A stretch of DNA of 64,000 nucleotides. It comes from a virus. The DNA is taken from IMG/VR virus record IMGVR_UViG_3300046673_000306, positions 1-64,000 of that record; one strand, given 5' to 3'. The translations under genes and the position numbers were made by a program. Shown piece after piece: positions 1 to 64,000 of the stretch (its first letter is position 1; every line of letters starts with the position of its first letter). Under the pieces are notes generated by a model. That model was not told the DNA's origin, did no database searches, and saw nothing but the letters and a program-made list of their open reading frames with translations.

Positions 1-2208
1 AGCCTCCTCGGTTTCAACGTGAGAGCCATCACGATCCTTGACGATGACGATCTTGTTCGGAATCCGATCCCCGAAATTCTCCAAGTGCGAGACCAGGAAC
101 ACCTGGTGGTCCTTCCCGATCTCCAAGATGGTGCTGGCGAAGGCGTCGACTCCGGACTGGTCCAAGTCGCTGACCTCGTCGATCATGACCAGGTCCACGC
201 GCTTGCCCGCTCTCCGGCTGATGACCTTGGCCAGGGCCATCCTTATGGCCAGGGCCACGCGCGCGGCCTCGCCTCCGCTGTACTGCCTGAAGTCCCGGGC
301 CCCGAGTTCGTCGCTGACGATGATGTCCAGGGTCTCCGCAGTCTTGCCCGTCTTCAGCTCCTTCTGCGTCGCGAACTCGACCTTGATCCTGCCCCCGGTC
401 AGCTTCTCCATGACGTCGTTGACCTCGGACTGGATTTCCCCCAGCGCGTTATCCAGGATCAGGGCCGGTATCCCGTTTCTTGAGAAGGCCCTGGTCAGCT
501 CCTTGTAGACGAACTGCTGGTCCACGGCCTCCTTGTGCCGCACCCGGTCGGCCTCCAGCTGCTTGCCCTTGCTCCGGCAGGCCTCGGCTCGGGCCTGGAG
601 CACCCCCAGTTCCTGACTGGCCTGGGCCCGGCGGTTGGCCAGCGCCGTCTCCTGGGCCCGAGCCGCGACGATCCTGGCCTCGGCCTGGGAGGCCTCGGCC
701 TCGGAGTAGGCGTGGCTGCCCAAGGACTTCTCCGCCACGATCTTGCGCCCGCCCCACTGCGTCCGCTCCGACGCGATCTCGTCCGCGCGCCTCTTGAAAG
801 ACTCCTCCACCTGCTGGCGCCGAGCCCCCGCCGACTGCACCTGGTTCTTCGCCATCTCGATCTGGCTGAGTTCGCGCTTGAAGTTGTCCAGGTCCCGGCG
901 CAGCTCCCCCTGCTGCGCCACGGAGTTGGCCAGGCCCCGGACCTCGGCTTCGACCTGGGCGCAGCGTTCGACCACGGATTTGGCCTGCGCGGCCTTGGCG
1001 TCGTAGTCCTTGCGCTTGGCCGTGCCCTCGGCCACGATGTCCTCCATGATCTTCTTCTGCGCGTCCTCGGTCAGCGCCGAGTAGCAGGTCGGGCACCGCG
1101 ACCCGATCTGGGTCACCTGCCCGAGCTTTGACCTCAGCCTCGCCAGGTCCTTGTCCATGACCTCGATCTCGCGCTGGTATCCATCGCGCTGGACCCTGAG
1201 CGTGGCCTGCTCGGTCTGCAACTGGTTCAGGCGCTTCTCCACCTGCTCGTAGGTCTTGATCTTGGCCTCGACCTCGGCGGCGGCCCTGGTCACCGTGGGC
1301 TCGCGCTGGACCATCTGGGACATGCGCTGGCACTCGGCGTCGACGCCAGCCAGCTGCTCGGTGCGGTCCCGCTCCGCGTACTCCTGCTGGCTGCGCAGCC
1401 GATCGAGGCTCTGATCGGCTTGGATCAGGTCAGACTGGAGCTTCTGGTGGAAGGCGGCCTTGGCCCGGACCTCCCCGGCAGCCCTCACCGCCTCCTCGAC
1501 AACGGAGTTGGCCGCGACGGACTTGTCCGCCAGGTCCGAGACCTCCTCCTCCAACCTAGCCAGGGCCTCGTCCCCCACGGTCTCCTGGCCTATCTCCAGC
1601 TGGATGCGGTCGATGGCCAGGCCCAGGGCCTGAGCGTCGCGCTCGTGGTCGGAGGCCAGGCGCCGGGCCCGCTCCTCGACGTCCGCGTAGCCGTCGATGC
1701 CGAGGATCGTGCTCAGGACCTCCTTGCGCTTGGACGGGAGTTGGCTCGGGAATAGGTCCAGCTTCTTCTGGGGGGAGTACACGGTATTGCTGAAGACCTC
1801 GTAGTCCATACCCAGGACCTCTACGATGCGGGCCTGCGTCTCCTTCACGGAGTTGCCCCGCAGCTTCTTGTCGTTAGTCAGGTCCGAGAACAGCAGGCTC
1901 TGGCTCTTGCCACGCTTGCGCGAGCGCACGACCTCGTACTTGACGCCGTCGATCTCGAAGACGTTGGTCACCTTCATCTCGTCGGTGCCGAGGCGGATCA
2001 GGTCGTCGTCGCTCGCGGCGCGGCTGACGCCGAACAGGGACCAGGCCACGGCCTCGATCAGTGTGCTCTTGCCCGCGCCGTTCGACTCCCCGGGGTCACC
2101 ACCCACGTACTTGCCCGTGATCAGGACCGGCCCGGAGTAGCGATCGAGGGCGAACTCCTGGTCCGCGTAGGCCATGAAGTTTTCGAGCTTGATCCTTAGT
2201 TCTCTCAT
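1..2208 (-). CDS. SbcC/Rad50-like recombination ATPase, C-terminus cut by window edge
   Basis: Large subunit of an Mre11-Rad50/SbcCD-type (T4 gp46-like) complex, an ABC ATPase that controls access of the nuclease partner to DNA ends. Seen: Walker A GESNGAGKST at residues 40-49, charged coiled-coil arms between about 190 and 600, a zinc hook CPTC at 372-375 at the arm tip, the ABC signature YSGGEAARVALAI from residue 643, Walker B LVMIDE ending at 678, and an H-loop histidine (708) in FLVSHLENF. The frame is open for 736 codons to base 1, so only a short C-terminal tail is missing. The ATG overlaps the stop of the upstream gene (ATGA), so translation is probably coupled. Its nuclease partner is at 7252-8457, separated from it by the ubiquitin-like cassette. 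Confidence 0.93.
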   Translation of the reverse strand, partial: MRELRIKLENFMAYADQEFALDRYSGPVLITGKYVGGDPGESNGAGKSTLIEAVAWSLFGVSRAASDDDLIRLGTDEMKVTNVFEIDGVKYEVVRSRKRGKSQSLLFSDLTNDKKLRGNSVKETQARIVEVLGMDYEVFSNTVYSPQKKLDLFPSQLPSKRKEVLSTILGIDGYADVEERARRLASDHERDAQALGLAIDRIQLEIGQETVGDEALARLEEEVSDLADKSVAANSVVEEAVRAAGEVRAKAAFHQKLQSDLIQADQSLDRLRSQQEYAERDRTEQLAGVDAECQRMSQMVQREPTVTRAAAEVEAKIKTYEQVEKRLNQLQTEQATLRVQRDGYQREIEVMDKDLARLRSKLGQVTQIGSRCPTCYSALTEDAQKKIMEDIVAEGTAKRKDYDAKAAQAKSVVERCAQVEAEVRGLANSVAQQGELRRDLDNFKRELSQIEMAKNQVQSAGARRQQVEESFKRRADEIASERTQWGGRKIVAEKSLGSHAYSEAEASQAEARIVAARAQETALANRRAQASQELGVLQARAEACRSKGKQLEADRVRHKEAVDQQFVYKELTRAFSRNGIPALILDNALGEIQSEVNDVMEKLTGGRIKVEFATQKELKTGKTAETLDIIVSDELGARDFRQYSGGEAARVALAIRMALAKVISRRAGKRVDLVMIDEVSDLDQSGVDAFASTILEIGKDHQVFLVSHLENFGDRIPNKIVIVKDRDGSHVETEEA

Positions 2209-2579
2209 ATGTCAAACCTCGCCTGATGGGCGACGACTCCGAACTTGGCCTTGGCTCCGGCGTCGCAGACCCTGAGCAAGGATATCAGGCCGTGGATTCC
2301 GCTGATCAATCCCTCCCGCCAGTCGAAGTACTCGCTCTCGGTCTGGGCGATGCGGAACCGGTCCTCGGCCATGGGCCGCATCTTTTGGGAGGTCACGGGG
2401 TAGCCCTTGGCCCTGATCTCGGCGATGGCGCGCAGGATCGAGTCCTCGGACAGGCCCGTCTCCTTCTTGGCGTCGACCATGGCCATGTTCTCGCCGCTAC
2501 CCCGACCGCAGCTGGAGACCAGGCAGTCGTATACGACCTTGTCGAAGATCAGGCCCTCTGCGGGCTTGCTCTCGGCCAT
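2205..2579 (-). CDS. Small predicted winged-helix protein
   Basis: A 124-residue protein of unknown function. Residues 12-60 read as a helix-turn-helix unit with a conserved-looking turn (KETGLSEDSILRAIAEIRAKG) followed by a wing-like strand, so DNA binding is plausible. The remainder is mostly helical. It lies between the E1-like gene (1-base gap) and the SbcC-like gene (ATGA overlap), so it is co-translated with both. It could be a regulator or an accessory factor of the recombination complex. I do not recognise the family. Confidence 0.7.
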   Translation of the reverse strand: MAESKPAEGLIFDKVVYDCLVSSCGRGSGENMAMVDAKKETGLSEDSILRAIAEIRAKGYPVTSQKMRPMAEDRFRIAQTESEYFDWREGLISGIHGLISLLRVCDAGAKAKFGVVAHQARFDI

Positions 2580-2580
2580 C

Positions 2581-3309
2581 TCAGACCTGGCTCCCGATCA
2601 GCTTGTGCTGGCGACAGTGGAAGGTCGTCTCGTTGCGGAACGGAACACCGTTAACGAAGGAGCTGACCGTGCTCGCGATGAAGGCGGCGGAGAAGAACGA
2701 GGAGTAGGAGACGGCTTGCGCGGTGCAGGGCAGGTGCTCACCCTCCTCGGAGCTATACAGGTTCTCCTCATAGAAGGCCTCGTGCATGGGGTCGTGAGGG
2801 TTCACCGCGTACATGCGCAGGACCTCTCCGCCCATGCGCACGTCTATGACCAGGCGGATCGCGGGGCAGGCTTTCGCCACCTCCCACAGGTGCTTGCGCG
2901 CATCCATATTATCCACGGCCATGACCAAGATCGTCTGATCGTCGAAAGTGGGGCGCGCATCCTTGTCCAGGTGCTGGACGATGCCCACGACCTGCTGGTC
3001 AGTCAAGTCCTGGACGATCCCGGCCAGAACCTCGACCTTGCGCTTACCCACGGCGTAGGACTGATAGACTTGACAGCTAACGTTATGCTCGTCGACGACG
3101 TCCCGGTCCCAGACCGTGATCTTCTGCGCGCCCATCTTCGCCAGGGCCAGGGCGGTCCACGACCCCACTGACCCCGCCCCCACCACGACGAAGCTCCACT
3201 CGTTGAGCTTCTCCGGGCTCATGAGGTCGAGCTGGCGCCAGTACTTCTGGTTCTTCTCCGGCGGCTTCGGGGCCTCGACGGCGTTCACGTCTGCGGTTAT
3301 GGTTTCCAC
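2581..3309 (-). CDS. E1-like (ThiF/MoeB-type) ubiquitin-like activating enzyme
   Basis: Predicted adenylating enzyme that would activate a ubiquitin-like protein with ATP. The 242-residue protein has the Rossmann nucleotide loop GAGSVGS at 44-50, acidic residues in WDRD (67-70), GKRK at 88-91 and the VDNMD motif at 132-136 typical of ThiF/E1 enzymes. Cys195 in PCTAQAVSYSS is the best candidate for the thiol that would carry the Ubl. The GTG start is chosen because AGGAGGAG lies at the right distance upstream, directly after the stop of the JAMM gene. An open frame extends further upstream, but it only shadows that gene. It is the last gene of the Ubl-E2-JAMM-E1 cassette. MoeB/ThiF sulfur-carrier chemistry is an alternative, but the neighbouring E2-like and JAMM genes favour conjugation. 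Confidence 0.88.
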   Translation of the reverse strand: METITADVNAVEAPKPPEKNQKYWRQLDLMSPEKLNEWSFVVVGAGSVGSWTALALAKMGAQKITVWDRDVVDEHNVSCQVYQSYAVGKRKVEVLAGIVQDLTDQQVVGIVQHLDKDARPTFDDQTILVMAVDNMDARKHLWEVAKACPAIRLVIDVRMGGEVLRMYAVNPHDPMHEAFYEENLYSSEEGEHLPCTAQAVSYSSFFSAAFIASTVSSFVNGVPFRNETTFHCRQHKLIGSQV

Positions 3310-3311
3310 GG

Positions 3312-4067
3312 TTATCTCCTCCTCACGGTCTTGAGCGGCTTGAACTTCATTATCCGCCCCATCTCCTCGCGGTAGGCCTCGGCCTGCCCGGGGTTGAACA
3401 CGGGCGCGACCTTGAGCGGGAGGTTGTCGATCCCGTAGCGCACGGGGTCGTAGAAGTCGACGCGGCACCGGCTCTCCAGGCGCTGATTCACGACGATGGA
3501 CATCGTGAACCTGGAATTGTGCAGGGCCTCGACCGTGTCCATGTCCGTGGTGCTGAAGAACACGGGCATGGTGTGGTGGCTGTGCCAGAACAGGTCGTAG
3601 CCCTCGGTGTCGAGGCCGTGCTTGCGCATCTGCCGCATGAACTGGTTCAGCGTCTCCTCGAATATGCGGCTGGACGCAGCCGTGTTCACCTGCTCCAGGG
3701 CCACGACGTCCTGGACCAGGAAGGAGTTGCCGGTCCGCACGACCTTGCCGAAGCCGCTGACCTCTCCCGGCGCCTGCATCGTGTAGCACATCATCTTATT
3801 GTAAGCGGCCTGATCGATCACGATCTCGAAGGCACGCTTCATCAGCAGTATCTGCTGGAGGGACGAGAAGTTCTCTATGGGCAGGAACCGAGCGTCCTTG
3901 GGCACCGCCGGTGGCCACAGGCAGCCGATCCTAACCGGCTGATACGTGGCCCCGGTGATATTCAGAGCCGACAGCGAGAGGCTGCTCGGCACGATCTCTG
4001 GCGTCAGCTCCGAGCCCTGCGTCTGCGTCAGGGTCCCGGTCAGGACCCCCTCCGTGGTCTGGATCAT
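3312..4067 (-). CDS. JAB/MPN (JAMM) zinc metallopeptidase, deubiquitinase-like
   Basis: Predicted zinc isopeptidase that would mature or remove the ubiquitin-like protein. The 251-residue protein has an intact JAMM site: Glu102 in PGEVSGFG, then His162-x-His164 and Ser172-x-x-Asp175 (HSHHTMPVFFSTTD), which is exactly HxH-x7-SxxD. A region of about 75 residues of unknown fold precedes the domain. The ATG overlaps the stop of the E2-like gene (ATGA), and the E1-like GTG follows 2 bases after the stop, so the genes are one translational unit. Phage tail-assembly proteins also carry JAB domains (lambda gpK), but those are fused to NlpC/P60 and lie in tail operons, unlike this one. Confidence 0.92.
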   Translation of the reverse strand: MIQTTEGVLTGTLTQTQGSELTPEIVPSSLSLSALNITGATYQPVRIGCLWPPAVPKDARFLPIENFSSLQQILLMKRAFEIVIDQAAYNKMMCYTMQAPGEVSGFGKVVRTGNSFLVQDVVALEQVNTAASSRIFEETLNQFMRQMRKHGLDTEGYDLFWHSHHTMPVFFSTTDMDTVEALHNSRFTMSIVVNQRLESRCRVDFYDPVRYGIDNLPLKVAPVFNPGQAEAYREEMGRIMKFKPLKTVRRR

Positions 4068-5701
4068 CCTACCTCCTCGATTTCGCTCACGTTCGCGGTG
4101 AATGCTTGGTGCTTCTTAACCGTCTCGGCTAAGGTCTCCTCCGACGCCGTCTTCGCTTCTGGACCATCGTGCAAGGCTTCTCGGGGTACGCCCAGAGCCT
4201 TGTGCACCTCGCTCTTGACGTCCTCCATTTTCTGCAAGAACTGGCCCGGAGTAGCGGGACCCGCATGGATTACTTCGACATCATAGCGAATAGGCATCAC
4301 ACCCGGAGCCACCGGGGTTGCCTGCTCTCCCGGGGTAAAGGCCTGGAGCACGGCTGGGGTCCGCACGCAGTCCTCGATCTTGTTGTGTCGGCTATCGACG
4401 TTATAGCAGTGCAGCCACTCGTGCATGATCTGGAAGACCATGGCGTAGCGCTCCATACCGATCAGCTTCGGGATGTCACTGCCCATATTACCAAGGCAAG
4501 GGTGCTCGGAGCCGGTGCTCAGGTGCGGGTGGGAGGCCCCGGTCTTGGTCTCGTGCCGGAGTTCGATGGCGCCGTTCTGGCGGATGCAGACCAGGAACTT
4601 GCCCAGCGCGTACTTCTTGCCCTCGTGCTCGATCGTCACGGGCGCGCTCATGCCGATGATCCGACCGTGCCTGATCTTGAACTTCTCGTAGAGGCCATCA
4701 TCCACGAGCTTGAGCAGCATCCGAACTTCCTTGGACAGCTCCGCGTCCAGGGCCCCGGAGCCGAGGAGAGTGATCTCCTTCTGGCTCTCGCGCACGGCCC
4801 GCGACTTCTCGATCAGGCTCTTCTCCAGGGACCTGATCTCACTCATGGCGGAGTCGATCTTGTCTTGCAGGGACTTCTGGCGCTTGCGCATGGAGTCGCC
4901 GCAGAACTCGCGGAATAAGGAATCCGTTACCTCTCCCCTGATCTCCCTGGCGTAGCCCCCGACTATGCGCTGGTACTGGGACAGCACGTGCTCGATCAGG
5001 GGCGCGATCCGCTCCGGCGCCGAAGCTACCTGGTGTCGGTCCCTCATCACCATCCCGCTGGGCAGTTTCTCGTCGGGCAGAGCCTTCTCTGCCTCGGGGA
5101 TGTAGAGCATGGTATAGACGTACTTCCCCTCGATCCTTCCGATGAATGTCTTGCGGTCGTCGTAGATGTTGGCGTAGGCCGGGAACTCCGGGGAGCACAA
5201 CTTCTCCGGGGCCTTCCGCGATTGCAGCTCGTCGAGCCCCACCCTCCACGCGCCCTCGTTCGGGTTAACCGAGGACTTCTCCAGGGCCTTGGGATCGCCG
5301 CTGAGGAAGAGGACCAGGGTGTTGGGCCCGACCCGCATGTCCACCAGCGGCCTCTCGTAGAACTCGTAGGGGGCCATGCCCCCGGTGAGCACGACCCGCA
5401 GGTCCTTGCCGAGCCTGTCCGCCCACGCCGAAAAGAGTGGGCGAAGCCCGTCGAGGCCATCCCCGACGAGCTTCACCCTGCGGCCCTTGGGGCTGCGGCA
5501 TACGGATACTCGGAACTCTCCGCGCTTCGGTTCGGGCCTGCTCTCGGGTGCCTTCTCGCACTTCATGTCCGAGGACTCATCGTAGGACACGGTCGTCCGA
5601 GAGGCACCGCTGCCCCAGGCCACGTAGTTGGTTCCTGCTGATGTCGTCCCGCCCGCGATTACTCCCGTCCCGTAGTCTGGAGAGTTCGAGTACCCGCTCA
5701 T
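4064..5701 (-). CDS. E2-like (UBC/RWD-fold) ubiquitin-like conjugating protein
   Basis: A 545-residue protein whose C-terminal half carries an E2-type active-site signature. Strands KKYALGKFLVCI and GAIELRHE (about 362-384) are followed by HPHLSTGSEHPCLGNM, with His391-Pro392 and Cys402 spaced like the HPN...G-x-x-C-L motif of E2 enzymes, and then a long helix (MVFQIMHEWLHCYN). A coiled coil spans about 270-312. The N-terminal 260 residues have no fold I recognise and could bind substrate. The ATG is preceded by GGGAGTAGGGG, just after the Ubl stop, and the stop overlaps the JAMM start. The E2 assignment is by motif and context and needs profile confirmation. Cys402 is the predicted Ubl-accepting residue. 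Confidence 0.75.
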   Translation of the reverse strand: MSGYSNSPDYGTGVIAGGTTSAGTNYVAWGSGASRTTVSYDESSDMKCEKAPESRPEPKRGEFRVSVCRSPKGRRVKLVGDGLDGLRPLFSAWADRLGKDLRVVLTGGMAPYEFYERPLVDMRVGPNTLVLFLSGDPKALEKSSVNPNEGAWRVGLDELQSRKAPEKLCSPEFPAYANIYDDRKTFIGRIEGKYVYTMLYIPEAEKALPDEKLPSGMVMRDRHQVASAPERIAPLIEHVLSQYQRIVGGYAREIRGEVTDSLFREFCGDSMRKRQKSLQDKIDSAMSEIRSLEKSLIEKSRAVRESQKEITLLGSGALDAELSKEVRMLLKLVDDGLYEKFKIRHGRIIGMSAPVTIEHEGKKYALGKFLVCIRQNGAIELRHETKTGASHPHLSTGSEHPCLGNMGSDIPKLIGMERYAMVFQIMHEWLHCYNVDSRHNKIEDCVRTPAVLQAFTPGEQATPVAPGVMPIRYDVEVIHAGPATPGQFLQKMEDVKSEVHKALGVPREALHDGPEAKTASEETLAETVKKHQAFTANVSEIEEVG

Positions 5702-5705
5702 ACCC

Positions 5706-5990
5706 CTACTCCCGGCCCGCCTGGACCTTGGGAAGCCGGTACAACGTCGGCTCGCTGCCGGTGATGACGCTGGTCCAGCCGCAGACCTTGCCGTTGAGGC
5801 GCCAGCCCTCGTCCTTCGCGGTCTTGTCCTCGGGCACGCTCTGGCCCGCCAGCTTCAGGGCCTCGGCCACGGTCGTCACGCCCTCGACGACCTCGATCTC
5901 CTTGGTCTTGTCCCGGAACTCGCCGACGTCGAGCTTGACCTTCTTCACTCCGACCTTCAGCTTCTTCTTCTTTCCCACCGGTGGTGTCAC
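5706..5990 (-). CDS. Small beta-grasp, ubiquitin-like protein (putative modifier)
   Basis: A 94-residue protein directly upstream of the E2-, JAMM- and E1-like genes. Residue pattern fits a beta-grasp: a strand near KLKVGVKKVKLDV, a second strand KEIEVVEGV, a helix TVAEALKLAG, then strands in GWRLNGKVCGWTSVIT and TLYRLPKVQAG. The C-terminus is AGRE rather than the free Gly-Gly of mature modifiers, so if it is conjugated it would first need trimming, for example by the adjacent JAMM enzyme, to expose a glycine. The GTG start has AGGAGG seven bases upstream. The assignment rests mainly on size, strand/helix pattern and operon context. Sequence identity to ubiquitin is not evident by eye. Confidence 0.6.
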   Translation of the reverse strand: MTPPVGKKKKLKVGVKKVKLDVGEFRDKTKEIEVVEGVTTVAEALKLAGQSVPEDKTAKDEGWRLNGKVCGWTSVITGSEPTLYRLPKVQAGRE

Positions 5991-6054
5991 CTTGCCCTCC
6001 TGTTCCTGCGATTTGACCGGGGATAGCGAGCCCCCGGCCTCGCCGCCTTAGCGG

Positions 6055-6936
6055 CTACTTCCTGTTACCTTCCAGATAGACGCGGATCAGGGTCAGGACC
6101 CTAGGCCAGTCCTCGTCGTCGACCATGGACTGAATCTCTCCCCGCTGATCCCCGAAGCAGACATTGCATAGCCCGGACGCGTTCTCGTTGTGGGGGACGT
6201 CAGATGCCACCTGCCCCGGGCCCACGTTCTCGATCACTATCCTCGTGGGCGACAACTCGGGGAAGACCTTGATCGCGTACTCGCCCCGCCGCGTGACCCC
6301 GAGCTTGGCCTCGACATCCATCGGGCCTGTGTAGGCGACGAGGACGCGGCGCTCGCCCTCCTGGACCATCTCGACGTTGGCGAAGAGCCTGGACTTGACT
6401 AGGGCCAGGAGCTTACCGGCCAGGGCCGCAGGCCAGACCTCGCCGCCGACCTTGGACGCCTCCAGCCGGACCAGGTTCTCGTTGCGCATCTTCATGATGT
6501 TGTGGGCGCGCTGGATCGCGGCCTCGTACTCGGCGACCTCGGACTTGGCCTTGGCGATCCTACCGTCGATCTGGGTGGAGAACGACTGCCAGCGGGAGTG
6601 GGCGAAGTCCTCGATCATCTTCTGCTGGGCCGCGATATCGACCTTGACCCGCACCCGCTCCCGGCGCCTGATTTCGGGCCGGAACCACTCCGCCAGTCGC
6701 CTCCTCCCGTCCTTGAACACGAGGACGTCGCCGTCGATCGTCGCGACCTCGTGCTCGGACCCGGGAACCAGGCCTATGCTCGTGGACGCCTGCCCCGCGA
6801 CGACGACGTCTCCTCGCAAGAGCTTGGCCGCGAAATCCTTGGGGTCCTTGACCTTGACCACGCGCGTGCGGTACGTCGGGATCGGCAGGACCGCGTCCTT
6901 CACCTTCTCCACCGCATCCATGATCTTGCGCATCAC
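6055..6936 (-). CDS. E2-like fold paralogue with coiled coil, part of ubiquitin-like cassette
   Basis: A 293-residue protein, N-terminal beta-rich (residues 25-100), coiled coil at about 105-155, then a C-terminal domain that parallels the E2-like protein downstream. The strand GEYAIKVF and strand RIVIENV are followed by PHNENASGLCNVCFGD (Cys257, Cys260) and a helix WPRVLTLIRVYL. The larger E2-like protein has the same order: coiled coil, two strands, HPH...G...PCLGN, helix. I infer a diverged E2/RWD-fold paralogue. Whether Cys260 is catalytic, or the CxxC binds metal, cannot be told. The start is GTG 6936, overlapping the upstream stop, or ATG 6933. A 64-base gap with a good ribosome site separates it from the Ubl gene. 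Confidence 0.6.
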   Translation of the reverse strand: MMRKIMDAVEKVKDAVLPIPTYRTRVVKVKDPKDFAAKLLRGDVVVAGQASTSIGLVPGSEHEVATIDGDVLVFKDGRRRLAEWFRPEIRRRERVRVKVDIAAQQKMIEDFAHSRWQSFSTQIDGRIAKAKSEVAEYEAAIQRAHNIMKMRNENLVRLEASKVGGEVWPAALAGKLLALVKSRLFANVEMVQEGERRVLVAYTGPMDVEAKLGVTRRGEYAIKVFPELSPTRIVIENVGPGQVASDVPHNENASGLCNVCFGDQRGEIQSMVDDEDWPRVLTLIRVYLEGNRK

Positions 6937-7250
6937 CCTTGCACCACCCGAGGGACCGAGTGGCAGCTGAGGGTCATGATGCAGTAGCCCTTGGGCAGGC
7001 CGAACCTCGGGCCCTCCAGGAGGTAGTCGATCCTGCTCATCAGCTCCCGGCCCGTGTACTCCAGGTCGACGGCAGCCTTCTTATCGGTGTGGGGCACGTC
7101 CTTGACCACGGACCTAACCTCACGCTCGTGCAGGAAGTGGCCGACCCCGTAACCGCGATCGTTCCTCCGGAACTCCCATGGCTTCAGGCCGTTGACCCTG
7201 GCCTGGAACACGTCCTCGTGCGTCTTGATCTGGTGAGTCATCTGCTCCAC
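6933..7250 (-). CDS. DUF3850 (ASCH/PUA-like) protein
   Basis: A 105-residue protein of the phage DUF3850 family, an ASCH/PUA-like beta-barrel thought to bind RNA or nucleotides. Typical landmarks are KTHEDVFQARVNGLKPWEFR at the start (the K-W/T-E-x-R-x-N-D-R block, here WEFRRNDRGYGVG), YTGRE in the middle, and the closing FGLPKGYCIMTLS strand. The GTG start lies one base after the stop of the SbcD-like gene and has AGGAGG correctly spaced. Its exact role in phages is unknown. Here it links the nuclease gene and the ubiquitin-like genes in one transcript. Confidence 0.85.
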   Translation of the reverse strand: MEQMTHQIKTHEDVFQARVNGLKPWEFRRNDRGYGVGHFLHEREVRSVVKDVPHTDKKAAVDLEYTGRELMSRIDYLLEGPRFGLPKGYCIMTLSCHSVPRVVQG

Positions 7251-7251
7251 G

Positions 7252-8457
7252 TTATTCGCCTCCTGATATGAGTTTCTTCCCCGCCACCACCACCTGCTCC
7301 TTCACCGCCGACGAGTAATCTTGGGTCCCAACCCACTTCTCCAGGGCTGCCACCGGGCTCAGGGCCTCGGTGATCTCGGGGGCGCGCTGGAGCTTGGCCT
7401 CGCACATGTCGAAGCTGACGGTGCGCACACGCTCGGCGCCGAGCTTGACCAGAAGGTCTCCCAGGCGCCGGTCGTCCACCCCCACCTTCTGACCGGAACC
7501 GCACTTGATCGTGACCTTGACGATCGCACCCTTCAGATCGTAGTCCTCCATCTTCCCCTCAAGCCACCCCTGGAGGTTGGAGACGGACTCCGGGGCCCCG
7601 AAGAACTTGCTGCCCTCCGCCTGGTTGGGGCTGAGGTCGGCGACGATGTGGAGGAAGCGCCGGGCCGGGGTCGGGATAAACTCGACCTTGATCTCGGGTC
7701 CGTAGACCTCGTAGTAGATGAAGCCCTTCGGGTCATCAGCCTCACCGAAGTCGACTCGGTCTATGCTCCCGCAGTACCCGATCCAGGGCTTGTCGTGCAT
7801 CCGCTGAGCTTTATGGACATCGCCAAGCAGGACCGCGAGCAGCCGGGGGTCGACCAAGTCCCCCAGGGGGATATTCTGGTCGTCACCCACTACATATTCA
7901 TTGGTCCCGACCTTGGCCTCCTTGACGAGAAAGTGGGAGACCAGGATCATGCGGCTGCCTGCGGGGCAGCGCGAGATCAAGTCATTCATCACCTGCTTGA
8001 AGTAGGTCCTGTAGTTCAGCCCCGAGCGCTGGAGCAGCGCCTTCCCGATGTGGGGGATCAGCAGGCGATAGGCGATGGTCTGGTCGCCGCACATGACCGG
8101 CCTCACTGTGGGCTCCTCGATCACGTCCATGGCATTGCCGAGGTTGCGCATGTCCACGAAGGCGTGCACCGAGCCCCCGGCCTCGCTCTCGCGGATATCG
8201 TGGTTGGCGACGATGATCTCCGACTCGATCCCGTGCCGCCTCAGGAGCCGGACGCGGTGCATTATGTCCGTCTCGATCGGGAGGGGGTGGGACGACCTGT
8301 AGCCGTCACCACCGTGCGTGAAGCAGAAGGGGACCTTGGGGCCCAGGGCGTCGGCGCGCCGGATCGTCTCGGCGATGACGAAGTCCACGCACTTGGCCGT
8401 GTCCTCAAGGTTGCGCGTGGCGTCGATGTGCCAATCGCTGCTGAAGCAGCCAGCCAA
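7252..8457 (-). CDS. Mre11/SbcD-like metallophosphatase nuclease
   Basis: Catalytic subunit predicted to pair with the SbcC/Rad50-like ATPase at 1-2208 (T4 gp47-like). Calcineurin-type motifs are in order: SSDWHID near the N-terminus, FTHGGDGYRSSHP, VANHDI (the GNHD motif with Ala for Gly), LVSHFL, and LLGDVHKAQ (the GHxH motif with Asp for the first His). The C-terminal 130 residues would be capping and ATPase-binding domains. The 401-residue form starts at TTG 8457, which has no ribosome site of its own. In-frame CTG 8472 and ATT 8469 sit 4-7 bases after AAGGAGG and could give four or five extra residues, so the true start is uncertain. It is the first gene of the cassette that holds the ubiquitin-like genes. 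Confidence 0.9.
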   Translation of the reverse strand: MAGCFSSDWHIDATRNLEDTAKCVDFVIAETIRRADALGPKVPFCFTHGGDGYRSSHPLPIETDIMHRVRLLRRHGIESEIIVANHDIRESEAGGSVHAFVDMRNLGNAMDVIEEPTVRPVMCGDQTIAYRLLIPHIGKALLQRSGLNYRTYFKQVMNDLISRCPAGSRMILVSHFLVKEAKVGTNEYVVGDDQNIPLGDLVDPRLLAVLLGDVHKAQRMHDKPWIGYCGSIDRVDFGEADDPKGFIYYEVYGPEIKVEFIPTPARRFLHIVADLSPNQAEGSKFFGAPESVSNLQGWLEGKMEDYDLKGAIVKVTIKCGSGQKVGVDDRRLGDLLVKLGAERVRTVSFDMCEAKLQRAPEITEALSPVAALEKWVGTQDYSSAVKEQVVVAGKKLISGGE

Positions 8458-8468
8458 ATCAGGTTTAA

Positions 8469-8573
8469 TCAGAACGCCTCCTTGAACTTGCGCTCGATGC
8501 AGTCCGAGGCCTCGATCGGATCGTAGGTCTTCTCGAAGATGTCGGCCACCGGCTTCTTCCGGAACCTACCCAT
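8469..8573 (-). CDS. Very small basic/acidic protein, 34 residues
   Basis: A short frame between the HNH-type gene and the SbcD-like gene, beginning MGRFRKKPVADIF and ending in KFKEAF. Its ATG overlaps the stop of the HNH-type gene by eight bases and is preceded by GGGAGAAT. The AAGGAGG near its 3' end would serve the SbcD-like gene. No function is recognised. It may be a real micro-protein or mainly a translational coupling device. Confidence 0.5.
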   Translation of the reverse strand: MGRFRKKPVADIFEKTYDPIEASDCIERKFKEAF

Positions 8574-9087
8574 GAGATTCTCCCTTATCCGCTTGCGGCA
8601 TCGGCGCCTGGGCCGCAGGCTTCCGATCTTGCTTCAGGAACTCCCTGGCGATGAATGCCGTGGCGTTGCCGCTGTTAAGTATCCTCTGCAAGGTGTCCCG
8701 CATCGACTCCATGGTTTCGAGACCCAGCTCCGGCTTCTCCGCAGCGATCCAGCGCATCCTCGCGACGGAGTCCACCCCCACGATCTTGGTCATGATCTCG
8801 CAGAGGCGGATCACGAAGTCGCCGTCGCTGTTCTGGTGGAGCTTGCGGACGTGGCAGGCGTAGCACAGGGTCGCGCCGTTGCAGACGTTGTAGGCCAGGG
8901 GCTGGCAGTGGCCCTTGGCGAACAGCCAGTGGTGGGCCTGGAGGTTCTCGGTCTTGGGGCACATCAGGCACTTGTTGCCGTCGCGCAGCCTCACGACCCT
9001 GGACCACAGCTCGCTCAGAGCCTTCTTCACGCGCTTGAGGCGCACGGCCTTAGTCGGAGGTCTCTTGGCCTTCTTGTTTTTGCTCAT
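8566..9087 (-). CDS. HNH/zinc-finger nuclease-like protein (NinG-type recombination nuclease candidate)
   Basis: A 173-residue protein with a basic N-terminus and an HNH-like zinc core: WSRVVRLRDGNKCLMCPKTE, then AHHWLF, then NGATLCYACHVRKLH. This pattern (CxxC, His-His, N, CxxCH) resembles HNH nucleases and the lambda NinG/Rap recombination family. It lies immediately upstream of the Mre11-like gene, which suits a recombination role. ATG 9087 is chosen over GTG 9114 because the two other genes with the same type of leader RNA also start directly after a U-rich run following the structure. There is no Shine-Dalgarno, which is unlike most genes here. Confidence 0.72.
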   Translation of the reverse strand: MSKNKKAKRPPTKAVRLKRVKKALSELWSRVVRLRDGNKCLMCPKTENLQAHHWLFAKGHCQPLAYNVCNGATLCYACHVRKLHQNSDGDFVIRLCEIMTKIVGVDSVARMRWIAAEKPELGLETMESMRDTLQRILNSGNATAFIAREFLKQDRKPAAQAPMPQADKGESHG

Positions 9088-9186
9088 AAAAAAAAGGTGG
9101 GACGCCCGTTGCACCTGATTCGAGAGAGAACCCTCGACCAGACGGGCGACCCATAAAGTAAAAAAGGTTCTCTGTTCATCAGGTGC
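9088..9186 (-). promoter_or_regulatory. Structured 5' leader RNA with A-B-A'-B' (pseudoknot) topology
   Basis: RNA from the predicted start G at 9186 to the ATG at 9087. Arm A (9186-9166) pairs with A' (9132-9111) and arm B (9152-9142) pairs with B' (9109-9099). The order A, U-rich linker, B, A', B' gives either a pseudoknot or mutually exclusive helices. B' is followed by ACC, eight U and the AUG. Leaders of the same plan precede both TnpB genes in this window. It is probably a cis-regulator of translation or termination. Confidence 0.72.
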
Positions 9187-9192
9187 ACTATC

Positions 9193-9220
9193 ATCATAGC
9201 AAACCCACGGAATTTGTCAA
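9193..9220 (-). promoter_or_regulatory. Sigma70-type promoter of the recombination/ubiquitin-like operon
   Basis: TTGACA (9220-9215) and TATGAT (9198-9193) with a 16-base spacer, preceded by the recurrent GGGTC extension. The TGA stop of the upstream gene lies inside the -35 box. It drives the HNH-type gene and, by gene spacing, everything down to the SbcC-like gene. Confidence 0.8.
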
Positions 9221-10101
9221 GACCCGAACTCCTGCGACTGCCCCTGCTCGTTGGTCACGAGCCAGAACTTCCCGCTCAGGGGCATGACCAACTTCTCCGC
9301 TCCCCAGGACCGGATGACCCCGGCATAGCGCTTCACGTGCTCCGAGGTCGTGAAGTACAGGACCTTGTCCCGGACGACCTTGATAACGGTCTGGGGGTCG
9401 CCCAGGTACTTCCTGAAAATCTCCTCGTCGATCGTGTAGCCGCCGAGATTGGCCCACTCCGCGCCCACGTGCAGGCGGTGGTCGGCCTCACCCGCGTTCT
9501 TGACGTACAGGGGCCCGTGCACGGTCTTCAACAGCGAGCCCACGACCTTGCCGTTGGGCAGCCGCATCGGCACCGACTCCCTGACGATCCCGGCACTGAT
9601 CGACAGGAACGGCCTCGGGTCCACGACGGGAAGGGCCTGCGGATTCCCCGGGGCGGCGACCACCCCGTCCTGAGGGGCCGTGGAGAACGTCTCCTTCTTC
9701 TCGATCTCTACGAACACGTTCGGGCTCGCCCAGTAGGCCTTGCCCTGCTCGATCAGGGCCTTCAACTCCGCCGTGTGCTGGTCCTTGCTGACCACGCGCG
9801 AGACCTTTCCCTTCAGGAACACCGCGTGGTGGGCCAGACTCATCATCGTGTGGTCAGAAATCCTGACCAAACCTTCCGGGTCCGGAAGGCCGACCTCAGA
9901 CTCGCGCACGACCCTGATCTTCTGCCCTGAAGTAAGGGGGATGACCAGGTTGTACCCGCTCTGTTCCAGACGCTGGACGATCTCCCTCTGCCACTCCTCC
10001 TTCATGGGTGGTATGCTGACCACCGGGGGCGTCGTCGGCGGGGCCCCGGCGGCGGCCAGGCGCGCCTCCGCCTGCCTCAGCAGCTCGTGCCAGTCGTCCA
10101 T
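9217..10101 (-). CDS. Unknown phage protein, 294 residues
   Basis: Mixed alpha/beta protein with no motif I recognise. The first 30 residues are helical (DDWHELLRQAEARLAAAG), followed by a Pro-rich linker and several beta-rich segments such as LVIPLTSGQKIRVV and LVMPLSGKFWLV. There is no signal peptide or membrane segment. The start ATG follows GAGAGGTGAG and the stop of the preceding gene. It is in the replication/recombination transcript, which suggests a DNA-metabolism accessory role, but this is only context. Confidence 0.75.
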   Translation of the reverse strand: MDDWHELLRQAEARLAAAGAPPTTPPVVSIPPMKEEWQREIVQRLEQSGYNLVIPLTSGQKIRVVRESEVGLPDPEGLVRISDHTMMSLAHHAVFLKGKVSRVVSKDQHTAELKALIEQGKAYWASPNVFVEIEKKETFSTAPQDGVVAAPGNPQALPVVDPRPFLSISAGIVRESVPMRLPNGKVVGSLLKTVHGPLYVKNAGEADHRLHVGAEWANLGGYTIDEEIFRKYLGDPQTVIKVVRDKVLYFTTSEHVKRYAGVIRSWGAEKLVMPLSGKFWLVTNEQGQSQEFGS

Positions 10102-10102
10102 C

Positions 10103-10423
10103 TCACCTCTCCAGTGCGATCTTCATGTGCCTACCATCCTTCAGAGCCTCCAGGAAGGCCTTGTAGCCCTTGTTCACTTCGGTGGTCGGGTTCCAGAACT
10201 CCCGCACCGCCTCCTCCAGCTCCGGGGTACGCTCGAATACGAAGACCCCGGAAGAGCCGGGCTTCCCATTCCGGTTCGGGACCTTCTCCATCCTGAGTAA
10301 GGAGAACTTGTACAGGTGCCAGAACCATCCGTATAAATCGATCTTCACGCTCCAGTATTCGTTCGGGGGCGCCGGGAACTCGCCGCCCTTCTCACCGTCC
10401 CTCTTCGCGCTCTTCTTTGGCAT
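10103..10423 (-). CDS. Unknown small protein, 106 residues
   Basis: Basic Lys/Arg-rich N-terminus (MPKKSAKRDGEKGG), then an aromatic stretch (YWSVKIDLYGWFWHLYKFSL) and an acidic helix ending in LKDGRHMKIALER. No family recognised. The ATG is set by AAGGAGA seven bases upstream. A long open frame that runs through this gene from 11362 is a shadow of the neighbouring gene. Confidence 0.75.
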   Translation of the reverse strand: MPKKSAKRDGEKGGEFPAPPNEYWSVKIDLYGWFWHLYKFSLLRMEKVPNRNGKPGSSGVFVFERTPELEEAVREFWNPTTEVNKGYKAFLEALKDGRHMKIALER

Positions 10424-10438
10424 CTCTATCTCCTTTGG

Positions 10439-10467
10439 GAGGGGAGCCGGGCTCTGGGCCCGGCTCC
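10439..10467 (-). terminator. Strong GC hairpin between genes
   Basis: Inverted repeat GGGGAGCCGGG/CCCGGCTCCCC with a short loop in the 53-base gap between two genes. It lacks a U-run, so it may be a partial terminator, a processing site or an mRNA stabiliser. Confidence 0.5.
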
Positions 10468-10476
10468 CCAGTCTGG

Positions 10477-11808
10477 TCAGAACGGCGCCGCCGCCGGGGC
10501 CGCCGCCGTGGTCGCTGCGGGCTGACCGGGCTGGTAGCTCCTCGCGGCAGTGACGGCCTGCGACGCGGTGAGGACCCTGTCGAACGGCACGTCCTCGATC
10601 TTCTGGACCTGGACGAGGCTGAGGACCAGGGGCTTCAGCTGCTCGGGCAGCGACGAGAAGTCCTTGATCAACTGCGCCTTCGCCAGCTCCTGAAAGGTCG
10701 GGGCCGGTGCTGCGGGTGCGGGTGCGGGTGCGGGCGCTGCTGCCGGGGCCGCCGGGGCCGGAGCACCCATGCCCGGGAATCCCGGAACCCCCGCCGTGGT
10801 CGGCTGCGCGGGAGGCATCGCCGTGGTCGGGAATCCCGCGACTCCCGCCGTCGTCGGCTGCGCGATAGGGATCGCCGCCGTGATCCCCGGAACCGGAGCC
10901 AGCCCCGTCGCCATCGCCGGAGGGAAGGCCGTGGGGGCCACCGCCGGTGCCAACGTCGGAGCCGGGAGCGCGGCGGGGGCCATTCCCGACATCAGCGGCA
11001 GGCCCGGCGCCGGGTACGAGGCCGCCGGAGCCGGTGCCGGAGCCGCAGCCTGTGACGGCGCTGCGGTCTGGTCCGTGACATTGACGACCTTCGTGACCTT
11101 CGCCAGAACGTTCTGGGCCAGGTCCACGAACTCGAAGTCCGCGTAGCTGTACATCTTCTTGAAGGCCTTGTTCTCGCGCTCGGCGTGCTTGATCTTGATC
11201 ACGCACGTGGTGATGTCCACCCCCATCTGCTGGAGCTTGGGCATCAGGCCCTTGGCCCCGAACATGGCGTAGACCGAGGACTCCGGGGTGTTGACCATCA
11301 CCGGGTTCTCGTGCTCGTACATGACGAGACCGCCCTGGACCGGCACGAACTCCCGGTGCCACTTGATGGTGTAGCGCAGGGAGCAGGCGATGTTGCGGCC
11401 ACCGTCACCGAGATACTGCGGGCGCGCCGTCTCCGGGTGCTGCTCGTAGTACTTGTTGAAGGCGTCGACGCTGCTGATCCTCGGGCAAGAGGGGCAGGCG
11501 ATGCCGCTGTAGGCGGACTTGGCGTCGTCCGACCAACACGCCCGCTCGTTGTCCTTGAAGAACACGCGGTTGGCGCGCGCGGCGCAGACCTGGATGTAGA
11601 GTTCGGCCCGGGCCTCATTCGTCTTCTTGTTCACGAAGCACTTGCGGTCCGTGTCGATCGCCCAGATTTCTCCGAACGAACCACCACCCAGAACATCCGG
11701 TGGAGGAGCCTCGACTGCGCCAGAGGCGTTGGCCTTGTCGAACGGGTTAGCCGTCCTCCCGCCCGTGACCATCGCTCCCGGCGTCCCTGCTGGTACCATG
11801 TCGTTCAT
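10477..11808 (-). CDS. Unknown DNA-metabolism-cluster protein with Ala/Pro-rich linker
   Basis: 443 residues in three parts. The folded N-terminal region (40-250) contains Cys residues in ACPSCPRISS and beta-rich segments (HREFVPVQGGLVMYEH, SSVYAMFGAKGLM). A low-complexity Ala/Pro/Gly linker spans about 255-375. A C-terminal helical domain (FQELAKAQLIKDFSSLPEQL...) ends in another Ala-rich tail. The layout of a globular core plus flexible tail, in a replication cluster, recalls single-stranded DNA-binding proteins, but no OB-fold motif can be confirmed by eye. The start has AAGGAGG upstream. The shadow frames across the linker are not genes. Confidence 0.75.
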   Translation of the reverse strand: MNDMVPAGTPGAMVTGGRTANPFDKANASGAVEAPPPDVLGGGSFGEIWAIDTDRKCFVNKKTNEARAELYIQVCAARANRVFFKDNERACWSDDAKSAYSGIACPSCPRISSVDAFNKYYEQHPETARPQYLGDGGRNIACSLRYTIKWHREFVPVQGGLVMYEHENPVMVNTPESSVYAMFGAKGLMPKLQQMGVDITTCVIKIKHAERENKAFKKMYSYADFEFVDLAQNVLAKVTKVVNVTDQTAAPSQAAAPAPAPAASYPAPGLPLMSGMAPAALPAPTLAPAVAPTAFPPAMATGLAPVPGITAAIPIAQPTTAGVAGFPTTAMPPAQPTTAGVPGFPGMGAPAPAAPAAAPAPAPAPAAPAPTFQELAKAQLIKDFSSLPEQLKPLVLSLVQVQKIEDVPFDRVLTASQAVTAARSYQPGQPAATTAAAPAAAPF

Positions 11809-11832
11809 TTACGATTCCTCCTTGGTTTGATC

Positions 11833-12411
11833 CTATCCACCGATACTGGGCGGAAAGGCACTCACGCTTCCCTCGCCATCGTCCGGGGCGTTGATCCCCG
11901 GGGTCAGGTCCTTGTCCGCGCCTGCGCCGTAGTACCGAGCGCGCCAGGCCTCCGCTCCCTTTTGCAGGGTCCGAAACGTATCCTTGCAGAACTCGTGCAC
12001 CGTCTTCAGGTCCTCGATCGACCACTTCAGGGCGATCAGGTCGGGGTCGATCGTAAGGGCCCGCTCCAGCGCCGCGTCCGACTTCGGGCGCTTCGCCACT
12101 TCCTCGTTCCCGTTCAAGGCCGCCGCCTTCTGGGCCCTGACCCTGTCCATGGCCATGCCGTACTCGTTGAGCTTGAACGCGACGCGGGCGGCCATGACGT
12201 TGGTGTAGCTCATCACGACCTGAATCTTGACCATGAAGTGGGCGACGGCCCCGGGCAGGCAGTCGGTGTCGATGACGTTGGCCTGCTCCTCAGCCAGGTC
12301 CGTGAAGATGGAAAGGTTCAGGTTCGGCTCCCTGTCCAGTACCGCGAGGTTCGGGTTAAGTTCCGACCAGCTCTGAGGAAAATTGCACTTGTCGCTGAAC
12401 AGCTTTATCAT
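11833..12411 (-). CDS. Unknown protein, 192 residues
   Basis: Mostly helical protein with two acidic termini. It includes a His-Phe-Met-Val-Lys-rich strand (AVAHFMVKIQVVMSYTN) and a C-terminal tail ending PPSIGG. The start is ATG 12411, which overlaps the TGA of the previous gene (ATGA). A longer frame reading further upstream is a shadow. No family recognised. Confidence 0.75.
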   Translation of the reverse strand: MIKLFSDKCNFPQSWSELNPNLAVLDREPNLNLSIFTDLAEEQANVIDTDCLPGAVAHFMVKIQVVMSYTNVMAARVAFKLNEYGMAMDRVRAQKAAALNGNEEVAKRPKSDAALERALTIDPDLIALKWSIEDLKTVHEFCKDTFRTLQKGAEAWRARYYGAGADKDLTPGINAPDDGEGSVSAFPPSIGG

Positions 12412-12776
12412 TTTTGCCTCCCCGTCATGGGATCGCGGGTCACCGCGTTCCTGATCTGGCCCAGAGTCAGGGCCTCGTTCACGCGCTGGATCACCTCTGA
12501 CCTGACCCGGACCATCATCTGCGCCCGCTCCATCGTCAGGCGCATGTTCCAGTTCAGGAAGAGGTTGTGCTTCTCGCTCTCGTACTTGGGGTCGAGCAAC
12601 CGCTCCCACTGGGCCTGCGCCGTGAGCTGCGCGTAGGCCAGGGGCATAGGTAGGTAGACGTACTGCCCCTCCTTGACCGGACCGAAGGCCATGGACCCGT
12701 ACTGGGTCGACGTCGGCCACGTCTCCCCGTAGGTCTCCTCGACGTAACGAACATTCGGCGACTGGCTATGATCCAC
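12408..12776 (-). CDS. Unknown protein, 122 residues
   Basis: Soluble, with a beta-rich first half (GSMAFGPVKEGQYVYLPMPL) and a basic helical second half with a possible helix-turn-helix (VIQRVNEALTLGQIRNAVT). The GTG start is preceded by AAGGAGAGAGCCA and overlaps the end of the primase-helicase gene by 11 bases. It is co-translated in the replication cluster. Confidence 0.72.
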   Translation of the reverse strand: MDHSQSPNVRYVEETYGETWPTSTQYGSMAFGPVKEGQYVYLPMPLAYAQLTAQAQWERLLDPKYESEKHNLFLNWNMRLTMERAQMMVRVRSEVIQRVNEALTLGQIRNAVTRDPMTGRQK

Positions 12777-14913
12777 TGGCTCTCTCCTTACCGTCAGGTC
12801 CTTCCAGGCCCGGCGCCGGTGGAAGGGTGATGGGCTGGGCCACGGCCCGGGCCGCGATCTCCGCCCGTTTCCTGGGGTCTGCGGGGAATAGCTTCAGGTA
12901 CCTGGGCACGAACTCAAAGTCTACGATGCAGTGCGCGGGACCGTAGCGGTTCTTCAGAATCTTCGACCGCCAGACGCCCTCCAGCTCCTTCTTCTTCGCG
13001 TCTACCAGACCCTCTTCCAGCTCCGGTCGCCAGGCCCCGATCAGGACGTCGGCGGAGTCCCGGACCGCGCTGCTGTCGCGGGCGTGGGAGTCGTCGATGG
13101 CGACGCCTGGCTTACCGGCCTTGGTCGTCTGGTGCAAGCTGACGATCCGGCAGTTGAGGCGCTTGGCCACTTCCTTCTGCTCGCGCGCCAGGTACGACAC
13201 CTGCTCGTAGATGGAGTTGCCGTCGCCGTGGAGGTAGCCGAGATAATCGATGAAGATCACGGACACGGGCCTGCCGAAGTAGGCGAAGCCCGCGCCCCGG
13301 GTGTTCTCCTCGATCATCTTCAGGTTCAGGCCGCCCTGGTCGCAGACCAGGAGGTTCTTGAGCTTGGCGCTCAGGCTCTGGGCCGCCGAGAAAATCTTGC
13401 TGTTCTGGGCGTCGTTACCCGCGACCATCCACCTCTCGACCTCACCTCCATCCATCTCCCCGGCCATCTGCATGAAGCGCTCGAAGACCATCAGCGACTT
13501 TTGCTCAAGGCTGTAGAAGATCATGGGGACATCCGGCTGCGTCTCCCCGATCGACATCATCAACTGCTCCGCGAACGTGGTCTTCCCGGTCCCGGCGGCG
13601 GCGATCAGCTGCCAGACGTCTCCGGGCTTCATGCCCCGCGTGAGCTTGTCGTACGGAGCCCAGCCCGTGTTCACGCGCTGGCTGTCGATCGTGCGCGTGT
13701 ACTCCTCGTACTTTGTGATCAGGCTACCGATGTTGTCGAAGGAGATGCTGGAGACGGCCTCTCCGCCCTTGCCAGTCATGTAGTGGTCAACGATCGCCTC
13801 GTCCTTCGACCACTTCTTGGCGAGGTAGGAAATCAGGTCCTTCTGGCTCAGCGGGTTCTCGGCGATGGCCACCATCGCCTTCGCCCGACGATACTGGAGT
13901 TCAACCACGGGCTCACTGGCCAGGACCTGATCGAGCAGGTACCGGTCCATGGGGATCGACTCCCGCACGATCTTCACCAAGGCATCCTTGCCGTGGTTGA
14001 TCAGAACATCATTCAAATCCTTCGAGCCATCCGGGATCACGACCGCGCGGATGTGGGCCTCAGGCACCGCTGAGTGGATCACGGTGCGGTTCACCAGGAG
14101 CTTGTCCTGGGCCGTCCTATCGTTGCAGGCCGCGAACAGGACCACCATCCCAAGACCGCCCAAAGCCCTTATCTCTTCCGCCTGCTCTTTGGTGACCTTC
14201 GACGAGCAATACGCCACTCCGGTCTTGATCCCTGCTTCCCAGAGCGCAGCACAACACATGTAGCTCTCGCAGAGGATAAGATGCTGGTCCTGGGACAGGA
14301 ACCTCCGGGCCCGGTCAAAGTTATAGAGGATGCTCTTCTTGTCGTAGATTTCATCGGCGGCGTCATTCTTCCACTTCGGTCCGCCCTTGACAGCGTAGTC
14401 GAGATCGCGCCTGGCAAAAGCAACGATGCGCCCAAACTTGTCATTGATAGGTACGACGATCGAGTTCTCGCGAGTGGCGAAGGTGATGCCGAGGTCCTGG
14501 ATAGTCTGGTCCGAGAGCTTACGCTCCTCGCGCAGGTATCGGACCAGCTCGGGTCGCGCGCTGCCGATTGTGGGAAGCGCCGACAGCATATCGGACTTCT
14601 CCTTCCTCCTCTTCTCAGACTTCTCATACCGATCACTCTCTTCCTGGCTGACCACGATGTTGTATTCTATGCACAGGGAACGGGCGGAATCGACGATGCT
14701 GAGATTCTGCCTCCGCGCCTCAAAATCAATTACTGACCCTCCAGAATTGCATTTTCCATAACACCAAAAATGATCTTTATATACGTAAAAACTTGGCGTG
14801 CGCTCCTCGTGGAATGGGCAGCAAGCCTTCATCGGCATCGTAGTACCGTGAAGTTCGACGTGCTTACCTATATGACGAATTATATCGACGGAATCGCGAA
14901 CGCGATTAAACAT
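12766..14913 (-). CDS. Primase-helicase (DnaG-type N-terminus fused to DnaB-type helicase)
   Basis: Bifunctional replication protein of 715 residues. An N-terminal CHC2-type zinc domain (CCPFHEERTPSF with Cys32 and His35, CYGKC at 51-55) is followed by a primase/TOPRIM-like region and a RecA-like DnaB helicase: Walker A AAAGTGKTTF near 440, Walker B IFIDYLG and the sensor loop SLHQTTKAG. In the TOPRIM-like part the usual EGYMD and DGD motifs read ESYMCC and CND, so key acidic residues are changed and primase activity is doubtful. ATG 14913 has GGAG upstream and is preferred to GTG 14928. It overlaps the end of the homing-endonuclease gene by 8 bases. Confidence 0.92.
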   Translation of the reverse strand: MFNRVRDSVDIIRHIGKHVELHGTTMPMKACCPFHEERTPSFYVYKDHFWCYGKCNSGGSVIDFEARRQNLSIVDSARSLCIEYNIVVSQEESDRYEKSEKRRKEKSDMLSALPTIGSARPELVRYLREERKLSDQTIQDLGITFATRENSIVVPINDKFGRIVAFARRDLDYAVKGGPKWKNDAADEIYDKKSILYNFDRARRFLSQDQHLILCESYMCCAALWEAGIKTGVAYCSSKVTKEQAEEIRALGGLGMVVLFAACNDRTAQDKLLVNRTVIHSAVPEAHIRAVVIPDGSKDLNDVLINHGKDALVKIVRESIPMDRYLLDQVLASEPVVELQYRRAKAMVAIAENPLSQKDLISYLAKKWSKDEAIVDHYMTGKGGEAVSSISFDNIGSLITKYEEYTRTIDSQRVNTGWAPYDKLTRGMKPGDVWQLIAAAGTGKTTFAEQLMMSIGETQPDVPMIFYSLEQKSLMVFERFMQMAGEMDGGEVERWMVAGNDAQNSKIFSAAQSLSAKLKNLLVCDQGGLNLKMIEENTRGAGFAYFGRPVSVIFIDYLGYLHGDGNSIYEQVSYLAREQKEVAKRLNCRIVSLHQTTKAGKPGVAIDDSHARDSSAVRDSADVLIGAWRPELEEGLVDAKKKELEGVWRSKILKNRYGPAHCIVDFEFVPRYLKLFPADPRKRAEIAARAVAQPITLPPAPGLEGPDGKERASGS

Positions 14914-15742
14914 AGAACTCCAGAGCACGTTCTATGGACCAACGCTTGGAATTGATCCTGTAGGATATTGTGTGGAGAGGAATCTTCTGTCTCCTAGACC
15001 ACTCAGACATGGTCAGAGTGATACCACCGCACTCTATGAGCCGATTGCGCCTAGTGTTGTTGGCGGACTCCGTGGGTGTGGACCACTTGCAATTTGATGG
15101 GGAATAACCAAGATCGTTGTTTTTCCTGTCTAAGTACATCCCCTTCGGCCTGGCGCCCATGTCATGGAGGAAATTGGAGAACGATCTCTTCCACCTATCG
15201 CAAACCGTTATACCCCGACCACCATAATCTCTGAACTGCTTGTGGGTCTTCACAGTACAACGATAGACCATCTGCTGCCAGGTTTTATACTCCGACGTCA
15301 CCGCGCCATTGAATGCGCACCCGTGAGTGACATTGGACGCCAACAAGCGCTCCCGGCGCAGGCATCCGCACGACGAAGTCCTACCAGAATCCAGGGCATA
15401 TGCACTCGTGAATGTTTTTCCTCCGCAGCTGCAAGCGCATTCCCATAGGATGTGAATTGCACCGTTTGTCCGACGAACCCGAGTCATTCCGACCACCAAT
15501 AGCCGCCCGAATTTCTTGTTGATTAAATTTCTAAACCCATCATCCCGAACCGTGCGGAAACGACAGCCGCATGAACTAACGTGCCCCGAGGTCAACCGCC
15601 ATGCCTCGACCTTAATTGATTTACCGCACTCGCACGAGCACTTCAGCGTGGCGTGGGGTTTCATGGAAAAACCAACTACCAGCAAGCGCCCAAATTTCTT
15701 GCCGGAGTAAGAACGATACCTCTCCTCCAAATCTCTAATCAT
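14906..15742 (-). CDS. HNH homing-endonuclease-like protein with tandem zinc modules
   Basis: 278 residues: two copies of a module starting GKKFGRLLVVG / NKKFGRLLVVG and ending CGC (Cys-rich CSCECG...SCGC, CSCGG...SCGC), then an HNH-type nuclease core with YGGRGITVCDRW, LDRKNNDLGY and NCKWSTPTESANN, and a C-terminal helix-turn-helix-like domain (TLTMSEWSRRQKIPLHTISYR). This is the usual build of free-standing phage homing nucleases. Base composition is visibly more AT-rich than its neighbours. It is wedged between a wHTH gene (TGATG junction) and the primase-helicase gene, consistent with recent insertion into the replication operon. Target unknown. Confidence 0.9.
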   Translation of the reverse strand: MIRDLEERYRSYSGKKFGRLLVVGFSMKPHATLKCSCECGKSIKVEAWRLTSGHVSSCGCRFRTVRDDGFRNLINKKFGRLLVVGMTRVRRTNGAIHILWECACSCGGKTFTSAYALDSGRTSSCGCLRRERLLASNVTHGCAFNGAVTSEYKTWQQMVYRCTVKTHKQFRDYGGRGITVCDRWKRSFSNFLHDMGARPKGMYLDRKNNDLGYSPSNCKWSTPTESANNTRRNRLIECGGITLTMSEWSRRQKIPLHTISYRINSKRWSIERALEFYV

Positions 15743-16176
15743 CAGAATTCCCCAGCGATCCCCTTCTCCTCATGAGCAGAGAACTCTGCGATCTTGGCAG
15801 CCTTGGGCACCTTACCCTTCCCATTGCAGTGCGGGCACCTGACCATCTCCGTCACGTTCCGCGTCGGGGGCCTGCCCGTGAAGCTCCAGACCAGGCAGAC
15901 CTTCCCGCTCACCGAGCACTTGCGCTTGGACACGGCCTCGACCACGTCCAGGTTCTTCAGCTCGGTGAGCCTCGGCCTGACGCAGTCCCGCTGCGTCACG
16001 TTCAGCCTAGCCGTGACCTCGTTAGCGGTCATGGGCCCGTAGCTGTCGATGGCGACGACCACCAGCTTCTGGAGGTCTGAGACCAGGCCGTTGCCAACGA
16101 TCTGCTGGTATACCTCCCGCGAGATCGCGGCGCCGCTGACCGGGACCTGCGGCAGGTCCATCTGCGCGCTATCCAT
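15742..16176 (-). CDS. Winged-helix protein with DnaJ-like zinc motif
   Basis: 144 residues. The N-terminal half is a winged helix (MTANEVTARLNVTQRDCVRP, then LTELKNLDVVEAV and the wing). The C-terminal part has CPHCNGKGKV, a CxxCxGxG knuckle as in DnaJ-type zinc centres. Its position between the loader and primase-helicase genes suggests a role in replication or its control. The start is ATG 16176, with AGGAGG six bases upstream. An in-frame GTG further up lies in that ribosome site. Confidence 0.78.
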   Translation of the reverse strand: MDSAQMDLPQVPVSGAAISREVYQQIVGNGLVSDLQKLVVVAIDSYGPMTANEVTARLNVTQRDCVRPRLTELKNLDVVEAVSKRKCSVSGKVCLVWSFTGRPPTRNVTEMVRCPHCNGKGKVPKAAKIAEFSAHEEKGIAGEF

Positions 16177-16648
16177 TGATCGCCTCCTCACCCACGGTCG
16201 GTGGCAGATGGGTGGTGGACGCTGACGCGGGTCCCGAGGTCTGGGGCTGCGGGGCGCCGGTCGCGGTCTGGCCCAGGACCGCCCGCGAGCCCACGGCGAG
16301 GTTGGGCCTGATCAGGTCAGAGATCGAGATCACTCCCCCCGAGGCCTTGGCCACGGCATCGAAGAACAGTCCGAAGGCGACGCGCCCGCAGTTGTCCTTG
16401 AGCCACGGGAGCTTGGACCGGCGTGAGACGCACGTGCCCCAGGCCCCGTACTCGTCGACCAAGCTCTTTATTGACTGGATGCTGACCTTGCTGCGGCTGC
16501 CACGGAACCGAAGCTCGATCACGCGCTTGAACTCCTCCCACGCGCAATCGGCGAAGGCGGCGGCCTGGACTTCGGCGGCCTTGTTTGGGGTCATAACCTT
16601 CCCCTTGGTGGATGCCAGTATTTTTTCCACGGCTTCTTTCGCTTTCAT
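16169..16648 (-). CDS. Unknown protein, 159 residues
   Basis: Alpha/beta protein with a basic helical centre (FADCAWEEFKRVIELRFRGS) and a Ser/Thr/Pro-rich tail. No recognised domain. ATG 16648 overlaps the stop of the upstream gene (AAATGA), so it is translationally coupled. The longer reading upstream is a shadow. Confidence 0.75.
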   Translation of the reverse strand: MKAKEAVEKILASTKGKVMTPNKAAEVQAAAFADCAWEEFKRVIELRFRGSRSKVSIQSIKSLVDEYGAWGTCVSRRSKLPWLKDNCGRVAFGLFFDAVAKASGGVISISDLIRPNLAVGSRAVLGQTATGAPQPQTSGPASASTTHLPPTVGEEAING

Positions 16649-16902
16649 TTCCTCTCCCATGCGTCGAGTGCGGCTACGTGCGCCAGGCCCCAGTGCATCA
16701 GCGCGATCTCGAAGGTCACGATCGGGCCCCTGCCTTCGAGTACGGCCTTCCACGTCGAGTCTAGGTCAGCCTTCGTCACTGCCATGGCCACGGCCAGGTC
16801 CGGGCGCTGCTGGTCGAGCCAGGGACCCGTACCCTCCCTCCAGCGGTGGGCGAACGTGCCCTTCACCGACGAGAACTTTTGGGACAGGTCCTGGGCCGTC
16901 AC
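16645..16902 (-). CDS. Unknown small protein, 85 residues
   Basis: Helical protein with several Trp (HRWREGTGPWLDQ, LDSTWKAVLEG, MHWGLAHVAAL). The start is GTG 16902, because AGGAGGAAGCC sits directly before it and it overlaps the previous stop (GTGA). A longer TTG-initiated reading would run through the ribosome site. No function recognised. Confidence 0.68.
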   Translation of the reverse strand: MTAQDLSQKFSSVKGTFAHRWREGTGPWLDQQRPDLAVAMAVTKADLDSTWKAVLEGRGPIVTFEIALMHWGLAHVAALDAWERK

Positions 16903-17084
16903 GGCTTCCTCCTGGGCTTCTGGTGCCGGGAGCAAAGGAACTTCCCCCCGACCTTCCTCAAGCCGTGGGTGATCATGCAGCCGTGGGCTCTGGCGTACGT
17001 CGTGTCCTTGACCCAGGCCTCGCAGTACTCTCCGCGACGGGCGCGTCGGATTCCAGGAGTCACGGGGTAAGTGATCGGGGTCAC
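16899..17084 (-). CDS. Small basic protein, 61 residues
   Basis: Arg/Lys-rich (RRARRGEYCEAWVKD, QKPRRKP) with a possible Cys/His metal site (C21, C36, H40, C51, H54). Probably nucleic-acid binding. It starts four bases inside the end of the DnaC-like gene and is coupled to it. Confidence 0.62.
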   Translation of the reverse strand: MTPITYPVTPGIRRARRGEYCEAWVKDTTYARAHGCMITHGLRKVGGKFLCSRHQKPRRKP

Positions 17085-17935
17085 TGGGACCTCCTCTTGC
17101 CCCGGTTCTCCCGGGGGTTGTCGATAGTTACGATGTCTCCGTTGCCTTCGAGCCGGGACATGATCGGGTGGCCGTAGTTGTCGCCCAGGGCCTTGGCCAC
17201 GCGCTCGACCGTGGGCTCGTTGTCGGTGACGATTACGGGCTTGCGGTTGTTCGTCCTATTATTGACCACCTCAAAGATGTGGCTCAACTTCTTATCGTCC
17301 CCACCCCGGAACCGCGTGAGGTCGTCGATGACGAGGAGGTCGGTGGTCTCAAGCCTCTTCTCGTAGTCGGCGAGGGACCTGCGGCTGGCCTTGCAGCCCG
17401 GGTCGGTGTTCTGCTCGTCTTGGGCCTGCCCGCGAGGGAGGACCGGGTACCTCAGGTAGTGCTCAGAAATCTTTCCGAACCACTCCACGGGCTGGACGAA
17501 GCAGCAGACGTCCTGGTGGCACACGGATTCGGTCCAGTAGTCCTCGATAAGCTGCTGCATGATCGCGCACGCGAGGTGGGTCTTGCCCGCGCCGCTGTCG
17601 ACGCCGAGCAGGATCAGGCACCGGCCACCGTTGCGGGCCCTGGTCCAGCCCCCGGCGTCCGGGGCCCCCTGCCAGTTGGTAGCGTACTTGTACGCGAAGT
17701 CCACGACGTTCTGGTAGTTGGGGTAGCGCTCGCGGACCGTGACGCTGCCGTTGTCGAAGCGCTTGCCCTGGTACTTGGGGGGGATGCGAGCTTCCGAGGA
17801 CACGGCCAGGGCCTTGATCATGTCGGGCCAGCACGCGCAGTGGATAACGCCCTTGCCATCGGGACCCATGACCCAGGCCGATCCTTCGCACATGCCGTGG
17901 GGGCAGTGCCACTTCCCGGCTAGGTCAAAGCTCAC
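17081..17935 (-). CDS. DnaC/IstB-like AAA+ helicase loader
   Basis: 284-residue ATPase expected to load the DnaB-type helicase (12766-14913) at the origin. An N-terminal zinc knuckle (HCPHGMC, CAC) is followed by Walker A GVDSGAGKTH near 110-118, Walker B LLVIDDLTRF near 200, a sensor Asn in VTDNEP and a sensor-2-type Arg in MSRLEGNGD. The ATG overlaps the stop of the initiator gene (ATGA), the classical lambda O-P type arrangement of initiator and loader. Confidence 0.9.
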   Translation of the reverse strand: MSFDLAGKWHCPHGMCEGSAWVMGPDGKGVIHCACWPDMIKALAVSSEARIPPKYQGKRFDNGSVTVRERYPNYQNVVDFAYKYATNWQGAPDAGGWTRARNGGRCLILLGVDSGAGKTHLACAIMQQLIEDYWTESVCHQDVCCFVQPVEWFGKISEHYLRYPVLPRGQAQDEQNTDPGCKASRRSLADYEKRLETTDLLVIDDLTRFRGGDDKKLSHIFEVVNNRTNNRKPVIVTDNEPTVERVAKALGDNYGHPIMSRLEGNGDIVTIDNPRENRGKRRSQ

Positions 17936-19818
17936 TTGCGGTCCTCCCTGACCGGCGGCACGAAAACCTTGCCCGCCATAGCCTCTGGCGCCGGGTCAGG
18001 AGATGGGGCGGGCGCGGGCTTTACTGGCGACACGAAGACCTTGCCCGCCGTAGCCTCTGGCGCCGGGGCCGCAGAGGGGGCGGGAGCGGGCTTCTCCGGA
18101 GCGGAAGAATCCTGGGACGGAACGGCACGGCCTGGAGCTGGGTCTGCCCTCTTATAGTCCCTAGCCTTCTCCTTGACGTCGCTGATCCCGGACCCGACCT
18201 TTACCCGATCCCTAGACTTCTTGGCTTTCAGGTGTAGGAACTTGTTCTTCTCGATCGCACGCAGTACGTGTGCAAACCCGTTCTTGACCACGTAGTAGCC
18301 GGGAGGCTCCGGCCACTTGGAGGAGTAGCTGATGCCCCTGAGCACCAGATCGTGGCTGGTGAGGGTCAAGGCATTCTCCAAGAACTTCACGTCATCACGG
18401 CAGAAGGGGACACCAGTGAGCCTCTCGTACGTCTCGATGCAGGATACCTCCTTTGTCGTCCGCTCCTCCCGCTGCTCATCGGTCAACCTCGGCCCCCGCT
18501 GCCGGTAGAGACCGGACAGCTGCTCCTGGTTCAGTTGCCGTTTCGACTTTGCGCGAATGTAATCACTGCTGGCGCTTGGCATAGCGCCGGGAGCGGGCGC
18601 CGTTCGGCCCGCGACCGGCGCGCCAGCGCCACCGGCCAGAGCCCACGTTGAGGGCTCTGCCTGCAAACTACATTTAATAGTTAAACCGGTTAATTGGTTG
18701 ACATCACAATCAGATTTGATAGATATATCATTTAATTGGTTGACATCACAATCAGATTTGATAGATATATCATTTAATTGATTGGTATCATTGTCTGTTG
18801 GCACCCAGAGCCCACGCTGAGGGCTCTGTGAAAAGTCGGCACCGGCTTCCTGTCCCTCACTTGGGACCTGCCCACGGCTTGGGCTCTGTGGAAAGTTTAT
18901 GTCGTCAGAGGCCAGCTCCCAGGACGGAACTACCCCCAAGTCCCCTGGCGCCGGTATCGGGAAATCCTTGGCCACGACTACGCTTATCCCGTTCTCTGAC
19001 CACTCCGAACGCCAGTTCACGGAGTCCTCAATCCTGGCCTTCGCCACCGACTCTGGGGTCACTGGCTCCGAACTGTGGTAACCGACCGCTGGGTCGACGC
19101 CGCAGTTCATGTTGGCAAAGTCTTCAAGCCCAGGAACTCCGCAAATTGTTCTTATGATATCAGCATTTCCTGGCAGTATGCTTAAAACTTTACACAGAGC
19201 CCACGAGTTGGGCTCTGTGGAATCTTCGGTTACGTAGATTGGGGCCTCGGATACCAGGTTGCAGGGACTGTTCTGGGCCACTGGAGCGGTAAGGCGCCGG
19301 ATTAACTGCGTGTTTATGCTCTTGGCCTGGGGCTCGATCTCCAGCTCCACGGTCTTCGGCGTGATATTGGTCACGAACGACCGTAGCCACGAGGCCTCTG
19401 GCTCGATCAGGTGGATTCCGGTGGTCCTCTGGTAGGGGTAGATGCGGATCAGCGGCGGCCTGGTCCAGGAGTGTCCTGGACGGTACAGGATTAGGTCGGC
19501 GCGGCTCATGGCCTTGAGGTAGGTGTCGATGGAGTTGCGTCCCAGGCCCCCGGAGATCGCGGACAGCGCCCGCCAGTCCACCGCGACCTCCCCATACCAG
19601 ACTCCTTTATAGGCGTGGTAGTCGGCGACGGAGATCAGGTCCCGTAGGAAGCCTACGAACCTTTGCAGCTTAGGTTCGAGCAGGAGCGTGGTCGTGGGAG
19701 CAATCCAGGGCCTCTGGACCAACACCGTCTTCTCTCCCCTGTAGAGGGCCAGGACCGTGCGGTCCTTGCCGTCTACGCACCTGGCTGAGCAAGCCCAGAT
19801 CGCGGTCTTCGGTACCAT
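17932..19818 (-). CDS. Replication initiator protein with internal origin
   Basis: 628 residues, first gene of the leftward operon and directly upstream of the loader. The N-terminal 150 residues look like a winged-helix replisome organiser (WRALSAISGGLGRNSIDTYL, KAMSRADLILYR). The middle is low-complexity and holds a 14-residue repeat (NQLNDISIKSDCDV) plus four copies of a palindromic DNA motif. A second folded region (DDVKFLENALTLTSHDLV...) is followed by a Pro/Ala tail with a duplicated AGKVFV-(S/P)-PV unit. Assignment as initiator is from position, fold impression and the repeats, as in lambda O. The ATG at 19818 has only a weak GGAGA site, just after a terminator-like hairpin, suggesting regulated expression. 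Confidence 0.75.
   Translation of the reverse strand: MVPKTAIWACSARCVDGKDRTVLALYRGEKTVLVQRPWIAPTTTLLLEPKLQRFVGFLRDLISVADYHAYKGVWYGEVAVDWRALSAISGGLGRNSIDTYLKAMSRADLILYRPGHSWTRPPLIRIYPYQRTTGIHLIEPEASWLRSFVTNITPKTVELEIEPQAKSINTQLIRRLTAPVAQNSPCNLVSEAPIYVTEDSTEPNSWALCKVLSILPGNADIIRTICGVPGLEDFANMNCGVDPAVGYHSSEPVTPESVAKARIEDSVNWRSEWSENGISVVVAKDFPIPAPGDLGVVPSWELASDDINFPQSPSRGQVPSEGQEAGADFSQSPQRGLWVPTDNDTNQLNDISIKSDCDVNQLNDISIKSDCDVNQLTGLTIKCSLQAEPSTWALAGGAGAPVAGRTAPAPGAMPSASSDYIRAKSKRQLNQEQLSGLYRQRGPRLTDEQREERTTKEVSCIETYERLTGVPFCRDDVKFLENALTLTSHDLVLRGISYSSKWPEPPGYYVVKNGFAHVLRAIEKNKFLHLKAKKSRDRVKVGSGISDVKEKARDYKRADPAPGRAVPSQDSSAPEKPAPAPSAAPAPEATAGKVFVSPVKPAPAPSPDPAPEAMAGKVFVPPVREDRK
18637..19216 (+). 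other. Putative replication origin inside the initiator gene
   Basis: Four copies of a palindrome with consensus CAGAGCCCACGnnnnGGGCTCTG lie at 18637-18659, 18806-18828, 18867-18888 (one arm degraded) and 19195-19216. Between the first two lies an AT-rich stretch of tandem 42-bp repeats. Initiator-binding palindromes next to an AT-rich unwinding zone, all inside the initiator gene, match the layout of lambdoid origins. Confidence 0.65.
18690..18795 (+). repeat. Tandem 42-bp AT-rich direct repeats (2.5 copies)
   Basis: Unit TTAATTGGTTGACATCACAA... occurs at 18690-18731, perfectly again at 18732-18773, then in a diverged partial copy to 18795. The unit encodes the 14-residue repeat of the initiator. 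Very AT-rich in a GC-rich genome, it is a candidate DNA-unwinding element. Confidence 0.85.
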
Positions 19819-19835
19819 TCTCCACAGCGGCAGGA

Positions 19836-19864
19836 AACAAAAAGACCGCCCGTGCCAGGCGGTC
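19836..19864 (-). terminator. Intrinsic terminator (attenuator) before the initiator gene
   Basis: Stem GACCGCC/GGCGGTC with loop TGGCACG, followed by TTTTTGTTT on the transcribed strand. It lies between the leftward promoter and the initiator ATG, 18 bases before the gene, so it can act only as an attenuator. Confidence 0.8.
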
Positions 19865-19865
19865 T

Positions 19866-19953
19866 CGTGATCAGTTCAGACGCTTCGTCGAAGCTCCAGT
19901 CTGCACGCTCATCACGTTTCCCTGCTGCTCTCCCTGTTTGAAAATTGTGCTGC
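19866..19953 (-). promoter_or_regulatory. Structured leader with 13-codon ORF upstream of attenuator
   Basis: The leader folds into a long hairpin (CGTGAT/ATCACG, CAGAC/GTCTG, GCTTCG/CGAAGC, spanning 19916-19866) immediately before the terminator. A 13-codon frame, MSVQTGASTKRLN (19912-19871), reads through this hairpin with a weak AGGGA site upstream. Ribosome position or protein binding on this hairpin could decide terminator formation. Confidence 0.5.
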
Positions 19954-19959
19954 CCGAAG

Positions 19960-19988
19960 ATTCTAGCACCGGGGCCGGGGATTGTCAA
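19960..19988 (-). promoter_or_regulatory. Leftward promoter for initiator/replication operon
   Basis: TTGACA (19988-19983) and TAGAAT (19965-19960) with a 17-base spacer. It gives a leader of about 135 bases before the initiator ATG. It lacks the GGGTC extension of the leaderless promoter family. Confidence 0.8.
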
Positions 19989-20131
19989 GCGCCGTCTGAG
20001 AATTCGAGCATCGCGATTCTGGTGCGCTCTGTACTACTACGGACTCCTCGTCGGTAATCGTACTCTGATCCTGGCAGGAAGTGCTCCCCGCGATTTGGAC
20101 ATCCCAGGGTGGAACTATTTAGACCTATACT

Positions 20132-20161
20132 GGCATAGGCCCAAAGTCCTATGCCTGTTTT
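20132..20161 (+). terminator. Hairpin plus T-run or operator upstream of rightward promoter
   Basis: Perfect 8-bp stem GGCATAGG/CCTATGCC with an 8-base loop, followed by TGTTTT, ending 6 bases before the TTGACA of the rightward promoter. It could stop a short transcript from further upstream or be a repressor site. The rest of the 384-base divergent region (19819-20202) holds the promoters and leader listed here and no further gene. Confidence 0.45.
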
Positions 20162-20167
20162 CGGGTC

Positions 20168-20196
20168 TTGACAGGATGTGTTCAACGTGGTACAAT
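20168..20196 (+). promoter_or_regulatory. Rightward leaderless-type promoter
   Basis: GGGTC-TTGACA, a 17-base spacer containing TTCAAC, and TACAAT, six bases before ATG 20203. The transcript would begin at or next to the start codon. Confidence 0.85.
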
Positions 20197-20202
20197 AGTA
20201 TT

Positions 20203-20574
20203 ATGAACGAAAATCTTAAAGGGAAGAGGAAAATGATAGTCGCTCATGATCCGTGGATGGCTGAGAAGCTCGGGAGTGACCAGCATCTGCTGAGCAAATC
20301 TGGCTGCGTCATAGCCCACGCCAGCAAGTTATTGGCCTACACCGAGAAGGTCAAGGCCGCAAACTTCAAACTTATGGCCGCGAGCCCCAAGCTCCTGCGC
20401 GCCTGCCAGAAGGCCCTCGATGAATTCCGCGATCCCAACCGGGGGGGGCCAGCGGATCGGAGGCCACTCAGCAGGTACTCCGCGAGGCCATACATGACGC
20501 CGGGTTCCGGCCAGAGGACCCACTCTAATGGCTACCAACAATTCGGCCAAGGCCCAGGAGGTCAAGTGACATGA
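20203..20574 (+). CDS. Small phage protein, reading frame disturbed at a G8 tract
   Basis: First rightward gene, starting at the first base of a leaderless transcript (no ribosome site). Residues 55-77 (FKLMAASPKLLRACQKALDEF) match a common small phage protein pattern. After eight G at 20441-20448 the annotated frame becomes low-quality, while the other frame continues with an expected ending, EATQQVLREAIHDAGF, and stops at 20528. The true protein is probably about 108 residues, made either by a -1 shift on the G tract or because the sequence lacks one G. No function known. Confidence 0.65.
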   Translation: MNENLKGKRKMIVAHDPWMAEKLGSDQHLLSKSGCVIAHASKLLAYTEKVKAANFKLMAASPKLLRACQKALDEFRDPNRGGPADRRPLSRYSARPYMTPGSGQRTHSNGYQQFGQGPGGQVT

Positions 20575-20753
20575 GATGCTCCCGCTCGCAACGCGACCAC
20601 ATCCTCATCCCACTTGGCTTAGCCGCTATGTCCAAGGGTACCACACTCAAACAAGTGCAGGCAGCATTCTTCGCTTTGCGCCATGTTCGTATTTCCGAGC
20701 TTAGCATCCGGTGGCTATCCGCCATCGCCAAGGCCAAGGCCAATGGGAAATAA
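20571..20753 (+). CDS. Small basic protein, 60 residues
   Basis: Begins at ATG 20571, nine bases after AGGAGG. Helical, with a possible helix-turn-helix (KGTTLKQVQAAFFALRHVRI, then SELSIRWLSAIAKAK). No family recognised. Confidence 0.6.
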   Translation: MRCSRSQRDHILIPLGLAAMSKGTTLKQVQAAFFALRHVRISELSIRWLSAIAKAKANGK

Positions 20754-20754
20754 A

Positions 20755-21009
20755 ATGAAAAACACAGAAACCGAAATTGACATCTGCCACAAGGCCGCCT
20801 TGGTCAGTGCCGCCTACGACCGCGCCTTAGCTGACTACGACCGCGCCTTAGCTGACTACGACCGCGCCTGGGCCGCCTATAACCGCGCCGGGTCCGCCTA
20901 TAAACGCGCCGGGTCCGCCTACGACCGCGCCTTAGCTGACTACGACCGCGCCTTGTCCGCCTGCCCTGACCGAGCCGCCATCTCCAAGGCCACCGCCCAG
21001 GAGCCCTGA
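20755..21009 (+). CDS. Heptad-repeat coiled-coil protein, 84 residues
   Basis: Residues 19-75 are eight near-identical seven-residue units of the type AYDRALA/DYDRALA, encoded by tandem 21-bp DNA repeats (20812-20975). Spacing of Ala/Leu/Tyr in heptads predicts a single amphipathic helix or coiled coil. The copy number is probably variable by slippage. The start is two bases after the previous stop. Function unknown. Confidence 0.65.
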   Translation: MKNTETEIDICHKAALVSAAYDRALADYDRALADYDRAWAAYNRAGSAYKRAGSAYDRALADYDRALSACPDRAAISKATAQEP

Positions 21010-21011
21010 TC

Positions 21012-21509
21012 ATGGCCAAATACAGGATCGCCTACGGACTCTGGGTCGTGCTCACTGATAGCCGCTGCGGCTTCCTACAGCGCCAGACCCAGCGCCCGGG
21101 CCTGGACACCCGCAACCCCCATTGGCTCGACCTCGTCAAGACCAGGGCCGAGGTCGGGACCACGCTGAAGCCGAAGCTGAGGGGCCTGAAGGGAATCTAC
21201 GTGGCCCGTCCCCGGCAGCTCCGCGTCCCCCTCGACTTCTCGACCTGGTCCACTAAATATGATGATGGAGTCAGTCTCCCGATCGTTACTCAGTTCATGC
21301 CCGCCCCGATCAAGGGCAAGAAGGTCAGCACCTGCCCGCGCTGCCGGGAGGAGTACCAGTACGGCGCCACCGAGTGCGTGCTCTGCGGCCAGAGCCTATC
21401 CCGCGTCCTCTACGTGGGCAAGGTCTGCAACGGTTGCGGGGACGAGAACCGGTATCCACCCCGGACCCGGCGCTGCGAAATCTGCGGTGGTCGCCTGGAG
21501 GCCAAGTGA
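21012..21509 (+). CDS. Double zinc-ribbon protein, 165 residues
   Basis: The N-terminal half is unknown. The C-terminal part carries two treble-clef/zinc-ribbon units: CPRCREEYQYGATECVLCG, then CNGCGDENRYPPRTRRCEIC (four CxxC pairs). Such ribbons usually stabilise nucleic-acid or protein-binding folds. The stop overlaps the next start (GTGA). Confidence 0.75.
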   Translation: MAKYRIAYGLWVVLTDSRCGFLQRQTQRPGLDTRNPHWLDLVKTRAEVGTTLKPKLRGLKGIYVARPRQLRVPLDFSTWSTKYDDGVSLPIVTQFMPAPIKGKKVSTCPRCREEYQYGATECVLCGQSLSRVLYVGKVCNGCGDENRYPPRTRRCEICGGRLEAK

Positions 21510-21709
21510 AGATTCCGATAAAGAGCATCCCCAGAACCTGGCCGGTGCAGCCGCTGAAGCTCGGGCAGCAGGCCGATGACCCCGTCACCTGCGGCCACTG
21601 CGGATTGACTTGGGATGACGGAAAGATAACGAGCATGACCCCGGCCCCGGCTGCCCGCTGCCCGTTCGAGTCCTTCCATAAGTACTCGAAGAGGGAGATG
21701 GGGTCATGA
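21506..21709 (+). CDS. Small zinc-site protein, 67 residues
   Basis: GTG start overlapping the previous stop, with GGAGG upstream. Contains CGHCGLTWDDG and a later RCPFESFHKY, a likely Cys3/His metal site. Typical small phage protein of unknown role. Confidence 0.68.
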   Translation: MKIPIKSIPRTWPVQPLKLGQQADDPVTCGHCGLTWDDGKITSMTPAPAARCPFESFHKYSKREMGS

Positions 21710-22005
21710 TCTTCAAGGAACTCGGGGCCCAGTCCTTCACCTACAGGGGCGTGGAGATCACGATCGGCCACGAGGGTCCGGACTCGGCCAAGACCGCCGA
21801 GTTCATCCAGTGCGAGCTGATGCCGCTGGTCCTGGCGGCCCCGGAGATGGCGGGGCTGCTCCAGAGGATCATCGCCGGTGACTTCGTCAATTTCCCGACG
21901 ATGTTCGACGACGTCTCCGAGGAGACGCGCCCGTTCGCGGCGGCGCTGAGGTTGATCCGGGACGAGGCTAGGAGGTTGGCGCCGGTGAAGAAGGTCCGAC
22001 GCTGA
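21706..22005 (+). CDS. Unknown phage protein, 99 residues
   Basis: N-terminal strand (SFTYRGVEITIGHEG), then helices (ELMPLVLAAPEMAGLLQRI), and a basic C-terminus. Overlaps the previous stop (ATGA). The pattern resembles common short phage proteins of the LL-AAPEM type without known function. Confidence 0.7.
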   Translation: MIFKELGAQSFTYRGVEITIGHEGPDSAKTAEFIQCELMPLVLAAPEMAGLLQRIIAGDFVNFPTMFDDVSEETRPFAAALRLIRDEARRLAPVKKVRR

Positions 22006-22018
22006 TCGTATGATGGTG

Positions 22019-22047
22019 TTGACAAATCCGGAATCTCATGGTAGAGT
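22019..22047 (+). promoter_or_regulatory. Promoter within the rightward block
   Basis: TTGACA, a 17-base spacer and TAGAGT, 22 bases before GTG 22070. This one leaves room for a short leader with AGGGAG as ribosome site. Confidence 0.65.
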
Positions 22048-22069
22048 ATCCGGGTCGCAGGGAGACAAC

Positions 22070-22387
22070 GTGGATAGAACGGGACTGACCGACGCGCAGG
22101 TGCTCACCGCGCTCTACAATGCCAGCCGGGTCCAGGGCCTGGGCGTGCTCCAGGCGAGACCGGAGCCGATGACGGTCGAGGCCGCCGAGAAGCTGATCAA
22201 GGGGACCAGGCACGAGATCGGGCAGCCAGCAACCGGCGCCTACTTCGACTACCTCTACGGTCGGGTGATAAAGACCGACGTCTCCGAGAACCCGCTGGAC
22301 CTCTGGGGCTACGACCGGGACATGGGCCCGGGTGCCGGGGCCCGCGCGATCGAGGCGATGATGGACGGACTCAAGAGGCCCCGGTGA
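22070..22387 (+). CDS. Widespread small phage protein, 105 residues
   Basis: Matches a common phage family pattern: LTDAQVLTALYNASRVQGLG near the start, YFDYLYGRVIKTDVS in the middle and GYDRDMGPGAGARAI near the end. Function unknown. The GTG start is chosen because it follows AGGGAGACAAC and the promoter at 22019. The ATGs further upstream would lie inside the promoter. Confidence 0.75.
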   Translation: MDRTGLTDAQVLTALYNASRVQGLGVLQARPEPMTVEAAEKLIKGTRHEIGQPATGAYFDYLYGRVIKTDVSENPLDLWGYDRDMGPGAGARAIEAMMDGLKRPR

Positions 22388-22776
22388 TCAAGCTCTGGGT
22401 CGACGACATCCGCCCCGCCCCCGAAGGATGGCACTGGGCCAAGACCGTGACCGAGGCGATCCGCGTGCTCGCCACCCAGAAGGTATCCGAGGTCTCGTTC
22501 GACCACGACATCAGCCACGACGTCCAGATCAACGGGGTCCACCGACCGTACCCGTGTGGGGAGACATTCGAGCCCGTGGCCTTCTACTTATTGTGCATGG
22601 CCATGGTCTGGGACCGCGACGGCGGGTCGACCTTGGACGCCGATTATCTCCCGAGCAGGGTCAACATACATTCGGCCAACGTCGGTCAGGCCGAGAACAT
22701 GAGGGAGATGCTGTGCGGGTTCTACCCCGTTACGGTAACGTTGGGGAAACCGTGCAACCGATTTGAGGGTAAATAG
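22384..22776 (+). CDS. Cyclic-phosphate-processing receiver-like (cREC) protein
   Basis: 130 residues of the receiver-like family found in phages and near RNA/nucleotide-processing genes. Opening strand IKLWVDDIRPAPEGW with the acidic pair Asp7-Asp8, helix TVTEAIRVL, and SFDHDISHD, which is the characteristic signature of the family. Proposed to act on cyclic-phosphate ends or nucleotides. Overlaps the previous stop (GTGATC). Confidence 0.8.
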   Translation: MIKLWVDDIRPAPEGWHWAKTVTEAIRVLATQKVSEVSFDHDISHDVQINGVHRPYPCGETFEPVAFYLLCMAMVWDRDGGSTLDADYLPSRVNIHSANVGQAENMREMLCGFYPVTVTLGKPCNRFEGK

Positions 22777-22798
22777 TTAATCGACGTGAGGAGGTACA

Positions 22799-23533
22799 GT
22801 GAGTATGGACAAGAAGAAGATCGAGACGTTCAATGAGCCAGGAGATGGGCCGGGCGATGGGACTCCGATGGTCCCCTCCGGGGACAAGACGATCCTTACC
22901 GTGAAGGCCCCGAACTTCCGGGTCGCCGAGTTCAAGATCGTGAACGAACCTGGGGTCCCGTTGGTTATCCATAAGTTCTCTGAGAAGGCTAAGAAACAGA
23001 TGATGGCCAACCAGAAAGAGGGCGCAGCGGCCAAGGGCAAGAAGAACCGGGAGCCCCGGGATTTTGATCGGGACTTCAACGGCGCTCGGCACATCTCAAC
23101 CCAGGGCTGGGACGGCATTTCCGCAGGAGCCTTCAGGGCGGGGATGATCTCGGCCTGCAAGACCTGCGGCGTGGTCATGACCAAAGCTAAGTTGGCGATC
23201 AGCATCCTCGCCGATGGCAGGGACAAAGAGGACGGGACTCCGCTGGTCCGTATCTATGGCAAGCCCGTCAAAGATGTACGACCGGCGCGCAATGATAATG
23301 GGTCCTGTGACCTGCGCGCGAGGCCCATGTACAATGATTGGCACGCGGTCCTCCGCGTTCGCTACGACGCGGACATGATGTCCCTGGAGACCGTGACCAA
23401 CCTTCTATACCGAACCGGGTTGCAAGTAGGGACCGGGGAGGGGCGCCCCGATTCAAAGAAGAGCGCCGGGTGCGGCTGGGGGACCTGGACCCCCGAGGGC
23501 AAGCCCAAGGAGCGGAAGGCTCTGATCGCATAA
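22799..23533 (+). CDS. Conserved phage protein of unknown function, 244 residues
   Basis: Contains blocks typical of a widespread phage protein: VIHKFSEKAKKQMMANQ, then FRAGMISACKTCGVVMT, RARPMYNDWHAVLRVRYD, and LLYRTGLQVGTGEGRPDSK near the end. Usually found beside the protein encoded by the next gene, as here. The GTG 22799 start has GGAGGT upstream, and ATG 22805 is an alternative. The constant pairing suggests a common complex. Confidence 0.8.
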   Translation: MSMDKKKIETFNEPGDGPGDGTPMVPSGDKTILTVKAPNFRVAEFKIVNEPGVPLVIHKFSEKAKKQMMANQKEGAAAKGKKNREPRDFDRDFNGARHISTQGWDGISAGAFRAGMISACKTCGVVMTKAKLAISILADGRDKEDGTPLVRIYGKPVKDVRPARNDNGSCDLRARPMYNDWHAVLRVRYDADMMSLETVTNLLYRTGLQVGTGEGRPDSKKSAGCGWGTWTPEGKPKERKALIA

Positions 23534-23542
23534 GGAATCATC

Positions 23543-24055
23543 ATGCACAATAAGAAGATCACACACAGGTTGTCGTCTAAGAAGCGCAGCCTTGATCAGA
23601 AAAGGGAGAAACTGGTCAAGCACGAACTCGATCGGGTACAAAGAGATCATGGGGGAATTCTCTACCCAAAGGACGTTGTTGAAGCGGCGAGGCCAAAAAA
23701 ATCACCGTTGCATGATGAGTTCGAGTGGGACAACACGGTTGCTGCCGAGCGATGGAGAATGGAGCAAGCGCGCCACCTGATCCGCGTCTTCGTCAACGTC
23801 ATCGAGGAGGGGCACTCCGAGACCCGGGTCTACGTCGCCCTGAGTTCGGATCGTTCCGGTGGCGGTGGATATCGGGCGACCGTAAACGTCCTATCGAACA
23901 AGGGGCTTCGCGAAGTCATGCTCAGCGACGCCCTGGAGGATATGCGTAGCTTCAAGGCTAAGTACCTGGCCATCAAGGAATTGGCTGCCGTCTTCGCGGA
24001 GATGGATAAGGCCGAGGCCTTGATCGAAAAGAGTGTGGCTGGATCAGGGAAGTAA
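23543..24055 (+). CDS. Conserved phage protein of unknown function, 170 residues
   Basis: Has the family blocks LYPKDVVEAARPKKSPLHDE, FEWDNTVAAERWRMEQARHL, YVALSSDR and a helical C-terminus (AVFAEMDKAEALIEK). Common partner of the preceding gene in phage genomes. Lys/Arg-rich N-terminus. Last gene before a 692-base stretch without a phage gene. Confidence 0.8.
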   Translation: MHNKKITHRLSSKKRSLDQKREKLVKHELDRVQRDHGGILYPKDVVEAARPKKSPLHDEFEWDNTVAAERWRMEQARHLIRVFVNVIEEGHSETRVYVALSSDRSGGGGYRATVNVLSNKGLREVMLSDALEDMRSFKAKYLAIKELAAVFAEMDKAEALIEKSVAGSGK

Positions 24056-24072
24056 CCCAGTACCGTATATCA

Positions 24073-24536
24073 TGGCAGGCGAGGCGGGGCTTGGCCTGGA
24101 TTGTTATGGTGCGTCACGGTTCGGTAAGGTAGGTCTAGGCAGGCGTGGCTCGGCGTGGCTCGGCGTGTCCAGGAAAGGCGTAACGTGGTCCGGCGGGGTC
24201 CGGCATGGCAGGCGGGGTGGGGTCTGGATTGGTCTGGCTGGGTTGGGACTGGTCGGGTCCGGTAGGGCGAGGTTGGGCAGGCTAGGTATGTCGAGGTCGG
24301 GACTGGCGAGGCGAGGCCCGGCTTGTTCTGGTTCGGCAGGCACGGCATGTTGTGGTTGGGTCCGGAGAGGTGGGGCGCAGTGTGGCATGGCAGGCTTGGC
24401 CCGGCTTGTTCTGGTTCGGCGGCGCGGGGCGGGATGTGGCCCAGCGGGGCGGGATACGGCAGGCTAGGCGCGTTAAGGAAAGGTGCGGTGAGGCGGGAAC
24501 AGGGTTAGGTTAGGCTCGGTAATGGCTGGCGCGGTG
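24073..24536 (+). repeat. G-rich non-coding array with 5-nt period (GGNNN)
   Basis: About 460 bases in which GG recurs every five bases (for example GGCGT GGCTC GGCGT GGCTC), with drifting intervening bases and a strong purine/G bias on the plus strand. A perfect copy pair CCCGGCTTGTTCTGGTTCGG lies at about 24316 and 24400. The open frames on both strands are by-products of the composition, with no ribosome sites or protein-like sequence. No promoter was seen inside. Confidence 0.8.
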
Positions 24537-24559
24537 CGATTGTTACCACCGCGCCAGCC
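24524..24559 (+). terminator. Perfect 13-bp hairpin closing the G-rich array
   Basis: GGCTGGCGCGGTG (24524-24536) pairs perfectly with 24547-24559 around a 10-base loop. No U-run follows. It may stabilise or end a transcript covering the array. Confidence 0.6.
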
Positions 24560-24624
24560 TGAGCAAGAAAGTGATCTGATGAATAATATAAAGTCGAGTA
24601 ACTATCCCATCAAGACACGTAGCC

Positions 24625-24653
24625 TTGACAAGAAAGCATCCTCCTGTTATACT
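24625..24653 (+). promoter_or_regulatory. Promoter of TnpB copy 1
   Basis: TTGACA, 17-base spacer, TATACT. The seventh base after the -10 box is G24660, the first base of the structured leader. Confidence 0.8.
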
Positions 24654-24659
24654 AATCAT

Positions 24660-24747
24660 GCTACCGGATGAAGTGAGCATTTTCATTCTTAGGTCCTCGT
24701 GCGGAAACGCTCACGGTGCTTCCGGTAGCCACGAGGGCCTTCTTTTT
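24660..24747 (+). promoter_or_regulatory. Structured 5' leader RNA of TnpB copy 1, A-B-A'-B' topology
   Basis: Arm A 24660-24678 pairs with A' 24709-24729 (internal loop TGAA/GCACC). Arm B 24692-24701 pairs with B' 24730-24739 with one G-U pair. The A-B linker is U-rich. B' is followed by TTCTTTTT and the ATG. No Shine-Dalgarno. Same plan as 9186-9088 and 40968-41043. Compare with published IS605-orfB RNA motifs. Confidence 0.78.
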
Positions 24748-25890
24748 ATGTTGAAGACTTATTCGTTCAGGCTCTACCCGAACCACGCGCAGACTAAGAA
24801 TCTGGCGCAGCACTTCGGCGCGGCCCGCTGGATTTACAACCAATCCCTTGAGCGAAAGATCAAAGTCTACCAGGAGACGAAGAAGAGCCTGTCCTGGGTC
24901 GACCTCGCCAAGGAGATCACAGGTCTCAAGAAGGCCGCTGGTACGATGTGGCTCCAGGATGTTGCTCTCGCCCCGCTCCAGTCCTCTGTTCGGCACCTCG
25001 ACTCCTCCTTCAAGAGATTTTTCCAGGAGAAGAGAGGCTTCCCGGCGTTCAAGCGGAGGCGCGGCAGGCAGTCGTTCCAGTATCCCACCGGAGTCAAGGT
25101 GGATTTCCCGAAACACCTGCTCTACCTCCCCCGCATCGGATGGATTCGTTTTAGAGACCCAAGAGTGTTCTATGGCAAGATCGGCACCGTTACCGTCGTC
25201 AAGTCGTCTACCGGGAAGCACTACGCCCAGGTCCTGGTCGAGTTGCCTGGGGAAGTCATTGAGAAGAAGCCGCTGGAGCAGTCCAGGGCCGTTGGCGTCG
25301 ACGTTGGACTGACAACTTTCGCGACCTTCTCCGACGGGCGCAAGATAGCGAACCCGCGCTTCTTGAAGACCGCCCTGACGAAACTGCGCCGCGCGAACCG
25401 GCGTCTGAGCCGCAAGCAGAAGGGCTCCAATAACAGGAGCAAGTCGCGGTTGAAACTCGCGCATGTTCACGAGAAGATCGCGAACCGCAGAAAAGACTTC
25501 TTGCACAAGTTGACGAGCCAGATGACGAACGAGAACCAAGTCGACACCTGGGTAGTCGAGACGTTGAACGTGAAGGGCATGGGGAAGATGCGCAGCCTGT
25601 CTCGCGCCATCCACGATGCGGCCTGGTCGGAGTTTGTGCGCCAGCTCGCATACAAGAGCGAGTGGCGCGGTAAGAACCTGGTGAAGATCGGTCGCTTCAT
25701 GCCGTCGTCTAAGATGTGTTCCTGCGGAGCGATCAATGATAGTCTGCGCCTCGCCGACAGGACGTGGACGTGCGCCATGTGCGGCGCCACCCACGATAGA
25801 GACGTGCTGGCCGCGCAGAACATTCTGCGGTTCGGCTTTGATACCGAGGGTAACCCGGGAATTAACGCTTCTGGACAGGCGGTGCCTTAA
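24748..25890 (+). CDS. tnpB: TnpB (IS200/IS605-type RNA-guided nuclease), copy 1
   Basis: 380 residues, full length. N-terminal OrfB domain (FRLYPNHAQTKNLAQHFGAARW), a RuvC-like core with GVDVGLTTF (Asp near 184), VVETLNVKGM (Glu near 271) and HDRDVLAAQN (Asp near 351), and a zinc finger MCSCG...CAMCG between them. All catalytic residues are present, so it is probably active. TnpB uses an RNA from the right end of its element to cut DNA. The start is ATG 24748 after the structured leader. An in-frame ATG region further up would lie inside the leader. Confidence 0.93.
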   Translation: MLKTYSFRLYPNHAQTKNLAQHFGAARWIYNQSLERKIKVYQETKKSLSWVDLAKEITGLKKAAGTMWLQDVALAPLQSSVRHLDSSFKRFFQEKRGFPAFKRRRGRQSFQYPTGVKVDFPKHLLYLPRIGWIRFRDPRVFYGKIGTVTVVKSSTGKHYAQVLVELPGEVIEKKPLEQSRAVGVDVGLTTFATFSDGRKIANPRFLKTALTKLRRANRRLSRKQKGSNNRSKSRLKLAHVHEKIANRRKDFLHKLTSQMTNENQVDTWVVETLNVKGMGKMRSLSRAIHDAAWSEFVRQLAYKSEWRGKNLVKIGRFMPSSKMCSCGAINDSLRLADRTWTCAMCGATHDRDVLAAQNILRFGFDTEGNPGINASGQAVP

Positions 25891-25963
25891 TGCCCCTGGT
25901 TGAAGGAAGAAATCCATACGTGTTCTCATGGGATAGTTACCTTTCAGATCGGAGACCATCCTG

Positions 25964-26146
25964 ATGGCCACGTGGCAAGAGCAGCAAAAGGCGTCGTCAT
26001 TGGCCGCCGACCTCAACGAGCTGCTGAAGGTCTTGACCCCCGACCAGCGCCTCGTGGTCTTCAGCGACGTCGGCGAGGGCTACTGCTCGGTCTGCGGCTA
26101 CGAGAGGCCGGGAGCGGCGCCCTGCCAGTGCCACAACGACGAATGA
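25964..26146 (+). CDS. Small zinc-site protein, 60 residues
   Basis: Helical N-terminus (QEQQKASSLAADLNELLKVL), then CSVCGYERPGAAPCQCH, a CxxC...CxC-H metal site. The start is preceded by CGGAGA, just beyond the right end of the TnpB element. Confidence 0.65.
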   Translation: MATWQEQQKASSLAADLNELLKVLTPDQRLVVFSDVGEGYCSVCGYERPGAAPCQCHNDE

Positions 26147-26391
26147 GCTACGTCGCCTACCCCGACGGCACCCCGGTCTTCGGCGGATCGTCACCGCTCA
26201 ACACCAAGGCCGCCGAGCGCCAGGCCAGCCGATCTCTGGGCGCGGACTGGCGCGAGCGCGGATACAAGGTTTGCTACGGAGAGCCCCCGAGACCGGAGCC
26301 GGTCGAGCCCGATCCATGCCCCAGGATCAGGCTCCGCGTCTTCGGGACACCGATCGCGCTTTTTACAGACTGGCACAAAAGTGGGTCTTGA
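26143..26391 (+). CDS. Small unknown protein, 82 residues
   Basis: Starts on an ATGA overlap. Beta-rich start (YVAYPDGTPVFGG), basic helix (AERQASRSLGADWRERGYKV) and a Pro-rich middle. Its TGA stop lies inside the -35 box of the next promoter. Confidence 0.6.
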   Translation: MSYVAYPDGTPVFGGSSPLNTKAAERQASRSLGADWRERGYKVCYGEPPRPEPVEPDPCPRIRLRVFGTPIALFTDWHKSGS

Positions 26392-26416
26392 CAAAAGTGC
26401 GTTTGTATGTTAGTAT
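26388..26416 (+). promoter_or_regulatory. Leaderless-type promoter
   Basis: GGGTC-TTGACA, 17-base spacer, TAGTAT, five bases before ATG 26422. The spacer lacks the TTCAAC seen in most family members. Confidence 0.75.
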
Positions 26417-26421
26417 ATAGT

Positions 26422-26595
26422 ATGGAACAGAAACCGAAGAGCGACAAGGAACTCGCCAAGGGCATGAGGTCTGTTGCCGACGATGCCTGGAGCAGATGGG
26501 AGAAGGACCCCACGATCCAGCGCGCCAGAGCCGCCAGGTTCTTCTCGATCCTGGCCGCGAACACCGAGGCCGTGGCTTCGTCAAGCAAGAGATAG
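26422..26595 (+). CDS. Small helical protein, 57 residues
   Basis: Starts at the predicted transcript start (no ribosome site). Mostly helical and highly charged (MEQKPKSDKELAKGMRSVAD, AARFFSILAANTEAV). Unknown function. Confidence 0.6.
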   Translation: MEQKPKSDKELAKGMRSVADDAWSRWEKDPTIQRARAARFFSILAANTEAVASSSKR

Positions 26596-26608
26596 TAGGA
26601 GGAGAAAT

Positions 26609-26986
26609 ATGGGAGTGCTCAGAGACGCATCGAACGTGTTCCTGATCCTGGCCGAAGTAGCCCAGGAACACGGCCACGTGAAGTCTGAAAAAATTTTTAC
26701 CAGCCTTTCCTACAGAGCCGATCGGATGCTGAAATTTGGGGAGCGCGTTCGCTTAGACCAGGGCATCATCGGGAAGATCAGCGATGTCTCGGATGCCAAT
26801 ATGCGCTTGTATATAGGCGACCTGGACATGGACCAGCTAGTCAAGGTCATGGAGAGTGCTGACGCCGCCCTCAATTCAGGGAAGAAGATATTTGATTGGG
26901 ATCGGGACGCCAACAGGTACCAGGCTCAGCGCGTCATGGGCTTTGTGAACGAAGCCATGGATCGCCTCAGGAAAAAACCGATATGA
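26609..26986 (+). CDS. Unknown helical protein, 125 residues
   Basis: AGGAGGAGAAAT directly precedes ATG 26609, which sets the start. Sequence is helical (NVFLILAEVAQEHGHVKSEK; DQLVKVMESADAALN). No motif recognised. Confidence 0.7.
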   Translation: MGVLRDASNVFLILAEVAQEHGHVKSEKIFTSLSYRADRMLKFGERVRLDQGIIGKISDVSDANMRLYIGDLDMDQLVKVMESADAALNSGKKIFDWDRDANRYQAQRVMGFVNEAMDRLRKKPI

Positions 26987-27243
26987 AAAACAATAAGCCA
27001 GGACCACTTGCCCAGCCCAAGAGCACGTACTTTCACCTCAACATCACGCTACCGAACGAACTCGACGTCGCCATCGCTGACGTCGGGAACCGGGCCAGAG
27101 CCAGCGGCGGGCGCAAGATCAGGAAGACCGAGGTCCTCCGGGCATTGGTCAGGTTCATGATCGAACTCGACGTCGACGTCTCCGGGGTCAAGAGCGAGGA
27201 CGATTTCTTCAGCAGGCTCAGGGATGCCTTCCTGAGTAAGTGA
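26983..27243 (+). CDS. Ribbon-helix-helix-like protein, 86 residues
   Basis: A strand (TYFHLNITLPNELDVAIADV) followed by a helix (RKTEVLRALVRFMIELDVD) fits a ribbon-helix-helix DNA-binding fold of CopG type. Overlaps the previous gene by four bases (ATGA). Possibly a regulator of this block. Confidence 0.65.
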   Translation: MKNNKPGPLAQPKSTYFHLNITLPNELDVAIADVGNRARASGGRKIRKTEVLRALVRFMIELDVDVSGVKSEDDFFSRLRDAFLSK

Positions 27244-27247
27244 CCGT

Positions 27248-27418
27248 ATGACCAAGATCGAGATCAATAAGTCCCAGCAGGGCAAGAACCGTTTCGTCCT
27301 CCTAATGGGGAAGAAGCCCCGTCGTTTCCACATCAGCCGCCAGGAATTATTTCAACTGATGGACACCGGAATCGCGGCCCTGTCCGTTTCAGTTCAAGGA
27401 GATCGCCATCATGGCTGA
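27248..27418 (+). CDS. Small basic protein, 56 residues
   Basis: ATG 27248, four bases after the previous stop. Basic, beta-like (NRFVLLMGKKPRRFHISRQE). Ends by overlapping the next start. No function recognised, but spacing and composition fit a gene. Confidence 0.55.
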   Translation: MTKIEINKSQQGKNRFVLLMGKKPRRFHISRQELFQLMDTGIAALSVSVQGDRHHG

Positions 27419-27887
27419 GAGAATCGTAGACAAGTATTGGATCGACCCGAGCGGTGCTCTCCATCACGTCACTGACGAGCACCAACTCTACGCCTGGACC
27501 TTCCTAGGGCCCAAGGTCACGAAGAAGTTCACCAAGGGCAAGTGGCAGGCCGACGATGAATTCCTAAAGCGCGGCTGGATCAGGGTCCAGATTTACTCGG
27601 AAGATGGCCTGGCCCTCCAGGGGCAGCGCGAGTACCTGAACCGCAACGGTCAGTTCATCCTGGAGGCCATTCCCAGCCCCCGCCGTGTCTACATCAACGT
27701 CTGGCCCACCGGCGAGTACAAGTACTACGGGGCCGAGGAACTGGACAAGATCGGCTGGGACGCACTCGCGAAGAAGAGCAAGGGCAAGACCCTATTTGCG
27801 GCGCTGCTGCGCGAGATCGCTACCGACGTAAAGCCCGGGGACAAGCTGACGTTGCAGGAGCAGTGGGCGAAGAGGGCGCGGCCATGA
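27411..27887 (+). CDS. Unknown protein, 158 residues
   Basis: Beta-rich, with a C-terminal helix. Blocks YWIDPSGALHHVTDEHQLYA, RGWIRVQIYSEDGLALQG and PRRVYINVWPTGEYKYYG look like a small enzyme or binding fold, but I do not recognise it. AAGGAGA precedes the ATG. Confidence 0.7.
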   Translation: MAERIVDKYWIDPSGALHHVTDEHQLYAWTFLGPKVTKKFTKGKWQADDEFLKRGWIRVQIYSEDGLALQGQREYLNRNGQFILEAIPSPRRVYINVWPTGEYKYYGAEELDKIGWDALAKKSKGKTLFAALLREIATDVKPGDKLTLQEQWAKRARP

Positions 27888-28267
27888 AAGAGCACGAGTG
27901 GGACTACGAGGCCCTGGAAAGGGAAGCGATCAAGACCTTGGGTGAGTTGCGGGTCGCCTCTTTGCTAAAGCGTGGCTACGGTAACACCGTGGCCGGGGTA
28001 ATCGCCGAGTTTGACCGCGTAGCGAACGACGCGGAAAAAGCCCAGAAGTTCGTCAATGATATGGTAGGGCAGTGGGTGGCGGTACGAGGTCCCAACGGTG
28101 AATACTTTGCCGTGGAGATGGACGAGTGGGACCAAGTCGTTGAGCACATCCACTCCGTGTACCCCAACACCAAGTTCCCGAGCTTCCTCAGCACTCAGGC
28201 TCACAAATCAGGCTTGTCCGGCGTGGACCCGAAGGGAGTGAAGTACGACCAGAGGAAACCACGATGA
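27884..28267 (+). CDS. Unknown protein, 127 residues
   Basis: Acidic helical start (KEHEWDYEALEREAIKTL), a basic middle and a C-terminal AHKSGLSGVDPKG tail. Overlaps the previous stop (ATGA). No domain recognised. Confidence 0.68.
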   Translation: MKEHEWDYEALEREAIKTLGELRVASLLKRGYGNTVAGVIAEFDRVANDAEKAQKFVNDMVGQWVAVRGPNGEYFAVEMDEWDQVVEHIHSVYPNTKFPSFLSTQAHKSGLSGVDPKGVKYDQRKPR

Positions 28268-28503
28268 GGTACGGCATAGGTTGGTGGCGAGCACGATTCT
28301 TCTGGAAGCTCCACATCTTTATGGGGCACCTGATGGAGCCCTGCTGGCCGATGCGCGCCGCAGACTGGATTGACACTCACGTCCTTCACCGCTGGTTCCT
28401 GCTGAAGTTCTACGACACCTGGACGTTGCGTTTGCGCATCATTTCATACGGATGGTGGCGGGACGCCGTGTATGGGCCACGGCCCCAAGGAGTGCGGCCA
28501 TGA
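28264..28503 (+). CDS. Trp/Arg-rich small protein, 79 residues
   Basis: Contains ten Trp and many Arg (WWRARFFWKLHIFMG, DTWTLRLRIISYGWW), giving amphipathic, membrane-surface-like helices. Overlaps both neighbours by four bases. Unknown function, possibly membrane-associated. Confidence 0.62.
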   Translation: MRYGIGWWRARFFWKLHIFMGHLMEPCWPMRAADWIDTHVLHRWFLLKFYDTWTLRLRIISYGWWRDAVYGPRPQGVRP

Positions 28504-28928
28504 TCTCCAAGGTCGAGAAGGTGTTGCGGAGCGACAAGTACAATCTGGCCGAAAGGCGCCTGGAGTCCGACCAGAGGAAGAACCGGAAGGTCGTGGCCAT
28601 GACTCAGGCAAGGATCGACGGCTGGCACGTCGGTCCTTCCTGGGGGCGCCTCTGGTTCACGGGACCGACGTCGACCGTGTTCGTCCGACTCCAGGACTTC
28701 CTCTTCGTCTCCTACGATCTGAGCCGCCTCCGCTTCGAGCCCTTCGCGATCAGCCCCAAGGGCGTGGTTCGGCACCTGGACCCGATGGCCCCGAGCCGCC
28801 CGGGCTACATCTGCGTCAGATCGCGGTCGTGCCCAGTCACCGGCTGCGTCGTCTATGCCATGCGCGTCGTCCACGACGACCGGCCCGAGGAGTACTGGCA
28901 GTTCGTGCTCGACCCGCTTGAGGGATGA
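28500..28928 (+). CDS. Unknown protein, 142 residues
   Basis: Basic N-terminus then beta-rich core (TVFVRLQDFLFVSYDLSRLR, PGYICVRSRSCPVTG, YWQFVLDPLEG). Start fixed by the ATGA overlap. No family recognised. Confidence 0.68.
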   Translation: MISKVEKVLRSDKYNLAERRLESDQRKNRKVVAMTQARIDGWHVGPSWGRLWFTGPTSTVFVRLQDFLFVSYDLSRLRFEPFAISPKGVVRHLDPMAPSRPGYICVRSRSCPVTGCVVYAMRVVHDDRPEEYWQFVLDPLEG

Positions 28929-28929
28929 C

Positions 28930-29454
28930 ATGGACAAGAACAAGAGACTTCTCCGGCTAAGGGATCGTTGCATTGAGCTTCTTCCAGCCGTAAGATTTTC
29001 CCAAGACTTCTTATCCTTGGTTGGCACCGTGCCCTGCGCCACAAAATCGGTTCTGTACAAGAAGGAGAGCGATGGGTTCTATGTGACCAAGCACAGAACT
29101 TGTTCCTGGTACGGATACAGGATGGACCGAGGTCTAGGAGCGCTGCTCTATGGCTTCTTTGATACGACCAAAGTGGAAGGCAGGGCACATAATGACGTCA
29201 GAAACCGACTGATCTTCATCATACTCCTGTGGGATTGGCTCAGGGGTAATCCCTGGCTAAAAACCTTTTCAGACAACCAGACTTTGGCTATCCAGTGCGA
29301 GAACGATCTGGCTTATTGGGAGCAGTGGAAGAGAGTCGTGGAGATCATGCACGAGGAGTTCCCGGACTTGTGGAAGTCTTACGCGTGCAGGGCCGGGAAG
29401 GTGAACTTTTTTTTCATTAAGAGGAGAGATCATGGACAAACGAGCGCAGCTTGA
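28930..29454 (+). CDS. Unknown protein, 174 residues
   Basis: Aromatic-rich and more AT-rich than its neighbours. Central helix RLIFIILLWDWLRGNPWL could be buried or membrane-associated. The end overlaps the next gene by 23 bases. No motif recognised. Confidence 0.65.
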   Translation: MDKNKRLLRLRDRCIELLPAVRFSQDFLSLVGTVPCATKSVLYKKESDGFYVTKHRTCSWYGYRMDRGLGALLYGFFDTTKVEGRAHNDVRNRLIFIILLWDWLRGNPWLKTFSDNQTLAIQCENDLAYWEQWKRVVEIMHEEFPDLWKSYACRAGKVNFFFIKRRDHGQTSAA

Positions 29455-30445
29455 GCTTCACCTGTGGGATGCAGCGGTCAACCCAGACTCTGCGGCGGCA
29501 GCAGACTTCTTTGCCCGGGAGTCGAAGAGCGTAGATAGGATCAAGGAAGTCCGTGACCTGGCTCGGACAATGCGCGATCAGGGCGTCCTGGGAAAGAAGA
29601 TGACCCAGGCGCAGTATCTGACATTTATCCGGTACCTGAAGGCCTCGGCGGTAAAGAATGAGGTGGTCGGGACCAGTTGCGATATTGAACAGCTTGCCTC
29701 AAACAAGTTGTTGCACCGTGTCCTGATCTCCGCCGGGCTCAGCCGGGTCTACGAGCATCTATCCGAGGGCCCGTTCGCGATCATGTCCTCGTGGAAGTCG
29801 TGGTTCTCGGACGAGGAGAACTCGAAACGGGATAACCGCCTGCGCGTGCGCCTCCATAATCTAGGGCTCGGGTTCCTCCCGGCCAAGGGCGTGTGGAAGA
29901 ACCTGGAGGGCGAACTCGATAGTGAGGCCAGCCTCTTCATCGTTGGCATCGACCGTCAGACGGCCTTGGGCCTGGCCAAACACTTCCAGCAGGCAGAGTT
30001 GATATGGGGTGACTCTGGCAGGTACGACTTGCTAGATGCCAATACCGGGATATCAAAGAAGGGCGGCCCCGTGTCCGACGATTTCCACCACCTAGACCCC
30101 GGAGAGGTACCCCCATCGGGAAAGACCGAGGTCAAGAAGAAGCCGTTCACGCTCAGCGGCAGGCCATTTGACGGCGTGATCAACGCCGAGGAGTGTTACG
30201 GGGGTTGGGCCGTGGGGAACCGACAGCGGTGGTGGCCGGGGATGTCCAAGACCGCGAAGTGGGATCGCGGTGGCCGCCCCTACTTCTTTTGGAACAAGCT
30301 GGATCATAAGTCCACGTGGCCCCGCTTTGGATTCGATCTGGAGACCAAGTCAGAAATGACGATCGATGAATCCAAGCACTACCTCGACTTGGGAGTTTTC
30401 CTGCCGCTCGGCCCCCTGTGCATGGGGGAAATCTGGGGCAAGTGA
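29432..30445 (+). CDS. DUF3293-like protein, 337 residues
   Basis: Middle section ASLFIVGIDRQTALGLAKHF and QAELIWGDSGRYDLLD resembles DUF3293, a small domain in phage and bacterial proteins of unknown function. The flanks are a helical N-terminal half and a Trp-rich C-terminal part (GWAVGNRQRWWPGMSK). Ribosome site AAGAGGAGA. The C-terminal WPRFGFDLETKSEM region may be a second domain. Confidence 0.65.
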   Translation: MDKRAQLELHLWDAAVNPDSAAAADFFARESKSVDRIKEVRDLARTMRDQGVLGKKMTQAQYLTFIRYLKASAVKNEVVGTSCDIEQLASNKLLHRVLISAGLSRVYEHLSEGPFAIMSSWKSWFSDEENSKRDNRLRVRLHNLGLGFLPAKGVWKNLEGELDSEASLFIVGIDRQTALGLAKHFQQAELIWGDSGRYDLLDANTGISKKGGPVSDDFHHLDPGEVPPSGKTEVKKKPFTLSGRPFDGVINAEECYGGWAVGNRQRWWPGMSKTAKWDRGGRPYFFWNKLDHKSTWPRFGFDLETKSEMTIDESKHYLDLGVFLPLGPLCMGEIWGK

Positions 30446-30452
30446 GGTTCAT

Positions 30453-31271
30453 ATGAAGATCACGATCGCCTTGGTCGTCTTGCTCAGCGCCTGCGCCTCG
30501 ATACCCCGGGCCACTGTTCAGGGGCGCCTCGCCGAGGCCTGGACCCAGATCAGCAGCAGTGAGTTCGTGAGAGTGCGCGGGATCGGGGTTGCGAACACCA
30601 AGGTCCGGGGCCTCACTCGGCGCCGGGGCCTCAGTCGAGACGCGGCCTTGGTTGCCGCCCGCTACAACCTCTTGGCCCTGATCAAGGGCGTGCGCCTCAG
30701 CGGCGGGATCACCGTCAGCCAGCTGATCGAGCGCGATAGTCTCATCGCCGAGGTCGCGAACGAGGTCGTGTCCGGCGGCGAAGAGGTCCTGACGGAGTGG
30801 ACTAAGGATGGCGGCTGCGTCGTGACCCTGGAACTCAAGCGCTCCACGGTAGAGCAACTTATCCAGAAGGAGTCGCAGAGGGAGCGGGACCTGGCGCTCC
30901 GCGTCGCCCAGGACATGGAGGAGATACAGAGTCTGGCGCAGGCCCTGGCCGAGGCCATCAAGAACCCGATAAATAAGATGGACGGCTGCGACATCGAGGC
31001 GATCCAGGAGAAGGCCTTGAGGTTGCAGAACCTCCAGGATGGTCATGTCGACATGCAGTTTTTCTCGTTCCAACAACCCCGGGTGGTCTACGACCTGGCG
31101 ACGGAGATCGAACGGGCCAGGGAACTGGACGTGAAGGAGATGGCGGCGGAGATGCGCGTGGGCGGCTGCGACTTCCCGACCCAGAGGTCGTGGGATGATC
31201 TTGAGCGGAGGCTGAGGGCAGACGGCTACTACAGCGCCGAGTCGATCGCGGCGAGGGGAGGGAGACCTTGA
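30453..31271 (+). CDS. LPP20-like lipoprotein, 272 residues
   Basis: Short hydrophobic signal with lipobox (ITIALVVLLSACAS, Cys15), then an LPP20/DUF-type domain: RVRGIGV, RRGLSRDAALVAARYNLLAL, SGGITVSQLIERDSLIAEVA and CVVTLELKRSTVEQLI. A helical tail of about 120 residues follows. Lipidated and probably anchored in an outer-membrane leaflet facing the periplasm or surface. A shorter paralogue is at 33221-33787. Possible roles are superinfection exclusion or host envelope change, by analogy with other phage lipoproteins. This is inference. Confidence 0.82.
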   Translation: MKITIALVVLLSACASIPRATVQGRLAEAWTQISSSEFVRVRGIGVANTKVRGLTRRRGLSRDAALVAARYNLLALIKGVRLSGGITVSQLIERDSLIAEVANEVVSGGEEVLTEWTKDGGCVVTLELKRSTVEQLIQKESQRERDLALRVAQDMEEIQSLAQALAEAIKNPINKMDGCDIEAIQEKALRLQNLQDGHVDMQFFSFQQPRVVYDLATEIERARELDVKEMAAEMRVGGCDFPTQRSWDDLERRLRADGYYSAESIAARGGRP

Positions 31272-31366
31272 GCGTGATTAGGACGGGAATCATCGAGCTT
31301 ACGACTGGGGCCTATGGCTCCGAGAAGTTCAAGAAGTTTTTTGATACAAAACCGGAGGCCAAGTGA
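31268..31366 (+). CDS. Very small protein, about 32 residues
   Basis: TTG 31268 (or GTG 31274) after GGAGGGAGA, ending in KPEAK at 31366 and overlapping the next start (GTGA). Short, with VIRTGIIELTTGAYGSEKF. Coupling to both neighbours argues for real translation. Confidence 0.45.
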   Translation: MSVIRTGIIELTTGAYGSEKFKKFFDTKPEAK

Positions 31367-31671
31367 GGTCCGGGGTGAAGAGCATCATCGAGGGCATCAA
31401 CTTCCTGGAGGCCCTGAGCGCCCAGCTCAACAACGACGTCCCGGAGCGCCAGAAGCTGGAGGTCTACGGCGTCATGTGCCCGCGCTGGGCCGCCGCCCCA
31501 GGGACCACGGACGCCGACGCCGACGAACTCAGGATCAGCGTGGTCCGGCGCCGGTCCATGCAGTGCGCGCCAGTCCTCTATGCCCTGGCGACGCTGCGCA
31601 AGCTCAGAGAAGAGCACGAGATGTCGGTGTCGATCCCGGCGTCGGAGTTGGGGGAGCAAGGTGGAGATTAG
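31363..31671 (+). CDS. Unknown protein, 102 residues
   Basis: GTG start overlapping the previous stop. Helical N-terminus (IIEGINFLEALSAQLNND), then a strand with RISVVRRRSM and a helix ALATLRKLREEHEM. No family recognised. Confidence 0.62.
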   Translation: MRSGVKSIIEGINFLEALSAQLNNDVPERQKLEVYGVMCPRWAAAPGTTDADADELRISVVRRRSMQCAPVLYALATLRKLREEHEMSVSIPASELGEQGGD

Positions 31672-31954
31672 GATTAGCCTGTCCCAGGTCGAGTTCCGGG
31701 CTTTGGTCCTGGGCGAGGAAGTGGCCATCCCCCCACTGACCCCCGCGAACAAGACCCGCCACTCCCTGAAGATCGTCCTGGATGACATAGGCTTCCAGGC
31801 CATGACCGCCGAGGTCAACGCGGCTCGGCGCTTGGTAGAGGAGCGGGAGCGCCGGGAGGCCCTGTCAAAGGGCCGGTGCCGGTTCTGCGGAAAAGGTGGC
31901 CTCGCGGATCACGCCGGGGCCGCTCGCTGCACCGCGTGCGGGAGGCTCCAGTGA
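31661..31954 (+). CDS. Small protein with C-terminal zinc ribbon, 97 residues
   Basis: GTG start with GGGGGAG upstream. A strand/helix first half (RISLSQVEFRALVLGEEV) and a C-terminal ribbon CRFCGKGGLADHAGAARCTA ending CxxC. Short overlaps on both sides. Confidence 0.65.
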   Translation: MEIRISLSQVEFRALVLGEEVAIPPLTPANKTRHSLKIVLDDIGFQAMTAEVNAARRLVEERERREALSKGRCRFCGKGGLADHAGAARCTACGRLQ

Positions 31955-33189
31955 GGGTGAATATGCTTGGTCGGGACATTGAGATCACGCGGCAGACTAT
32001 GCTCAGCGACGGCTACTGCTTGTCCACGGTCAAGCACACGGAGCGGATCAGCGCAGCCGGTGACTACGTCGTCAGCAACCCCAGCGAGGACACCCCCGGA
32101 GTGCTCTGGCTCAAGGAGCACGTGAGGTACTGCCGCCAGTGCTGGTGCGCAAACGCCTACAAGAACTACCTCGTCGAGTACCTCGAACAGCAACACCCGT
32201 CCATGATCACGGCTTACCACCAGGGCAGGCTCTCTCCGACCATCCTGGGCAACGCCCTGCGCTCGATCCACAAGGCCAGGCCCAAGTTCGTGGACGAGAT
32301 GATGAAGATCGTGACCTATAATGCGATGCCTCCGAACGCGCAGGCGGCCCTGGACTTCCGGGCGTTCTCCCAGGCCCTGGGCTCGTCTGGAGAGGCCATC
32401 CTCAAGGGCACCCAGATCGTCAGGGTCGAGATCGAGGTCCTGTTCGACGCCTGGAACCTGCTGGGGTCTGCGCCGGAGTACGATAAGGACCGCCTCCTCT
32501 CCGACTGGGAGTCGGGCAGGATCGTGCCGCCGTTCCCATCCACCTACTTCTCCCTGAGCGAGGGCGTCAACGACCACCTGATCAAGCACTTCTTAGACAA
32601 CGTCCCTGGAGACCTGTTCGGGTCCTCGAACGCCCACGGCTTCCTCGCCATAAATCATGGAGAAAAACCACTCCTATTTGAGCGGTCTTACTGCCTGGAC
32701 CCTAACGGGGAGGTGGCCAACGGATTCGCCAGGCCTAGCCAGGAGCAGATCGAGAGCCGGTCCTTCTTCTGGATCGTCCTGGTTCGGGCTCTCCAGGACG
32801 AGGTCTTCGTCGCGGACAAGGTAATGGTCCCGGCCCGTGGCCTCAGGCCGAACCCGTGGGTCAAGGTGGTGTCGACCCCGGCGGACCTGTCCCAGGTCGT
32901 CCCATTCTACGCCGTCCGCGCCAACCCCAAGAAGTCGTTCCGCGATTCTACGAGGGGCTACGGGCACCGCCAGATCGACTGGAGCCACCGCTGGTCCGTC
33001 ACCGGTCACTGGAGGCACTACAAGGATGGCCGGAAAATCTGGATCGGTTCCCACGTGAAGGGTCCGGAAGACAAGCCCCTGATCCCCTCGGTCCGGGTCT
33101 ACGCGAAGGATGGTCCGGGCGCTGCCGGATCGCCGGGCTGGCTGCGCCGCGTCTGGCGGCGCCTGGTCAGCCTCTGGCCTGGGTCTTGA
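31951..33189 (+). CDS. Unknown protein with RWSVTGHWR...KGP C-terminal block, 412 residues
   Basis: Largely helical, with a Cys-rich spot YCRQCWC. The C-terminal block WSHRWSVTGHWRHYKDGRKI followed by WIGSHVKGPEDKPL resembles a motif (RW-x-V-x-GHWR ... IWI-x-P-x-x-KGP) seen at the C-terminus of many uncharacterised bacterial and phage proteins. Function unknown. GTG 31951 has GGAGG upstream. The TGA stop is inside the next promoter's -35 box. Confidence 0.75.
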   Translation: MRVNMLGRDIEITRQTMLSDGYCLSTVKHTERISAAGDYVVSNPSEDTPGVLWLKEHVRYCRQCWCANAYKNYLVEYLEQQHPSMITAYHQGRLSPTILGNALRSIHKARPKFVDEMMKIVTYNAMPPNAQAALDFRAFSQALGSSGEAILKGTQIVRVEIEVLFDAWNLLGSAPEYDKDRLLSDWESGRIVPPFPSTYFSLSEGVNDHLIKHFLDNVPGDLFGSSNAHGFLAINHGEKPLLFERSYCLDPNGEVANGFARPSQEQIESRSFFWIVLVRALQDEVFVADKVMVPARGLRPNPWVKVVSTPADLSQVVPFYAVRANPKKSFRDSTRGYGHRQIDWSHRWSVTGHWRHYKDGRKIWIGSHVKGPEDKPLIPSVRVYAKDGPGAAGSPGWLRRVWRRLVSLWPGS

Positions 33190-33214
33190 CAGTTTCAATT
33201 CATCATGGTATAAT
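33186..33214 (+). promoter_or_regulatory. Leaderless-type promoter of second lipoprotein
   Basis: GGGTC-TTGACA, 17-base spacer, TATAAT, six bases before ATG 33221. Confidence 0.85.
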
Positions 33215-33220
33215 ACTATT

Positions 33221-33787
33221 ATGAACAAATCAATCTGCAAAATTGGAGGAGCTATGAACAGGATAATGGGTTGGGTCGTGATCTTCGCTGTTCTTTGGTC
33301 GTCTTCCGCTTGCTCAAAGGTCAATCGGTCCTTGAGCAAGGGTGAGGTCAAGTCTCTGTGGGAGCAGGTCTCGGATAAGGACACGATCCGCGTGCGCGGC
33401 ATTGGTGTCCCCCCCGAAGGTACGAAGAGCCTGACCCAGCGCCGTGGACTTTCCCGCAACGCCGCGCTGGTCAATGCCCGGTACGAAGCCCTGGCGCTGC
33501 TGCGCGGGGTTAAGCTGACCGGCGGCCTCAGCGTCGCCAGCCTCATGGAGAAGGACAGCCGCATCCGCGAGATCGCGAACCAGGTGATCGCGGGGATGGA
33601 GGAGGTCCAGGTCGAGTGGGCCTCCGACGATGGCGCCGTGGTTCTCCTTGAACTCAAGCGCGACAAGCTGGAAAAGATGCTGGTCGCCGCCGGGGTCGCC
33701 GACGCCTCGGACTCGTACAAGCAGGTGGAGGCCGGGTCGCAGGCCTCGGACTTGAGACCGGAGCTGGCTAAGGCCAAGGCCCAGTAG
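33221..33787 (+). CDS. LPP20-like lipoprotein, short paralogue
   Basis: 188 residues from the leaderless ATG 33221. An internal in-frame ATG 33254 with GGAGGAGC in front gives a neat lipoprotein signal (MNRIMGWVVIFAVLWSSSAC). The mature part has the same LPP20-like domain as 30453-31271: IRVRGIGV, RRGLSRNAALVNARYEALAL, TGGLSVASLMEKDSRIREIA and AVVLLELKRDKLEKML. The paralogue lacks the long helical tail. Two starts, one leaderless and one with a ribosome site, could give two N-termini, of which only the second puts the signal at the end. Confidence 0.82.
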   Translation: MNKSICKIGGAMNRIMGWVVIFAVLWSSSACSKVNRSLSKGEVKSLWEQVSDKDTIRVRGIGVPPEGTKSLTQRRGLSRNAALVNARYEALALLRGVKLTGGLSVASLMEKDSRIREIANQVIAGMEEVQVEWASDDGAVVLLELKRDKLEKMLVAAGVADASDSYKQVEAGSQASDLRPELAKAKAQ

Positions 33788-33790
33788 AAC

Positions 33791-36700
33791 GTGGAAGAGA
33801 TCAAGGTCACCCACCCACTGGAACTGGCCCTGGGGGGCCTCGGGCAGGCGGCGTCCCTGCCCGGGGCCCCGGCCCCTGGCCGACCGTGGGCACCGGCCTG
33901 GACGCCCCAGGCCCCCGGTGCCTGCCCCTTAACAGGGCAGGAGAAGGTGCTGACCCTGAGCCTCCTGGAGGGGTCCCTGATCAAGGTCGAGGCCAGTCCC
34001 GCGAGCCCGGACCTGTTCATCGAGATCAGCCGACTCCCGACCAGGGTCCAGAGGAAGGGGGCCCTCGGGGCCTCGTTCTACGACCTGCCAGGAATCCAGT
34101 CCGTGGCCATGTCCCAGGGCTACCGGATCGAGTACGCCCCAGAGGTGCAGGCCCTGATCGACAAGTGGAACCTCTGGTGCCTGGACCTGGAGCAGGTAAA
34201 AACGTTCTCCGACGTCTCAGGCTTCAGGGTTCCGGGCCTAGACGTGGAGTTCATGCCGTTTCAGGCTAGGGGCGTCGCCTACGGCTGCAAGATCAAGTCC
34301 TTCATGCTCTTGGACACCATGGGGCTAGGAAAGAGTATACAGGTATTGGGAATTCTGTACACCCATCGCCTGTCATTAGGTGGGCGCCTGGAGACCCTGA
34401 TCTTGTCCCCGACATCGGTCGTCGGAGACTGGCAGGCCAAGTTCAGGAAGTTCGCCAAGATCGAGGTGTCGGTAGCGACCGGGAGCAAGGCCAAGCGAAC
34501 CAAGGTCTATCAGGGCAAGCCCGAGTTCCTGCTCATGAGCTACGACGTCTTCATGCGGGACATGGTCGAGGTCGCCAAGAGCTTCCGGCCAAAGGCCCTG
34601 ATCTGTGATGAGTGCTTCCCCTATAATCAATTCGTAGCTACTAAAAATGGCTCCATCAGAATTGGGAGATTATATAACTTGTGGCTGGCCGGGAAGGCTC
34701 CTTTGATAAAGAGCCTCAACCTCGACAGCGGATCATTTGAGTACAGGAGTATTCTGAAGGCGTGGAAGAGAGAATTGAAGCCCATGGTGTATGTAGGAGG
34801 AAGTGGTTTCGGTTTCAGGTGCACTCCGGGCCATCTAATTCTCACTTCTATGGGGTGGGTGCCAGCAGGAAATTTGCGTGTTGGAGACTTTGTGACGACT
34901 GGGGCTGACATCTCTGGCCGAATAAGGTACTTGGCTCCTATGTTGAACAGCGACCAGAAACAGGTCTTGATAGGATCATTCTTGGGAGATGGGAATATCC
35001 ATCGACTTGGAGGTTGTCGATATAGGATCAGATTCCTGCATGGCGCCAAGCAGCGGAGGTACTTGGTTGAGAAGTCTAGAATTTTTGGCTGTAATAAAAT
35101 AGCCAAGATAAAAAACAACGGATATTCCGGCGGGATAGCTTATAGGGCAGCCAGCCAGGCATTCTTTTGCAAGGATATTCCCAAAGGAAAAAAAGAGTTT
35201 ATCCCCGACTGGATGATCGAAGAGATGGATGCGAGGGCGATAGCTATTTGGCTCTTGGACGACGCGTCATTCAATCACAAAAAAAAGCAGGTGGTCATCC
35301 ATACCAACAGATTCCCGGAATACTTAGTCGAGAGGCTTTGCGTTAGACTCAGGGAATTCGGCGTGAACTGTTATTGCTCCATCACGGCAAAGCACGATGG
35401 CAGATTCTTCTACTATATACGAATACCGGCTAGGGGCTACAAAAGAACAATGGAGCTGTGCGGGAAATTTTTCTTTCTTGGCATGGAAAAGAAAATACCC
35501 ATGGGCAGTGAGATTTATGAATGGAGTCCAAAATACCCAGAGGTGTCTCTAGGGCTAGTTACAACGATAGAGCAGGATGACAAGCCAAGAATCGAATCAG
35601 AGAATTTTTTATTCGATATCGAAATCGATGAGAACCATAACTTTGTGATCTGTTCTCCGTCAAATAAATCCCAGTCTGGGGTGGTGGTCCATAATTGCCA
35701 GCGCATTTCTAACAGGAAGAACAAGGCCGCGATCAGGCTCTTCGACTTTGTCGACGCCGCGCGACCCCAGTACCGGATAATGGCCAGCGGCAGCCCCATC
35801 GCGAACAAACCCATAGACCTCTGGAGCCTGCTGCGCCTGGTCAACGCCGACCTCGCCGGTTCCCCGACCCTGTTCGAGAAGCGGTACGCCAGGGAGAAGC
35901 TGATATACCACAAGGACAAGGCCACGGGCGAGGTCAAGCCCAAGGGGACCACCTACGGGTCCGGAGACAAGGCCAAGTTCGTGCCCCTGAAGAAGTTCGA
36001 GAACCTGAACCCGAAAAAACCCGCCGACGCGATCCTACTCCGCGAACTCCGGGCCAAGATCAGCCCGTGGCTGATCCGCAGGCTGAAGAAGGACGTGCTC
36101 ACCGACCTCCCCGAGACCACGGAGGAGACGATCAGCATCAAGCTGGGGCCCCGGGAGCGCAAGGTCTACGAGGAGCTGCAAGCCCGCTTCGCCGAGGCCA
36201 TGGCCGGGGTCGCGGACGAGGACTCGGAGAACAGGGTCGACAATTTCTTTACCTGGTTCATCCGCGCGCAGCAGGTGTGCTGCTCCCTGGAGATCGGAGG
36301 ACACGGCAAGGAGTCGTCCAAGATCGATGAGCTAAGGAAGTTCGTCGAGGACTACTCCGAGGAGCAGAAAATCCTTATCTTCAGCCGGTTCAAGGGCATG
36401 ACCGACATCGTCCACCGGGAGATGAAGGAGTACAACCCCGCGTACCTGCACGGGGCCGTAGCGCAGGCAGACAGGCAGCCTCTGGTGGACAGGTTCCAGA
36501 CCGAGGACGACTGCCGACTCTTCATCTCGACCCTGGGCGCCGGTGGCGTGGGCTTGACCCTCACCGCAGGGTCCATCGTCGCCAGGCTCGACCGCTGGGT
36601 CAGCCCGATCCTCAACGATCAGTGCGTGGCCAGGGCTGACCGAATAGGTCAGAAGCGCAACGTCCTGGTCGTGGATTTCGTCGTCCGCGACAGCGTCGAG

Positions 36701-36835
36701 GAGCGCATCTTAGGAATCCTGGAGGGCAAGTCCAGGATGATCAACAGCCTCATCGTCTCGGAGCAGTCCGAGGAGCAGCAGGAGAAGAAGATTCTCCGGG
36801 CCCTAGGTAAGCAGGGGATGCTCAAGCTCATCTGA
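33791..36835 (+). CDS. SNF2-family DNA helicase interrupted by an intein
   Basis: The precursor has 1014 residues. Extein: Walker A MGLGKSIQ near 177-184, motif Ia and II ending LICDE at 274, then motif III-like MASGSPIAN, and the C-terminal RecA lobe with ILIFSRFKG, YLHGAV, TLGAGGVGLTLTAG and the arginine-finger block ARADRIGQKR. After removal of residues 275-635 the extein reads LICDE-CQRISN, a normal DExx box, giving a 653-residue helicase. The N-terminal 52 residues are Pro/Gly-rich, and an internal GTG (33947) could be the real start. A phage SNF2 helicase suggests remodelling of DNA-bound proteins in recombination or transcription. Confidence 0.93.
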   Translation: MEEIKVTHPLELALGGLGQAASLPGAPAPGRPWAPAWTPQAPGACPLTGQEKVLTLSLLEGSLIKVEASPASPDLFIEISRLPTRVQRKGALGASFYDLPGIQSVAMSQGYRIEYAPEVQALIDKWNLWCLDLEQVKTFSDVSGFRVPGLDVEFMPFQARGVAYGCKIKSFMLLDTMGLGKSIQVLGILYTHRLSLGGRLETLILSPTSVVGDWQAKFRKFAKIEVSVATGSKAKRTKVYQGKPEFLLMSYDVFMRDMVEVAKSFRPKALICDECFPYNQFVATKNGSIRIGRLYNLWLAGKAPLIKSLNLDSGSFEYRSILKAWKRELKPMVYVGGSGFGFRCTPGHLILTSMGWVPAGNLRVGDFVTTGADISGRIRYLAPMLNSDQKQVLIGSFLGDGNIHRLGGCRYRIRFLHGAKQRRYLVEKSRIFGCNKIAKIKNNGYSGGIAYRAASQAFFCKDIPKGKKEFIPDWMIEEMDARAIAIWLLDDASFNHKKKQVVIHTNRFPEYLVERLCVRLREFGVNCYCSITAKHDGRFFYYIRIPARGYKRTMELCGKFFFLGMEKKIPMGSEIYEWSPKYPEVSLGLVTTIEQDDKPRIESENFLFDIEIDENHNFVICSPSNKSQSGVVVHNCQRISNRKNKAAIRLFDFVDAARPQYRIMASGSPIANKPIDLWSLLRLVNADLAGSPTLFEKRYAREKLIYHKDKATGEVKPKGTTYGSGDKAKFVPLKKFENLNPKKPADAILLRELRAKISPWLIRRLKKDVLTDLPETTEETISIKLGPRERKVYEELQARFAEAMAGVADEDSENRVDNFFTWFIRAQQVCCSLEIGGHGKESSKIDELRKFVEDYSEEQKILIFSRFKGMTDIVHREMKEYNPAYLHGAVAQADRQPLVDRFQTEDDCRLFISTLGAGGVGLTLTAGSIVARLDRWVSPILNDQCVARADRIGQKRNVLVVDFVVRDSVEERILGILEGKSRMINSLIVSEQSEEQQEKKILRALGKQGMLKLI
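34613..35695 (+). mobile_element. Intein with LAGLIDADG homing endonuclease
   Basis: 361 residues starting at Cys (CFPYNQF) and ending VVVHN before an extein Cys. Splicing blocks seen: A at the start, B TPGHLILTSMGW, F/G FLFDIEID to HN. Endonuclease motifs LIGSFLGDGNIH and AIWLLDDASF correspond to the two LAGLIDADG helices. Much more AT-rich than the extein. Inserted in the catalytic DExx box, a site where activity requires splicing. Confidence 0.95.
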
Positions 36836-36844
36836 GAGGGAGCC

Positions 36845-37465
36845 ATGGCCAAGAAGAAGACGAGGCTGATTCCGACTTCAGACTACGTCACGGGGTACGC
36901 GGATCACGTCTGGCAGACCCTGGTAGACTGCGCTGAGGAGACCAAGTCCGTCTACCCGATGCTGACCTACGCCGTAGACGGCCAGGAGTTCTCGGTGCCG
37001 ATGTCCTTTCTCATGTTCACCGAGATGGGGAAGAGCGTGGTCGCCAAGCCCGCAGCCCTCCCGATCCTGATCGCGAGGATGGGTACTGAGTTCGCGCTGC
37101 TGGCCATGCAGATGTCCTCGTGCGGGAGCGAGGCCGACTTCACCCACGACGTCGAGTGCGTGCTCCGCCGGATCAAACCCCAATGCCTAGTCTTCTCGGC
37201 CCCGGTCAGGACCGTCCGGTCCAAGAAATCTTCACTGACCAGGGGCGAGATCGTCAGGGCCATGTCCGATGCCGTGGCCAAGGGCCCGGATGCCGTCGTC
37301 GTCGTGTCCCGGAACCCGGTTAGGACCTTCTCCGTAGTCAGGCCCATGTCTAGGAGCCTCTCTGGGGACATCGTCTTCGGGGAGCCCGAGACCATGGACT
37401 CTCTCCTGGGTGAACCCCAGCCCGGGGGATACTTTTCACGCGTGTTCGATCCAGACCAAAACTAG
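36845..37465 (+). CDS. Unknown protein, 206 residues
   Basis: Mixed alpha/beta, with KKKTR basic start, MSFLMFTEMGKSVVAKPAAL and a basic stretch VRSKKSSLTRGE. No recognised domain. Start after GAGAGGGAGCC. Between the helicase gene and an Rrf2-like regulator. Confidence 0.7.
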   Translation: MAKKKTRLIPTSDYVTGYADHVWQTLVDCAEETKSVYPMLTYAVDGQEFSVPMSFLMFTEMGKSVVAKPAALPILIARMGTEFALLAMQMSSCGSEADFTHDVECVLRRIKPQCLVFSAPVRTVRSKKSSLTRGEIVRAMSDAVAKGPDAVVVVSRNPVRTFSVVRPMSRSLSGDIVFGEPETMDSLLGEPQPGGYFSRVFDPDQN

Positions 37466-37475
37466 GAGGCAGATA

Positions 37476-37865
37476 ATGCGCTTGATCAACATCACGTTCG
37501 CGTCAGAACTCGGGATAAAGGCGATGATGGCCCTGTCCGAGGCCAAGGACTCGATGACCACCCAGGAGGTGGCGCGCAGGGTCAAGTGCTCCCCCGCGCA
37601 CATGTCCAAAATCCTTCAGCGCCTGACCAAGGGCCGCCTCGTGGTGTCGGCCCGGGGCCCGCGCGGCGGCTACCGGATCAACGGCCCCGCGAACATGACC
37701 GCCGCCTGCGTCATCGAGGTCGTGGACGGTCACCGGCACATCCTTCCCCGAGGACTACGCAGCCCAAAGGCGCGCGGGACCCCCTATAAGCTGATGATGC
37801 GCACGATCGAGCTGGACGCGTTCGAGACCCTGCGGTCGCGCACGATCTGCGACCTCGCGTCATGA
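37476..37865 (+). CDS. Rrf2-family transcriptional regulator
   Basis: 129 residues with the typical Rrf2 wHTH: LGIKAMMALSEAKDSMTTQE, VARRVKCSPAHMSKILQRLT, and the wing RGPRGGYRI. The three-Cys iron-sulfur ligand set of IscR/NsrR is absent, so it probably does not sense through a cluster. Candidate regulator of host or phage genes. The start has AGGAGGC upstream. Confidence 0.85.
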   Translation: MRLINITFASELGIKAMMALSEAKDSMTTQEVARRVKCSPAHMSKILQRLTKGRLVVSARGPRGGYRINGPANMTAACVIEVVDGHRHILPRGLRSPKARGTPYKLMMRTIELDAFETLRSRTICDLAS

Positions 37866-38296
37866 GCGAACTCATCAGCGTAGAGGAGGCGGCGGCCCAG
37901 GGCGTGACGGAGTCCCCGATCGCTGCGGTCGCGAGCATCGACGAGAACTACCGGGTCCCTTACTCGGTCCAGGGCTCAAACGTGCTCCGGTTCTGGTCCG
38001 AGAAGGCGGACCCCAAGACCCTGTTCTGCGAGAACGTGGTCATGCGCCGGGAACTCAAGGTCGGAGATGGTCTGATCCTGGTCCTGTCCATCGCTAAGCT
38101 CCTGGGCTTCTACAATGCCGAGCCCGATGTCATGTGCCCGGCCTACGGAAAGCCAGAGATGTCTGTGGCGTGGCGGGTCGTAGTCAAGAGCGTGATCCGA
38201 CCCACCCATATGAGCGGGGTCGTGGTCCACGATGCCGTGATCGTCGAGGTCGCGGAATCCTACAACCCGGTGCCGGTCGCGGAGGCCGCATTTTGA
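37862..38296 (+). CDS. Unknown protein, 144 residues
   Basis: Beta-rich (RVPYSVQGSNVLRFW, GDGLILVLSIAKLLG, VVVKSVIRPTHMSGVVV). Overlaps the previous stop (ATGA) and the DinG-like start. No domain recognised. Confidence 0.68.
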   Translation: MSELISVEEAAAQGVTESPIAAVASIDENYRVPYSVQGSNVLRFWSEKADPKTLFCENVVMRRELKVGDGLILVLSIAKLLGFYNAEPDVMCPAYGKPEMSVAWRVVVKSVIRPTHMSGVVVHDAVIVEVAESYNPVPVAEAAF

Positions 38297-40428
38297 GGGA
38301 CATCAAGGAGTTCTTTGCCCCAGGCGGCCTGCTCGCGTCACAGTTCAGCAAGTACGAGGCCAGGCCCCAGCAGCTGAAGATGGCCGAGGGCGTGGCCTAC
38401 GCCGCCGACAATAACAGGTGCGCCTTGATCGAGGCCGGGACCGGGGTCGGCAAGTCCCTGGGCTACCTGATCCCGTTCCTGACCAGGATCGAGGAGGACC
38501 GCAACGTCCACGTCGAAGTCGAGGACCCGGAGACCGGGGACGTCAAGGTCGAGGACCGGCCCCGGCGCCTGATCATATCCACGGGAACTATCAACCTCCA
38601 GCAGCAGCTCATGGACAAGGAGCTGCCGATGCTGCGCAAACTCTTCCCGTGGCTGACCTACGCCATGGCCATAGGTACCGAGAACTACCTCTGCGGATGC
38701 CGCCTGGACAGGGCCTTGGCCGATGTCGCGAATAACCCCATGCTCTTCAGCTCCGTGGATGACCTGAAGATGATTGAGGCCTGGTCCCGGAAGACCAAGA
38801 CCGGAATGCGCATGGACCTGCCGAAGACCGTGGATCACAGCGTGTGGTCAGCGGTGAACCGCCAGGCCGATCTCTGCAAGTGCAAGGAATTCACGGAGGA
38901 GAACCGCTGCTTCTACCGCAAGGCTAGGGCCGAGATAAACCAGGCTCACGTCCTGGTCGTCAACCACTGGCTGCTGATGCTGGGGCTGACCGTGGAGAAC
39001 GTGAAGATACTCCCCGGATTCGACTACCTCGTGATCGACGAGGTCCACCAGCTGGAGGCCATCGCCGCCCAGGTCTTCGGGATCGAGGTCTCGAACTTCA
39101 AGGTCAAGCACCTGGTCGACGACAGCCGCCGGTTCTTCCGATCGATGGAGTCGGGGATGGTGAAGGCCAGTGAGGCCCAGGAAATCCTGGACATGATCGA
39201 GGGCGGCTCCGAGACCCTGTTCGATACGATGCGGACCAGGCTCAGGGCCGAGGACAAGGAGGTCCTGCGCCTGCGCCAGCCCATGCTGGCCATGGACCAG
39301 CTCCAGAACGTGGAGCTGATCACGCAGATGGACAGGATCGCGCAGTGGCTGGCAGACGCGGCCCCGCACATCGGAGATGATCAGAGGCTGATGGAGGTCA
39401 GGTCCCTGTCCAAGCGCGCGGCCAAGATCGCGGGGGAGACCCGGAGGTGGCTGACCCAGGCCGAGCCCGACCACGTTTACCAGGTCGCGAGCGAGTCCAA
39501 GGGCAAGCGGATAGTGGCCAAGTCCTGCCCCGTGGACGTCTCCTCGTACCTGCGGACCTGCCTCTGGGGCCTGGGCGTACCCGTGATCGGGACTAGTGCG
39601 ACGATCGCCACGGGCCGGTCCATGGACTTCATGAAGAGGAAGCTCGGGGCCGAGGCCGCCGAGGAGATGGTCCTGGACTCCCCCTTCGAGTACGACAAGA
39701 ACTCCCTGATCTACGTTGCCTCAGACATGCCCGAGGTCAAGGGCGCGAAGCAGGACGCTGGATACTACCAGAAGATAACGGGCAGGGTCGTGGACCTCCT
39801 GAGCATCACCAGGGGCCGGGCCCTGATCCTCTGCACCAGCAACTACGCGATGAAGACCATGGGCGCCAGCCTCAAGGTTATGCTGCCGGACCTCAAGATC
39901 ATGGTCCAGGGCGAGGACCTGGAGCGCCACGCCATGGTCGACGAGCTGAAGCGAAATCCTGGGGCCGTGATTTGCGCCACGGAGTCGTTCTGGCACGGGG
40001 TCGACATCCCGGGCGCGGCCCTGGTGCTCGTGATCATCATCAAGATTCCCTTCTCTAATCCAGCAGACCCCCTGTTCGAGGCCAAGTCCGAGAAGATCGA
40101 CCGCGCGGCCCAGGCCCTGGGCAAGCGCCAGCAGTTCATGGCCGGTTCCTTCATGTCCCTGTCCGTGCCCGAGGCCACGATCAAGCTGAAGCAGGGCTTC
40201 GGGCGCCTGATCCGGACCTCGACCGACTTCGGAGTCATCGCCATCCTCGACCCCAGGATCGTGACCAAGAAATCCTACGGACAGAGGATGCTCCAGTCCC
40301 TGCCCAGGACCTATGTCGTCGCGGACCTGGAGGCGGTGAGGAAGTTCTTCGCCGAGCGCCTGCCACCTCCGGGCTCTGAGCCCATGCCGGGGGTTGTGAC
40401 GGGCGAGATTGAAGAAATTCCCTTCTGA
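38293..40428 (+). CDS. DinG/XPD-like superfamily 2 DNA helicase with predicted 4Fe-4S site
   Basis: 711 residues. Walker A EAGTGVGKS near 46-54, motif Ia STGTINLQQQL, a Cys cluster in YLCGC, LCKCKEF and RCFYRK (about 134-206) at the place of the XPD/DinG iron-sulfur domain, DEAH-type box DEVH near 250, GTSATI, ESFWHGVDIPG and the motif VI block LKQGFGRLIR. Expected to unwind 5'-tailed DNA, D- or R-loops. Starts at TTG 38293 after GGAGG. Complements the SNF2 helicase in this block. Confidence 0.93.
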   Translation: MRDIKEFFAPGGLLASQFSKYEARPQQLKMAEGVAYAADNNRCALIEAGTGVGKSLGYLIPFLTRIEEDRNVHVEVEDPETGDVKVEDRPRRLIISTGTINLQQQLMDKELPMLRKLFPWLTYAMAIGTENYLCGCRLDRALADVANNPMLFSSVDDLKMIEAWSRKTKTGMRMDLPKTVDHSVWSAVNRQADLCKCKEFTEENRCFYRKARAEINQAHVLVVNHWLLMLGLTVENVKILPGFDYLVIDEVHQLEAIAAQVFGIEVSNFKVKHLVDDSRRFFRSMESGMVKASEAQEILDMIEGGSETLFDTMRTRLRAEDKEVLRLRQPMLAMDQLQNVELITQMDRIAQWLADAAPHIGDDQRLMEVRSLSKRAAKIAGETRRWLTQAEPDHVYQVASESKGKRIVAKSCPVDVSSYLRTCLWGLGVPVIGTSATIATGRSMDFMKRKLGAEAAEEMVLDSPFEYDKNSLIYVASDMPEVKGAKQDAGYYQKITGRVVDLLSITRGRALILCTSNYAMKTMGASLKVMLPDLKIMVQGEDLERHAMVDELKRNPGAVICATESFWHGVDIPGAALVLVIIIKIPFSNPADPLFEAKSEKIDRAAQALGKRQQFMAGSFMSLSVPEATIKLKQGFGRLIRTSTDFGVIAILDPRIVTKKSYGQRMLQSLPRTYVVADLEAVRKFFAERLPPPGSEPMPGVVTGEIEEIPF

Positions 40429-40432
40429 CAGA

Positions 40433-40741
40433 ATGTGCTCCCGCTGCGATTGGCGCGAGTTGGTGTCCCAGGTCAAGGCCGTGGTCGCCGACAGGCCACC
40501 GGCCCTGGGCGAGCGCCAGCGCGACTGGATCGAGGCCATCGCCGTAACCGTCGACGACGACCACCACGCCACCGACCACCAGAAGGCGGTGGTCCGGCGC
40601 ATCCTCAGGGAGCGCGGGATCGAGTCATGGCGCGCGATCCCCAAGGCCTTGGACAAGTCCGAGTGGTCGGAGAAGAAGAAGCGGGCCTGGCGGGAGCGCC
40701 GGAATCTCGCGGCCAGGTGCCGGTCCCACTCCGGGTTCTGA
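40433..40741 (+). CDS. Unknown small basic protein, 102 residues
   Basis: Charged helical protein (SEWSEKKKRAWRERRNLAAR) with an N-terminal CSRC pair. ATG 40433 or in-frame TTG 40409 could start it, and neither has a strong ribosome site. Confidence 0.58.
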   Translation: MCSRCDWRELVSQVKAVVADRPPALGERQRDWIEAIAVTVDDDHHATDHQKAVVRRILRERGIESWRAIPKALDKSEWSEKKKRAWRERRNLAARCRSHSGF

Positions 40742-40933
40742 CGGTGGCATCATGAGCGAGTCCTACGACTGCTTCCGGGACAGGCTCCCGAACGCGGTGT
40801 GCATGGGCGACAAGCACTCGTGCTGCGCGCGCTGCGTCAACAGCAAGAGCGAAGAAGAGAGGAGGGCCCTGATAATGGGCCGGGAGATTCCCGATGGTAA
40901 TTATCCCTTGACAACACTTAAAACAAATAGGAC

Positions 40934-40961
40934 TTTACAACGGAAAATAATATGCTATACT
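40934..40961 (+). promoter_or_regulatory. Promoter of TnpB copy 2
   Basis: TTTACA, 16-base spacer, TATACT. The leader starts at G40968, the seventh base after the -10 box. Confidence 0.65.
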
Positions 40962-40967
40962 ATAAAT

Positions 40968-41043
40968 GCTCCCGGTGGATTTTCTATTTACGGGTCGTCC
41001 GTGCCGACGGGAAACCATCGGGAGCCACGGACGACCCACTTTT
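40968..41043 (+). promoter_or_regulatory. Structured 5' leader RNA of TnpB copy 2, A-B-A'-B' topology
   Basis: Arm A 40968-40978 pairs with A' 41015-41025. Arm B GGGTCGTCCGTG (40992-41003) pairs perfectly with B' 41026-41037. Linker U-rich, then ACTTTT and ATG. Differences from copy 1 keep the pairing, i.e. covary. Confidence 0.8.
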
Positions 41044-42231
41044 ATGATTCTTAAAACTTTCCAGCTAAGGCTCTACCCAAATCGTCGGCAGACGCGCTTG
41101 CTATCCAAACATTTCGGCTGTGCCCGCTTCGTCTACAACTGGGGGCTGGCAAAGAAACGGGACGAATATGAGAAAACTGGGAAGTCCTCCACATGGGTCG
41201 CTCTCTGCAAAGAACTAACCATATTGAAGCAGGGCACCTATTGGCTGTGTGAGGTAGCCACTGCTCCATTACAATCTTCTATCCGGCATCTCGACGCGGC
41301 TTACCAGAAGTTTTTCAAGGAGAAGAAAGGATATCCGGCGTTCAAGCGCAAACACGGACGTCAGGCATTTCAGTATCCGGAGAACGTTAAGGTTAACGCC
41401 GAAAAGCGTCAGTTGTATTTCCCATGCATCGGATGGGTACGCTACCTCGATGGGCGCAGTATGGACGGGCAGATTAAAACCGTGACCGTAGTGCGTAGCG
41501 CGACGGGTAAGCACTACGCGCAGGTCCTGGTTTTACTACCTGATAATATCCCTGAGAAGAAGCCTCTCGATAAGTCGCGTGCGGTTGGCATTGATGTCGG
41601 CCTGACGACATTCGCTACATTCTCTGACGGGCGCAAGGTCGCTAACCCGCGTTTCCTAAAATGGAGTCTTAAAAAGCTGGCGACGGCAAACAGGCATCTG
41701 AGTCGGACGCGGAAAGGTTCAGAGAACCGTGGCAAGGCGCGGTTACATTTGGCATTGGCTCACGAGAAGGTCGCTAACCGCAGAAAAGATTTCCTGCATA
41801 AACTGACGACACAGATGGTAAACGAAAACCAAGTTGACACCTGGGTCATCGAGACGTTGAACGTAGCCGGTATGGTCAAACTGCGGAGCCTATCGAGAAG
41901 CATTCATGATGCCAGCTGGTCGGAGTTTGTACGTCAGCTAGTGTATAAATGTGACTGGCGTGGTAAGAACTTGATAAAGATTGGTAGGTTCATGCCGTCG
42001 TCTAAGATGTGCTCTTGCGGTGCAGTAAATGATGACTTGCGTTTGGCTGACCGGACGTGGACGTGCAGGATGTGCGGGGTTACGCATGACAGGGATATCC
42101 TAGCGGCCCAGAACATTCTGAAGTTTTCTAATCTAAATACCGAGGGCAACCCGGGAATTAACGCCTCTGGAGAGGAAGGTCGTAAACTTCCCCGTGGAAA
42201 GAGGAAATCCATACGTGTTCGGAAGGGATAG
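41044..42231 (+). CDS. tnpB: TnpB (IS200/IS605-type RNA-guided nuclease), copy 2
   Basis: 395 residues, closely similar to copy 1 through most of its length. RuvC motifs GIDVGLTTF, VIETLNVAGM and HDRDILAAQN and zinc finger MCSCG...CRMCG are intact. The C-terminus (KRKSIRVRKG) is encoded by the element's right end, so the coding region overlaps the expected guide-RNA (omegaRNA) region. ATG 41044 follows the structured leader without a Shine-Dalgarno. Confidence 0.93.
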   Translation: MILKTFQLRLYPNRRQTRLLSKHFGCARFVYNWGLAKKRDEYEKTGKSSTWVALCKELTILKQGTYWLCEVATAPLQSSIRHLDAAYQKFFKEKKGYPAFKRKHGRQAFQYPENVKVNAEKRQLYFPCIGWVRYLDGRSMDGQIKTVTVVRSATGKHYAQVLVLLPDNIPEKKPLDKSRAVGIDVGLTTFATFSDGRKVANPRFLKWSLKKLATANRHLSRTRKGSENRGKARLHLALAHEKVANRRKDFLHKLTTQMVNENQVDTWVIETLNVAGMVKLRSLSRSIHDASWSEFVRQLVYKCDWRGKNLIKIGRFMPSSKMCSCGAVNDDLRLADRTWTCRMCGVTHDRDILAAQNILKFSNLNTEGNPGINASGEEGRKLPRGKRKSIRVRKG

Positions 42232-42242
42232 TTGCCTTCCCG

Positions 42243-43184
42243 ATGGACGAGAACAAGCAGATTCAGGCGGTGGGCAGCAAGGGCCTGGAGCAGATCGCGG
42301 AGGAGAAGGCTCAGGAGCGCGGACTACAGGAGCAGGCGGCGGCTCAGGGTCAGCGGGTAGCTCCCAAGGGGCAGCCCCCGAGGATCAACAACTTCTTCCT
42401 GATCAGGACCCCGATGGAGCCGCAGGCCTTCGTCGACTTTATCGATAAGGACGTCCTGAACAAGAACGAGATCAGGATCGATCCCTGCGGCGCGATGATG
42501 GGCATGATCACCCTCCGTTTCGCCTCTGGCCTGCCCAGGCCCGGGGCGGCCCTGCCCATCGAGACCCAGGGTCCCGGGGCATCGCCCCTGGTCAAGGTCG
42601 AGAACATGATCTTGGCCAAGCTCGACGCTGGGCCGTGGCCCTGGTACGACCGGGTCTCGACCGACATCCTGACCCAGATCGTGGAGCGCCTGAACGTCAG
42701 GGCCTGGGTCTGCGGCTGGGCCATGGACAAGGCCTGGTCCTGGGTAGAGGCCTGGCGACCGCACCGCAACACCGGGACCGCGACCATGACCGAGACTTTC
42801 GATGGTCCCTCAAACGGGGAGGTGACGAGGAAGGCGGCGGAGCGCTGGGGGATAAACGTCCGGGACGCGTTCGACGCCCTACACCTGGCGGCCCAGTACG
42901 AGGCCCTGCGGAGGTGGCTGATCCTGCCGGAGCCCAGGCCCGTGCCGTTCACGGCCCACGTCAGCTACCTCGCGGGAAAGCTGCTGGTCGGGGAGGGAGA
43001 TAGGGAATGGATCGTAAAAAAATGGGAAGAAAATTTTCCCTGGCGCAGGCCCGAGGATGGGCCGCTGCACATCCAACGCTACTACCTGCCCCGGAACCAG
43101 CAGGAGATGCTGGAAAAGATCGAGCAGGATAAAAAAGGAAAGGCCCCAACCTTTCGATTGGAGCCCCCCTTCGCTGGCCTCTAG
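42243..43184 (+). CDS. Unknown phage protein, 313 residues
   Basis: Gln/Glu-rich N-terminus, then an alpha/beta core with MMGMITLRFASGLPRPG and Trp-rich WAMDKAWSWVEAWRPHR. No recognised family. Its ATG lies in the right-hand copy of the decamer TTCCCGATGG bordering TnpB element 2. The original ribosome site GGGAG is now on the far side of the element, so translation may be weak. Confidence 0.68.
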   Translation: MDENKQIQAVGSKGLEQIAEEKAQERGLQEQAAAQGQRVAPKGQPPRINNFFLIRTPMEPQAFVDFIDKDVLNKNEIRIDPCGAMMGMITLRFASGLPRPGAALPIETQGPGASPLVKVENMILAKLDAGPWPWYDRVSTDILTQIVERLNVRAWVCGWAMDKAWSWVEAWRPHRNTGTATMTETFDGPSNGEVTRKAAERWGINVRDAFDALHLAAQYEALRRWLILPEPRPVPFTAHVSYLAGKLLVGEGDREWIVKKWEENFPWRRPEDGPLHIQRYYLPRNQQEMLEKIEQDKKGKAPTFRLEPPFAGL

Positions 43185-43203
43185 GTCGCAGGGAGCTACC
43201 CTC

Positions 43204-43226
43204 GGGACTCAGGATGGGTGAGTCCC
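43204..43226 (+). terminator. Hairpin between convergent gene blocks
   Basis: GGGACTCA/TGAGTCCC, 8-bp perfect stem with a 7-base loop, in the 66-base gap between convergent genes, followed by TATTGT. Possible bidirectional terminator. Confidence 0.6.
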
Positions 43227-43250
43227 TATTGTAGCATGACTTCCCTCCGA

Positions 43251-43562
43251 TTACAACCGGCCCAGGCGCCGGTCCTGCTCCCTCTTGAACGCGAGTATCG
43301 ACCGCAGGCCCTCCTCGTCCCAGAACCGGGGCCGCATCCGCTTGTGGTCCTTGCCCTTGGCTCCCTGGGGCTTGCCCATGCGCCTGCCCTTGGGGAAGGC
43401 TGGGTCAGTCTTGTCCAGGCGAATGACGTAGCTCTGGCTCCAGCCCACGATCCTGGCGACGTCGCCCGAGGAGTAGAGCTTTGTCTGCGGCTCCGGTTCC
43501 TCGGTCTTGGCGATCGCCTGCGCCAGGACCTGGCGGGAGACCGGCCTCACTTTGTTTTCCAT
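43251..43562 (-). CDS. MerR/excisionase-like HTH protein, 103 residues
   Basis: YSSGDVARIVGWSQSYVIRL is a MerR-type helix-turn-helix start, followed by a basic wing (KGRRMGKPQGAKGKDHKR) and FWDEEGLRSILAFKREQD. Likely DNA-binding regulator or recombination directionality factor. Last gene of the leftward block. Confidence 0.7.
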   Translation of the reverse strand: MENKVRPVSRQVLAQAIAKTEEPEPQTKLYSSGDVARIVGWSQSYVIRLDKTDPAFPKGRRMGKPQGAKGKDHKRMRPRFWDEEGLRSILAFKREQDRRLGRL

Positions 43563-43574
43563 GGTACCTCCAGA

Positions 43575-43748
43575 TCAGGCTTCGATTTCTTCACGGTCCT
43601 GGACCATTAAGAACCCATCACAGCATTCGAGTCCGCAGGGACAGGCGGTCGCCCGCAGCCCAGCTTGTCGCATTTGAACCCTGGACAGCCTGCTCTTTTT
43701 AGAGAACTTGTCCAGGAATTGCTCCTTCGTCATCTTCGGCGACCACAT
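43575..43748 (-). CDS. Small Cys-containing protein, 57 residues
   Basis: ATG 43748 with GAGGAGGGA upstream. Basic helix (TKEQFLDKFSKKSRLSRVQM) then ACPCGLECC. A longer GTG start would run through the ribosome site. Unknown function. Confidence 0.6.
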   Translation of the reverse strand: MWSPKMTKEQFLDKFSKKSRLSRVQMRQAGLRATACPCGLECCDGFLMVQDREEIEA

Positions 43749-43775
43749 ATCACTGTCCCTCCTCGTCACCTATTA

Positions 43776-44552
43776 TCAGGATTTGCTCTCCGGACCCGGA
43801 AGCATCAGGACCGACTTGTGCTTGGCGATCGTCAGGGCGAGACGATCCGGCGTCTTCGTGAAGTCCTGGATACGGCGGTTCAGCTCGGCCATAGCCATCA
43901 TCAGGCCGTGGAAAAAGAGTGCGGCCTCGTCCGAGTATGGCATCTCCTTGGCGTCCTCGGGGAGGCTGAACGACACCCAGGAATTGAGGCGTTCTGCGGG
44001 GTTGTCGTGGCCGTGGTGGTCTCCGCCCTCCCCATAGTAGCTCTCGTAGGTGACCTCGGACTGGTCTCCCCAGGTCGTGGTGACCTTGAGGGAGGCCTCA
44101 GCCCCCACGGTGAGTGAGAAGCCTCCCTTCGATCGGTGGCTGGCGCAGTGTCCCCCGTAGGTCTTGTCTCCTATGCCATCCCTCCACTCGGCGCCGGGGT
44201 ACCTAGCGTTGGGGAAGATGCGCCCTTCCTTATCCGTGGCGAAGGAGACGTGGGACTCGATGTTGTAGCGGATCACGGGGTCCTTAGTGACGGTCGGCTC
44301 CATGAAGGCCTCATGGGCCTTCTTCACGGCGTCCTCCAGCTCCTTGAAGGTCTCCATCCCAACCGTCTTAAAGAACCCCTCGCGGCACCGCCGCCGATTG
44401 TCGATTTTCCTCTCAGGGAAGGAGACCTTCAGCTTGTTTGGGACGTGGGCGTAGAAGGCTCCGGTGGCGCTGATCTCCACCGAGACCTTGAACTTGTCGA
44501 CGGCCCCGGCGTCGTTCTTCGCGACGAACTCGACGTCCTTGAACTTGGGCAT
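43776..44552 (-). CDS. Unknown protein, 258 residues
   Basis: Beta-rich protein with many Gly/Asp and His (YYGEGGDHHGHDNP) and a C-terminal helix (AALFFHGLMMAMAELNRR). No motif recognised. The preceding small gene ends four bases upstream of this ATG. Confidence 0.7.
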   Translation of the reverse strand: MPKFKDVEFVAKNDAGAVDKFKVSVEISATGAFYAHVPNKLKVSFPERKIDNRRRCREGFFKTVGMETFKELEDAVKKAHEAFMEPTVTKDPVIRYNIESHVSFATDKEGRIFPNARYPGAEWRDGIGDKTYGGHCASHRSKGGFSLTVGAEASLKVTTTWGDQSEVTYESYYGEGGDHHGHDNPAERLNSWVSFSLPEDAKEMPYSDEAALFFHGLMMAMAELNRRIQDFTKTPDRLALTIAKHKSVLMLPGPESKS

Positions 44553-44555
44553 GGT

Positions 44556-44708
44556 CTACTCCGTCCTTTTTTCCTTGGCGATTAAAATATCCAATGGGTC
44601 CATCTGGTCTTTAGATAAGATTTTTTCAATTCTGCTCGTAATGAGTCTTGGTGCTCGGTACTCGGACCAGCCATCGATCCAGATGCCAAACTCTGGGTTC
44701 TCGAACAT
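44556..44708 (-). CDS. Small protein, 50 residues
   Basis: ATG 44708 after AGTAGGAAC. Acidic start (FENPEFGIWIDGWSEYR) then basic tail. Too short for identification. Spacing to its neighbours fits the operon. Confidence 0.5.
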   Translation of the reverse strand: MFENPEFGIWIDGWSEYRAPRLITSRIEKILSKDQMDPLDILIAKEKRTE

Positions 44709-44712
44709 GTTC

Positions 44713-45021
44713 CTACTCTTTCGACCACCCCGCCTGCACCAGCCTGATCCCCAGGTTGAGGACCCACATCGATGTTGGGCAGATCGTCCCGGGTTGCAGG
44801 CCATTGAGGTCGCGGACCATGGCCTCGGCCCAGCGCTCCTTCTGGTCGCGCTCATTGAGCCCCGCCCAGTGGCGCCACCCCTTCTTGTAGAGATCGATGA
44901 TGAGGTCCTTCGCCCAGAAGGGCACCGTGCAGCCCTTGAAGCCCATGTCGTGGCCCATCGCTTGGATGGCCTCCTGTAACTCCGCCCTGGTGGGCCCCGC
45001 CTTGATCTTGATGCGGTCCAT
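44713..45021 (-). CDS. Unknown protein, 102 residues
   Basis: Helical and Trp-containing (KGWRHWAGLNERDQKERWAE), with CPTSMWVLNLGIRLVQAGW at the end. No recognised family. Confidence 0.65.
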   Translation of the reverse strand: MDRIKIKAGPTRAELQEAIQAMGHDMGFKGCTVPFWAKDLIIDLYKKGWRHWAGLNERDQKERWAEAMVRDLNGLQPGTICPTSMWVLNLGIRLVQAGWSKE

Positions 45022-45041
45022 GGTCGCCTCCCTAGCGCCTC

Positions 45042-45617
45042 CTACAACCCGGCCTCGCGCAGCGCCTTGCTGATCTCCTTGTTCTGCTCATCGGTGTAGC
45101 CCGTGAAGGTCTTCTGGTCTCGCTTCCATCCTCTGGACTTGACGAACTCGTCCTTGAAGGCCTGGTACTTGGCCACGCGCTCGATGCGCTCCTGCTCGGC
45201 CCGCTGTTCAGCCGCGATCTCGGCGCAGACCTCGCGCTTGATCATGAGGGGGTCGAGGCCCATGAACTTCATGAGGTGGTGGAGGGTCCCCAGGATCGTC
45301 CTGGCGTCGTCCTTGCCCACGAGGTTGTAGAGGTAGGCCTCGCTGAAGAAGGGCTGGTCCTCATCGCCCTTGCTGTAGCCGTCGGCGCTCTTGAACCCGC
45401 GCAGCGGCGGGGCCTCCAGCTTCAGGCGGAGGAGTTTCCTGAAGTAGGCCTTGGCGTCCTCGACCTCGGGGACGTACTCGGCGTGGGTGACGACGGCCTC
45501 CTTCGGGAGCGACCTCTCTACGCGCCGGGTGTCGTGGTTTAGGGCCGGATAGAACTCGCCGGGCTTCTCCCCCTCCATGGGGGGCAGCGGGACTTCGACG
45601 GTCAGTCTCATCTTCAT
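45042..45617 (-). CDS. Unknown protein, 191 residues
   Basis: Two parts: a beta-type start (RLTVEVPLPPMEGEKPGEFY) and a helical, highly charged second half (AEIAAEQRAEQERIERVAKY). Overlaps the previous gene by four bases (ATGA). Confidence 0.68.
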   Translation of the reverse strand: MKMRLTVEVPLPPMEGEKPGEFYPALNHDTRRVERSLPKEAVVTHAEYVPEVEDAKAYFRKLLRLKLEAPPLRGFKSADGYSKGDEDQPFFSEAYLYNLVGKDDARTILGTLHHLMKFMGLDPLMIKREVCAEIAAEQRAEQERIERVAKYQAFKDEFVKSRGWKRDQKTFTGYTDEQNKEISKALREAGL

Positions 45618-46291
45618 GGTTTGGGTTCCTCTTTGTGCTCCAGCAGCCCCTGGGCGTGCTGGCGCAGCTGCTCCAGGCCGGTGCGGCGAACGGCGGCCTC
45701 GATGAAGCCGCTGACCTCAGCCTTGGACTCGGCCACGATCTCGTCGGCGCTGTCGTTGAACTGGTCCATGAGGAAGGTCATGTGACTCTTCATCTTCAGG
45801 GCGATCTCCGCCGTCAGATCGATGATCCTCTTCTTGTCGGCGGCGAGAAGGGACTTCTTCTTCATCAGGGTCTCGACCTCGGCGCCCATGGCGTCAAACT
45901 GCTTCTTCCACTTGGCCATGTCGGCGGCGAAGGTCTGCCTGATCTTCTCCGCGCGCATCGGGACGTTGGGTAGCGGCTCCACGGGCTTGCCCGCGAGAGC
46001 CCGGATCGTGCAGGGGGTCCCGGGACCGCTGTTCATGGTCGTGATCATGGACGCGAACTGGGACTCGCTCATCATGACCTCGATGATGTGGTCGCGCTCG
46101 AAGTAGTGGTCATCGCCCAGATCGTGGACGACCTCGCACCGGCTGATCTCCAGGCTGATCCCGCTGTGGTTGTCTACAGAGGACCCGAAAAGCCGGTAGG
46201 CGCCGCGAACCCTGGTTCCGCCAGCCGTCCAGCGGGCGATGCTGATGAGGCCGTAGGCGGGGTGCGTCTCCGGCTTAGCGTTTGGGTCCAT
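45614..46291 (-). CDS. Conserved phage protein, 225 residues
   Basis: The N-terminal domain matches a widespread phage family: YGLISIARWTAGGTRVRGAY, LFGSSVDNHSGISLEI, IIEVMMSESQFASMITTMNS and PCTI. The C-terminal half is a long coiled-coil-like helix (KKRIIDLTAEIALKMKSHMT). Function unknown. Its ATG overlaps the previous TAA (TAATG). Confidence 0.75.
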   Translation of the reverse strand: MDPNAKPETHPAYGLISIARWTAGGTRVRGAYRLFGSSVDNHSGISLEISRCEVVHDLGDDHYFERDHIIEVMMSESQFASMITTMNSGPGTPCTIRALAGKPVEPLPNVPMRAEKIRQTFAADMAKWKKQFDAMGAEVETLMKKKSLLAADKKRIIDLTAEIALKMKSHMTFLMDQFNDSADEIVAESKAEVSGFIEAAVRRTGLEQLRQHAQGLLEHKEEPKP

Positions 46292-46638
46292 TACAGTGTC
46301 CTCCCATGAACTTTATCCCAACGTCTGACAACGGCAATCGCCCTCCGGGCCATTTCCTCACACGCGTCGTTGTCTGGACCAAGGTCCCGGCGCAGGGAGT
46401 CGACGACTAGGTCAGTGAGTGATTTTTTGATCCGCATTTTACTATGAGCCTGGGCCCCCTCCGGATACTTCAGCAGTCCAAGACTCCTGAGGCACATCCG
46501 GCACGTGACCTTGCTCAGGTCTGTGGTCAGATACGGCGGGTTCACCACGGATTGAAAACGATACTGCCACAGCCCACATGTGGGGACAAAGAGCTTAGGA
46601 TTCGGGTGCTCGTATTTGAAGTGGATAGCATGGGTCAT
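46291..46638 (-). CDS. Small Cys/His protein, 115 residues
   Basis: ATG 46638 preceded by GGAGGCGGCG and overlapping the previous stop. Cys/His residues (FVPTCGLW, VTCRMC) suggest a metal site. Helical basic C-terminus. Unknown. Confidence 0.65.
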   Translation of the reverse strand: MTHAIHFKYEHPNPKLFVPTCGLWQYRFQSVVNPPYLTTDLSKVTCRMCLRSLGLLKYPEGAQAHSKMRIKKSLTDLVVDSLRRDLGPDNDACEEMARRAIAVVRRWDKVHGRTL

Positions 46639-46934
46639 CGCCGCCTCCGTCCGTACTCCAGAATTTCTGGGCTGGCTTCCTTGATCCACTGATCGAGCGC
46701 GCGCTTGTTCGGGAATGTGCAGAAATTGGTGTGCACATAGTCGATGCCGTTGAACCGCGAGGTCGTGGCCGATCCATTTAGGCGCATGATATCACGGATT
46801 AGGGAACCATCGGGGTCGGGCTGCACGACCTCGACCTGCCACTTCCTCTCGTAGTGGCGGGTCTTGCCCCAGAAGTCGACGCCGTTCTTGTTCGGTACGA
46901 GTTTGATCGCGGCGTGGCGGACGATGATTTTCAT
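46635..46934 (-). CDS. Unknown protein, 99 residues
   Basis: Beta-strand-rich (KIIVRHAAIKLVPNKNGVDF, KWQVEVVQPDPDG), Arg-rich tail. Overlaps neighbours on both sides by four bases. No family recognised. Confidence 0.65.
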   Translation of the reverse strand: MKIIVRHAAIKLVPNKNGVDFWGKTRHYERKWQVEVVQPDPDGSLIRDIMRLNGSATTSRFNGIDYVHTNFCTFPNKRALDQWIKEASPEILEYGRRRR

Positions 46935-47086
46935 GATCTCTCTTGGGCGTCCCTGGCGTCACGCTCTGCTCCAACCTCAGAGAAGTAGGGGCCGTGCCAC
47001 GGCTCGGATTCGGTCGGAGATATCGGCCTCCAGAACCATCCTCTTTCATCGTTAAGGAATTCAGCCCAGGCCTCGATCTTTAGCAT
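46931..47086 (-). CDS. Small acidic Trp-rich protein, 51 residues
   Basis: ATG 47086 in a TGATG junction with the upstream gene, stop overlapping the next ATG. Sequence MLKIEAWAEFLNDERGWFWR then PWHGPYFSEVGAERDARDAQ. Coupled on both sides. Confidence 0.58.
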   Translation of the reverse strand: MLKIEAWAEFLNDERGWFWRPISPTESEPWHGPYFSEVGAERDARDAQERS

Positions 47087-47508
47087 CACACCCTCTCCCT
47101 AGCGATCGCCATGGCCAGCCCGTCTCTGGCCGGTCCCGTGATCCCGCACGCGTCCATGGTCACCAGGGCCTCGACGGCGGCCTGGAGCAGGGTCGGGACC
47201 TCTTGGCGAACGGTCGCGACGGCCACGGTCATGGGCGCGACGCCGGGCGCCTGGAGTTCTGGCAGGGCCCCGGGGACTGGGCGCCCAAGGTCGATGAAGT
47301 CGAAAACCTTCTCCACGTTCTGGAATTGGCAGCAGCCCTTGGTCCCGCGCTCGTCCAGGTACCAGACATAATTCCCGAATTGCGAGGCAGAGAAATTATA
47401 TCTGTAGAATGAAGTCCCGCGCATGACCGGCGTCAGGCCCTGGGCGATCCGATCCTGGATCAGGCTCAGGGCCTCGTCGGCGCTCTCGATCTCGGGTTCC
47501 GTATTCAT
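47086..47508 (-). CDS. Unknown protein, first gene of leftward block, 140 residues
   Basis: Starts at the predicted transcript start (leaderless). Helical start (SADEALSLIQDRIAQGLTPV), beta centre with CCQF, and a C-terminal helical part. A longer reading upstream crosses the promoter and is rejected. No family recognised. Confidence 0.68.
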   Translation of the reverse strand: MNTEPEIESADEALSLIQDRIAQGLTPVMRGTSFYRYNFSASQFGNYVWYLDERGTKGCCQFQNVEKVFDFIDLGRPVPGALPELQAPGVAPMTVAVATVRQEVPTLLQAAVEALVTMDACGITGPARDGLAMAIARERV

Positions 47509-47514
47509 AGTGGT

Positions 47515-47543
47515 ATTGTACCAGGTAATACTGATGCTGTCAA
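47515..47543 (-). promoter_or_regulatory. Leaderless-type promoter, leftward block
   Basis: GGGTC-TTGACA (47543-47538), 17-base spacer, TACAAT (47520-47515), six bases before ATG 47508. Confidence 0.85.
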
Positions 47544-47602
47544 GACCCGGGCCAGAATCTGGGCCCCGATCCGGTTGAGGTCCCATGTCCAGTTTTTGGG
47601 TC

Positions 47603-47631
47603 TTGACAAGATCAGTTCAACCTGGTACAAT
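47603..47631 (+). promoter_or_regulatory. Leaderless-type promoter
   Basis: GGGTC-TTGACA, spacer with TTCAACCTGG, TACAAT, six bases before ATG 47638. Confidence 0.85.
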
Positions 47632-47637
47632 ACTAAT

Positions 47638-47880
47638 ATGACTGAAACCAAGATCGACCTGGATCAGGACGAAGCCTACCTGATGAACGACGAGCTGTCC
47701 CGCCTCAGCGAGGACTACCATAGGGACGAGTCCGTCAAAGCAGCGGCCAAGGACTTACTGGCGGCCCTGAAGGGCCTCCTCTCGGACAAGTACTTGGCCG
47801 ACCCGATCAACGCCGACAGAATGACCGCCGCCCGCCTCGCCGTGGACAAGGCCGAGCCGTGGAGGAAACCGAGATCATGA
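47638..47880 (+). CDS. Small helical acidic protein, 80 residues
   Basis: Leaderless start. Helices LMNDELSRLSEDYHRDESVK and KDLLAALKGLLSDK and a final AARLAVDKAE, a pattern common in short phage proteins of unknown role. Confidence 0.65.
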   Translation: MTETKIDLDQDEAYLMNDELSRLSEDYHRDESVKAAAKDLLAALKGLLSDKYLADPINADRMTAARLAVDKAEPWRKPRS

Positions 47881-47893
47881 TTCCGTCTGGGTC

Positions 47894-47922
47894 TTGACAA
47901 GCTGAGTTCAACCTGGTATAAT
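47894..47922 (+). promoter_or_regulatory. Leaderless-type promoter
   Basis: GGGTC-TTGACA, spacer with TTCAACCTGG, TATAAT, six bases before ATG 47929. Nearly identical to the promoter at 47603. Confidence 0.85.
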
Positions 47923-47928
47923 ACTATC

Positions 47929-48051
47929 ATGACCATGAAACTGATGACCAAGGAAATCCGAAACCGCATTCGCATGGGCCTGGGAATCGAGCGCGACCTG
48001 AGCTTCCGGCCCACGCCTCTGTCCAAGATCAAGTCCGGGGAGGTCAGATGA
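47929..48051 (+). CDS. Small basic protein, 40 residues
   Basis: Leaderless start. Arg/Lys-rich (MTMKLMTKEIRNRIRMGLGI). Its end carries GGGGAGG, the ribosome site of the next gene, whose ATG overlaps its stop. Confidence 0.55.
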   Translation: MTMKLMTKEIRNRIRMGLGIERDLSFRPTPLSKIKSGEVR

Positions 48052-48788
48052 ACATGGATGGCCAGCCGGTCCTGCCGGGCATGGAACCACTGCGCTACCA
48101 GATCGAGGACGCCGAGCACCGCCGGGACTACGTCCCGGTCCGGTGCGCGATCTGCGAGAAGGAGATGACGTACGACGAACACCAGAACGCGTCCTGCGGT
48201 GAGGAGGCCACCCAGTACGAAGGCGATCCGATCTGTGAGACCTGCTACTGCGAGGATGAGGCCGAGGCCACGTTAAGGGTCTTTGATGCGGATAACCCGG
48301 AAGGCGAGGGAGACTATGGAACCTCGATCTTCGAGATCGGGTCCTGCAAGAACATGACCGCTTGCGACGGCGACATCGGGACCTGGCGGACCAAGTGGGT
48401 GAGAACCGATGCCTGGCGCGGCTATATCGACCTGATCCCGCCCAAGGACTGGGCTCAGTTTCACTCCGACTGCTCGCTCATGGCCTCCGAGGACTCGGCG
48501 ATGCTGGAAAAGTACGACGCCGCAGTACGCAAGGCCTTCATCGCGAAGGGCGTGCGGCTGATCCGGGCTGCGCTCAGGACCTCGAACTGCTGCTCCACTG
48601 GGGTCGATTACTTCGTCGAGAAGAAGTTCCTGAAGTGGGCGACTGCGGCGTCGCGCAAGCTCGCCGACGTCTTCCGGGACCCGGTCCGGTTCAATATGAC
48701 GGCGATCACGGGCAAGGACCCGGCGAGCGCCGGGGTCGACGACTACGTCGTGGCCGCGCTCGGGGCCAAGCTCCTGGGAGGGAAATAG
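48048..48788 (+). CDS. Cys-rich zinc-finger protein, 246 residues
   Basis: N-terminal zinc module VRCAICEKEMTYDEHQNASC and ICETCYCEDE, LIM/ribbon-like, followed by a mainly alpha C-terminal domain (SRKLADVFRDPVRFNMTAIT). Unknown function. Confidence 0.7.
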   Translation: MNMDGQPVLPGMEPLRYQIEDAEHRRDYVPVRCAICEKEMTYDEHQNASCGEEATQYEGDPICETCYCEDEAEATLRVFDADNPEGEGDYGTSIFEIGSCKNMTACDGDIGTWRTKWVRTDAWRGYIDLIPPKDWAQFHSDCSLMASEDSAMLEKYDAAVRKAFIAKGVRLIRAALRTSNCCSTGVDYFVEKKFLKWATAASRKLADVFRDPVRFNMTAITGKDPASAGVDDYVVAALGAKLLGGK

Positions 48789-48789
48789 C

Positions 48790-48954
48790 GTGTTCAAGAT
48801 AAAAATCGATACTGATTGCATCGCTGCCGATGACCGGGAGCAGGAAATCCACAGGATTCTCCAGCGCGTGGCCGTCAGGGTCTGCGCCGGAGAAACGTCT
48901 GGGAAGTGCATGGATATCAATGGAAATTCCATTGGGGACTGGGAACTACAATGA
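48790..48954 (+). CDS. Small protein, 54 residues
   Basis: GTG start two bases after the previous stop, preceded by GGAGGGA. Begins VFKIKIDTDCIAADDREQ, typical of short phage proteins ending in DxNGN-x-IG (here DINGNSIGDWEL). Stop overlaps the next ATG. Confidence 0.62.
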   Translation: MFKIKIDTDCIAADDREQEIHRILQRVAVRVCAGETSGKCMDINGNSIGDWELQ

Positions 48955-49478
48955 GCGGAATCGCGAGCAAGCCGATCATTGTAACGTCCAAGGTTTACGC
49001 CAAGATCAAGGAGTGGGCAGACGCCGGTCGCGTCGTCAACCACTTCCTGTGCCAGGACCTCTCGTGCCTGACAACGTACTTCTCCCCGAACCCCGAGTGC
49101 TGCTGCCCCAACCACGCCTGGGCCTGCCCCGGGAAGATCGAGGCCGCAGACGTCAAGCTCGCGGACCTCAAGGTCGAGGCCGTGGTCGCTCAGCCCGTGG
49201 CCTTCAAGGACTTGGTGATCTACTGGAGAGAGTCGAACCAGATGTCGATCGTCCTGGAGATTCCCGGACACTGGCGCCCGATCAAGGCCGTGTCCTTCGG
49301 CTATATCGGCGGGATCATGGGCATGGACCGGGCCACCCGCGCCGAGATCAAGCGCGAGCACGGCCAGAAGAAGCCGACGAAGTGGCTCAAGGCCGCGCGT
49401 GAGGACGGGTCCCTGGAGGATATCCTGAACCGGTTCGGCTACACGCTGAACGCCGAGCCCAAGGTCCTGGAGGCCTGA
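48951..49478 (+). CDS. Unknown Cys-rich protein, 175 residues
   Basis: Contains CQDLSCL and PECCCPNHAWACPG, a probable metal-binding cluster, then an alpha/beta half with GHWRPIKAVSFGYIGGIMG. Overlaps the previous gene by four bases. Confidence 0.68.
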   Translation: MSGIASKPIIVTSKVYAKIKEWADAGRVVNHFLCQDLSCLTTYFSPNPECCCPNHAWACPGKIEAADVKLADLKVEAVVAQPVAFKDLVIYWRESNQMSIVLEIPGHWRPIKAVSFGYIGGIMGMDRATRAEIKREHGQKKPTKWLKAAREDGSLEDILNRFGYTLNAEPKVLEA

Positions 49479-49480
49479 CC

Positions 49481-49723
49481 ATGGAATTGTTCCGAGTCAC
49501 GTCCGGGGCCTTCCTCGGGAGATGGATAATCGAGAAGTGGGGGTATGCCCTGATCCTGGAGTGGTGGCGCAGAGCTGCCCCGGGGATCGGCGCCCACGGC
49601 TACGTCCATCCAATCGCCGACGGAGACTGGGCCGTGGACTTAACCGTAATGATGTGGCGCCGAGACCTGAGGAGCCAATTCGTCAATCACAACCCAGGCT
49701 TCAGGTACCGGCAGGGGGAATGA
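49481..49723 (+). CDS. Small Trp-rich protein, 80 residues
   Basis: Aromatic helices (LGRWIIEKWGYALILEWWRR) and a beta end (DWAVDLTVMMWRRD). Possibly membrane-surface bound. Two bases after the previous stop. Confidence 0.62.
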   Translation: MELFRVTSGAFLGRWIIEKWGYALILEWWRRAAPGIGAHGYVHPIADGDWAVDLTVMMWRRDLRSQFVNHNPGFRYRQGE

Positions 49724-49725
49724 TC

Positions 49726-50058
49726 ATGCCCAAGAACAAGTGGTACTGCGTCAAGAAGGCCTTCTGGTTCACCTCGAAGAAGGCGGAGAAGAAGTACGAC
49801 CGCATCGTCGAGGCCCTGTCCGAGGCCAACGAGGAGGCCGTCGTCTACCACGGCTACGAGATGGCCCTCGTGGGGATAGCCCACCGCTTTGGAATGGAGC
49901 CGGTCGCGGCGTACGACCGCTCGACGTGCATCGCCATCCTCATGGACCGCGATGAGATGACCCACGAGGACGCCGAGGACTACTTCGGCTACAACACCCT
50001 AGGGACCGGAGTTGATAATGCCCCGATCTTCGTGGAGATGGCGGAAGACATACCGTGA
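49726..50058 (+). CDS. Unknown protein, 110 residues
   Basis: ATG 49726 has GGGGGA at good spacing. ATG 49720 overlaps the previous stop but sits too close to that site. Basic start (KNKWYCVKKAFWFTSKKAEK), acidic end. No domain recognised. Confidence 0.65.
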   Translation: MPKNKWYCVKKAFWFTSKKAEKKYDRIVEALSEANEEAVVYHGYEMALVGIAHRFGMEPVAAYDRSTCIAILMDRDEMTHEDAEDYFGYNTLGTGVDNAPIFVEMAEDIP

Positions 50059-50068
50059 GGAGGATATT

Positions 50069-51319
50069 ATGGTTATGAAGATTGTTGATTCCAGCGGCTC
50101 CTCTGGCAGGGGTTCATTCAGGGATGACCTCGTCAAGCTGATGAAGAAGCTGGAGCCGGGAGAAGGCGTCCAGGTCCCCCGGTCTGATCTACCGCGCAAC
50201 TACGGCCAGCTTGTCGTCGACCTCATGCGCGATCCCCTTCCGTTCCCGTGGCACCTGAACGAGGAATCAGATGAGTCCGTCACCTTCTATAGGGACGCCG
50301 CCAAACCCAAGTTTGAGCCAGCTGCGAAGCCAGCTCATCAGGCTCCAGACAAGCTTCTGACTCCGCCAGCCCCAGAACCAAAGCCCGATTCTCCCGTTTA
50401 CGACACCGACCGGGGCAGCATCAACAGGATCATCGAGGAGGTCAAGGTCAGGGGTGGGAGTTTCCCAGTCCCGAAGACGCTGTTCCGCGACGCGATCTCC
50501 CGATCCTTTTGTATGGGAGAACTGAGGCATCTAGGGTACAGGGTCGATAAGGGCATCAATTTCGACGTGATCATCGCTCCCGAACCTGTCCCGTGTCCGA
50601 AGGTCGAGAATGGTAAGAAGAACCAGGCCCCCAAGGATATTACCCATCGTTCGCCCTTGGTCAAGGTCCCGATGCGGGAGCGCATCCTTACCTCTATCAA
50701 GAAAAATCCCGGCATAGCTCACAGCGCACTCAGGAAGAAATTCACACGGAGCACCGAGGAGGGCAAAAAGTTCGATAATGCTATTGGCGACCTGCTCGTG
50801 GAGAACTTAGTTGTCTCCACTTCAGTGAAATGGACAGGACCATATGGTCTGAAGACGACCTATAGGATCGTTGGTGCCAAGGCAGCCGCGACCGAAGTCG
50901 CACCGGTCCACGGTCAACACCCGGCCAAGACAGTGGTTCTTGGAGTGGAGGCCGCACCCAAGCCTGTTCTTTCCCCGGCGCCGCCCGTGGTAACGCCCGC
51001 GCTGCCCAAGACGGAGCCCCAGCCGAAGCCCGAGCCGAAGCCCGAGCCGAAGCCCCAGCCGAAGCCCGAGGCCAAGCCCATCACCAGAGAAGAGGTCGCG
51101 GCTGTCCAGAAGATGATCAAGCCCGAGAAGTTCCCGACCGGGAACAGGTGCTTCGCCTGCGTGGACGAGGACCATGTCCGGGTCTGCGGCGAGACCGCGT
51201 CCGTGACCTACAAGCAGGTCCGGCTCTGCCGCACCCACATGAACAGGCTGTTTTATGCCCGGAAGCTCTACGTCCGGACTTCGTTGAAGCACAATCCGAT
51301 ACTGCTCAAGAAGACATAG
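50069..51319 (+). CDS. Winged-helix protein with Pro/Lys linker and zinc C-terminus, 416 residues
   Basis: A small N-terminal domain, then Pro-rich linker, a winged-helix unit around 220-275 (MRERILTSIKKNPGIAHSAL, GDLLVENLVV, TYRIVG), a PKPEPKPEPKP repeat linker, and a C-terminal zinc-like domain (CFACVDEDHVRVCG, LCRTH). A multi-domain DNA-binding protein is likely. Ribosome site GAGGAGG. Confidence 0.7.
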   Translation: MVMKIVDSSGSSGRGSFRDDLVKLMKKLEPGEGVQVPRSDLPRNYGQLVVDLMRDPLPFPWHLNEESDESVTFYRDAAKPKFEPAAKPAHQAPDKLLTPPAPEPKPDSPVYDTDRGSINRIIEEVKVRGGSFPVPKTLFRDAISRSFCMGELRHLGYRVDKGINFDVIIAPEPVPCPKVENGKKNQAPKDITHRSPLVKVPMRERILTSIKKNPGIAHSALRKKFTRSTEEGKKFDNAIGDLLVENLVVSTSVKWTGPYGLKTTYRIVGAKAAATEVAPVHGQHPAKTVVLGVEAAPKPVLSPAPPVVTPALPKTEPQPKPEPKPEPKPQPKPEAKPITREEVAAVQKMIKPEKFPTGNRCFACVDEDHVRVCGETASVTYKQVRLCRTHMNRLFYARKLYVRTSLKHNPILLKKT

Positions 51320-51332
51320 GGAGGAGACCACA

Positions 51333-51923
51333 ATGACCGAGGAGAAGAAGGCCGAGATGTGGCTGAAGCGCCACACGTCTTACGACTGCGCGATCTGCGG
51401 CGTGGCCCACGAGCCCGCCCAGCGCCCGAAGGTGGAATATGGCAAGCTGACCAAGGCCCAGCGCCTGCTCTGGGACGTGGCCTCCACTTACGAGTACCAC
51501 TCCCGCTTCGTGGTCGGGTCCGAGGAGGGTGAGGCCGTGAAGCGGATCAAGGCCTGGCTGAAGCCCGGAGACACCGTCTACACCGTGCTCCGGCGCCGGT
51601 CGTCGTCCGGGACGTGTAGCCACATCTCGACCCTGGGGATAGAGGTCGAGGGCGGTAAGCCCCGGATCGTGGACTACACCTGGAACGTGGCCAAGATCGT
51701 GGGCTGGAAGATGGACCGCGACACCGGCGGGATCGTGATCAGCGGCGGCGGCATGGACATGGGCTTTCACCTGGTTTATACCCTGAGCCGGATCGTCTTC
51801 GCCAAGTTCCCGTGCATCGGCGGAGCCTGCCCGAGCAACGACCACGTAAACGGCGACCGGAACCACGAGGTCGGCCACCTGCACAGCGATGGGGGCTACG
51901 CGCTGAAGCGCCAGTGGATGTAG
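51333..51923 (+). CDS. Conserved phage protein, 196 residues
   Basis: Matches a frequent phage protein: TVYTVLRRRSSSGTCSHIST, GGGMDMGFHLVYTLSRIVF, CPSNDHVNGDRN and HSDGGYALKRQW. Function unknown. N-terminal CAICGVAH adds a CxxC pair. Confidence 0.75.
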   Translation: MTEEKKAEMWLKRHTSYDCAICGVAHEPAQRPKVEYGKLTKAQRLLWDVASTYEYHSRFVVGSEEGEAVKRIKAWLKPGDTVYTVLRRRSSSGTCSHISTLGIEVEGGKPRIVDYTWNVAKIVGWKMDRDTGGIVISGGGMDMGFHLVYTLSRIVFAKFPCIGGACPSNDHVNGDRNHEVGHLHSDGGYALKRQWM

Positions 51924-51933
51924 GAGGGGGACA

Positions 51934-52155
51934 ATGAAGCTACGCTATGTCAGGGCATCGGGGGTCAGAAGTTTCTTTAAGGAACGTGGCTTGCGTACAT
52001 CGGCTGGGTTCCTAGAATCCCTAGATCGCGAGGTCTGCGAGATGCTGGTCAAGTACCAGGTCATGGCCAAGGCGGACCGGCGCAGGACTGTGCTGGCCTG
52101 CGATATTTCCCTTCCTGGGGTGATCGCTAAACTCAGTCGGGGGATGCGCCGATAA
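51934..52155 (+). CDS. Single-domain histone-fold protein, 73 residues
   Basis: Fits one histone fold: VRSFFKERGLRTSAGFLESL (helix 1, loop, start of helix 2), REVCEMLVKYQVMAKADRR (long helix 2), RTVLACDISL (loop 2 with the R-x-x-T-V-x-x-x-D pattern, here RRTVLACD). The layout and the closing TV..D block resemble small bacterial histones of the Bdellovibrio type and archaeal histones. Expected to bind and compact DNA, as dimer or multimer. AGGAGG before the ATG. Confidence 0.62.
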   Translation: MKLRYVRASGVRSFFKERGLRTSAGFLESLDREVCEMLVKYQVMAKADRRRTVLACDISLPGVIAKLSRGMRR

Positions 52156-52216
52156 TCGTCGATACAATATAAAATTGCCCCATTTCTGGACTTATTACCC
52201 CATTACCGACAGAATC

Positions 52217-52975
52217 TCAGGCTGCGGGGGCCCTGTCGGGCTCCCCGATCTGATCCTGGCAGTAGTTCCTGAAAATTCCAGCGAAAACGCCCCTGGATAT
52301 CAGCTCCCGATACCAGGCCTTCCTCAGCAGGTCCGTGGACGCGGGGTCAAAGGCGCTCCCGCAGTCCAGGATCGCGACCGGGACCTTGAGACCGGCGTAG
52401 GCCTGCTCGTCCTCCATGAGACCGGCCACAGGCTTGGGCTTGCGCCGGGTCCGCTTCGAGACCTCTCGGATCACGCCGTCGGCCAGCTCCGCAGCACCTC
52501 CGACGCCGTTGTGCCTGATCTCCAGGCCGTCGTCCTCGACGTAGTTCGTGATGTTGATCGCGACCACGATATCGGCGCGGATGTGCCTGGCGAAGTTGAT
52601 CCTGGCGTTCTGATCCTGCTCCAGGCACGTCTTCCCCTGCCCCCAGACGTCCTGCGACAGGTGCTCCTCCGTGGGGTTGGGCCTGAGGCTGGGCCTCATC
52701 CTGGCGTAGCGCAGGTAGTGGCTCGCGCTCTCGTGGAACAGCGGGTACTGGGACTTCCCGATCTCCGAGTGCGACCGCCTCATGCACCGGGTCGCGAAGA
52801 TGTCGGCGCCGATGATCCTGAGGAGGTCGTAGACGGTGGAGGAAATCTCTGACGTGATGATGTCTCCTGGAACCCCGACTACGGGCTTCCTTTGGTAGCG
52901 CCATTCGGCCTTGTCGTCCCGATAGAGCCCACCGAGGGGGTCGAGCAGGATTCTGCGTCCTCTGATGTCGTTCAT
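52217..52975 (-). CDS. Amidase_3-fold protein without zinc ligands
   Basis: 252 residues following the N-acetylmuramoyl-L-alanine amidase layout: strand RRILLDPLGG, helix TSEISSTVYDLLRIIGADIF, ATR, then ADIVVAINITNY and GLEIRHNG, and VAILDCGS. The usual HGG histidine is Leu14, the SIHAN histidine is replaced in AINITN, and the catalytic Glu region reads ILDCG. It therefore probably lacks amidase activity and may bind peptidoglycan. An upstream in-frame GTG 52984 overlaps the preceding gene. Last gene of the lysis/tail block. Confidence 0.62.
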   Translation of the reverse strand: MNDIRGRRILLDPLGGLYRDDKAEWRYQRKPVVGVPGDIITSEISSTVYDLLRIIGADIFATRCMRRSHSEIGKSQYPLFHESASHYLRYARMRPSLRPNPTEEHLSQDVWGQGKTCLEQDQNARINFARHIRADIVVAINITNYVEDDGLEIRHNGVGGAAELADGVIREVSKRTRRKPKPVAGLMEDEQAYAGLKVPVAILDCGSAFDPASTDLLRKAWYRELISRGVFAGIFRNYCQDQIGEPDRAPAA

Positions 52976-52980
52976 CTTTG

Positions 52981-53715
52981 TCACCAATTCGTCCTGAGGA
53001 TGATGCCGCCGCCCCAACCACCGGTCCATCCGGGGCCACCGCTGACCCCAACCTCGGTGTTGTCCATGTGCATAAACTTCGGGGTGAAGTCGTCGACGTG
53101 TCGTGTGAGTTCCAGACCCGGGTAGAAGAGATTGGCCTGGACCAGCCCAGACCAGCGGTGCCAATAGTAGTATTTCCAGTCCAGGACTGGGCTGATCGGG
53201 AGGTCGAGGCCGCCGCCGCTGCTGACGCGGTAGTGGATCACGTGCCCGGGGCTGGTGACCAGGCCGAAGCCGAAGCGCGAGGTGAAGCCGTGATCCTGGA
53301 CCGTGATCTGGGGCAGGGCCTCGGCCATCTGCGCGGTGGCGCTGCTGATCTGGGCCTCGATCTTGGCCGTATCCGACGAGGTCCTGGCGCCGTGGAGTTC
53401 GGCGAGGAGGGCCTGGTACTTGGCCTCCAGCTCAGACTGCTTCTTGACCACGATCTGGAGCCCGCCCTCGCTGGGGACGTACTGGGTCTGGACCACGGTC
53501 TTGCCCTGGGCGTCGCGCACGAGCTGGACCAGTTGGTTCTGCTTCAGCATGTACTTGGCGAGGACGTCCGGGGGTAGGCCCTGCTGCGCGAGCCTCATCG
53601 TGTCCTGGACCGCCACCTCCTTGTCGTGAAGGTGGATGAAGAAGACGGCGACGCATACGGCTAGGGCCAGGGCTATGTGTTCGATACGCCGGACCCAGAG
53701 TTGTATCTCATCCAT
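52981..53715 (-). CDS. Membrane-anchored coiled-coil protein, 244 residues
   Basis: One N-terminal membrane segment (IEHIALALAVCVAVFFI), then a long helical region with Gln/Ala and Glu/Lys (KKQSELEAKYQALLAELHGA), and a Gly/Trp/Tyr-rich beta C-terminus ending in GGWGGGIILRTNW. The layout suits a spanin-like or host-envelope lysis/tail protein in the periplasm, but no family is recognised. Confidence 0.65.
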   Translation of the reverse strand: MDEIQLWVRRIEHIALALAVCVAVFFIHLHDKEVAVQDTMRLAQQGLPPDVLAKYMLKQNQLVQLVRDAQGKTVVQTQYVPSEGGLQIVVKKQSELEAKYQALLAELHGARTSSDTAKIEAQISSATAQMAEALPQITVQDHGFTSRFGFGLVTSPGHVIHYRVSSGGGLDLPISPVLDWKYYYWHRWSGLVQANLFYPGLELTRHVDDFTPKFMHMDNTEVGVSGGPGWTGGWGGGIILRTNW

Positions 53716-54130
53716 TGTCGTCGCCTCCCGCCGCCGGGGTGTCCGAGTCCGGAGCCGTGTCGTCCTTCGGGGATTCTAAGGCAACCACGGGGTTGTCGGC
53801 GTCTCCTACCGGGGCCTGGGCTTGATCACCCGCCCACCCTGAGGTCCCCGGGATTGGGAACGCGTTCGCCGAATGCTTGTCCATCTGTCCGCTCCACACG
53901 TAGTGGACGAACACCCACCCCGCGAGGCTGCCAGTGGTCGTGATCGCGGTCGTGATGCAGTCGTGGCCGTAGTGAACTACGCCGTAGACGATGATCCACG
54001 TGTAGAGCGCTAGGAACAAATAGTTCCAGAGCGCCCTGAGCGATCCCAGGTCGTGGATGAACTTCTGCACCAGGTTTATCCTAGTGAATTTCTTCGCCTT
54101 CTTGGCGAGGAAGTTGAATATCTTCTTCAT
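53708..54130 (-). CDS. Holin candidate, 140 residues
   Basis: Basic start (KKIFNFLAKKAKKF), two hydrophobic segments (ALWNYLFLALYTWIIVYGVV and SLAGWVFVHYVW) and an acidic soluble tail. Lies directly downstream of the M15 endolysin-like gene. Two-membrane-pass topology fits class II holins, though sequence similarity is not evident. Confidence 0.6.
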   Translation of the reverse strand: MKKIFNFLAKKAKKFTRINLVQKFIHDLGSLRALWNYLFLALYTWIIVYGVVHYGHDCITTAITTTGSLAGWVFVHYVWSGQMDKHSANAFPIPGTSGWAGDQAQAPVGDADNPVVALESPKDDTAPDSDTPAAGGDDNG

Positions 54131-54146
54131 TTTGCCTCCCAGGTCT

Positions 54147-54797
54147 TCAGACCTTTCCGATCATCGTATAGACCCCGTTCTGCATCCTCAGGACCTGACC
54201 ACACCGCTTCGGGTCCCGGTAGGGTGCCCCGAGGCTCAGGTGTAGCCAGAAAACGCGGCCATACGATCTCTGCGCAGTCTCGACGATCAACTGCCCGAAC
54301 AAGAATTTTTTGAGGCGACCGAACTTCCACAGCTTCTGGAATGCGTCCTCGACTCCTGCGGCTGTGTCTGCCGATCCGTCTTCATGGACGTCGGCGGCCT
54401 CGCATAGCATGTGCTGGGAATGCGTCGCCGATCCCGGGGTAACGCCATTGAGTTCGGGACAGCGGTAGCCGCTGTTGGCCACCAGCCTCTTACCGATCAG
54501 GTCCTCGGCGCGGCACAGCAGGGTGTCGACCGCCAGGAGCTTGTCGATCTGCTCCGGGGTCAGCATCCGGTTCTTGGCCTGGAGCGCGGCGTTGCTGGTC
54601 ACGGTCAGCTGGTACAGCGTGCGCCGCATCAGCTTCCGGTCCGGGGCCACGATCGCTGGCCTCGGCGCGGGCGCCAGCGCCGGGATCGCCGGGGGCCTGG
54701 CCCTGGGCATCGCGCCCTGGGGGATGTAGCCCTCTCCCGAGGTCCCGGTTAGGACCCGGAAGATTCCAATGAGTAGTTCCACGAGTTTAGCCCACAT
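54147..54797 (-). CDS. M15-type zinc peptidase endolysin candidate
   Basis: 216 residues. Hydrophobic N-terminus (KLVELLIGIFRVL) that could anchor or export, Pro-rich linker, then a peptidase M15 domain: ANSGYRCPELN, SQHMLCEAADVH with His129 and Asp136 as zinc ligands, and WLHLSL with His186 as third. All catalytic positions are present. Likely cleaves peptide bridges in the host wall. ATG 54797 has AGGAGG upstream. Confidence 0.82.
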   Translation of the reverse strand: MWAKLVELLIGIFRVLTGTSGEGYIPQGAMPRARPPAIPALAPAPRPAIVAPDRKLMRRTLYQLTVTSNAALQAKNRMLTPEQIDKLLAVDTLLCRAEDLIGKRLVANSGYRCPELNGVTPGSATHSQHMLCEAADVHEDGSADTAAGVEDAFQKLWKFGRLKKFLFGQLIVETAQRSYGRVFWLHLSLGAPYRDPKRCGQVLRMQNGVYTMIGKV

Positions 54798-54832
54798 AGC
54801 GCCTCCTCTCGTCTCGGACGAAGCGGACTCGC

Positions 54833-55018
54833 CTACGCCAGCGTCCCGAAGTAGCCGACGTTTCCGCTGTACGTCTTCCCGGCAGGGACCGACTCGTCGC
54901 ACAGGGTGGTGGCCACGGTACCGTCGGAGTTGAGCACCTGTATGACGATGCGCTGCCCCGGAGTCAACCCCGAGACCTCGAACGCTTTTGTGGTTTGGCT
55001 CAATGTCATGTCAGTCAT
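54833..55018 (-). CDS. Small beta-sandwich-like protein, 61 residues
   Basis: Strands FEVSGLTPGQRIVIQVLNSD and VPAGKTYSGNVGYFG. Similar to the 62-residue protein at 55757-55945 (both NxDGxVAxTL, then PAG...GK..T/Y). A paralogous pair flanking the chimeric gene suggests local duplication. Possibly a virion decoration or tail accessory protein. Confidence 0.62.
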   Translation of the reverse strand: MTDMTLSQTTKAFEVSGLTPGQRIVIQVLNSDGTVATTLCDESVPAGKTYSGNVGYFGTLA

Positions 55019-55030
55019 TTTTATTCTCCT

Positions 55031-55573
55031 TTAAGTTCTGATGATTGGGGTGTAGGCGCGGCATGGCTGGATGTTATTGTGAGACCCGTCGCCTCCGGTG
55101 CTGCTAGAATCCTGCGACCCATAATTGGTGTTATAATTCGAGCCCCCACCTTGGTTCGGAGTATACGCGTTCAGCGCGTAGGTGGAGTGGGTGTGCGCTG
55201 GCATCTCTGCGATGGTTAGAGTATGGAGTTCTTCCCCGTATGCTCCATAGAGGGTCTTCGCCGTCAGCCCTCCGGCTATTGACGGTTCAGTTCCTAGCCC
55301 CCGGTCGAAATCGACGGCCTCGCATTTCGGGTGCTGTGAAGTCGAACTGTGGCCGGGCAAGACCCCGTTGAGGGCGTCGCACCGGTACGCGCTATGGACG
55401 CGCATGGGGCCGACGAGCGGACGAGCTCCGCCTTCGAGCCACCCGGCAAGCATGGTGAGCTTTCCGACTTGGTCGTCGGTAACGTCGCGGTTCGCGTCCT
55501 GGAGCTTGGCGTTGTCCGTGCGCGTCATCTCATAGAGAGAGAAGTGCGTGGACAGGGATTGGTCGTCACGCAT
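55031..55573 (-). CDS. Chimera of M15 peptidase N-terminus and tail-collar C-terminus
   Basis: 180 residues. First 90 are M15-like: SLSTHFSLYEMTRTDNAKLQ, VHSAYRCDALNG, SQHPKCEAVDFD with His81 and Asp88. From about residue 100 it switches to a phage tail-collar/fibre tip end: AYGEELHTLTIAEMPAHTHS and GSHNNIQPCRAYTPIIRT. The third zinc ligand of M15 is lost. Looks like an illegitimate recombination product, and may be non-functional as enzyme. Confidence 0.7.
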   Translation of the reverse strand: MRDDQSLSTHFSLYEMTRTDNAKLQDANRDVTDDQVGKLTMLAGWLEGGARPLVGPMRVHSAYRCDALNGVLPGHSSTSQHPKCEAVDFDRGLGTEPSIAGGLTAKTLYGAYGEELHTLTIAEMPAHTHSTYALNAYTPNQGGGSNYNTNYGSQDSSSTGGDGSHNNIQPCRAYTPIIRT

Positions 55574-55760
55574 TGCGCTTCCTCCTCTTCTTCTTGTAGT
55601 GGTCCTTACCTCGGCCTATCGCCTTGCGGCAATGGTCTCGGACTTCGGTCATGACCTTGACCAAGAGCTCCCGGATGTCGGCCAGGGCGCGGACGACTTC
55701 CATTGCGGAGCCGCCCACCACCACCAGGAGCTTGATGGTTTCTATGAGCAGGTGAATCAA
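55566..55760 (-). CDS. Small membrane protein with basic tail, 64 residues
   Basis: TTG start overlapping the previous stop (TTGA). One hydrophobic segment (LIETIKLLVVVGGSAM), an amphipathic helix and a Lys/Arg tail (KDHYKKKRRKRNA). Could be a second lysis or anchoring protein. Confidence 0.58.
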   Translation of the reverse strand: MIHLLIETIKLLVVVGGSAMEVVRALADIRELLVKVMTEVRDHCRKAIGRGKDHYKKKRRKRNA

Positions 55761-55945
55761 CCGAGTCTCCCACCGTAGTTGAGGCTGGCGGTCAGGGTCT
55801 TGCCTCCTGCCGGGTCGCATTGGTCGTTGATTAGAGTCAAAGCGACGCTCCCGTCGGCGTTCTTGACGACGGCGTAGAGCGACTGGCCCGGGGCCAGGGT
55901 GAAATCGACGTTTTCAGCGACGGATTTTGGGACGATGATGGCCAT
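55757..55945 (-). CDS. Small beta-sandwich-like protein, 62 residues
   Basis: Strands VDFTLAPGQSLYAVVKNADG and SVALTLINDQCDPAGGKTLT. Paralogue of 54833-55018. Sits between the tail fibre and the small membrane protein. Virion accessory role possible. Confidence 0.62.
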   Translation of the reverse strand: MAIIVPKSVAENVDFTLAPGQSLYAVVKNADGSVALTLINDQCDPAGGKTLTASLNYGGRLG

Positions 55946-55953
55946 GAGACCTC

Positions 55954-58900
55954 CTATTGATACCTGATGATGAACATGACGTTGGCGTTCTTCGGGCGGG
56001 ACTCTTGGTTCCCACCAGTCGGGCTGTCGATGATGTTACCCGTGTTAGCGGCCTGCGGGTACGGCCAGTATGCTCCCGCGCCGCCGCTCAGATTTCCGGA
56101 GGCGGGATTCATCGGGTGGAGATGACCTCGGTCCACGTCCATCTCGTAGGAGCCCACAGTGTTGCCGCTCCGGCCGCCAGGCAGACGGTTGAAGCGAGAT
56201 GCGGCATCGGGGTCGGTGAGAGAGTCGGTAGAGTCGTGGCTCCAACCTCTAGGGAAGCACCCGCGCATGTCCGGGAGGTTGAAGTGGGTCCCGTCCGGGG
56301 TGCCCCACCGGTCTCCGATGACCGCGTAGAGGTCGGGATACGAGACCGTGAGCAGGCTCGTCCCGTCGCACTCCATCCATCCCGCAGGCGCGTTCGGCCC
56401 GCAGAACATGGTCATCGAGCCGACCGGGACCGAGGCGAGGGTCGTCCACGCTGCGGAGGACGGGCTGGTGGCCACCGGTACCTGGCCGACCGTCGGGGTC
56501 CCGGTCACGGGTATCGACAACGACCTAAGGAAGGGCCTGACGTCCTTGATATTCCCCTGGGTCACGATCGGAGATGATCCGTTGTTGTAGACGCAGACGA
56601 CCTCGGCCAGGACCAGACCCGGCGTCGGGTATGGCGGAGGCGTCGACGGAGTCAAGAGCGAGTATCCGGCAGAATTCTCGGGTACGGTGTTTAGGTTCCC
56701 GGAATCATCCAGATAAACCAGGCCCACGTAGCTGTTGGCGGCCAGGGCCAGAGGCACGGACGGGAGAGCGATGCTGCCTCCAGAGCACTGGACCTTGTTC
56801 GCACCGTCACTAGCAACGAAGTAGGGACCAGTTGCGACGTTCAGGTTGATATCCGGTGTCGCCGAGGCGTATGGCCGCAGCTGGTCGAGGCCGACCTCGG
56901 AGATGAAACCGTTGGTGCTCATGGCCGCGTTCATCCCGATCTCGATCTGCTGAAGCGCTCCCTGGACGGTAGTGGACGTTATCTGGAAGTTGTTGGGGTT
57001 GCTCCCGGTGACCGGTTGGATTCCGACTAGGGACGCGCCTTCATCAGGCCCGACTGCCGCCAGCGTGGTATAGCTCACGAACCCGCTCTCCAGAGCCACT
57101 AGGGAGATGTTCGGGCTGTACATGGCCACCGTGGTCGCAGCCGGTGACGGGGTATTGATCCCGTAGCTCAGCTGAGACCCGACCACGCCGTTTATAAAGT
57201 AGGATGGGAGCAGGGTCTTCGGCGCCTGGAAGAAGCAGCCCGTTACCGTGGGGTTGCTGGCGATCGGGGTCGGCAGCGTTACTCCGTCGAGGATGTTGAT
57301 CGCCGCAGATGCCGAGCCCGGACCCATAATGAATGTGGTGTCGATGATCAGGGGATTGGATATATTCGTTATGTCGATGATATCGACTGCCGCCGGTGTC
57401 CCGGAGGTGCAGTCCGCCGAGCTGAAGGTGCAGTTTGAGATCACTGGGTTCGATCCGTTCGCGACCACGGCGTTGTTCCCGTTGTTGGTGCACGAAGTGA
57501 TGCTGCAAAGGGCACCCGACTTCACTACTAGACCCAGGCTCGCGGCGTTATTGCCAACGGGGGTGTCTGCGGCGTCACCGGTTCCGCCTAGGATCAGGCA
57601 GGCCGTGAACGTGGCGTTCACCGAGAGTCCGGTCATGACCACGGTCGTCACCGTGCAGTCGGAGAAGGCGGAGGTTGATGTCCCGGAGATGAACATGCAA
57701 GCCCCGACCACGACGTCGGTCCAGGTCAAGGACGTGCCCGAGACCACGATCTGGTTGATCGTCGAGGTGATGTCGCTGCTGGTCAGGGTATTCACCGAAC
57801 CGCTGAGGCTAACGCAGTCCGTGGCCGTCCCCGCCACTGGGCTAGACAAGGACGTGATCGGGGCGATGTTAAAGTCCATGTCCACGGCAGTGAACGACTC
57901 GCTGCTATACAGGGCCCGATCATTGGATGTCACCGAGCACCCGCTGGCGATCATCGTCCCGTTGTTGACCACGGCTCCGATCCCGGGGTTCGGGCCCGTG
58001 CTGAAGGCGGTTACTTCGGTGTCGGTAATGGTCACGGTCGCGGTCGTGTTCACGACGCCCGCCGCCGAGGTCGCCCCGACCCAGTTCCCGCACCAGATAT
58101 AGGAATCTTGGATCGTGAGCGTCGACCCGATATTGGCCAGGACCCCGACGGTTCCGAGGGCGCCAACAGGAGCCGTGGCCTGGCTCTCGCCGTATATCTT
58201 TTGGCCGATCAGGCAGTTGCTGATCGTAGCCGACAGGACCGACGCCCCGACGCTGACGATGACGTCGTTCCCGGTTAGGCCGACGCCGATATCCAGGCCT
58301 AGATTCGAGACCGTGACATTGTTAGCCGAGATCGTGAGCGCGTTGAAGTTCCCGCCAACGATGGGCGCGACCCTGATCGTGGTCGTCGTCGGATCAAGGC
58401 CCGTTAGCGTGACGTAGGGATTGACCATCGTTATCGGGAACTCGCTGACGTAGGTCCCGGGCTCGACCAGGACCACGTACTGGTTCGCGTATCCTACGGC
58501 GGTCGGCCCAGACATCGGTATGCTGTTTAGGGCCTCCTGGACGCTGGTGAACTGGCCCCCGGTCTGAGACACGGTAATGAGGTTGTTTGGGGAGAAGTTC
58601 TTGGACAGGGCCGCGATCGGCCTCACGTCAATCACGTCTGAGGCGTTGATCGCGGTCTGGGCCGTGTATCGGTTCACCATCGCTAAGGGGAAGGTCCAGG
58701 ACCCGGTCGGGACCGCAGGGGCCAAGGGGTTGTTGACGTTGACGGATTGCGCTATGTTGATGGAGTACTGTACCTGCTCGCGGTAGGCGCCTGGGCCAAG
58801 GGTCGGGTCCTCGATATTGGGGTACTGGGTCGCGGTGACGTCCGCTATCGAGACCGTGAGGTAGATCAAGTCTGTCCTGGGTGCGGTCGGGACACCGACA

Positions 58901-59214
58901 GGCATGTTGTAGATGAACTGCGGGGGCGCGCCTATGGCCTGGTGCAGGCCATCGGGGAGGATTAGCCGCTGGCCCTGGGTGTAGATCGCGCCCAGGGTGA
59001 TGTTCACGGCATTGTCCAGGCCGCTGGCGACGACGAGGAAGCCCTCGCCCAGGGCTCCGTCAGTGATCAGGTTCTCGATGAACCGCTGCCTCTCGTTGTT
59101 CTGGATGTCCTGGAGTTCGACCATCTCGAAGTCGGCGGGGTGAGTCCCCTCCTGGAAGACCACGGTCTCGAAGCGGTTGGCTTCGTCGAAGGTTCTCTTG
59201 CTCAGCTCTGGCAT
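55954..59214 (-). CDS. Tail fibre with beta-helix shaft and collar domain, 1086 residues
   Basis: The N-terminal 200 residues resemble baseplate-attachment regions (FQEGTHPADFEMVELQDIQN). A long middle with repeated short strands and Thr/Val/Asn turns (VSNLGLDIGVGLTGNDVIVS) reads as a right-handed beta-helix. The C-terminal collar domain has VPVGSMTMFCGPNAPAGWME, CDGTSLLTVSYPDLYAVIGD, THFNLPDMRGCFPRGW and ESRPKNANVMFIIRYQ. Receptor-binding or host-wall-binding fibre. Confidence 0.9.
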   Translation of the reverse strand: MPELSKRTFDEANRFETVVFQEGTHPADFEMVELQDIQNNERQRFIENLITDGALGEGFLVVASGLDNAVNITLGAIYTQGQRLILPDGLHQAIGAPPQFIYNMPVGVPTAPRTDLIYLTVSIADVTATQYPNIEDPTLGPGAYREQVQYSINIAQSVNVNNPLAPAVPTGSWTFPLAMVNRYTAQTAINASDVIDVRPIAALSKNFSPNNLITVSQTGGQFTSVQEALNSIPMSGPTAVGYANQYVVLVEPGTYVSEFPITMVNPYVTLTGLDPTTTTIRVAPIVGGNFNALTISANNVTVSNLGLDIGVGLTGNDVIVSVGASVLSATISNCLIGQKIYGESQATAPVGALGTVGVLANIGSTLTIQDSYIWCGNWVGATSAAGVVNTTATVTITDTEVTAFSTGPNPGIGAVVNNGTMIASGCSVTSNDRALYSSESFTAVDMDFNIAPITSLSSPVAGTATDCVSLSGSVNTLTSSDITSTINQIVVSGTSLTWTDVVVGACMFISGTSTSAFSDCTVTTVVMTGLSVNATFTACLILGGTGDAADTPVGNNAASLGLVVKSGALCSITSCTNNGNNAVVANGSNPVISNCTFSSADCTSGTPAAVDIIDITNISNPLIIDTTFIMGPGSASAAINILDGVTLPTPIASNPTVTGCFFQAPKTLLPSYFINGVVGSQLSYGINTPSPAATTVAMYSPNISLVALESGFVSYTTLAAVGPDEGASLVGIQPVTGSNPNNFQITSTTVQGALQQIEIGMNAAMSTNGFISEVGLDQLRPYASATPDINLNVATGPYFVASDGANKVQCSGGSIALPSVPLALAANSYVGLVYLDDSGNLNTVPENSAGYSLLTPSTPPPYPTPGLVLAEVVCVYNNGSSPIVTQGNIKDVRPFLRSLSIPVTGTPTVGQVPVATSPSSAAWTTLASVPVGSMTMFCGPNAPAGWMECDGTSLLTVSYPDLYAVIGDRWGTPDGTHFNLPDMRGCFPRGWSHDSTDSLTDPDAASRFNRLPGGRSGNTVGSYEMDVDRGHLHPMNPASGNLSGGAGAYWPYPQAANTGNIIDSPTGGNQESRPKNANVMFIIRYQ

Positions 59215-59227
59215 GGTAATGGCTCCT

Positions 59228-60373
59228 TTAGAACGCTATTGCCCAGCGAATGAAAACGCCCTGGCCCGTGGTTATGTTCGTGAACGTCGGCACGCCCCAG
59301 GCCAGTATTTTCGTGCCCGCGTTCCCTATGATGGCGATCTCCCTGATGGTGTCGTTTATCCCGAGGTTGAACTGGGCCCGGACCAGAAGGTTCGGGTTCG
59401 GCTGATCGGAGACGTCGAGCAGGTTCGGTTGCAGGAGTTCGAGCGCAACCGGTCCATTGATGGCGCGGTCGCCCAGGAACGATACCTGGGACGGGGAGAC
59501 CCTGCCAAGCTCGTGGAACATCCGCGTGGGGTTGTAGAAGGTCCTGGCCCCGATGTCGCACTCCACGTACCCGATGTACACGATCGTCCCGTTCGGAGGC
59601 GTCGGCGGCGTCGTCTTTCCCAGCGATGGCATGTTCTGGACCTCGCCGATGCCGTAGGCTCCGGACATGGTCCCGGTGTCTATGAGGAACAGATGGTTGA
59701 AGCAGTCCTGCTGCAAGCAGTTCGGCCCCGTGGCGCTGTTCCCGAAGCTCAGGGCCAAGTCGTGGGAGGTGTTGGCGACCTCGATGAAGTAGAAGGTGTT
59801 AGGGAACCCATTCGGACCGAAATTGTACACGGGGAAGTCGTTGTGGAGGATGACCGGGTCTATCCCGGTCATCTCGAAGTTGTTCCCGAGGCGGGGGTTG
59901 GTCCCGAACGAGGAGTAGGCGCCCCCGACGCCGGAGCCGACCGCGACGTGTGATATCCCGGCGAGGGCGCTCTCCGGGGTCTGGCCCATGTCAAACAGGG
60001 TCAAAGACGTGGTGTTCCCAATGAGGCCCAGATCATACGTTGGGTTCCCGGATACGGTGCGGTAGACGTTGTAGCTCAGGGCCCCGGCCACCGCTGACCA
60101 TGAGATCGAGTTGTAGTTTGCTGACCCTAGGCCAGCGTTGCCCGTCGCCGTCGTCGCGATAGAGAACGGCAGGCCTTGGCCGTAGGCGGTAACGGACTTT
60201 ATCACATATGCCCACGTCGAGGAACCGGCGGCTCCGACGTTGGCCACCGCCGATGACCCCGGAGCCGGGATCGAGAAGTCTGTAAGCTGCTGCTCGGCGG
60301 TACCGGCCATGAGCTGGGAGATCAGGGTCCTTCCGTCTCTGCTCATCTGTTGCTGCGTGCTGAGTCCGCTCAT
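59228..60373 (-). CDS. Structural/tail protein with FN3-like segment, 381 residues
   Basis: Begins MSGLSTQQQMSRDGRTLISQ. Contains a fibronectin-like stretch (NYNSISWSAVAGALSYNVYR) and beta-rich remainder with KILAWGVPTFTNITTGQGVF. Between the fibre and the giant FN3 protein, so a tail component. ATG 60373 with GGGGAAATATC upstream. An in-frame longer reading runs into the upstream gene. Confidence 0.75.
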   Translation of the reverse strand: MSGLSTQQQMSRDGRTLISQLMAGTAEQQLTDFSIPAPGSSAVANVGAAGSSTWAYVIKSVTAYGQGLPFSIATTATGNAGLGSANYNSISWSAVAGALSYNVYRTVSGNPTYDLGLIGNTTSLTLFDMGQTPESALAGISHVAVGSGVGGAYSSFGTNPRLGNNFEMTGIDPVILHNDFPVYNFGPNGFPNTFYFIEVANTSHDLALSFGNSATGPNCLQQDCFNHLFLIDTGTMSGAYGIGEVQNMPSLGKTTPPTPPNGTIVYIGYVECDIGARTFYNPTRMFHELGRVSPSQVSFLGDRAINGPVALELLQPNLLDVSDQPNPNLLVRAQFNLGINDTIREIAIIGNAGTKILAWGVPTFTNITTGQGVFIRWAIAF

Positions 60374-60383
60374 GATATTTCCC

Positions 60384-63300
60384 CTATATTCCTGCGTTGA
60401 ATCGGAAGAGTTTGGCCGTGTCCAGCGAGCGCCCATAGAAGAAGACCCCGCCGTCGAAGGCCAGGCCCTGCACCCGCTCGTTCACGACGTAGGTCTTGGT
60501 CAAGACCAGGGTCTGACCCAGGGTGATCGGCGGATTCGGGATCGAGAAGACATGGACCGTGGTCGAGGTCCCGTTATACAGGGCCGTGGCCACCAGCGAG
60601 CCGCCCCCAAGTTCGATCGAGATCGAGCCCGTGGCGAGGTTGATGAGGTCTCCTGGGTGCCCCACCGGGTCCTCAGTCACCGTGGGAGGCACGTACACCG
60701 ACGGCAGGGGTATGCTCCCGACCACGGCCCCGATCGGCAGGGGGTTGTAGCCCAGGTACCCGGCGCTGGCGCTGGGCGGGACGAGGCTCATGTCCACCAG
60801 CCAGATTTTCCCGGCCAGGTCCACGATCAGGACCTTGGAGACGGCGTCCGAGACGAAGTCCAGGACGTAGTTCTGGATGTTGAATATCTCCACTGCCTGA
60901 TTCGTGCTGCGCTGGACCTGGAACAGCGTAGTGTTGTAGGACGTGGTCGAGCCTGAGCTGTCGGTCTGGAGGACCATGCACAGGCCGTTGCCTCCAGCAG
61001 CCTCGATGCGCAGGGGCTGCGCTGAGGCTCCGACCTCTCCCAGGAAGGGGAGGGATATGAAGGGCTCAATCGGGTGCGTGATCGCCAGGGTCCTGTCCCA
61101 GTTCTGGAACTCGGTCGGGGCCGAGTCCCAGGGTGCGATGCCGCTGACCCCCGCGCCTTCCTGGGTCGCGAAGGTCCAGCCATCGTAGATTCCCAGGCCA
61201 AGCGCGCCCCAGGACTGCGAGTTTCCGGAGAACCCCGCACCTTGACCCGCGATCCCGACGTCGAACAGGCCGCTGTCGTTGCTGGCCCCAGACCAGGCCA
61301 GGGTACTGATGGGGGCGACCACGCGCGCCAGGGTCACCGCGTCTATGAGGTACATGGAGTCCCCGGCCCCGGCGGCGACCACCCTCGTCAGGTCCCCGCT
61401 CTGGATCGACGCGGTCCCGGCGTAGTCCGAGGAGGACGCGAGGAGGATCGGCTCGTAGCCCACGGGGTTGTTCGTGACCTTGACGATGCCGTTAGCGCAC
61501 CCCGCGAACACGCCGTTTCCGTTCTCGGTCAGGGCATCCCTAGAGCCGAAGGTCCTGACGACGTTGACCATGCCCAGGGGCATGAAAACGGCGTCGTACA
61601 GGGTCTGATGCACCGTCACCGAGTTCGGGCCCGACTCGATCGCGGAGAACATCGACGCCGAGTAGCTGAGGACGTCGCCGATGTTCCCGGGGGCGACCAG
61701 GGCGTTGTCGACGTACGTCATGGGGGAGGCCGAGGCCGGTATCGTGGCGATGGCGCTCATGGCCGAGCCATTGACGCTGCGGCTGATCAAGACTTGATCG
61801 CCAGCGGCGTAGGCGTACCCCGCCGGGGGCGTGATCGTGAGCGTGACCTGGGTTCTGTTCGTCTGCGACGTAGTGATAACGGGCGCGCCCATTCGGCAGG
61901 TGAAGACGGCGATGTTTGATTGCGGAGAGGTGTTGTCCGCGTCCACGGCGTAGACCCAGTACTGCACGGTGTCGCCCATGTTCATCGGGTATGTGTCCCG
62001 GTAGCTCCTCAGCGCCGGGTTCGCGTCGTTGCAGACCAGGATCGGGGCCTCGTACGAGGTGGGGGACCCGGTCACGAACTTCTGGCGCCAGACCTCGAAG
62101 CCGGTGGCCAGGGTATTGGCGTCGGACCAGGTCACTAGGTTCTGGGTCGACAGGGGCCTAGTCACCGCGACCCCGGTGGGGGCGGACAAGGCCAGGTCGG
62201 TCGAGACCGTTAGGGAATAGGCCCCGAGGTTCTTGGGCACCGCGACGTCGCTGAGTATGAGGTAGGCCTGCTTGATCTCCCTGACCCTGAACGAGACTAG
62301 GGCCCCGGGGGCGCCGTTGACGGCGACCGTGACCGTCGTCTGCCCAGGGGGCACGCGCGCGACCTCCACGAACGTGCCGTTGTTCGAGAACGCGGTCTCG
62401 ATCGCGGTGTAGTCCATGTAGAGGTTGTTCGTGGTCCAGGTCAGGGTCGCCATGTTATCCGGAGTCCCCACGACCTGGAGGTCCTGCGGGGGGTCGAACG
62501 GGGTCGTGACGATGATCGGGATTGAGGCCGGACCCTGCTCCTGGTTGTCGAAGTTCTGGACGGAGTAGGCGTAGACCGCCCCGGAGATGATCGGGGCGTC
62601 GTCGACGAACTCCGTGACCGAGGCCGCGACGCTGGCGATAAGGGTCAGCGGGGCTCCGTCCATGGACTTGTAGACCAGGGTCCCGCGCACGAACGGGCTT
62701 ATGTTCTGCCAGGACACGTTGATGACCCCGGCCCCGGTGATCGCCACTGAGACGTTGTCTGGCGCAACCAGCTCCTGGACGATGATGATCTGGATAGAGT
62801 TCGACCAGGGGCTGACCGCCGTCGCGTTATCGGCCCGAACCCGGTACGAGACGAAGGTCCCTACAGGGTAGTCGAAGACGTCGGTGAAGGAAGTGGTCCC
62901 CCCCGGGACCGTGATCAGGGGTCCGATCACGGGCAAGAACGCGGGAGCCTCCATGATCGTGCGCTGGATCGAGTACGATGTCTCCAGGTCCTCGTTGATG
63001 ACCAGGTTCGTGTCGGTCCAGGTCAGGATCGCGCCGATGTCTGCGGCGGGGACCACGGAGACGAGGACGGGCGCGTTCAGGGGCGCTGTGACGCTGAATG
63101 CCGCTGACGTCGGCCCCGCGAAGTCCTGGTTGAAGGCCTCGACCTTGAAGGTGTATATCTGTCCAGGCACTATGACCACGGAGTAGACGTAGGTCAGCGT
63201 CCCCGGGGCAACGACGGCGACCTGGTCGAAGACCGTGGTGCTGCCGACGTCCAGGTACACGCGGACCCCCTTCTCGTCGGACACTGCCGGGTAGTTGGGG

Positions 63301-64000
63301 TCGGTCCAGACCAAGGTGATCTGGGTCCCTCCTCCGATGGTCGCGGAGGTGATGACCGGGGCCGCCATAGTCTGCGGCACGACCACGCTCTGGGCTGCGG
63401 AGAATGGTCCGACGTCGCCCGTGGACGGCGACACCGCCCTGACCCTGTAGGTGTAGGTCCCCGGGACCATGCCCAGGTACCCGAAGGCGTCGTCGTAGGC
63501 CCCGGTTGGGGCTGGCCCAGCGGCCATGGTCATCGAGGACAGGAGCAGGAACGGTCCGGCTCCGACGCTCCTCCAGACTTCGACCTGGTCACCGGCGCCG
63601 TAGGTGTTGGGGTCGGTCCAGGCCAGGGCAATGAGCCCGACCTTGATCGCGGGGATGGCCAGCGGCGGGGAGATCGTGAAGTCCGGGGTGTAGATCGGGA
63701 CCGCCAGGGTCTGCGCCGAGAACGAGGATGGGACGGTGATGGAGGACGGGGCGCTGAGCGTCGTGGTCTGGTACTTGTTCGTGACCTGGACTTCGTAGGA
63801 GTAGGTGTGTCCGGGGGGAGGCGCGGAGGCCGCGATGGTCGCCCCCGGCAGTATGGTCATCCCGGGGGTTCCCGCCGTGACCGTGACGGCCCCGGAATCG
63901 GTGGCCGCCGCCGTATCCAGAGACATGATCACGGGAGTGGGTGAGGCGAGGACCCCGGCGGGGATCACTGCGTCGGAAAATGCGTAGGAGATTCCCGAGA
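60384..64000 (-). CDS. Giant FN3-repeat tail/host-recognition protein, N-terminus beyond window
   Basis: Open to the right edge; at least 1205 residues visible. About seven fibronectin type III-like units of roughly 100 residues, each with a Trp near TLVWTDPN or TLTWTTNN and a Y-x-V/Y-R motif (YTYRVRAVSPSTGDVGPFSA, VSYRVRADNAT). The C-terminal 350 residues change to a beta-propeller-like region (GNGVFAGCANGIVKVTNN, DSMYLIDAVTLARVVAP, KVLIVDLAGKIWLVDMS). Likely a long tail or baseplate appendage for surface binding. Confidence 0.82.
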   Translation of the reverse strand, partial: SGISYAFSDAVIPAGVLASPTPVIMSLDTAAATDSGAVTVTAGTPGMTILPGATIAASAPPPGHTYSYEVQVTNKYQTTTLSAPSSITVPSSFSAQTLAVPIYTPDFTISPPLAIPAIKVGLIALAWTDPNTYGAGDQVEVWRSVGAGPFLLLSSMTMAAGPAPTGAYDDAFGYLGMVPGTYTYRVRAVSPSTGDVGPFSAAQSVVVPQTMAAPVITSATIGGGTQITLVWTDPNYPAVSDEKGVRVYLDVGSTTVFDQVAVVAPGTLTYVYSVVIVPGQIYTFKVEAFNQDFAGPTSAAFSVTAPLNAPVLVSVVPAADIGAILTWTDTNLVINEDLETSYSIQRTIMEAPAFLPVIGPLITVPGGTTSFTDVFDYPVGTFVSYRVRADNATAVSPWSNSIQIIIVQELVAPDNVSVAITGAGVINVSWQNISPFVRGTLVYKSMDGAPLTLIASVAASVTEFVDDAPIISGAVYAYSVQNFDNQEQGPASIPIIVTTPFDPPQDLQVVGTPDNMATLTWTTNNLYMDYTAIETAFSNNGTFVEVARVPPGQTTVTVAVNGAPGALVSFRVREIKQAYLILSDVAVPKNLGAYSLTVSTDLALSAPTGVAVTRPLSTQNLVTWSDANTLATGFEVWRQKFVTGSPTSYEAPILVCNDANPALRSYRDTYPMNMGDTVQYWVYAVDADNTSPQSNIAVFTCRMGAPVITTSQTNRTQVTLTITPPAGYAYAAGDQVLISRSVNGSAMSAIATIPASASPMTYVDNALVAPGNIGDVLSYSASMFSAIESGPNSVTVHQTLYDAVFMPLGMVNVVRTFGSRDALTENGNGVFAGCANGIVKVTNNPVGYEPILLASSSDYAGTASIQSGDLTRVVAAGAGDSMYLIDAVTLARVVAPISTLAWSGASNDSGLFDVGIAGQGAGFSGNSQSWGALGLGIYDGWTFATQEGAGVSGIAPWDSAPTEFQNWDRTLAITHPIEPFISLPFLGEVGASAQPLRIEAAGGNGLCMVLQTDSSGSTTSYNTTLFQVQRSTNQAVEIFNIQNYVLDFVSDAVSKVLIVDLAGKIWLVDMSLVPPSASAGYLGYNPLPIGAVVGSIPLPSVYVPPTVTEDPVGHPGDLINLATGSISIELGGGSLVATALYNGTSTTVHVFSIPNPPITLGQTLVLTKTYVVNERVQGLAFDGGVFFYGRSLDTAKLFRFNAGI

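Follow-up and report, generated by a model that had tools for sequence, protein, structure and literature searches.

A phage gene cassette for a putative reversible ubiquitin-like conjugation system located between SbcD and SbcC genes

Bil-type bacterial systems conjugate a ubiquitin-like protein (Ubl) to phage tail components, and bacterial Ubl conjugation has so far been studied mainly as a defence against phages. Both CBASS Cap2 (PMC10097602) and Bil (PMC11354881) act against phages. The Bil system comprises a two-domain Ubl, an E1 that combines an inactive with an active adenylation domain and adds a Cys domain, and an E2 with a CEHH motif (PMC11354881). Phages of the lambda type carry a JAB peptidase and a Ubl with no E1 or E2, located among the tail genes (PMC1779556). 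The window examined here, a stretch of 64,000 nucleotides from the virus record IMGVR_UViG_3300046673_000306, presents the phage side of this chemistry. The complete Ubl-E2-JAB-E1 set that a sequence-only reading had recognised on this phage genome was borne out, with the E2 fold giving no match by full-length Foldseek.

The cassette forms part of a run of nine closely packed genes on the minus strand, which is read from 8457 to 1 in the order given in Table 1. The five cassette ORFs of the sequence-only reading were all found where it had placed them, and its identification of the flanking genes as SbcD/Mre11 and SbcC/Rad50 agreed with the profile matches. The SbcD metal motifs DxH, NHD and GDxH are conserved with those of two other phages, L028 and L032. 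The interval also contains a DUF3850 gene and a gene for a 124-aa HTH-like protein, both absent from that reading. ATGA overlaps were found at the E2/JAB and HTH/SbcC junctions and a GTGA overlap at the DUF3850/293-aa junction, while gaps of 2 nt separate JAB from E1, 4 nt Ubl from E2 and 64 nt the 293-aa gene from Ubl. A single transcript had been proposed from short spacing and ATGA overlaps; the short spacing was confirmed but ATGA is not present at every junction, and the nine-gene run is likely to be one transcript.

Table 1. Features of the nine-gene run, listed in the direction of reading
Feature	Position	Strand	Evidence
SbcD/Mre11-like nuclease subunit, first gene of run	7252..8457	-	PHROG100 5e-8; TIGR00619 1e-9
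DUF3850 protein, 105 aa	6933..7250	-	PF12961 2e-17
Putative second E2-like protein (293 aa), a coiled coil followed at the C-terminus by PHNENASGLCNVCFG	6055..6936	-	motif only
Ubiquitin-like modifier, 94 aa, C-terminus ...LPKVQAG-RE	5706..5990	-	AlphaFold2, Foldseek, family profile, operon position
E2-like conjugating protein, 545 aa	4064..5701	-	family HMM 1e-20
Cys402 codon, predicted E2 thioester site	4496..4498	-	invariant in relatives
JAB/JAMM metallopeptidase, 251 aa; E102, H162-x-H164, S172, D175	3312..4067	-	PF14464, Rpn11 profile match, invariant site
ThiF/E1-like activating enzyme of 242 aa with one adenylation domain	2581..3309	-	PF00899 4e-22
Cys195 codon, predicted catalytic Cys of E1	2725..2727	-	invariant in relatives
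124-aa protein with a weak HTH match, gene situated between those for E1 and SbcC	2205..2579	-	HTH_11 E 0.011, under cut-off
SbcC/Rad50-like ATPase, open at record end	1..2208	-	PHROG77 8e-97; Walker motifs; zinc-hook CxxC

The window E2 used directly as a query recovered no relatives because it is too divergent, and relatives were instead supplied by the E1 and JAB profiles. A related cassette recurs in well over 100 loci, which excludes a chance association of the genes. When loci were recruited independently with JAB alone in a second survey, the 47 unique loci contained E1 in 44/47, E2 in 40/47, Ubl in 40/47 and all four in 35/47. In most carrier phages the neighbours are replication and recombination genes, including Sak4 annealase, primase, DnaB, exonuclease VIII, SSB and RusA. 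The cassette is common to whole phage groups, such as the Steigviridae crAss-like phages and the Flavobacterium Fpv phages, and some relatives are located on bacterial MAG contigs amid host-like genes. Literature searches, whose reach excluded most subscription papers and all preprints on bioRxiv, found no description of the phage cassette.

The 545-aa E2-like protein contains a coiled coil at about residues 258–314 and an E2 core at about 317–435, with HPH at 391–393 and the predicted catalytic Cys402; the active-site motif HPHLSTGSEHPC(402)LG was present as previously read. C402 and G404 were invariant in 59 E2 relatives and in 41/41 members of a second set, and the family shares the coiled coil, a UBC-like order of elements and the pattern HPH-x8-C-x-G. 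The H-to-Cys spacing among family E2s peaks at 10 residues, which is the HPN...C spacing of eukaryotic E2s, and the H...Cys pattern occurred in 141 of 165 family E2s compared to 12 of 2,454 background ORFs. The E2 core of the AlphaFold2 model (pLDDT 77–98) consists of a helix, strands, the active-site loop and two helices in order. Foldseek comparison of the full-length model with the PDB and BFVD gave no usable match; the comparison is dominated by the long coil and by an N-terminus modelled at low confidence. Matches to KNL1, a protein containing RWD domains, were weak (probability ≤0.2) and were not counted as evidence. Sequence searches brought up no known E2 and no UBC/RWD structure, the Pfam Prok-E2 and PRTRC_B models did not match any of the 59 family E2s, and the E2 profile matched only coiled coils among PDB sequences. 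The protein belongs to a coiled-coil E2-like family that carries no E2 name in Pfam, NCBIfam or PHROGs, its UBC fold not being confirmed by the full-length Foldseek search.

The 293-aa protein, previously described as an E2-like paralogue, is the weakest part of the set. Its alignment to E2s is limited to the C-terminal PH...CFG active-site stretch (13 bits, E 0.1 among 21,915 ORFs). The matches ranked near it in that search are E2s by position, and its best non-self match by phmmer was the E2 of another cassette locus, L011 (E 0.011), consistent with a putative second E2-like protein.

The cassette Ubl has a beta-grasp fold by structure prediction, in agreement with the sequence-only reading. 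The AlphaFold2 model (pLDDT 82.5) is a single domain with the order beta-beta-alpha-beta-beta, and its top Foldseek matches, with probabilities of 0.99–1 and a best E of 4e-3, were nearly all to SUMO, MoaD, ubiquitin or NEDD8. By itself the window Ubl was weak in HMM searches (E 0.02–0.24); the family profile matched SAMP2 and ThiS in the PDB, and the gene sits at the same operon position as the clear Ubls of relatives. The tail of the window Ubl is AG-RE and not GG, and relatives with KAG and DAG-L ends exist. Tandem Ubl precursors with internal GG were found in two loci (L007 and L009), consistent with processing by JAB.

Profile matches identify both E1 and JAB clearly. The E1, for which the earlier ThiF/E1-like assignment was upheld by Pfam, starts at the GTG at 3309, a 402-aa ORF from 3789 being merely the longest reading of the frame. 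Its family profile matched UBA5 in the PDB at 3e-18, and C195 was invariant in 38 relatives and in 42/42 proteins of a second set. A tblastn search of plasmids with the window E1 gave one weak match only. The JAB matched PF14464 at 3.5e-4, under Pfam's own cut-off for a single protein, while the family profile matched Rpn11 at 5.6e-13 and the JAMM site was intact as earlier read, all five residues being invariant among relatives.

The phage E1s are presently annotated as 'thiamine biosynthesis protein', the E1 family profile also matched ThiF and MoeB, and the best PDB matches of the Ubl profile include SAMP2, ThiS and TtuB. These would fit a sulphur carrier like ThiS, TtuB or SAMP2, in which a Ubl thiocarboxylate modifies a phage nucleic acid or cofactor and JAB recycles the carrier, with no tagging of proteins. 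Such a role is improbable, since alongside the E1 and JAB there is a conserved E2-like protein whose Cys is invariant, and the zinc CxxC pairs of sulphur-transfer ThiF/MoeB are missing from the window E1, with two CxxC in 0/180 family E1s. No sulphurtransferase, thiouridylase or thiazole gene was seen among the cassette neighbours, and a JAB, never present in thiamine or MoCo operons (Iyer et al. 2006, PMC1779556), is present here.

The cassette is more plausibly a phage-encoded reversible Ubl conjugation system, a reading held with moderate confidence. The proteins most likely to be tagged would be those with which the phage replicates its DNA and processes DNA ends, including SbcCD. In the cascade that we infer, JAB would trim the Ubl precursor behind the C-terminal AG, removing Arg-Glu, or an equivalent, and E1 would adenylate the Ubl and then hold it as a thioester on Cys195. 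The E2-like protein (HPH...C) would then receive the Ubl on Cys402; this protein may select the substrate through its coiled coil and N-terminal region and join the Ubl to a lysine, from which JAB could take it off again. The 293-aa protein may act as a second, divergent E2 or as an E2-fold partner, and in the window phage the cassette would be co-expressed with SbcD and SbcC.

The existence of anti-phage Ubl systems in bacteria means that a phage-borne E1 and JAB could interfere with them, and the cassette might instead tag host proteins, or rival or strip host Ubl immunity such as Bil or CBASS type II. A decoy or deconjugase would however need less than a complete conjugation set, and the cassette lies in replication modules rather than host-takeover regions and is held by whole groups (Steigviridae and Fpv phages, for example), giving this counter-defence role a low probability. 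Carriage as a moron that serves as a weapon against competing phages, with Bil-like tagging of virions, would accord with the tail tagging by Bil-type systems and with the relatives on bacterial contigs. It is very improbable given the tight co-transcription with SbcCD here and with replication genes elsewhere, a position that is widely conserved, and because E2, Ubl and JAB are unmatched by Bil models and the E1 match to BilD is at a weak, ThiF-like level.

The nesting of a cassette between SbcD and SbcC was found in three phages, the window phage, L028 and L032, and in the latter two SbcC is bracketed by two different cassettes. It was seen in 2/58 other non-redundant cassette loci in the first survey and 0/47 loci in the second. 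An SbcC-seeded scan of 80 loci gave a cassette only on the already known L028 contig, and an SbcD-seeded scan gave one relative, in which the cassette is absent. Most phage SbcCDs lack a cassette and most cassettes lack SbcCD. As the nesting is rare, the usual role of the cassette cannot depend on an adjoining SbcCD, and a general dependence was rejected by the reverse SbcC-seeded scan. The E1 tree rejects a single clade for the nested copies (AU test, p-AU 0.011), so that the nesting probably arose twice. The suggested link between Ubl modification and end processing thus gained from two further phages and the rejection of one clade, which speak for a functional link with SbcCD, but does not extend to cassettes in general. 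The rarity of the nesting, and the closest SbcC relatives (L142, L143 and L222), in which SbcD adjoins SbcC with no cassette, would also suit an independent mobile unit that landed in the interval by chance, its position having no functional meaning. This is rather unlikely, as the same nesting occurs in two E1 lineages, the junctions are gene-tight with no mobile-element ends seen, and two different cassettes bracket SbcC in L028 and L032.

If the cassette conjugates, phages would use ubiquitin-like signalling in their own DNA metabolism, through an E2 that databases leave unnamed and an E1 that they label a thiamine enzyme. It can tentatively be proposed that a class of Ubl signalling peculiar to tailed phages, with an unrecognised coiled-coil E2 family, may control phage DNA replication and double-strand-end processing by reversible tagging of the replisome or SbcCD; were this true, it would be a viral parallel to the ubiquitin/SUMO control of DNA repair. 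Conjugation is directly testable with mutants of the conserved Cys residues and with cultured members, the Flavobacterium Fpv phages and crAss-like Steigviridae.

The sequence-only reading had named the Bil and PRTRC families for HMM comparison, and the cassette was found to belong to neither. The PRTRC system (Iyer 2006 operon type 6d; NCBIfam PRTRC_A/B/C/ThiF), compared using four loci from proteobacterial genomes, shares the order Ubl-E2-JAB-E1, an E2 active site of C-x-G-[NS] (GKICIGS and GKVCVGN in PRTRC, PCLGN here), a Ubl ending in KG and a JAB with HxH-x7-S-x2-D. It differs in having PRTRC_F between Ubl and E2, which is missing here, and in the downstream His of PRTRC_B, while the phage E2 has an upstream HPH. 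The window proteins did not match the PRTRC_A, PRTRC_B or PRTRC_C models at E≤5, nor did any of the 59 family E2s match them, the E1 scored 38.4 bits against PRTRC_ThiF (curated cut-off 144.75), and with hhalign E2 and Ubl were not significant and JAB was weak. No PRTRC_parB was found at E≤1 in the 106.5-kb record, which may be incomplete. PRTRC membership was rejected by sequence despite the same gene order. The Bil system (BilABCD) likewise has separate genes for Ubl, E2, JAB and E1. Identity with Bil was rejected: the 94-aa Ubl has one beta-grasp domain rather than two, the 242-aa E1 has one adenylation domain without the inactive half or Cys domain, and the E2 has no CEHH, the stretch that follows C402, CLGNMGSDIPKLIG, lacking E/H/H at +6/+8/+13. 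The E1 gave a weak, ThiF-level match of 28 bits to the BilD profile, and E2, Ubl and JAB did not match Bil models. The type II CBASS (Cap2-Cap3) and 6A-MBL systems share the E1 and JAB chemistry, and PADLOC E1-E2 models matched the window E1 in their E1 part at 7e-16, but here E1 and E2 are unfused, the cassette has its own Ubl, a scan of the neighbouring genes gave no CD-NTase, and no MBL gene lies nearby. The nearest solved structures of the Ubl, JAB and E1 profiles belong to archaeal SAMP/UbaA/JAMM1 and to eukaryotic Rpn11, UBA5 and SUMO; the archaeal SAMP system has no E2, while those of eukaryotes include E3s and E1s of several domains. The tail-assembly JAB and Ubl (TAPK/TAPI) of lambda and T1 are similarly phage-borne, whereas the cassette described here is located among replication genes.

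The cassette of the window lies in a minus-strand run of nine genes extending from 8457 to 1, in which neighbouring genes overlap by up to 4 nt or are separated by up to 64 nt. The IMG/VR virus record is 106.5 kb long, the window covering its first 64 kb, and the SbcC gene is open at the record end. The replication context around the cassette was clear, with a primase-DnaB protein, a DnaC-like loader and SNF2 and DinG-type helicases encoded in the window. An SNF2-type helicase was split by an intein that carries a LAGLIDADG endonuclease, and the final stretches of two IS605 OrfB/TnpB-like proteins were alike. The HNH endonuclease-like gene just upstream of the run gave PHROG matches of 1e-5 to 1e-6. 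The DUF3850 gene within the run was missing at that place from L028 and L032, two phage loci with a similar nested arrangement.

Coordinates of features in the window and in comparison loci (the nine genes of the run are listed first, 5' to 3')
Feature	Locus	Coordinates	Strand
SbcD	window	7252-8457	(-)
DUF3850 protein	window	6933-7250	(-)
293-aa protein	window	6055-6936	(-)
Ubl	window	5706-5990	(-)
545-aa E2-like protein	window	4064-5701	(-)
JAB	window	3312-4067	(-)
E1	window	2581-3309	(-)
124-aa HTH-like protein	window	2205-2579	(-)
SbcC	window	1-2208	(-)
HNH endonuclease-like	window	8566-9114	(-)
Primase-DnaB protein	window	12766-14928	
DnaC-like loader	window	17081-17935	
IS605 OrfB/TnpB-like	window	24625-25890 and 40966-42231	(+)
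SNF2-type helicase with intein	window	33791-36835	(+)
Cassette, Flavobacterium phage FpV4	L004	4574-8585	
Cassette, crAss-like cr85_1	L005	4900-8615	
Cassette, Xanthomonas phage PhiXhv-12	L006	4703-8579	
Tandem di-Ubl	L007	11934-12347	
Tandem di-Ubl	L009	10882-11292	
Two complete cassettes flanking SbcC, SbcD at far end	L028	6641-18683	
Two complete cassettes flanking SbcC, SbcD at far end	L032	6382-19579	

The window E1 consists of one 242-aa ThiF domain (Pfam, 4e-22), and a profile of 38 relatives matched UBA5, NEDD8 E1, ThiF and MoeB; the invariant residues of the family include D68, D70, K91, D133, R158 and C195. The window JAB alone scored weakly; the JAB family profile matched Rpn11 at 5.6e-13, with E102, H162, H164, S172 and D175 invariant. 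The Ubl by itself had no family match in Pfam, PHROGs or NCBIfam, and the Ubl family profile matched SAMP2, TtuB and ThiS. Its AlphaFold2 model was beta-beta-alpha-beta-beta (pLDDT 82.5, pTM 0.62), and the beta-grasp assignment of the sequence-only reading was upheld by the top Foldseek matches, SUMO-2, MoaD, ubiquitin and NEDD8 (best E 4e-3). Ubl C-termini in the family are mostly VKGG plus 0-2 residues, with KGN, KGA, KAG and DAG-L also present, a range into which the window end VQAG-RE falls.

Pfam, NCBIfam, PHROGs and PADLOC all returned nothing for the 545-aa protein, which belongs to a family found adjoining JAB and E1 (HMM 1e-20). Pfam and NCBIfam name none of 59 family members as E2, and 22 of the 59 belong to PHROG 15310, a group without assigned function. 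Apart from the start, C402 and G404 were the sole invariant positions in the alignment of these 59 members. The motif comprises H[PS]H, a short stretch and C-[LIF]-G, with a His-to-Cys distance peaking at 10 residues, and was found in 141/165 family members versus 12/2,454 untagged ORFs. AlphaFold2 modelled residues 317-435, preceded by a long coiled coil, as a helix, beta-meander, active-site loop and two helices (pLDDT about 77-98, block means), which is the element order of UBC. Motif and modelled topology therefore support a UBC-type fold, unconfirmed by Foldseek, where the whole model returned no UBC structure. The 293-aa protein, previously taken for an E2-like paralogue, shares the coiled coil followed by a C-terminal PH...CFG; it aligned to the E2 profile at 13 bits (E 0.1 among 21,915 ORFs). 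ORFs ranking beside it were mostly E2s judged by position, and it is probably a second E2. Second E2s also occur in five other loci (L040, L046, L235, L247 and L284).

By analogy with established Ubl biochemistry, JAB would expose the Ubl C-terminus, E1 would adenylate the Ubl and form a thioester on Cys195, and the Ubl would pass to Cys402 of E2 and on to a lysine, an attachment that JAB could undo. If JAB processes Ubl precursors, tandem and longer Ubls would be expected; di-Ubls with an internal VKGG are encoded in L007 and L009, and longer Ubls in L028 and L032. The di-Ubl precursors resemble a minimal polyubiquitin gene. The two CxxC motifs of ThiF/MoeB are absent in 180 E1s and the cassette contains an E2, both of which speak against sulphur transfer alone.

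Scanning IMG/VR with the E1 profile yielded 80 loci; this first survey comprised 59 non-redundant loci, three GenBank phages and the window among them. Of these 59, 57 had JAB, 53 had E2 and 26 had a Ubl profile match; this profile misses the larger Ubls of crAss-like and Flavobacterium phages, those in L004 and L005 being spotted by eye. The E2-JAB and JAB-E1 junctions almost always overlapped or had a gap within 50 nt. A second, JAB-seeded scan, which had no part in training the models, gave 47 unique loci without overlap with the first set. The earlier view of these genes as one set was borne out here: E1 was present in 44 loci, E2 and Ubl in 40 each, and the full four-gene set in 35. The catalytic cysteines were conserved (C402 41/41, C195 42/42), as was the JAB site (E102 47/47; H162, H164, S172 and D175 each 48/48). 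The same gene set was found on MAG contigs of several phyla, in some amid host-like genes, which means that phages are not its only carriers.

L004 and L005 are loci of this cassette from phages that belong to named groups, with E1 annotated as 'thiamine biosynthesis protein' and E2 and Ubl as hypothetical; the FpV4 Ubl has SGG then a long tail, and that of cr85_1 has SGA. L006 is a jumbo-phage version with an exact GG Ubl end, an 892-aa E2 and E1; JAB was not found adjoining this cassette. Myxococcales MAGs (L096-L108) had several copies per genome on separate contigs with host-like neighbours. Around the MAG loci L087-L118 the top neighbour family was the PD-(D/E)XK nuclease (PF12705; 4/86 scanned proteins).

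The most frequent identifiable neighbours of phage cassettes were Sak4-like annealases, primase, DnaB, exonuclease VIII, SSB and RusA, and a clear SbcC was found in only 6/46 other cassette-bearing records. L028 and L032 have the order SbcD - E2 - JAB - E1 - Ubl - SbcC - Ubl - E2 - JAB - E1, the second Ubl being a long multi-domain form with a KGA/QGA end. Their SbcC and SbcD are only 21-23% identical to the window proteins, and their nested E1s fall in a well-supported clade without it. A single clade for the three nested E1s was rejected by the AU test (p 0.011), a result qualified by long branches and by the test having been specified after the loci had been seen. The nearest SbcC relatives (L142, L143 and L222) have SbcD and SbcC together, cassette-free. 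We conclude that the SbcD-cassette-SbcC nesting is a rare arrangement that, from these comparisons, appears to have arisen more than once. The proposed link between Ubl modification and end processing is therefore favoured in the phages of the window, L028 and L032; for the cassette family at large, we conclude that the tie is to replication modules generally.

No description of the cassette was found in a literature search of incomplete coverage, so an earlier account is possible. The sequence-only reading had pointed to Bil and PRTRC-type families. The window resembles PRTRC, operon type 6d of Iyer et al. 2006 (PMC1779556), in its gene order and C-x-G-[NS] E2 active site, but its proteins fail the curated PRTRC models, PRTRC_F and PRTRC_parB are both missing, and profile comparisons with PRTRC families gave no significant match. 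The defining features of Bil (PMC11354881) are likewise lacking, and membership of either system was rejected. By analogy, the window cassette would work like PRTRC and Bil while being classed in neither.
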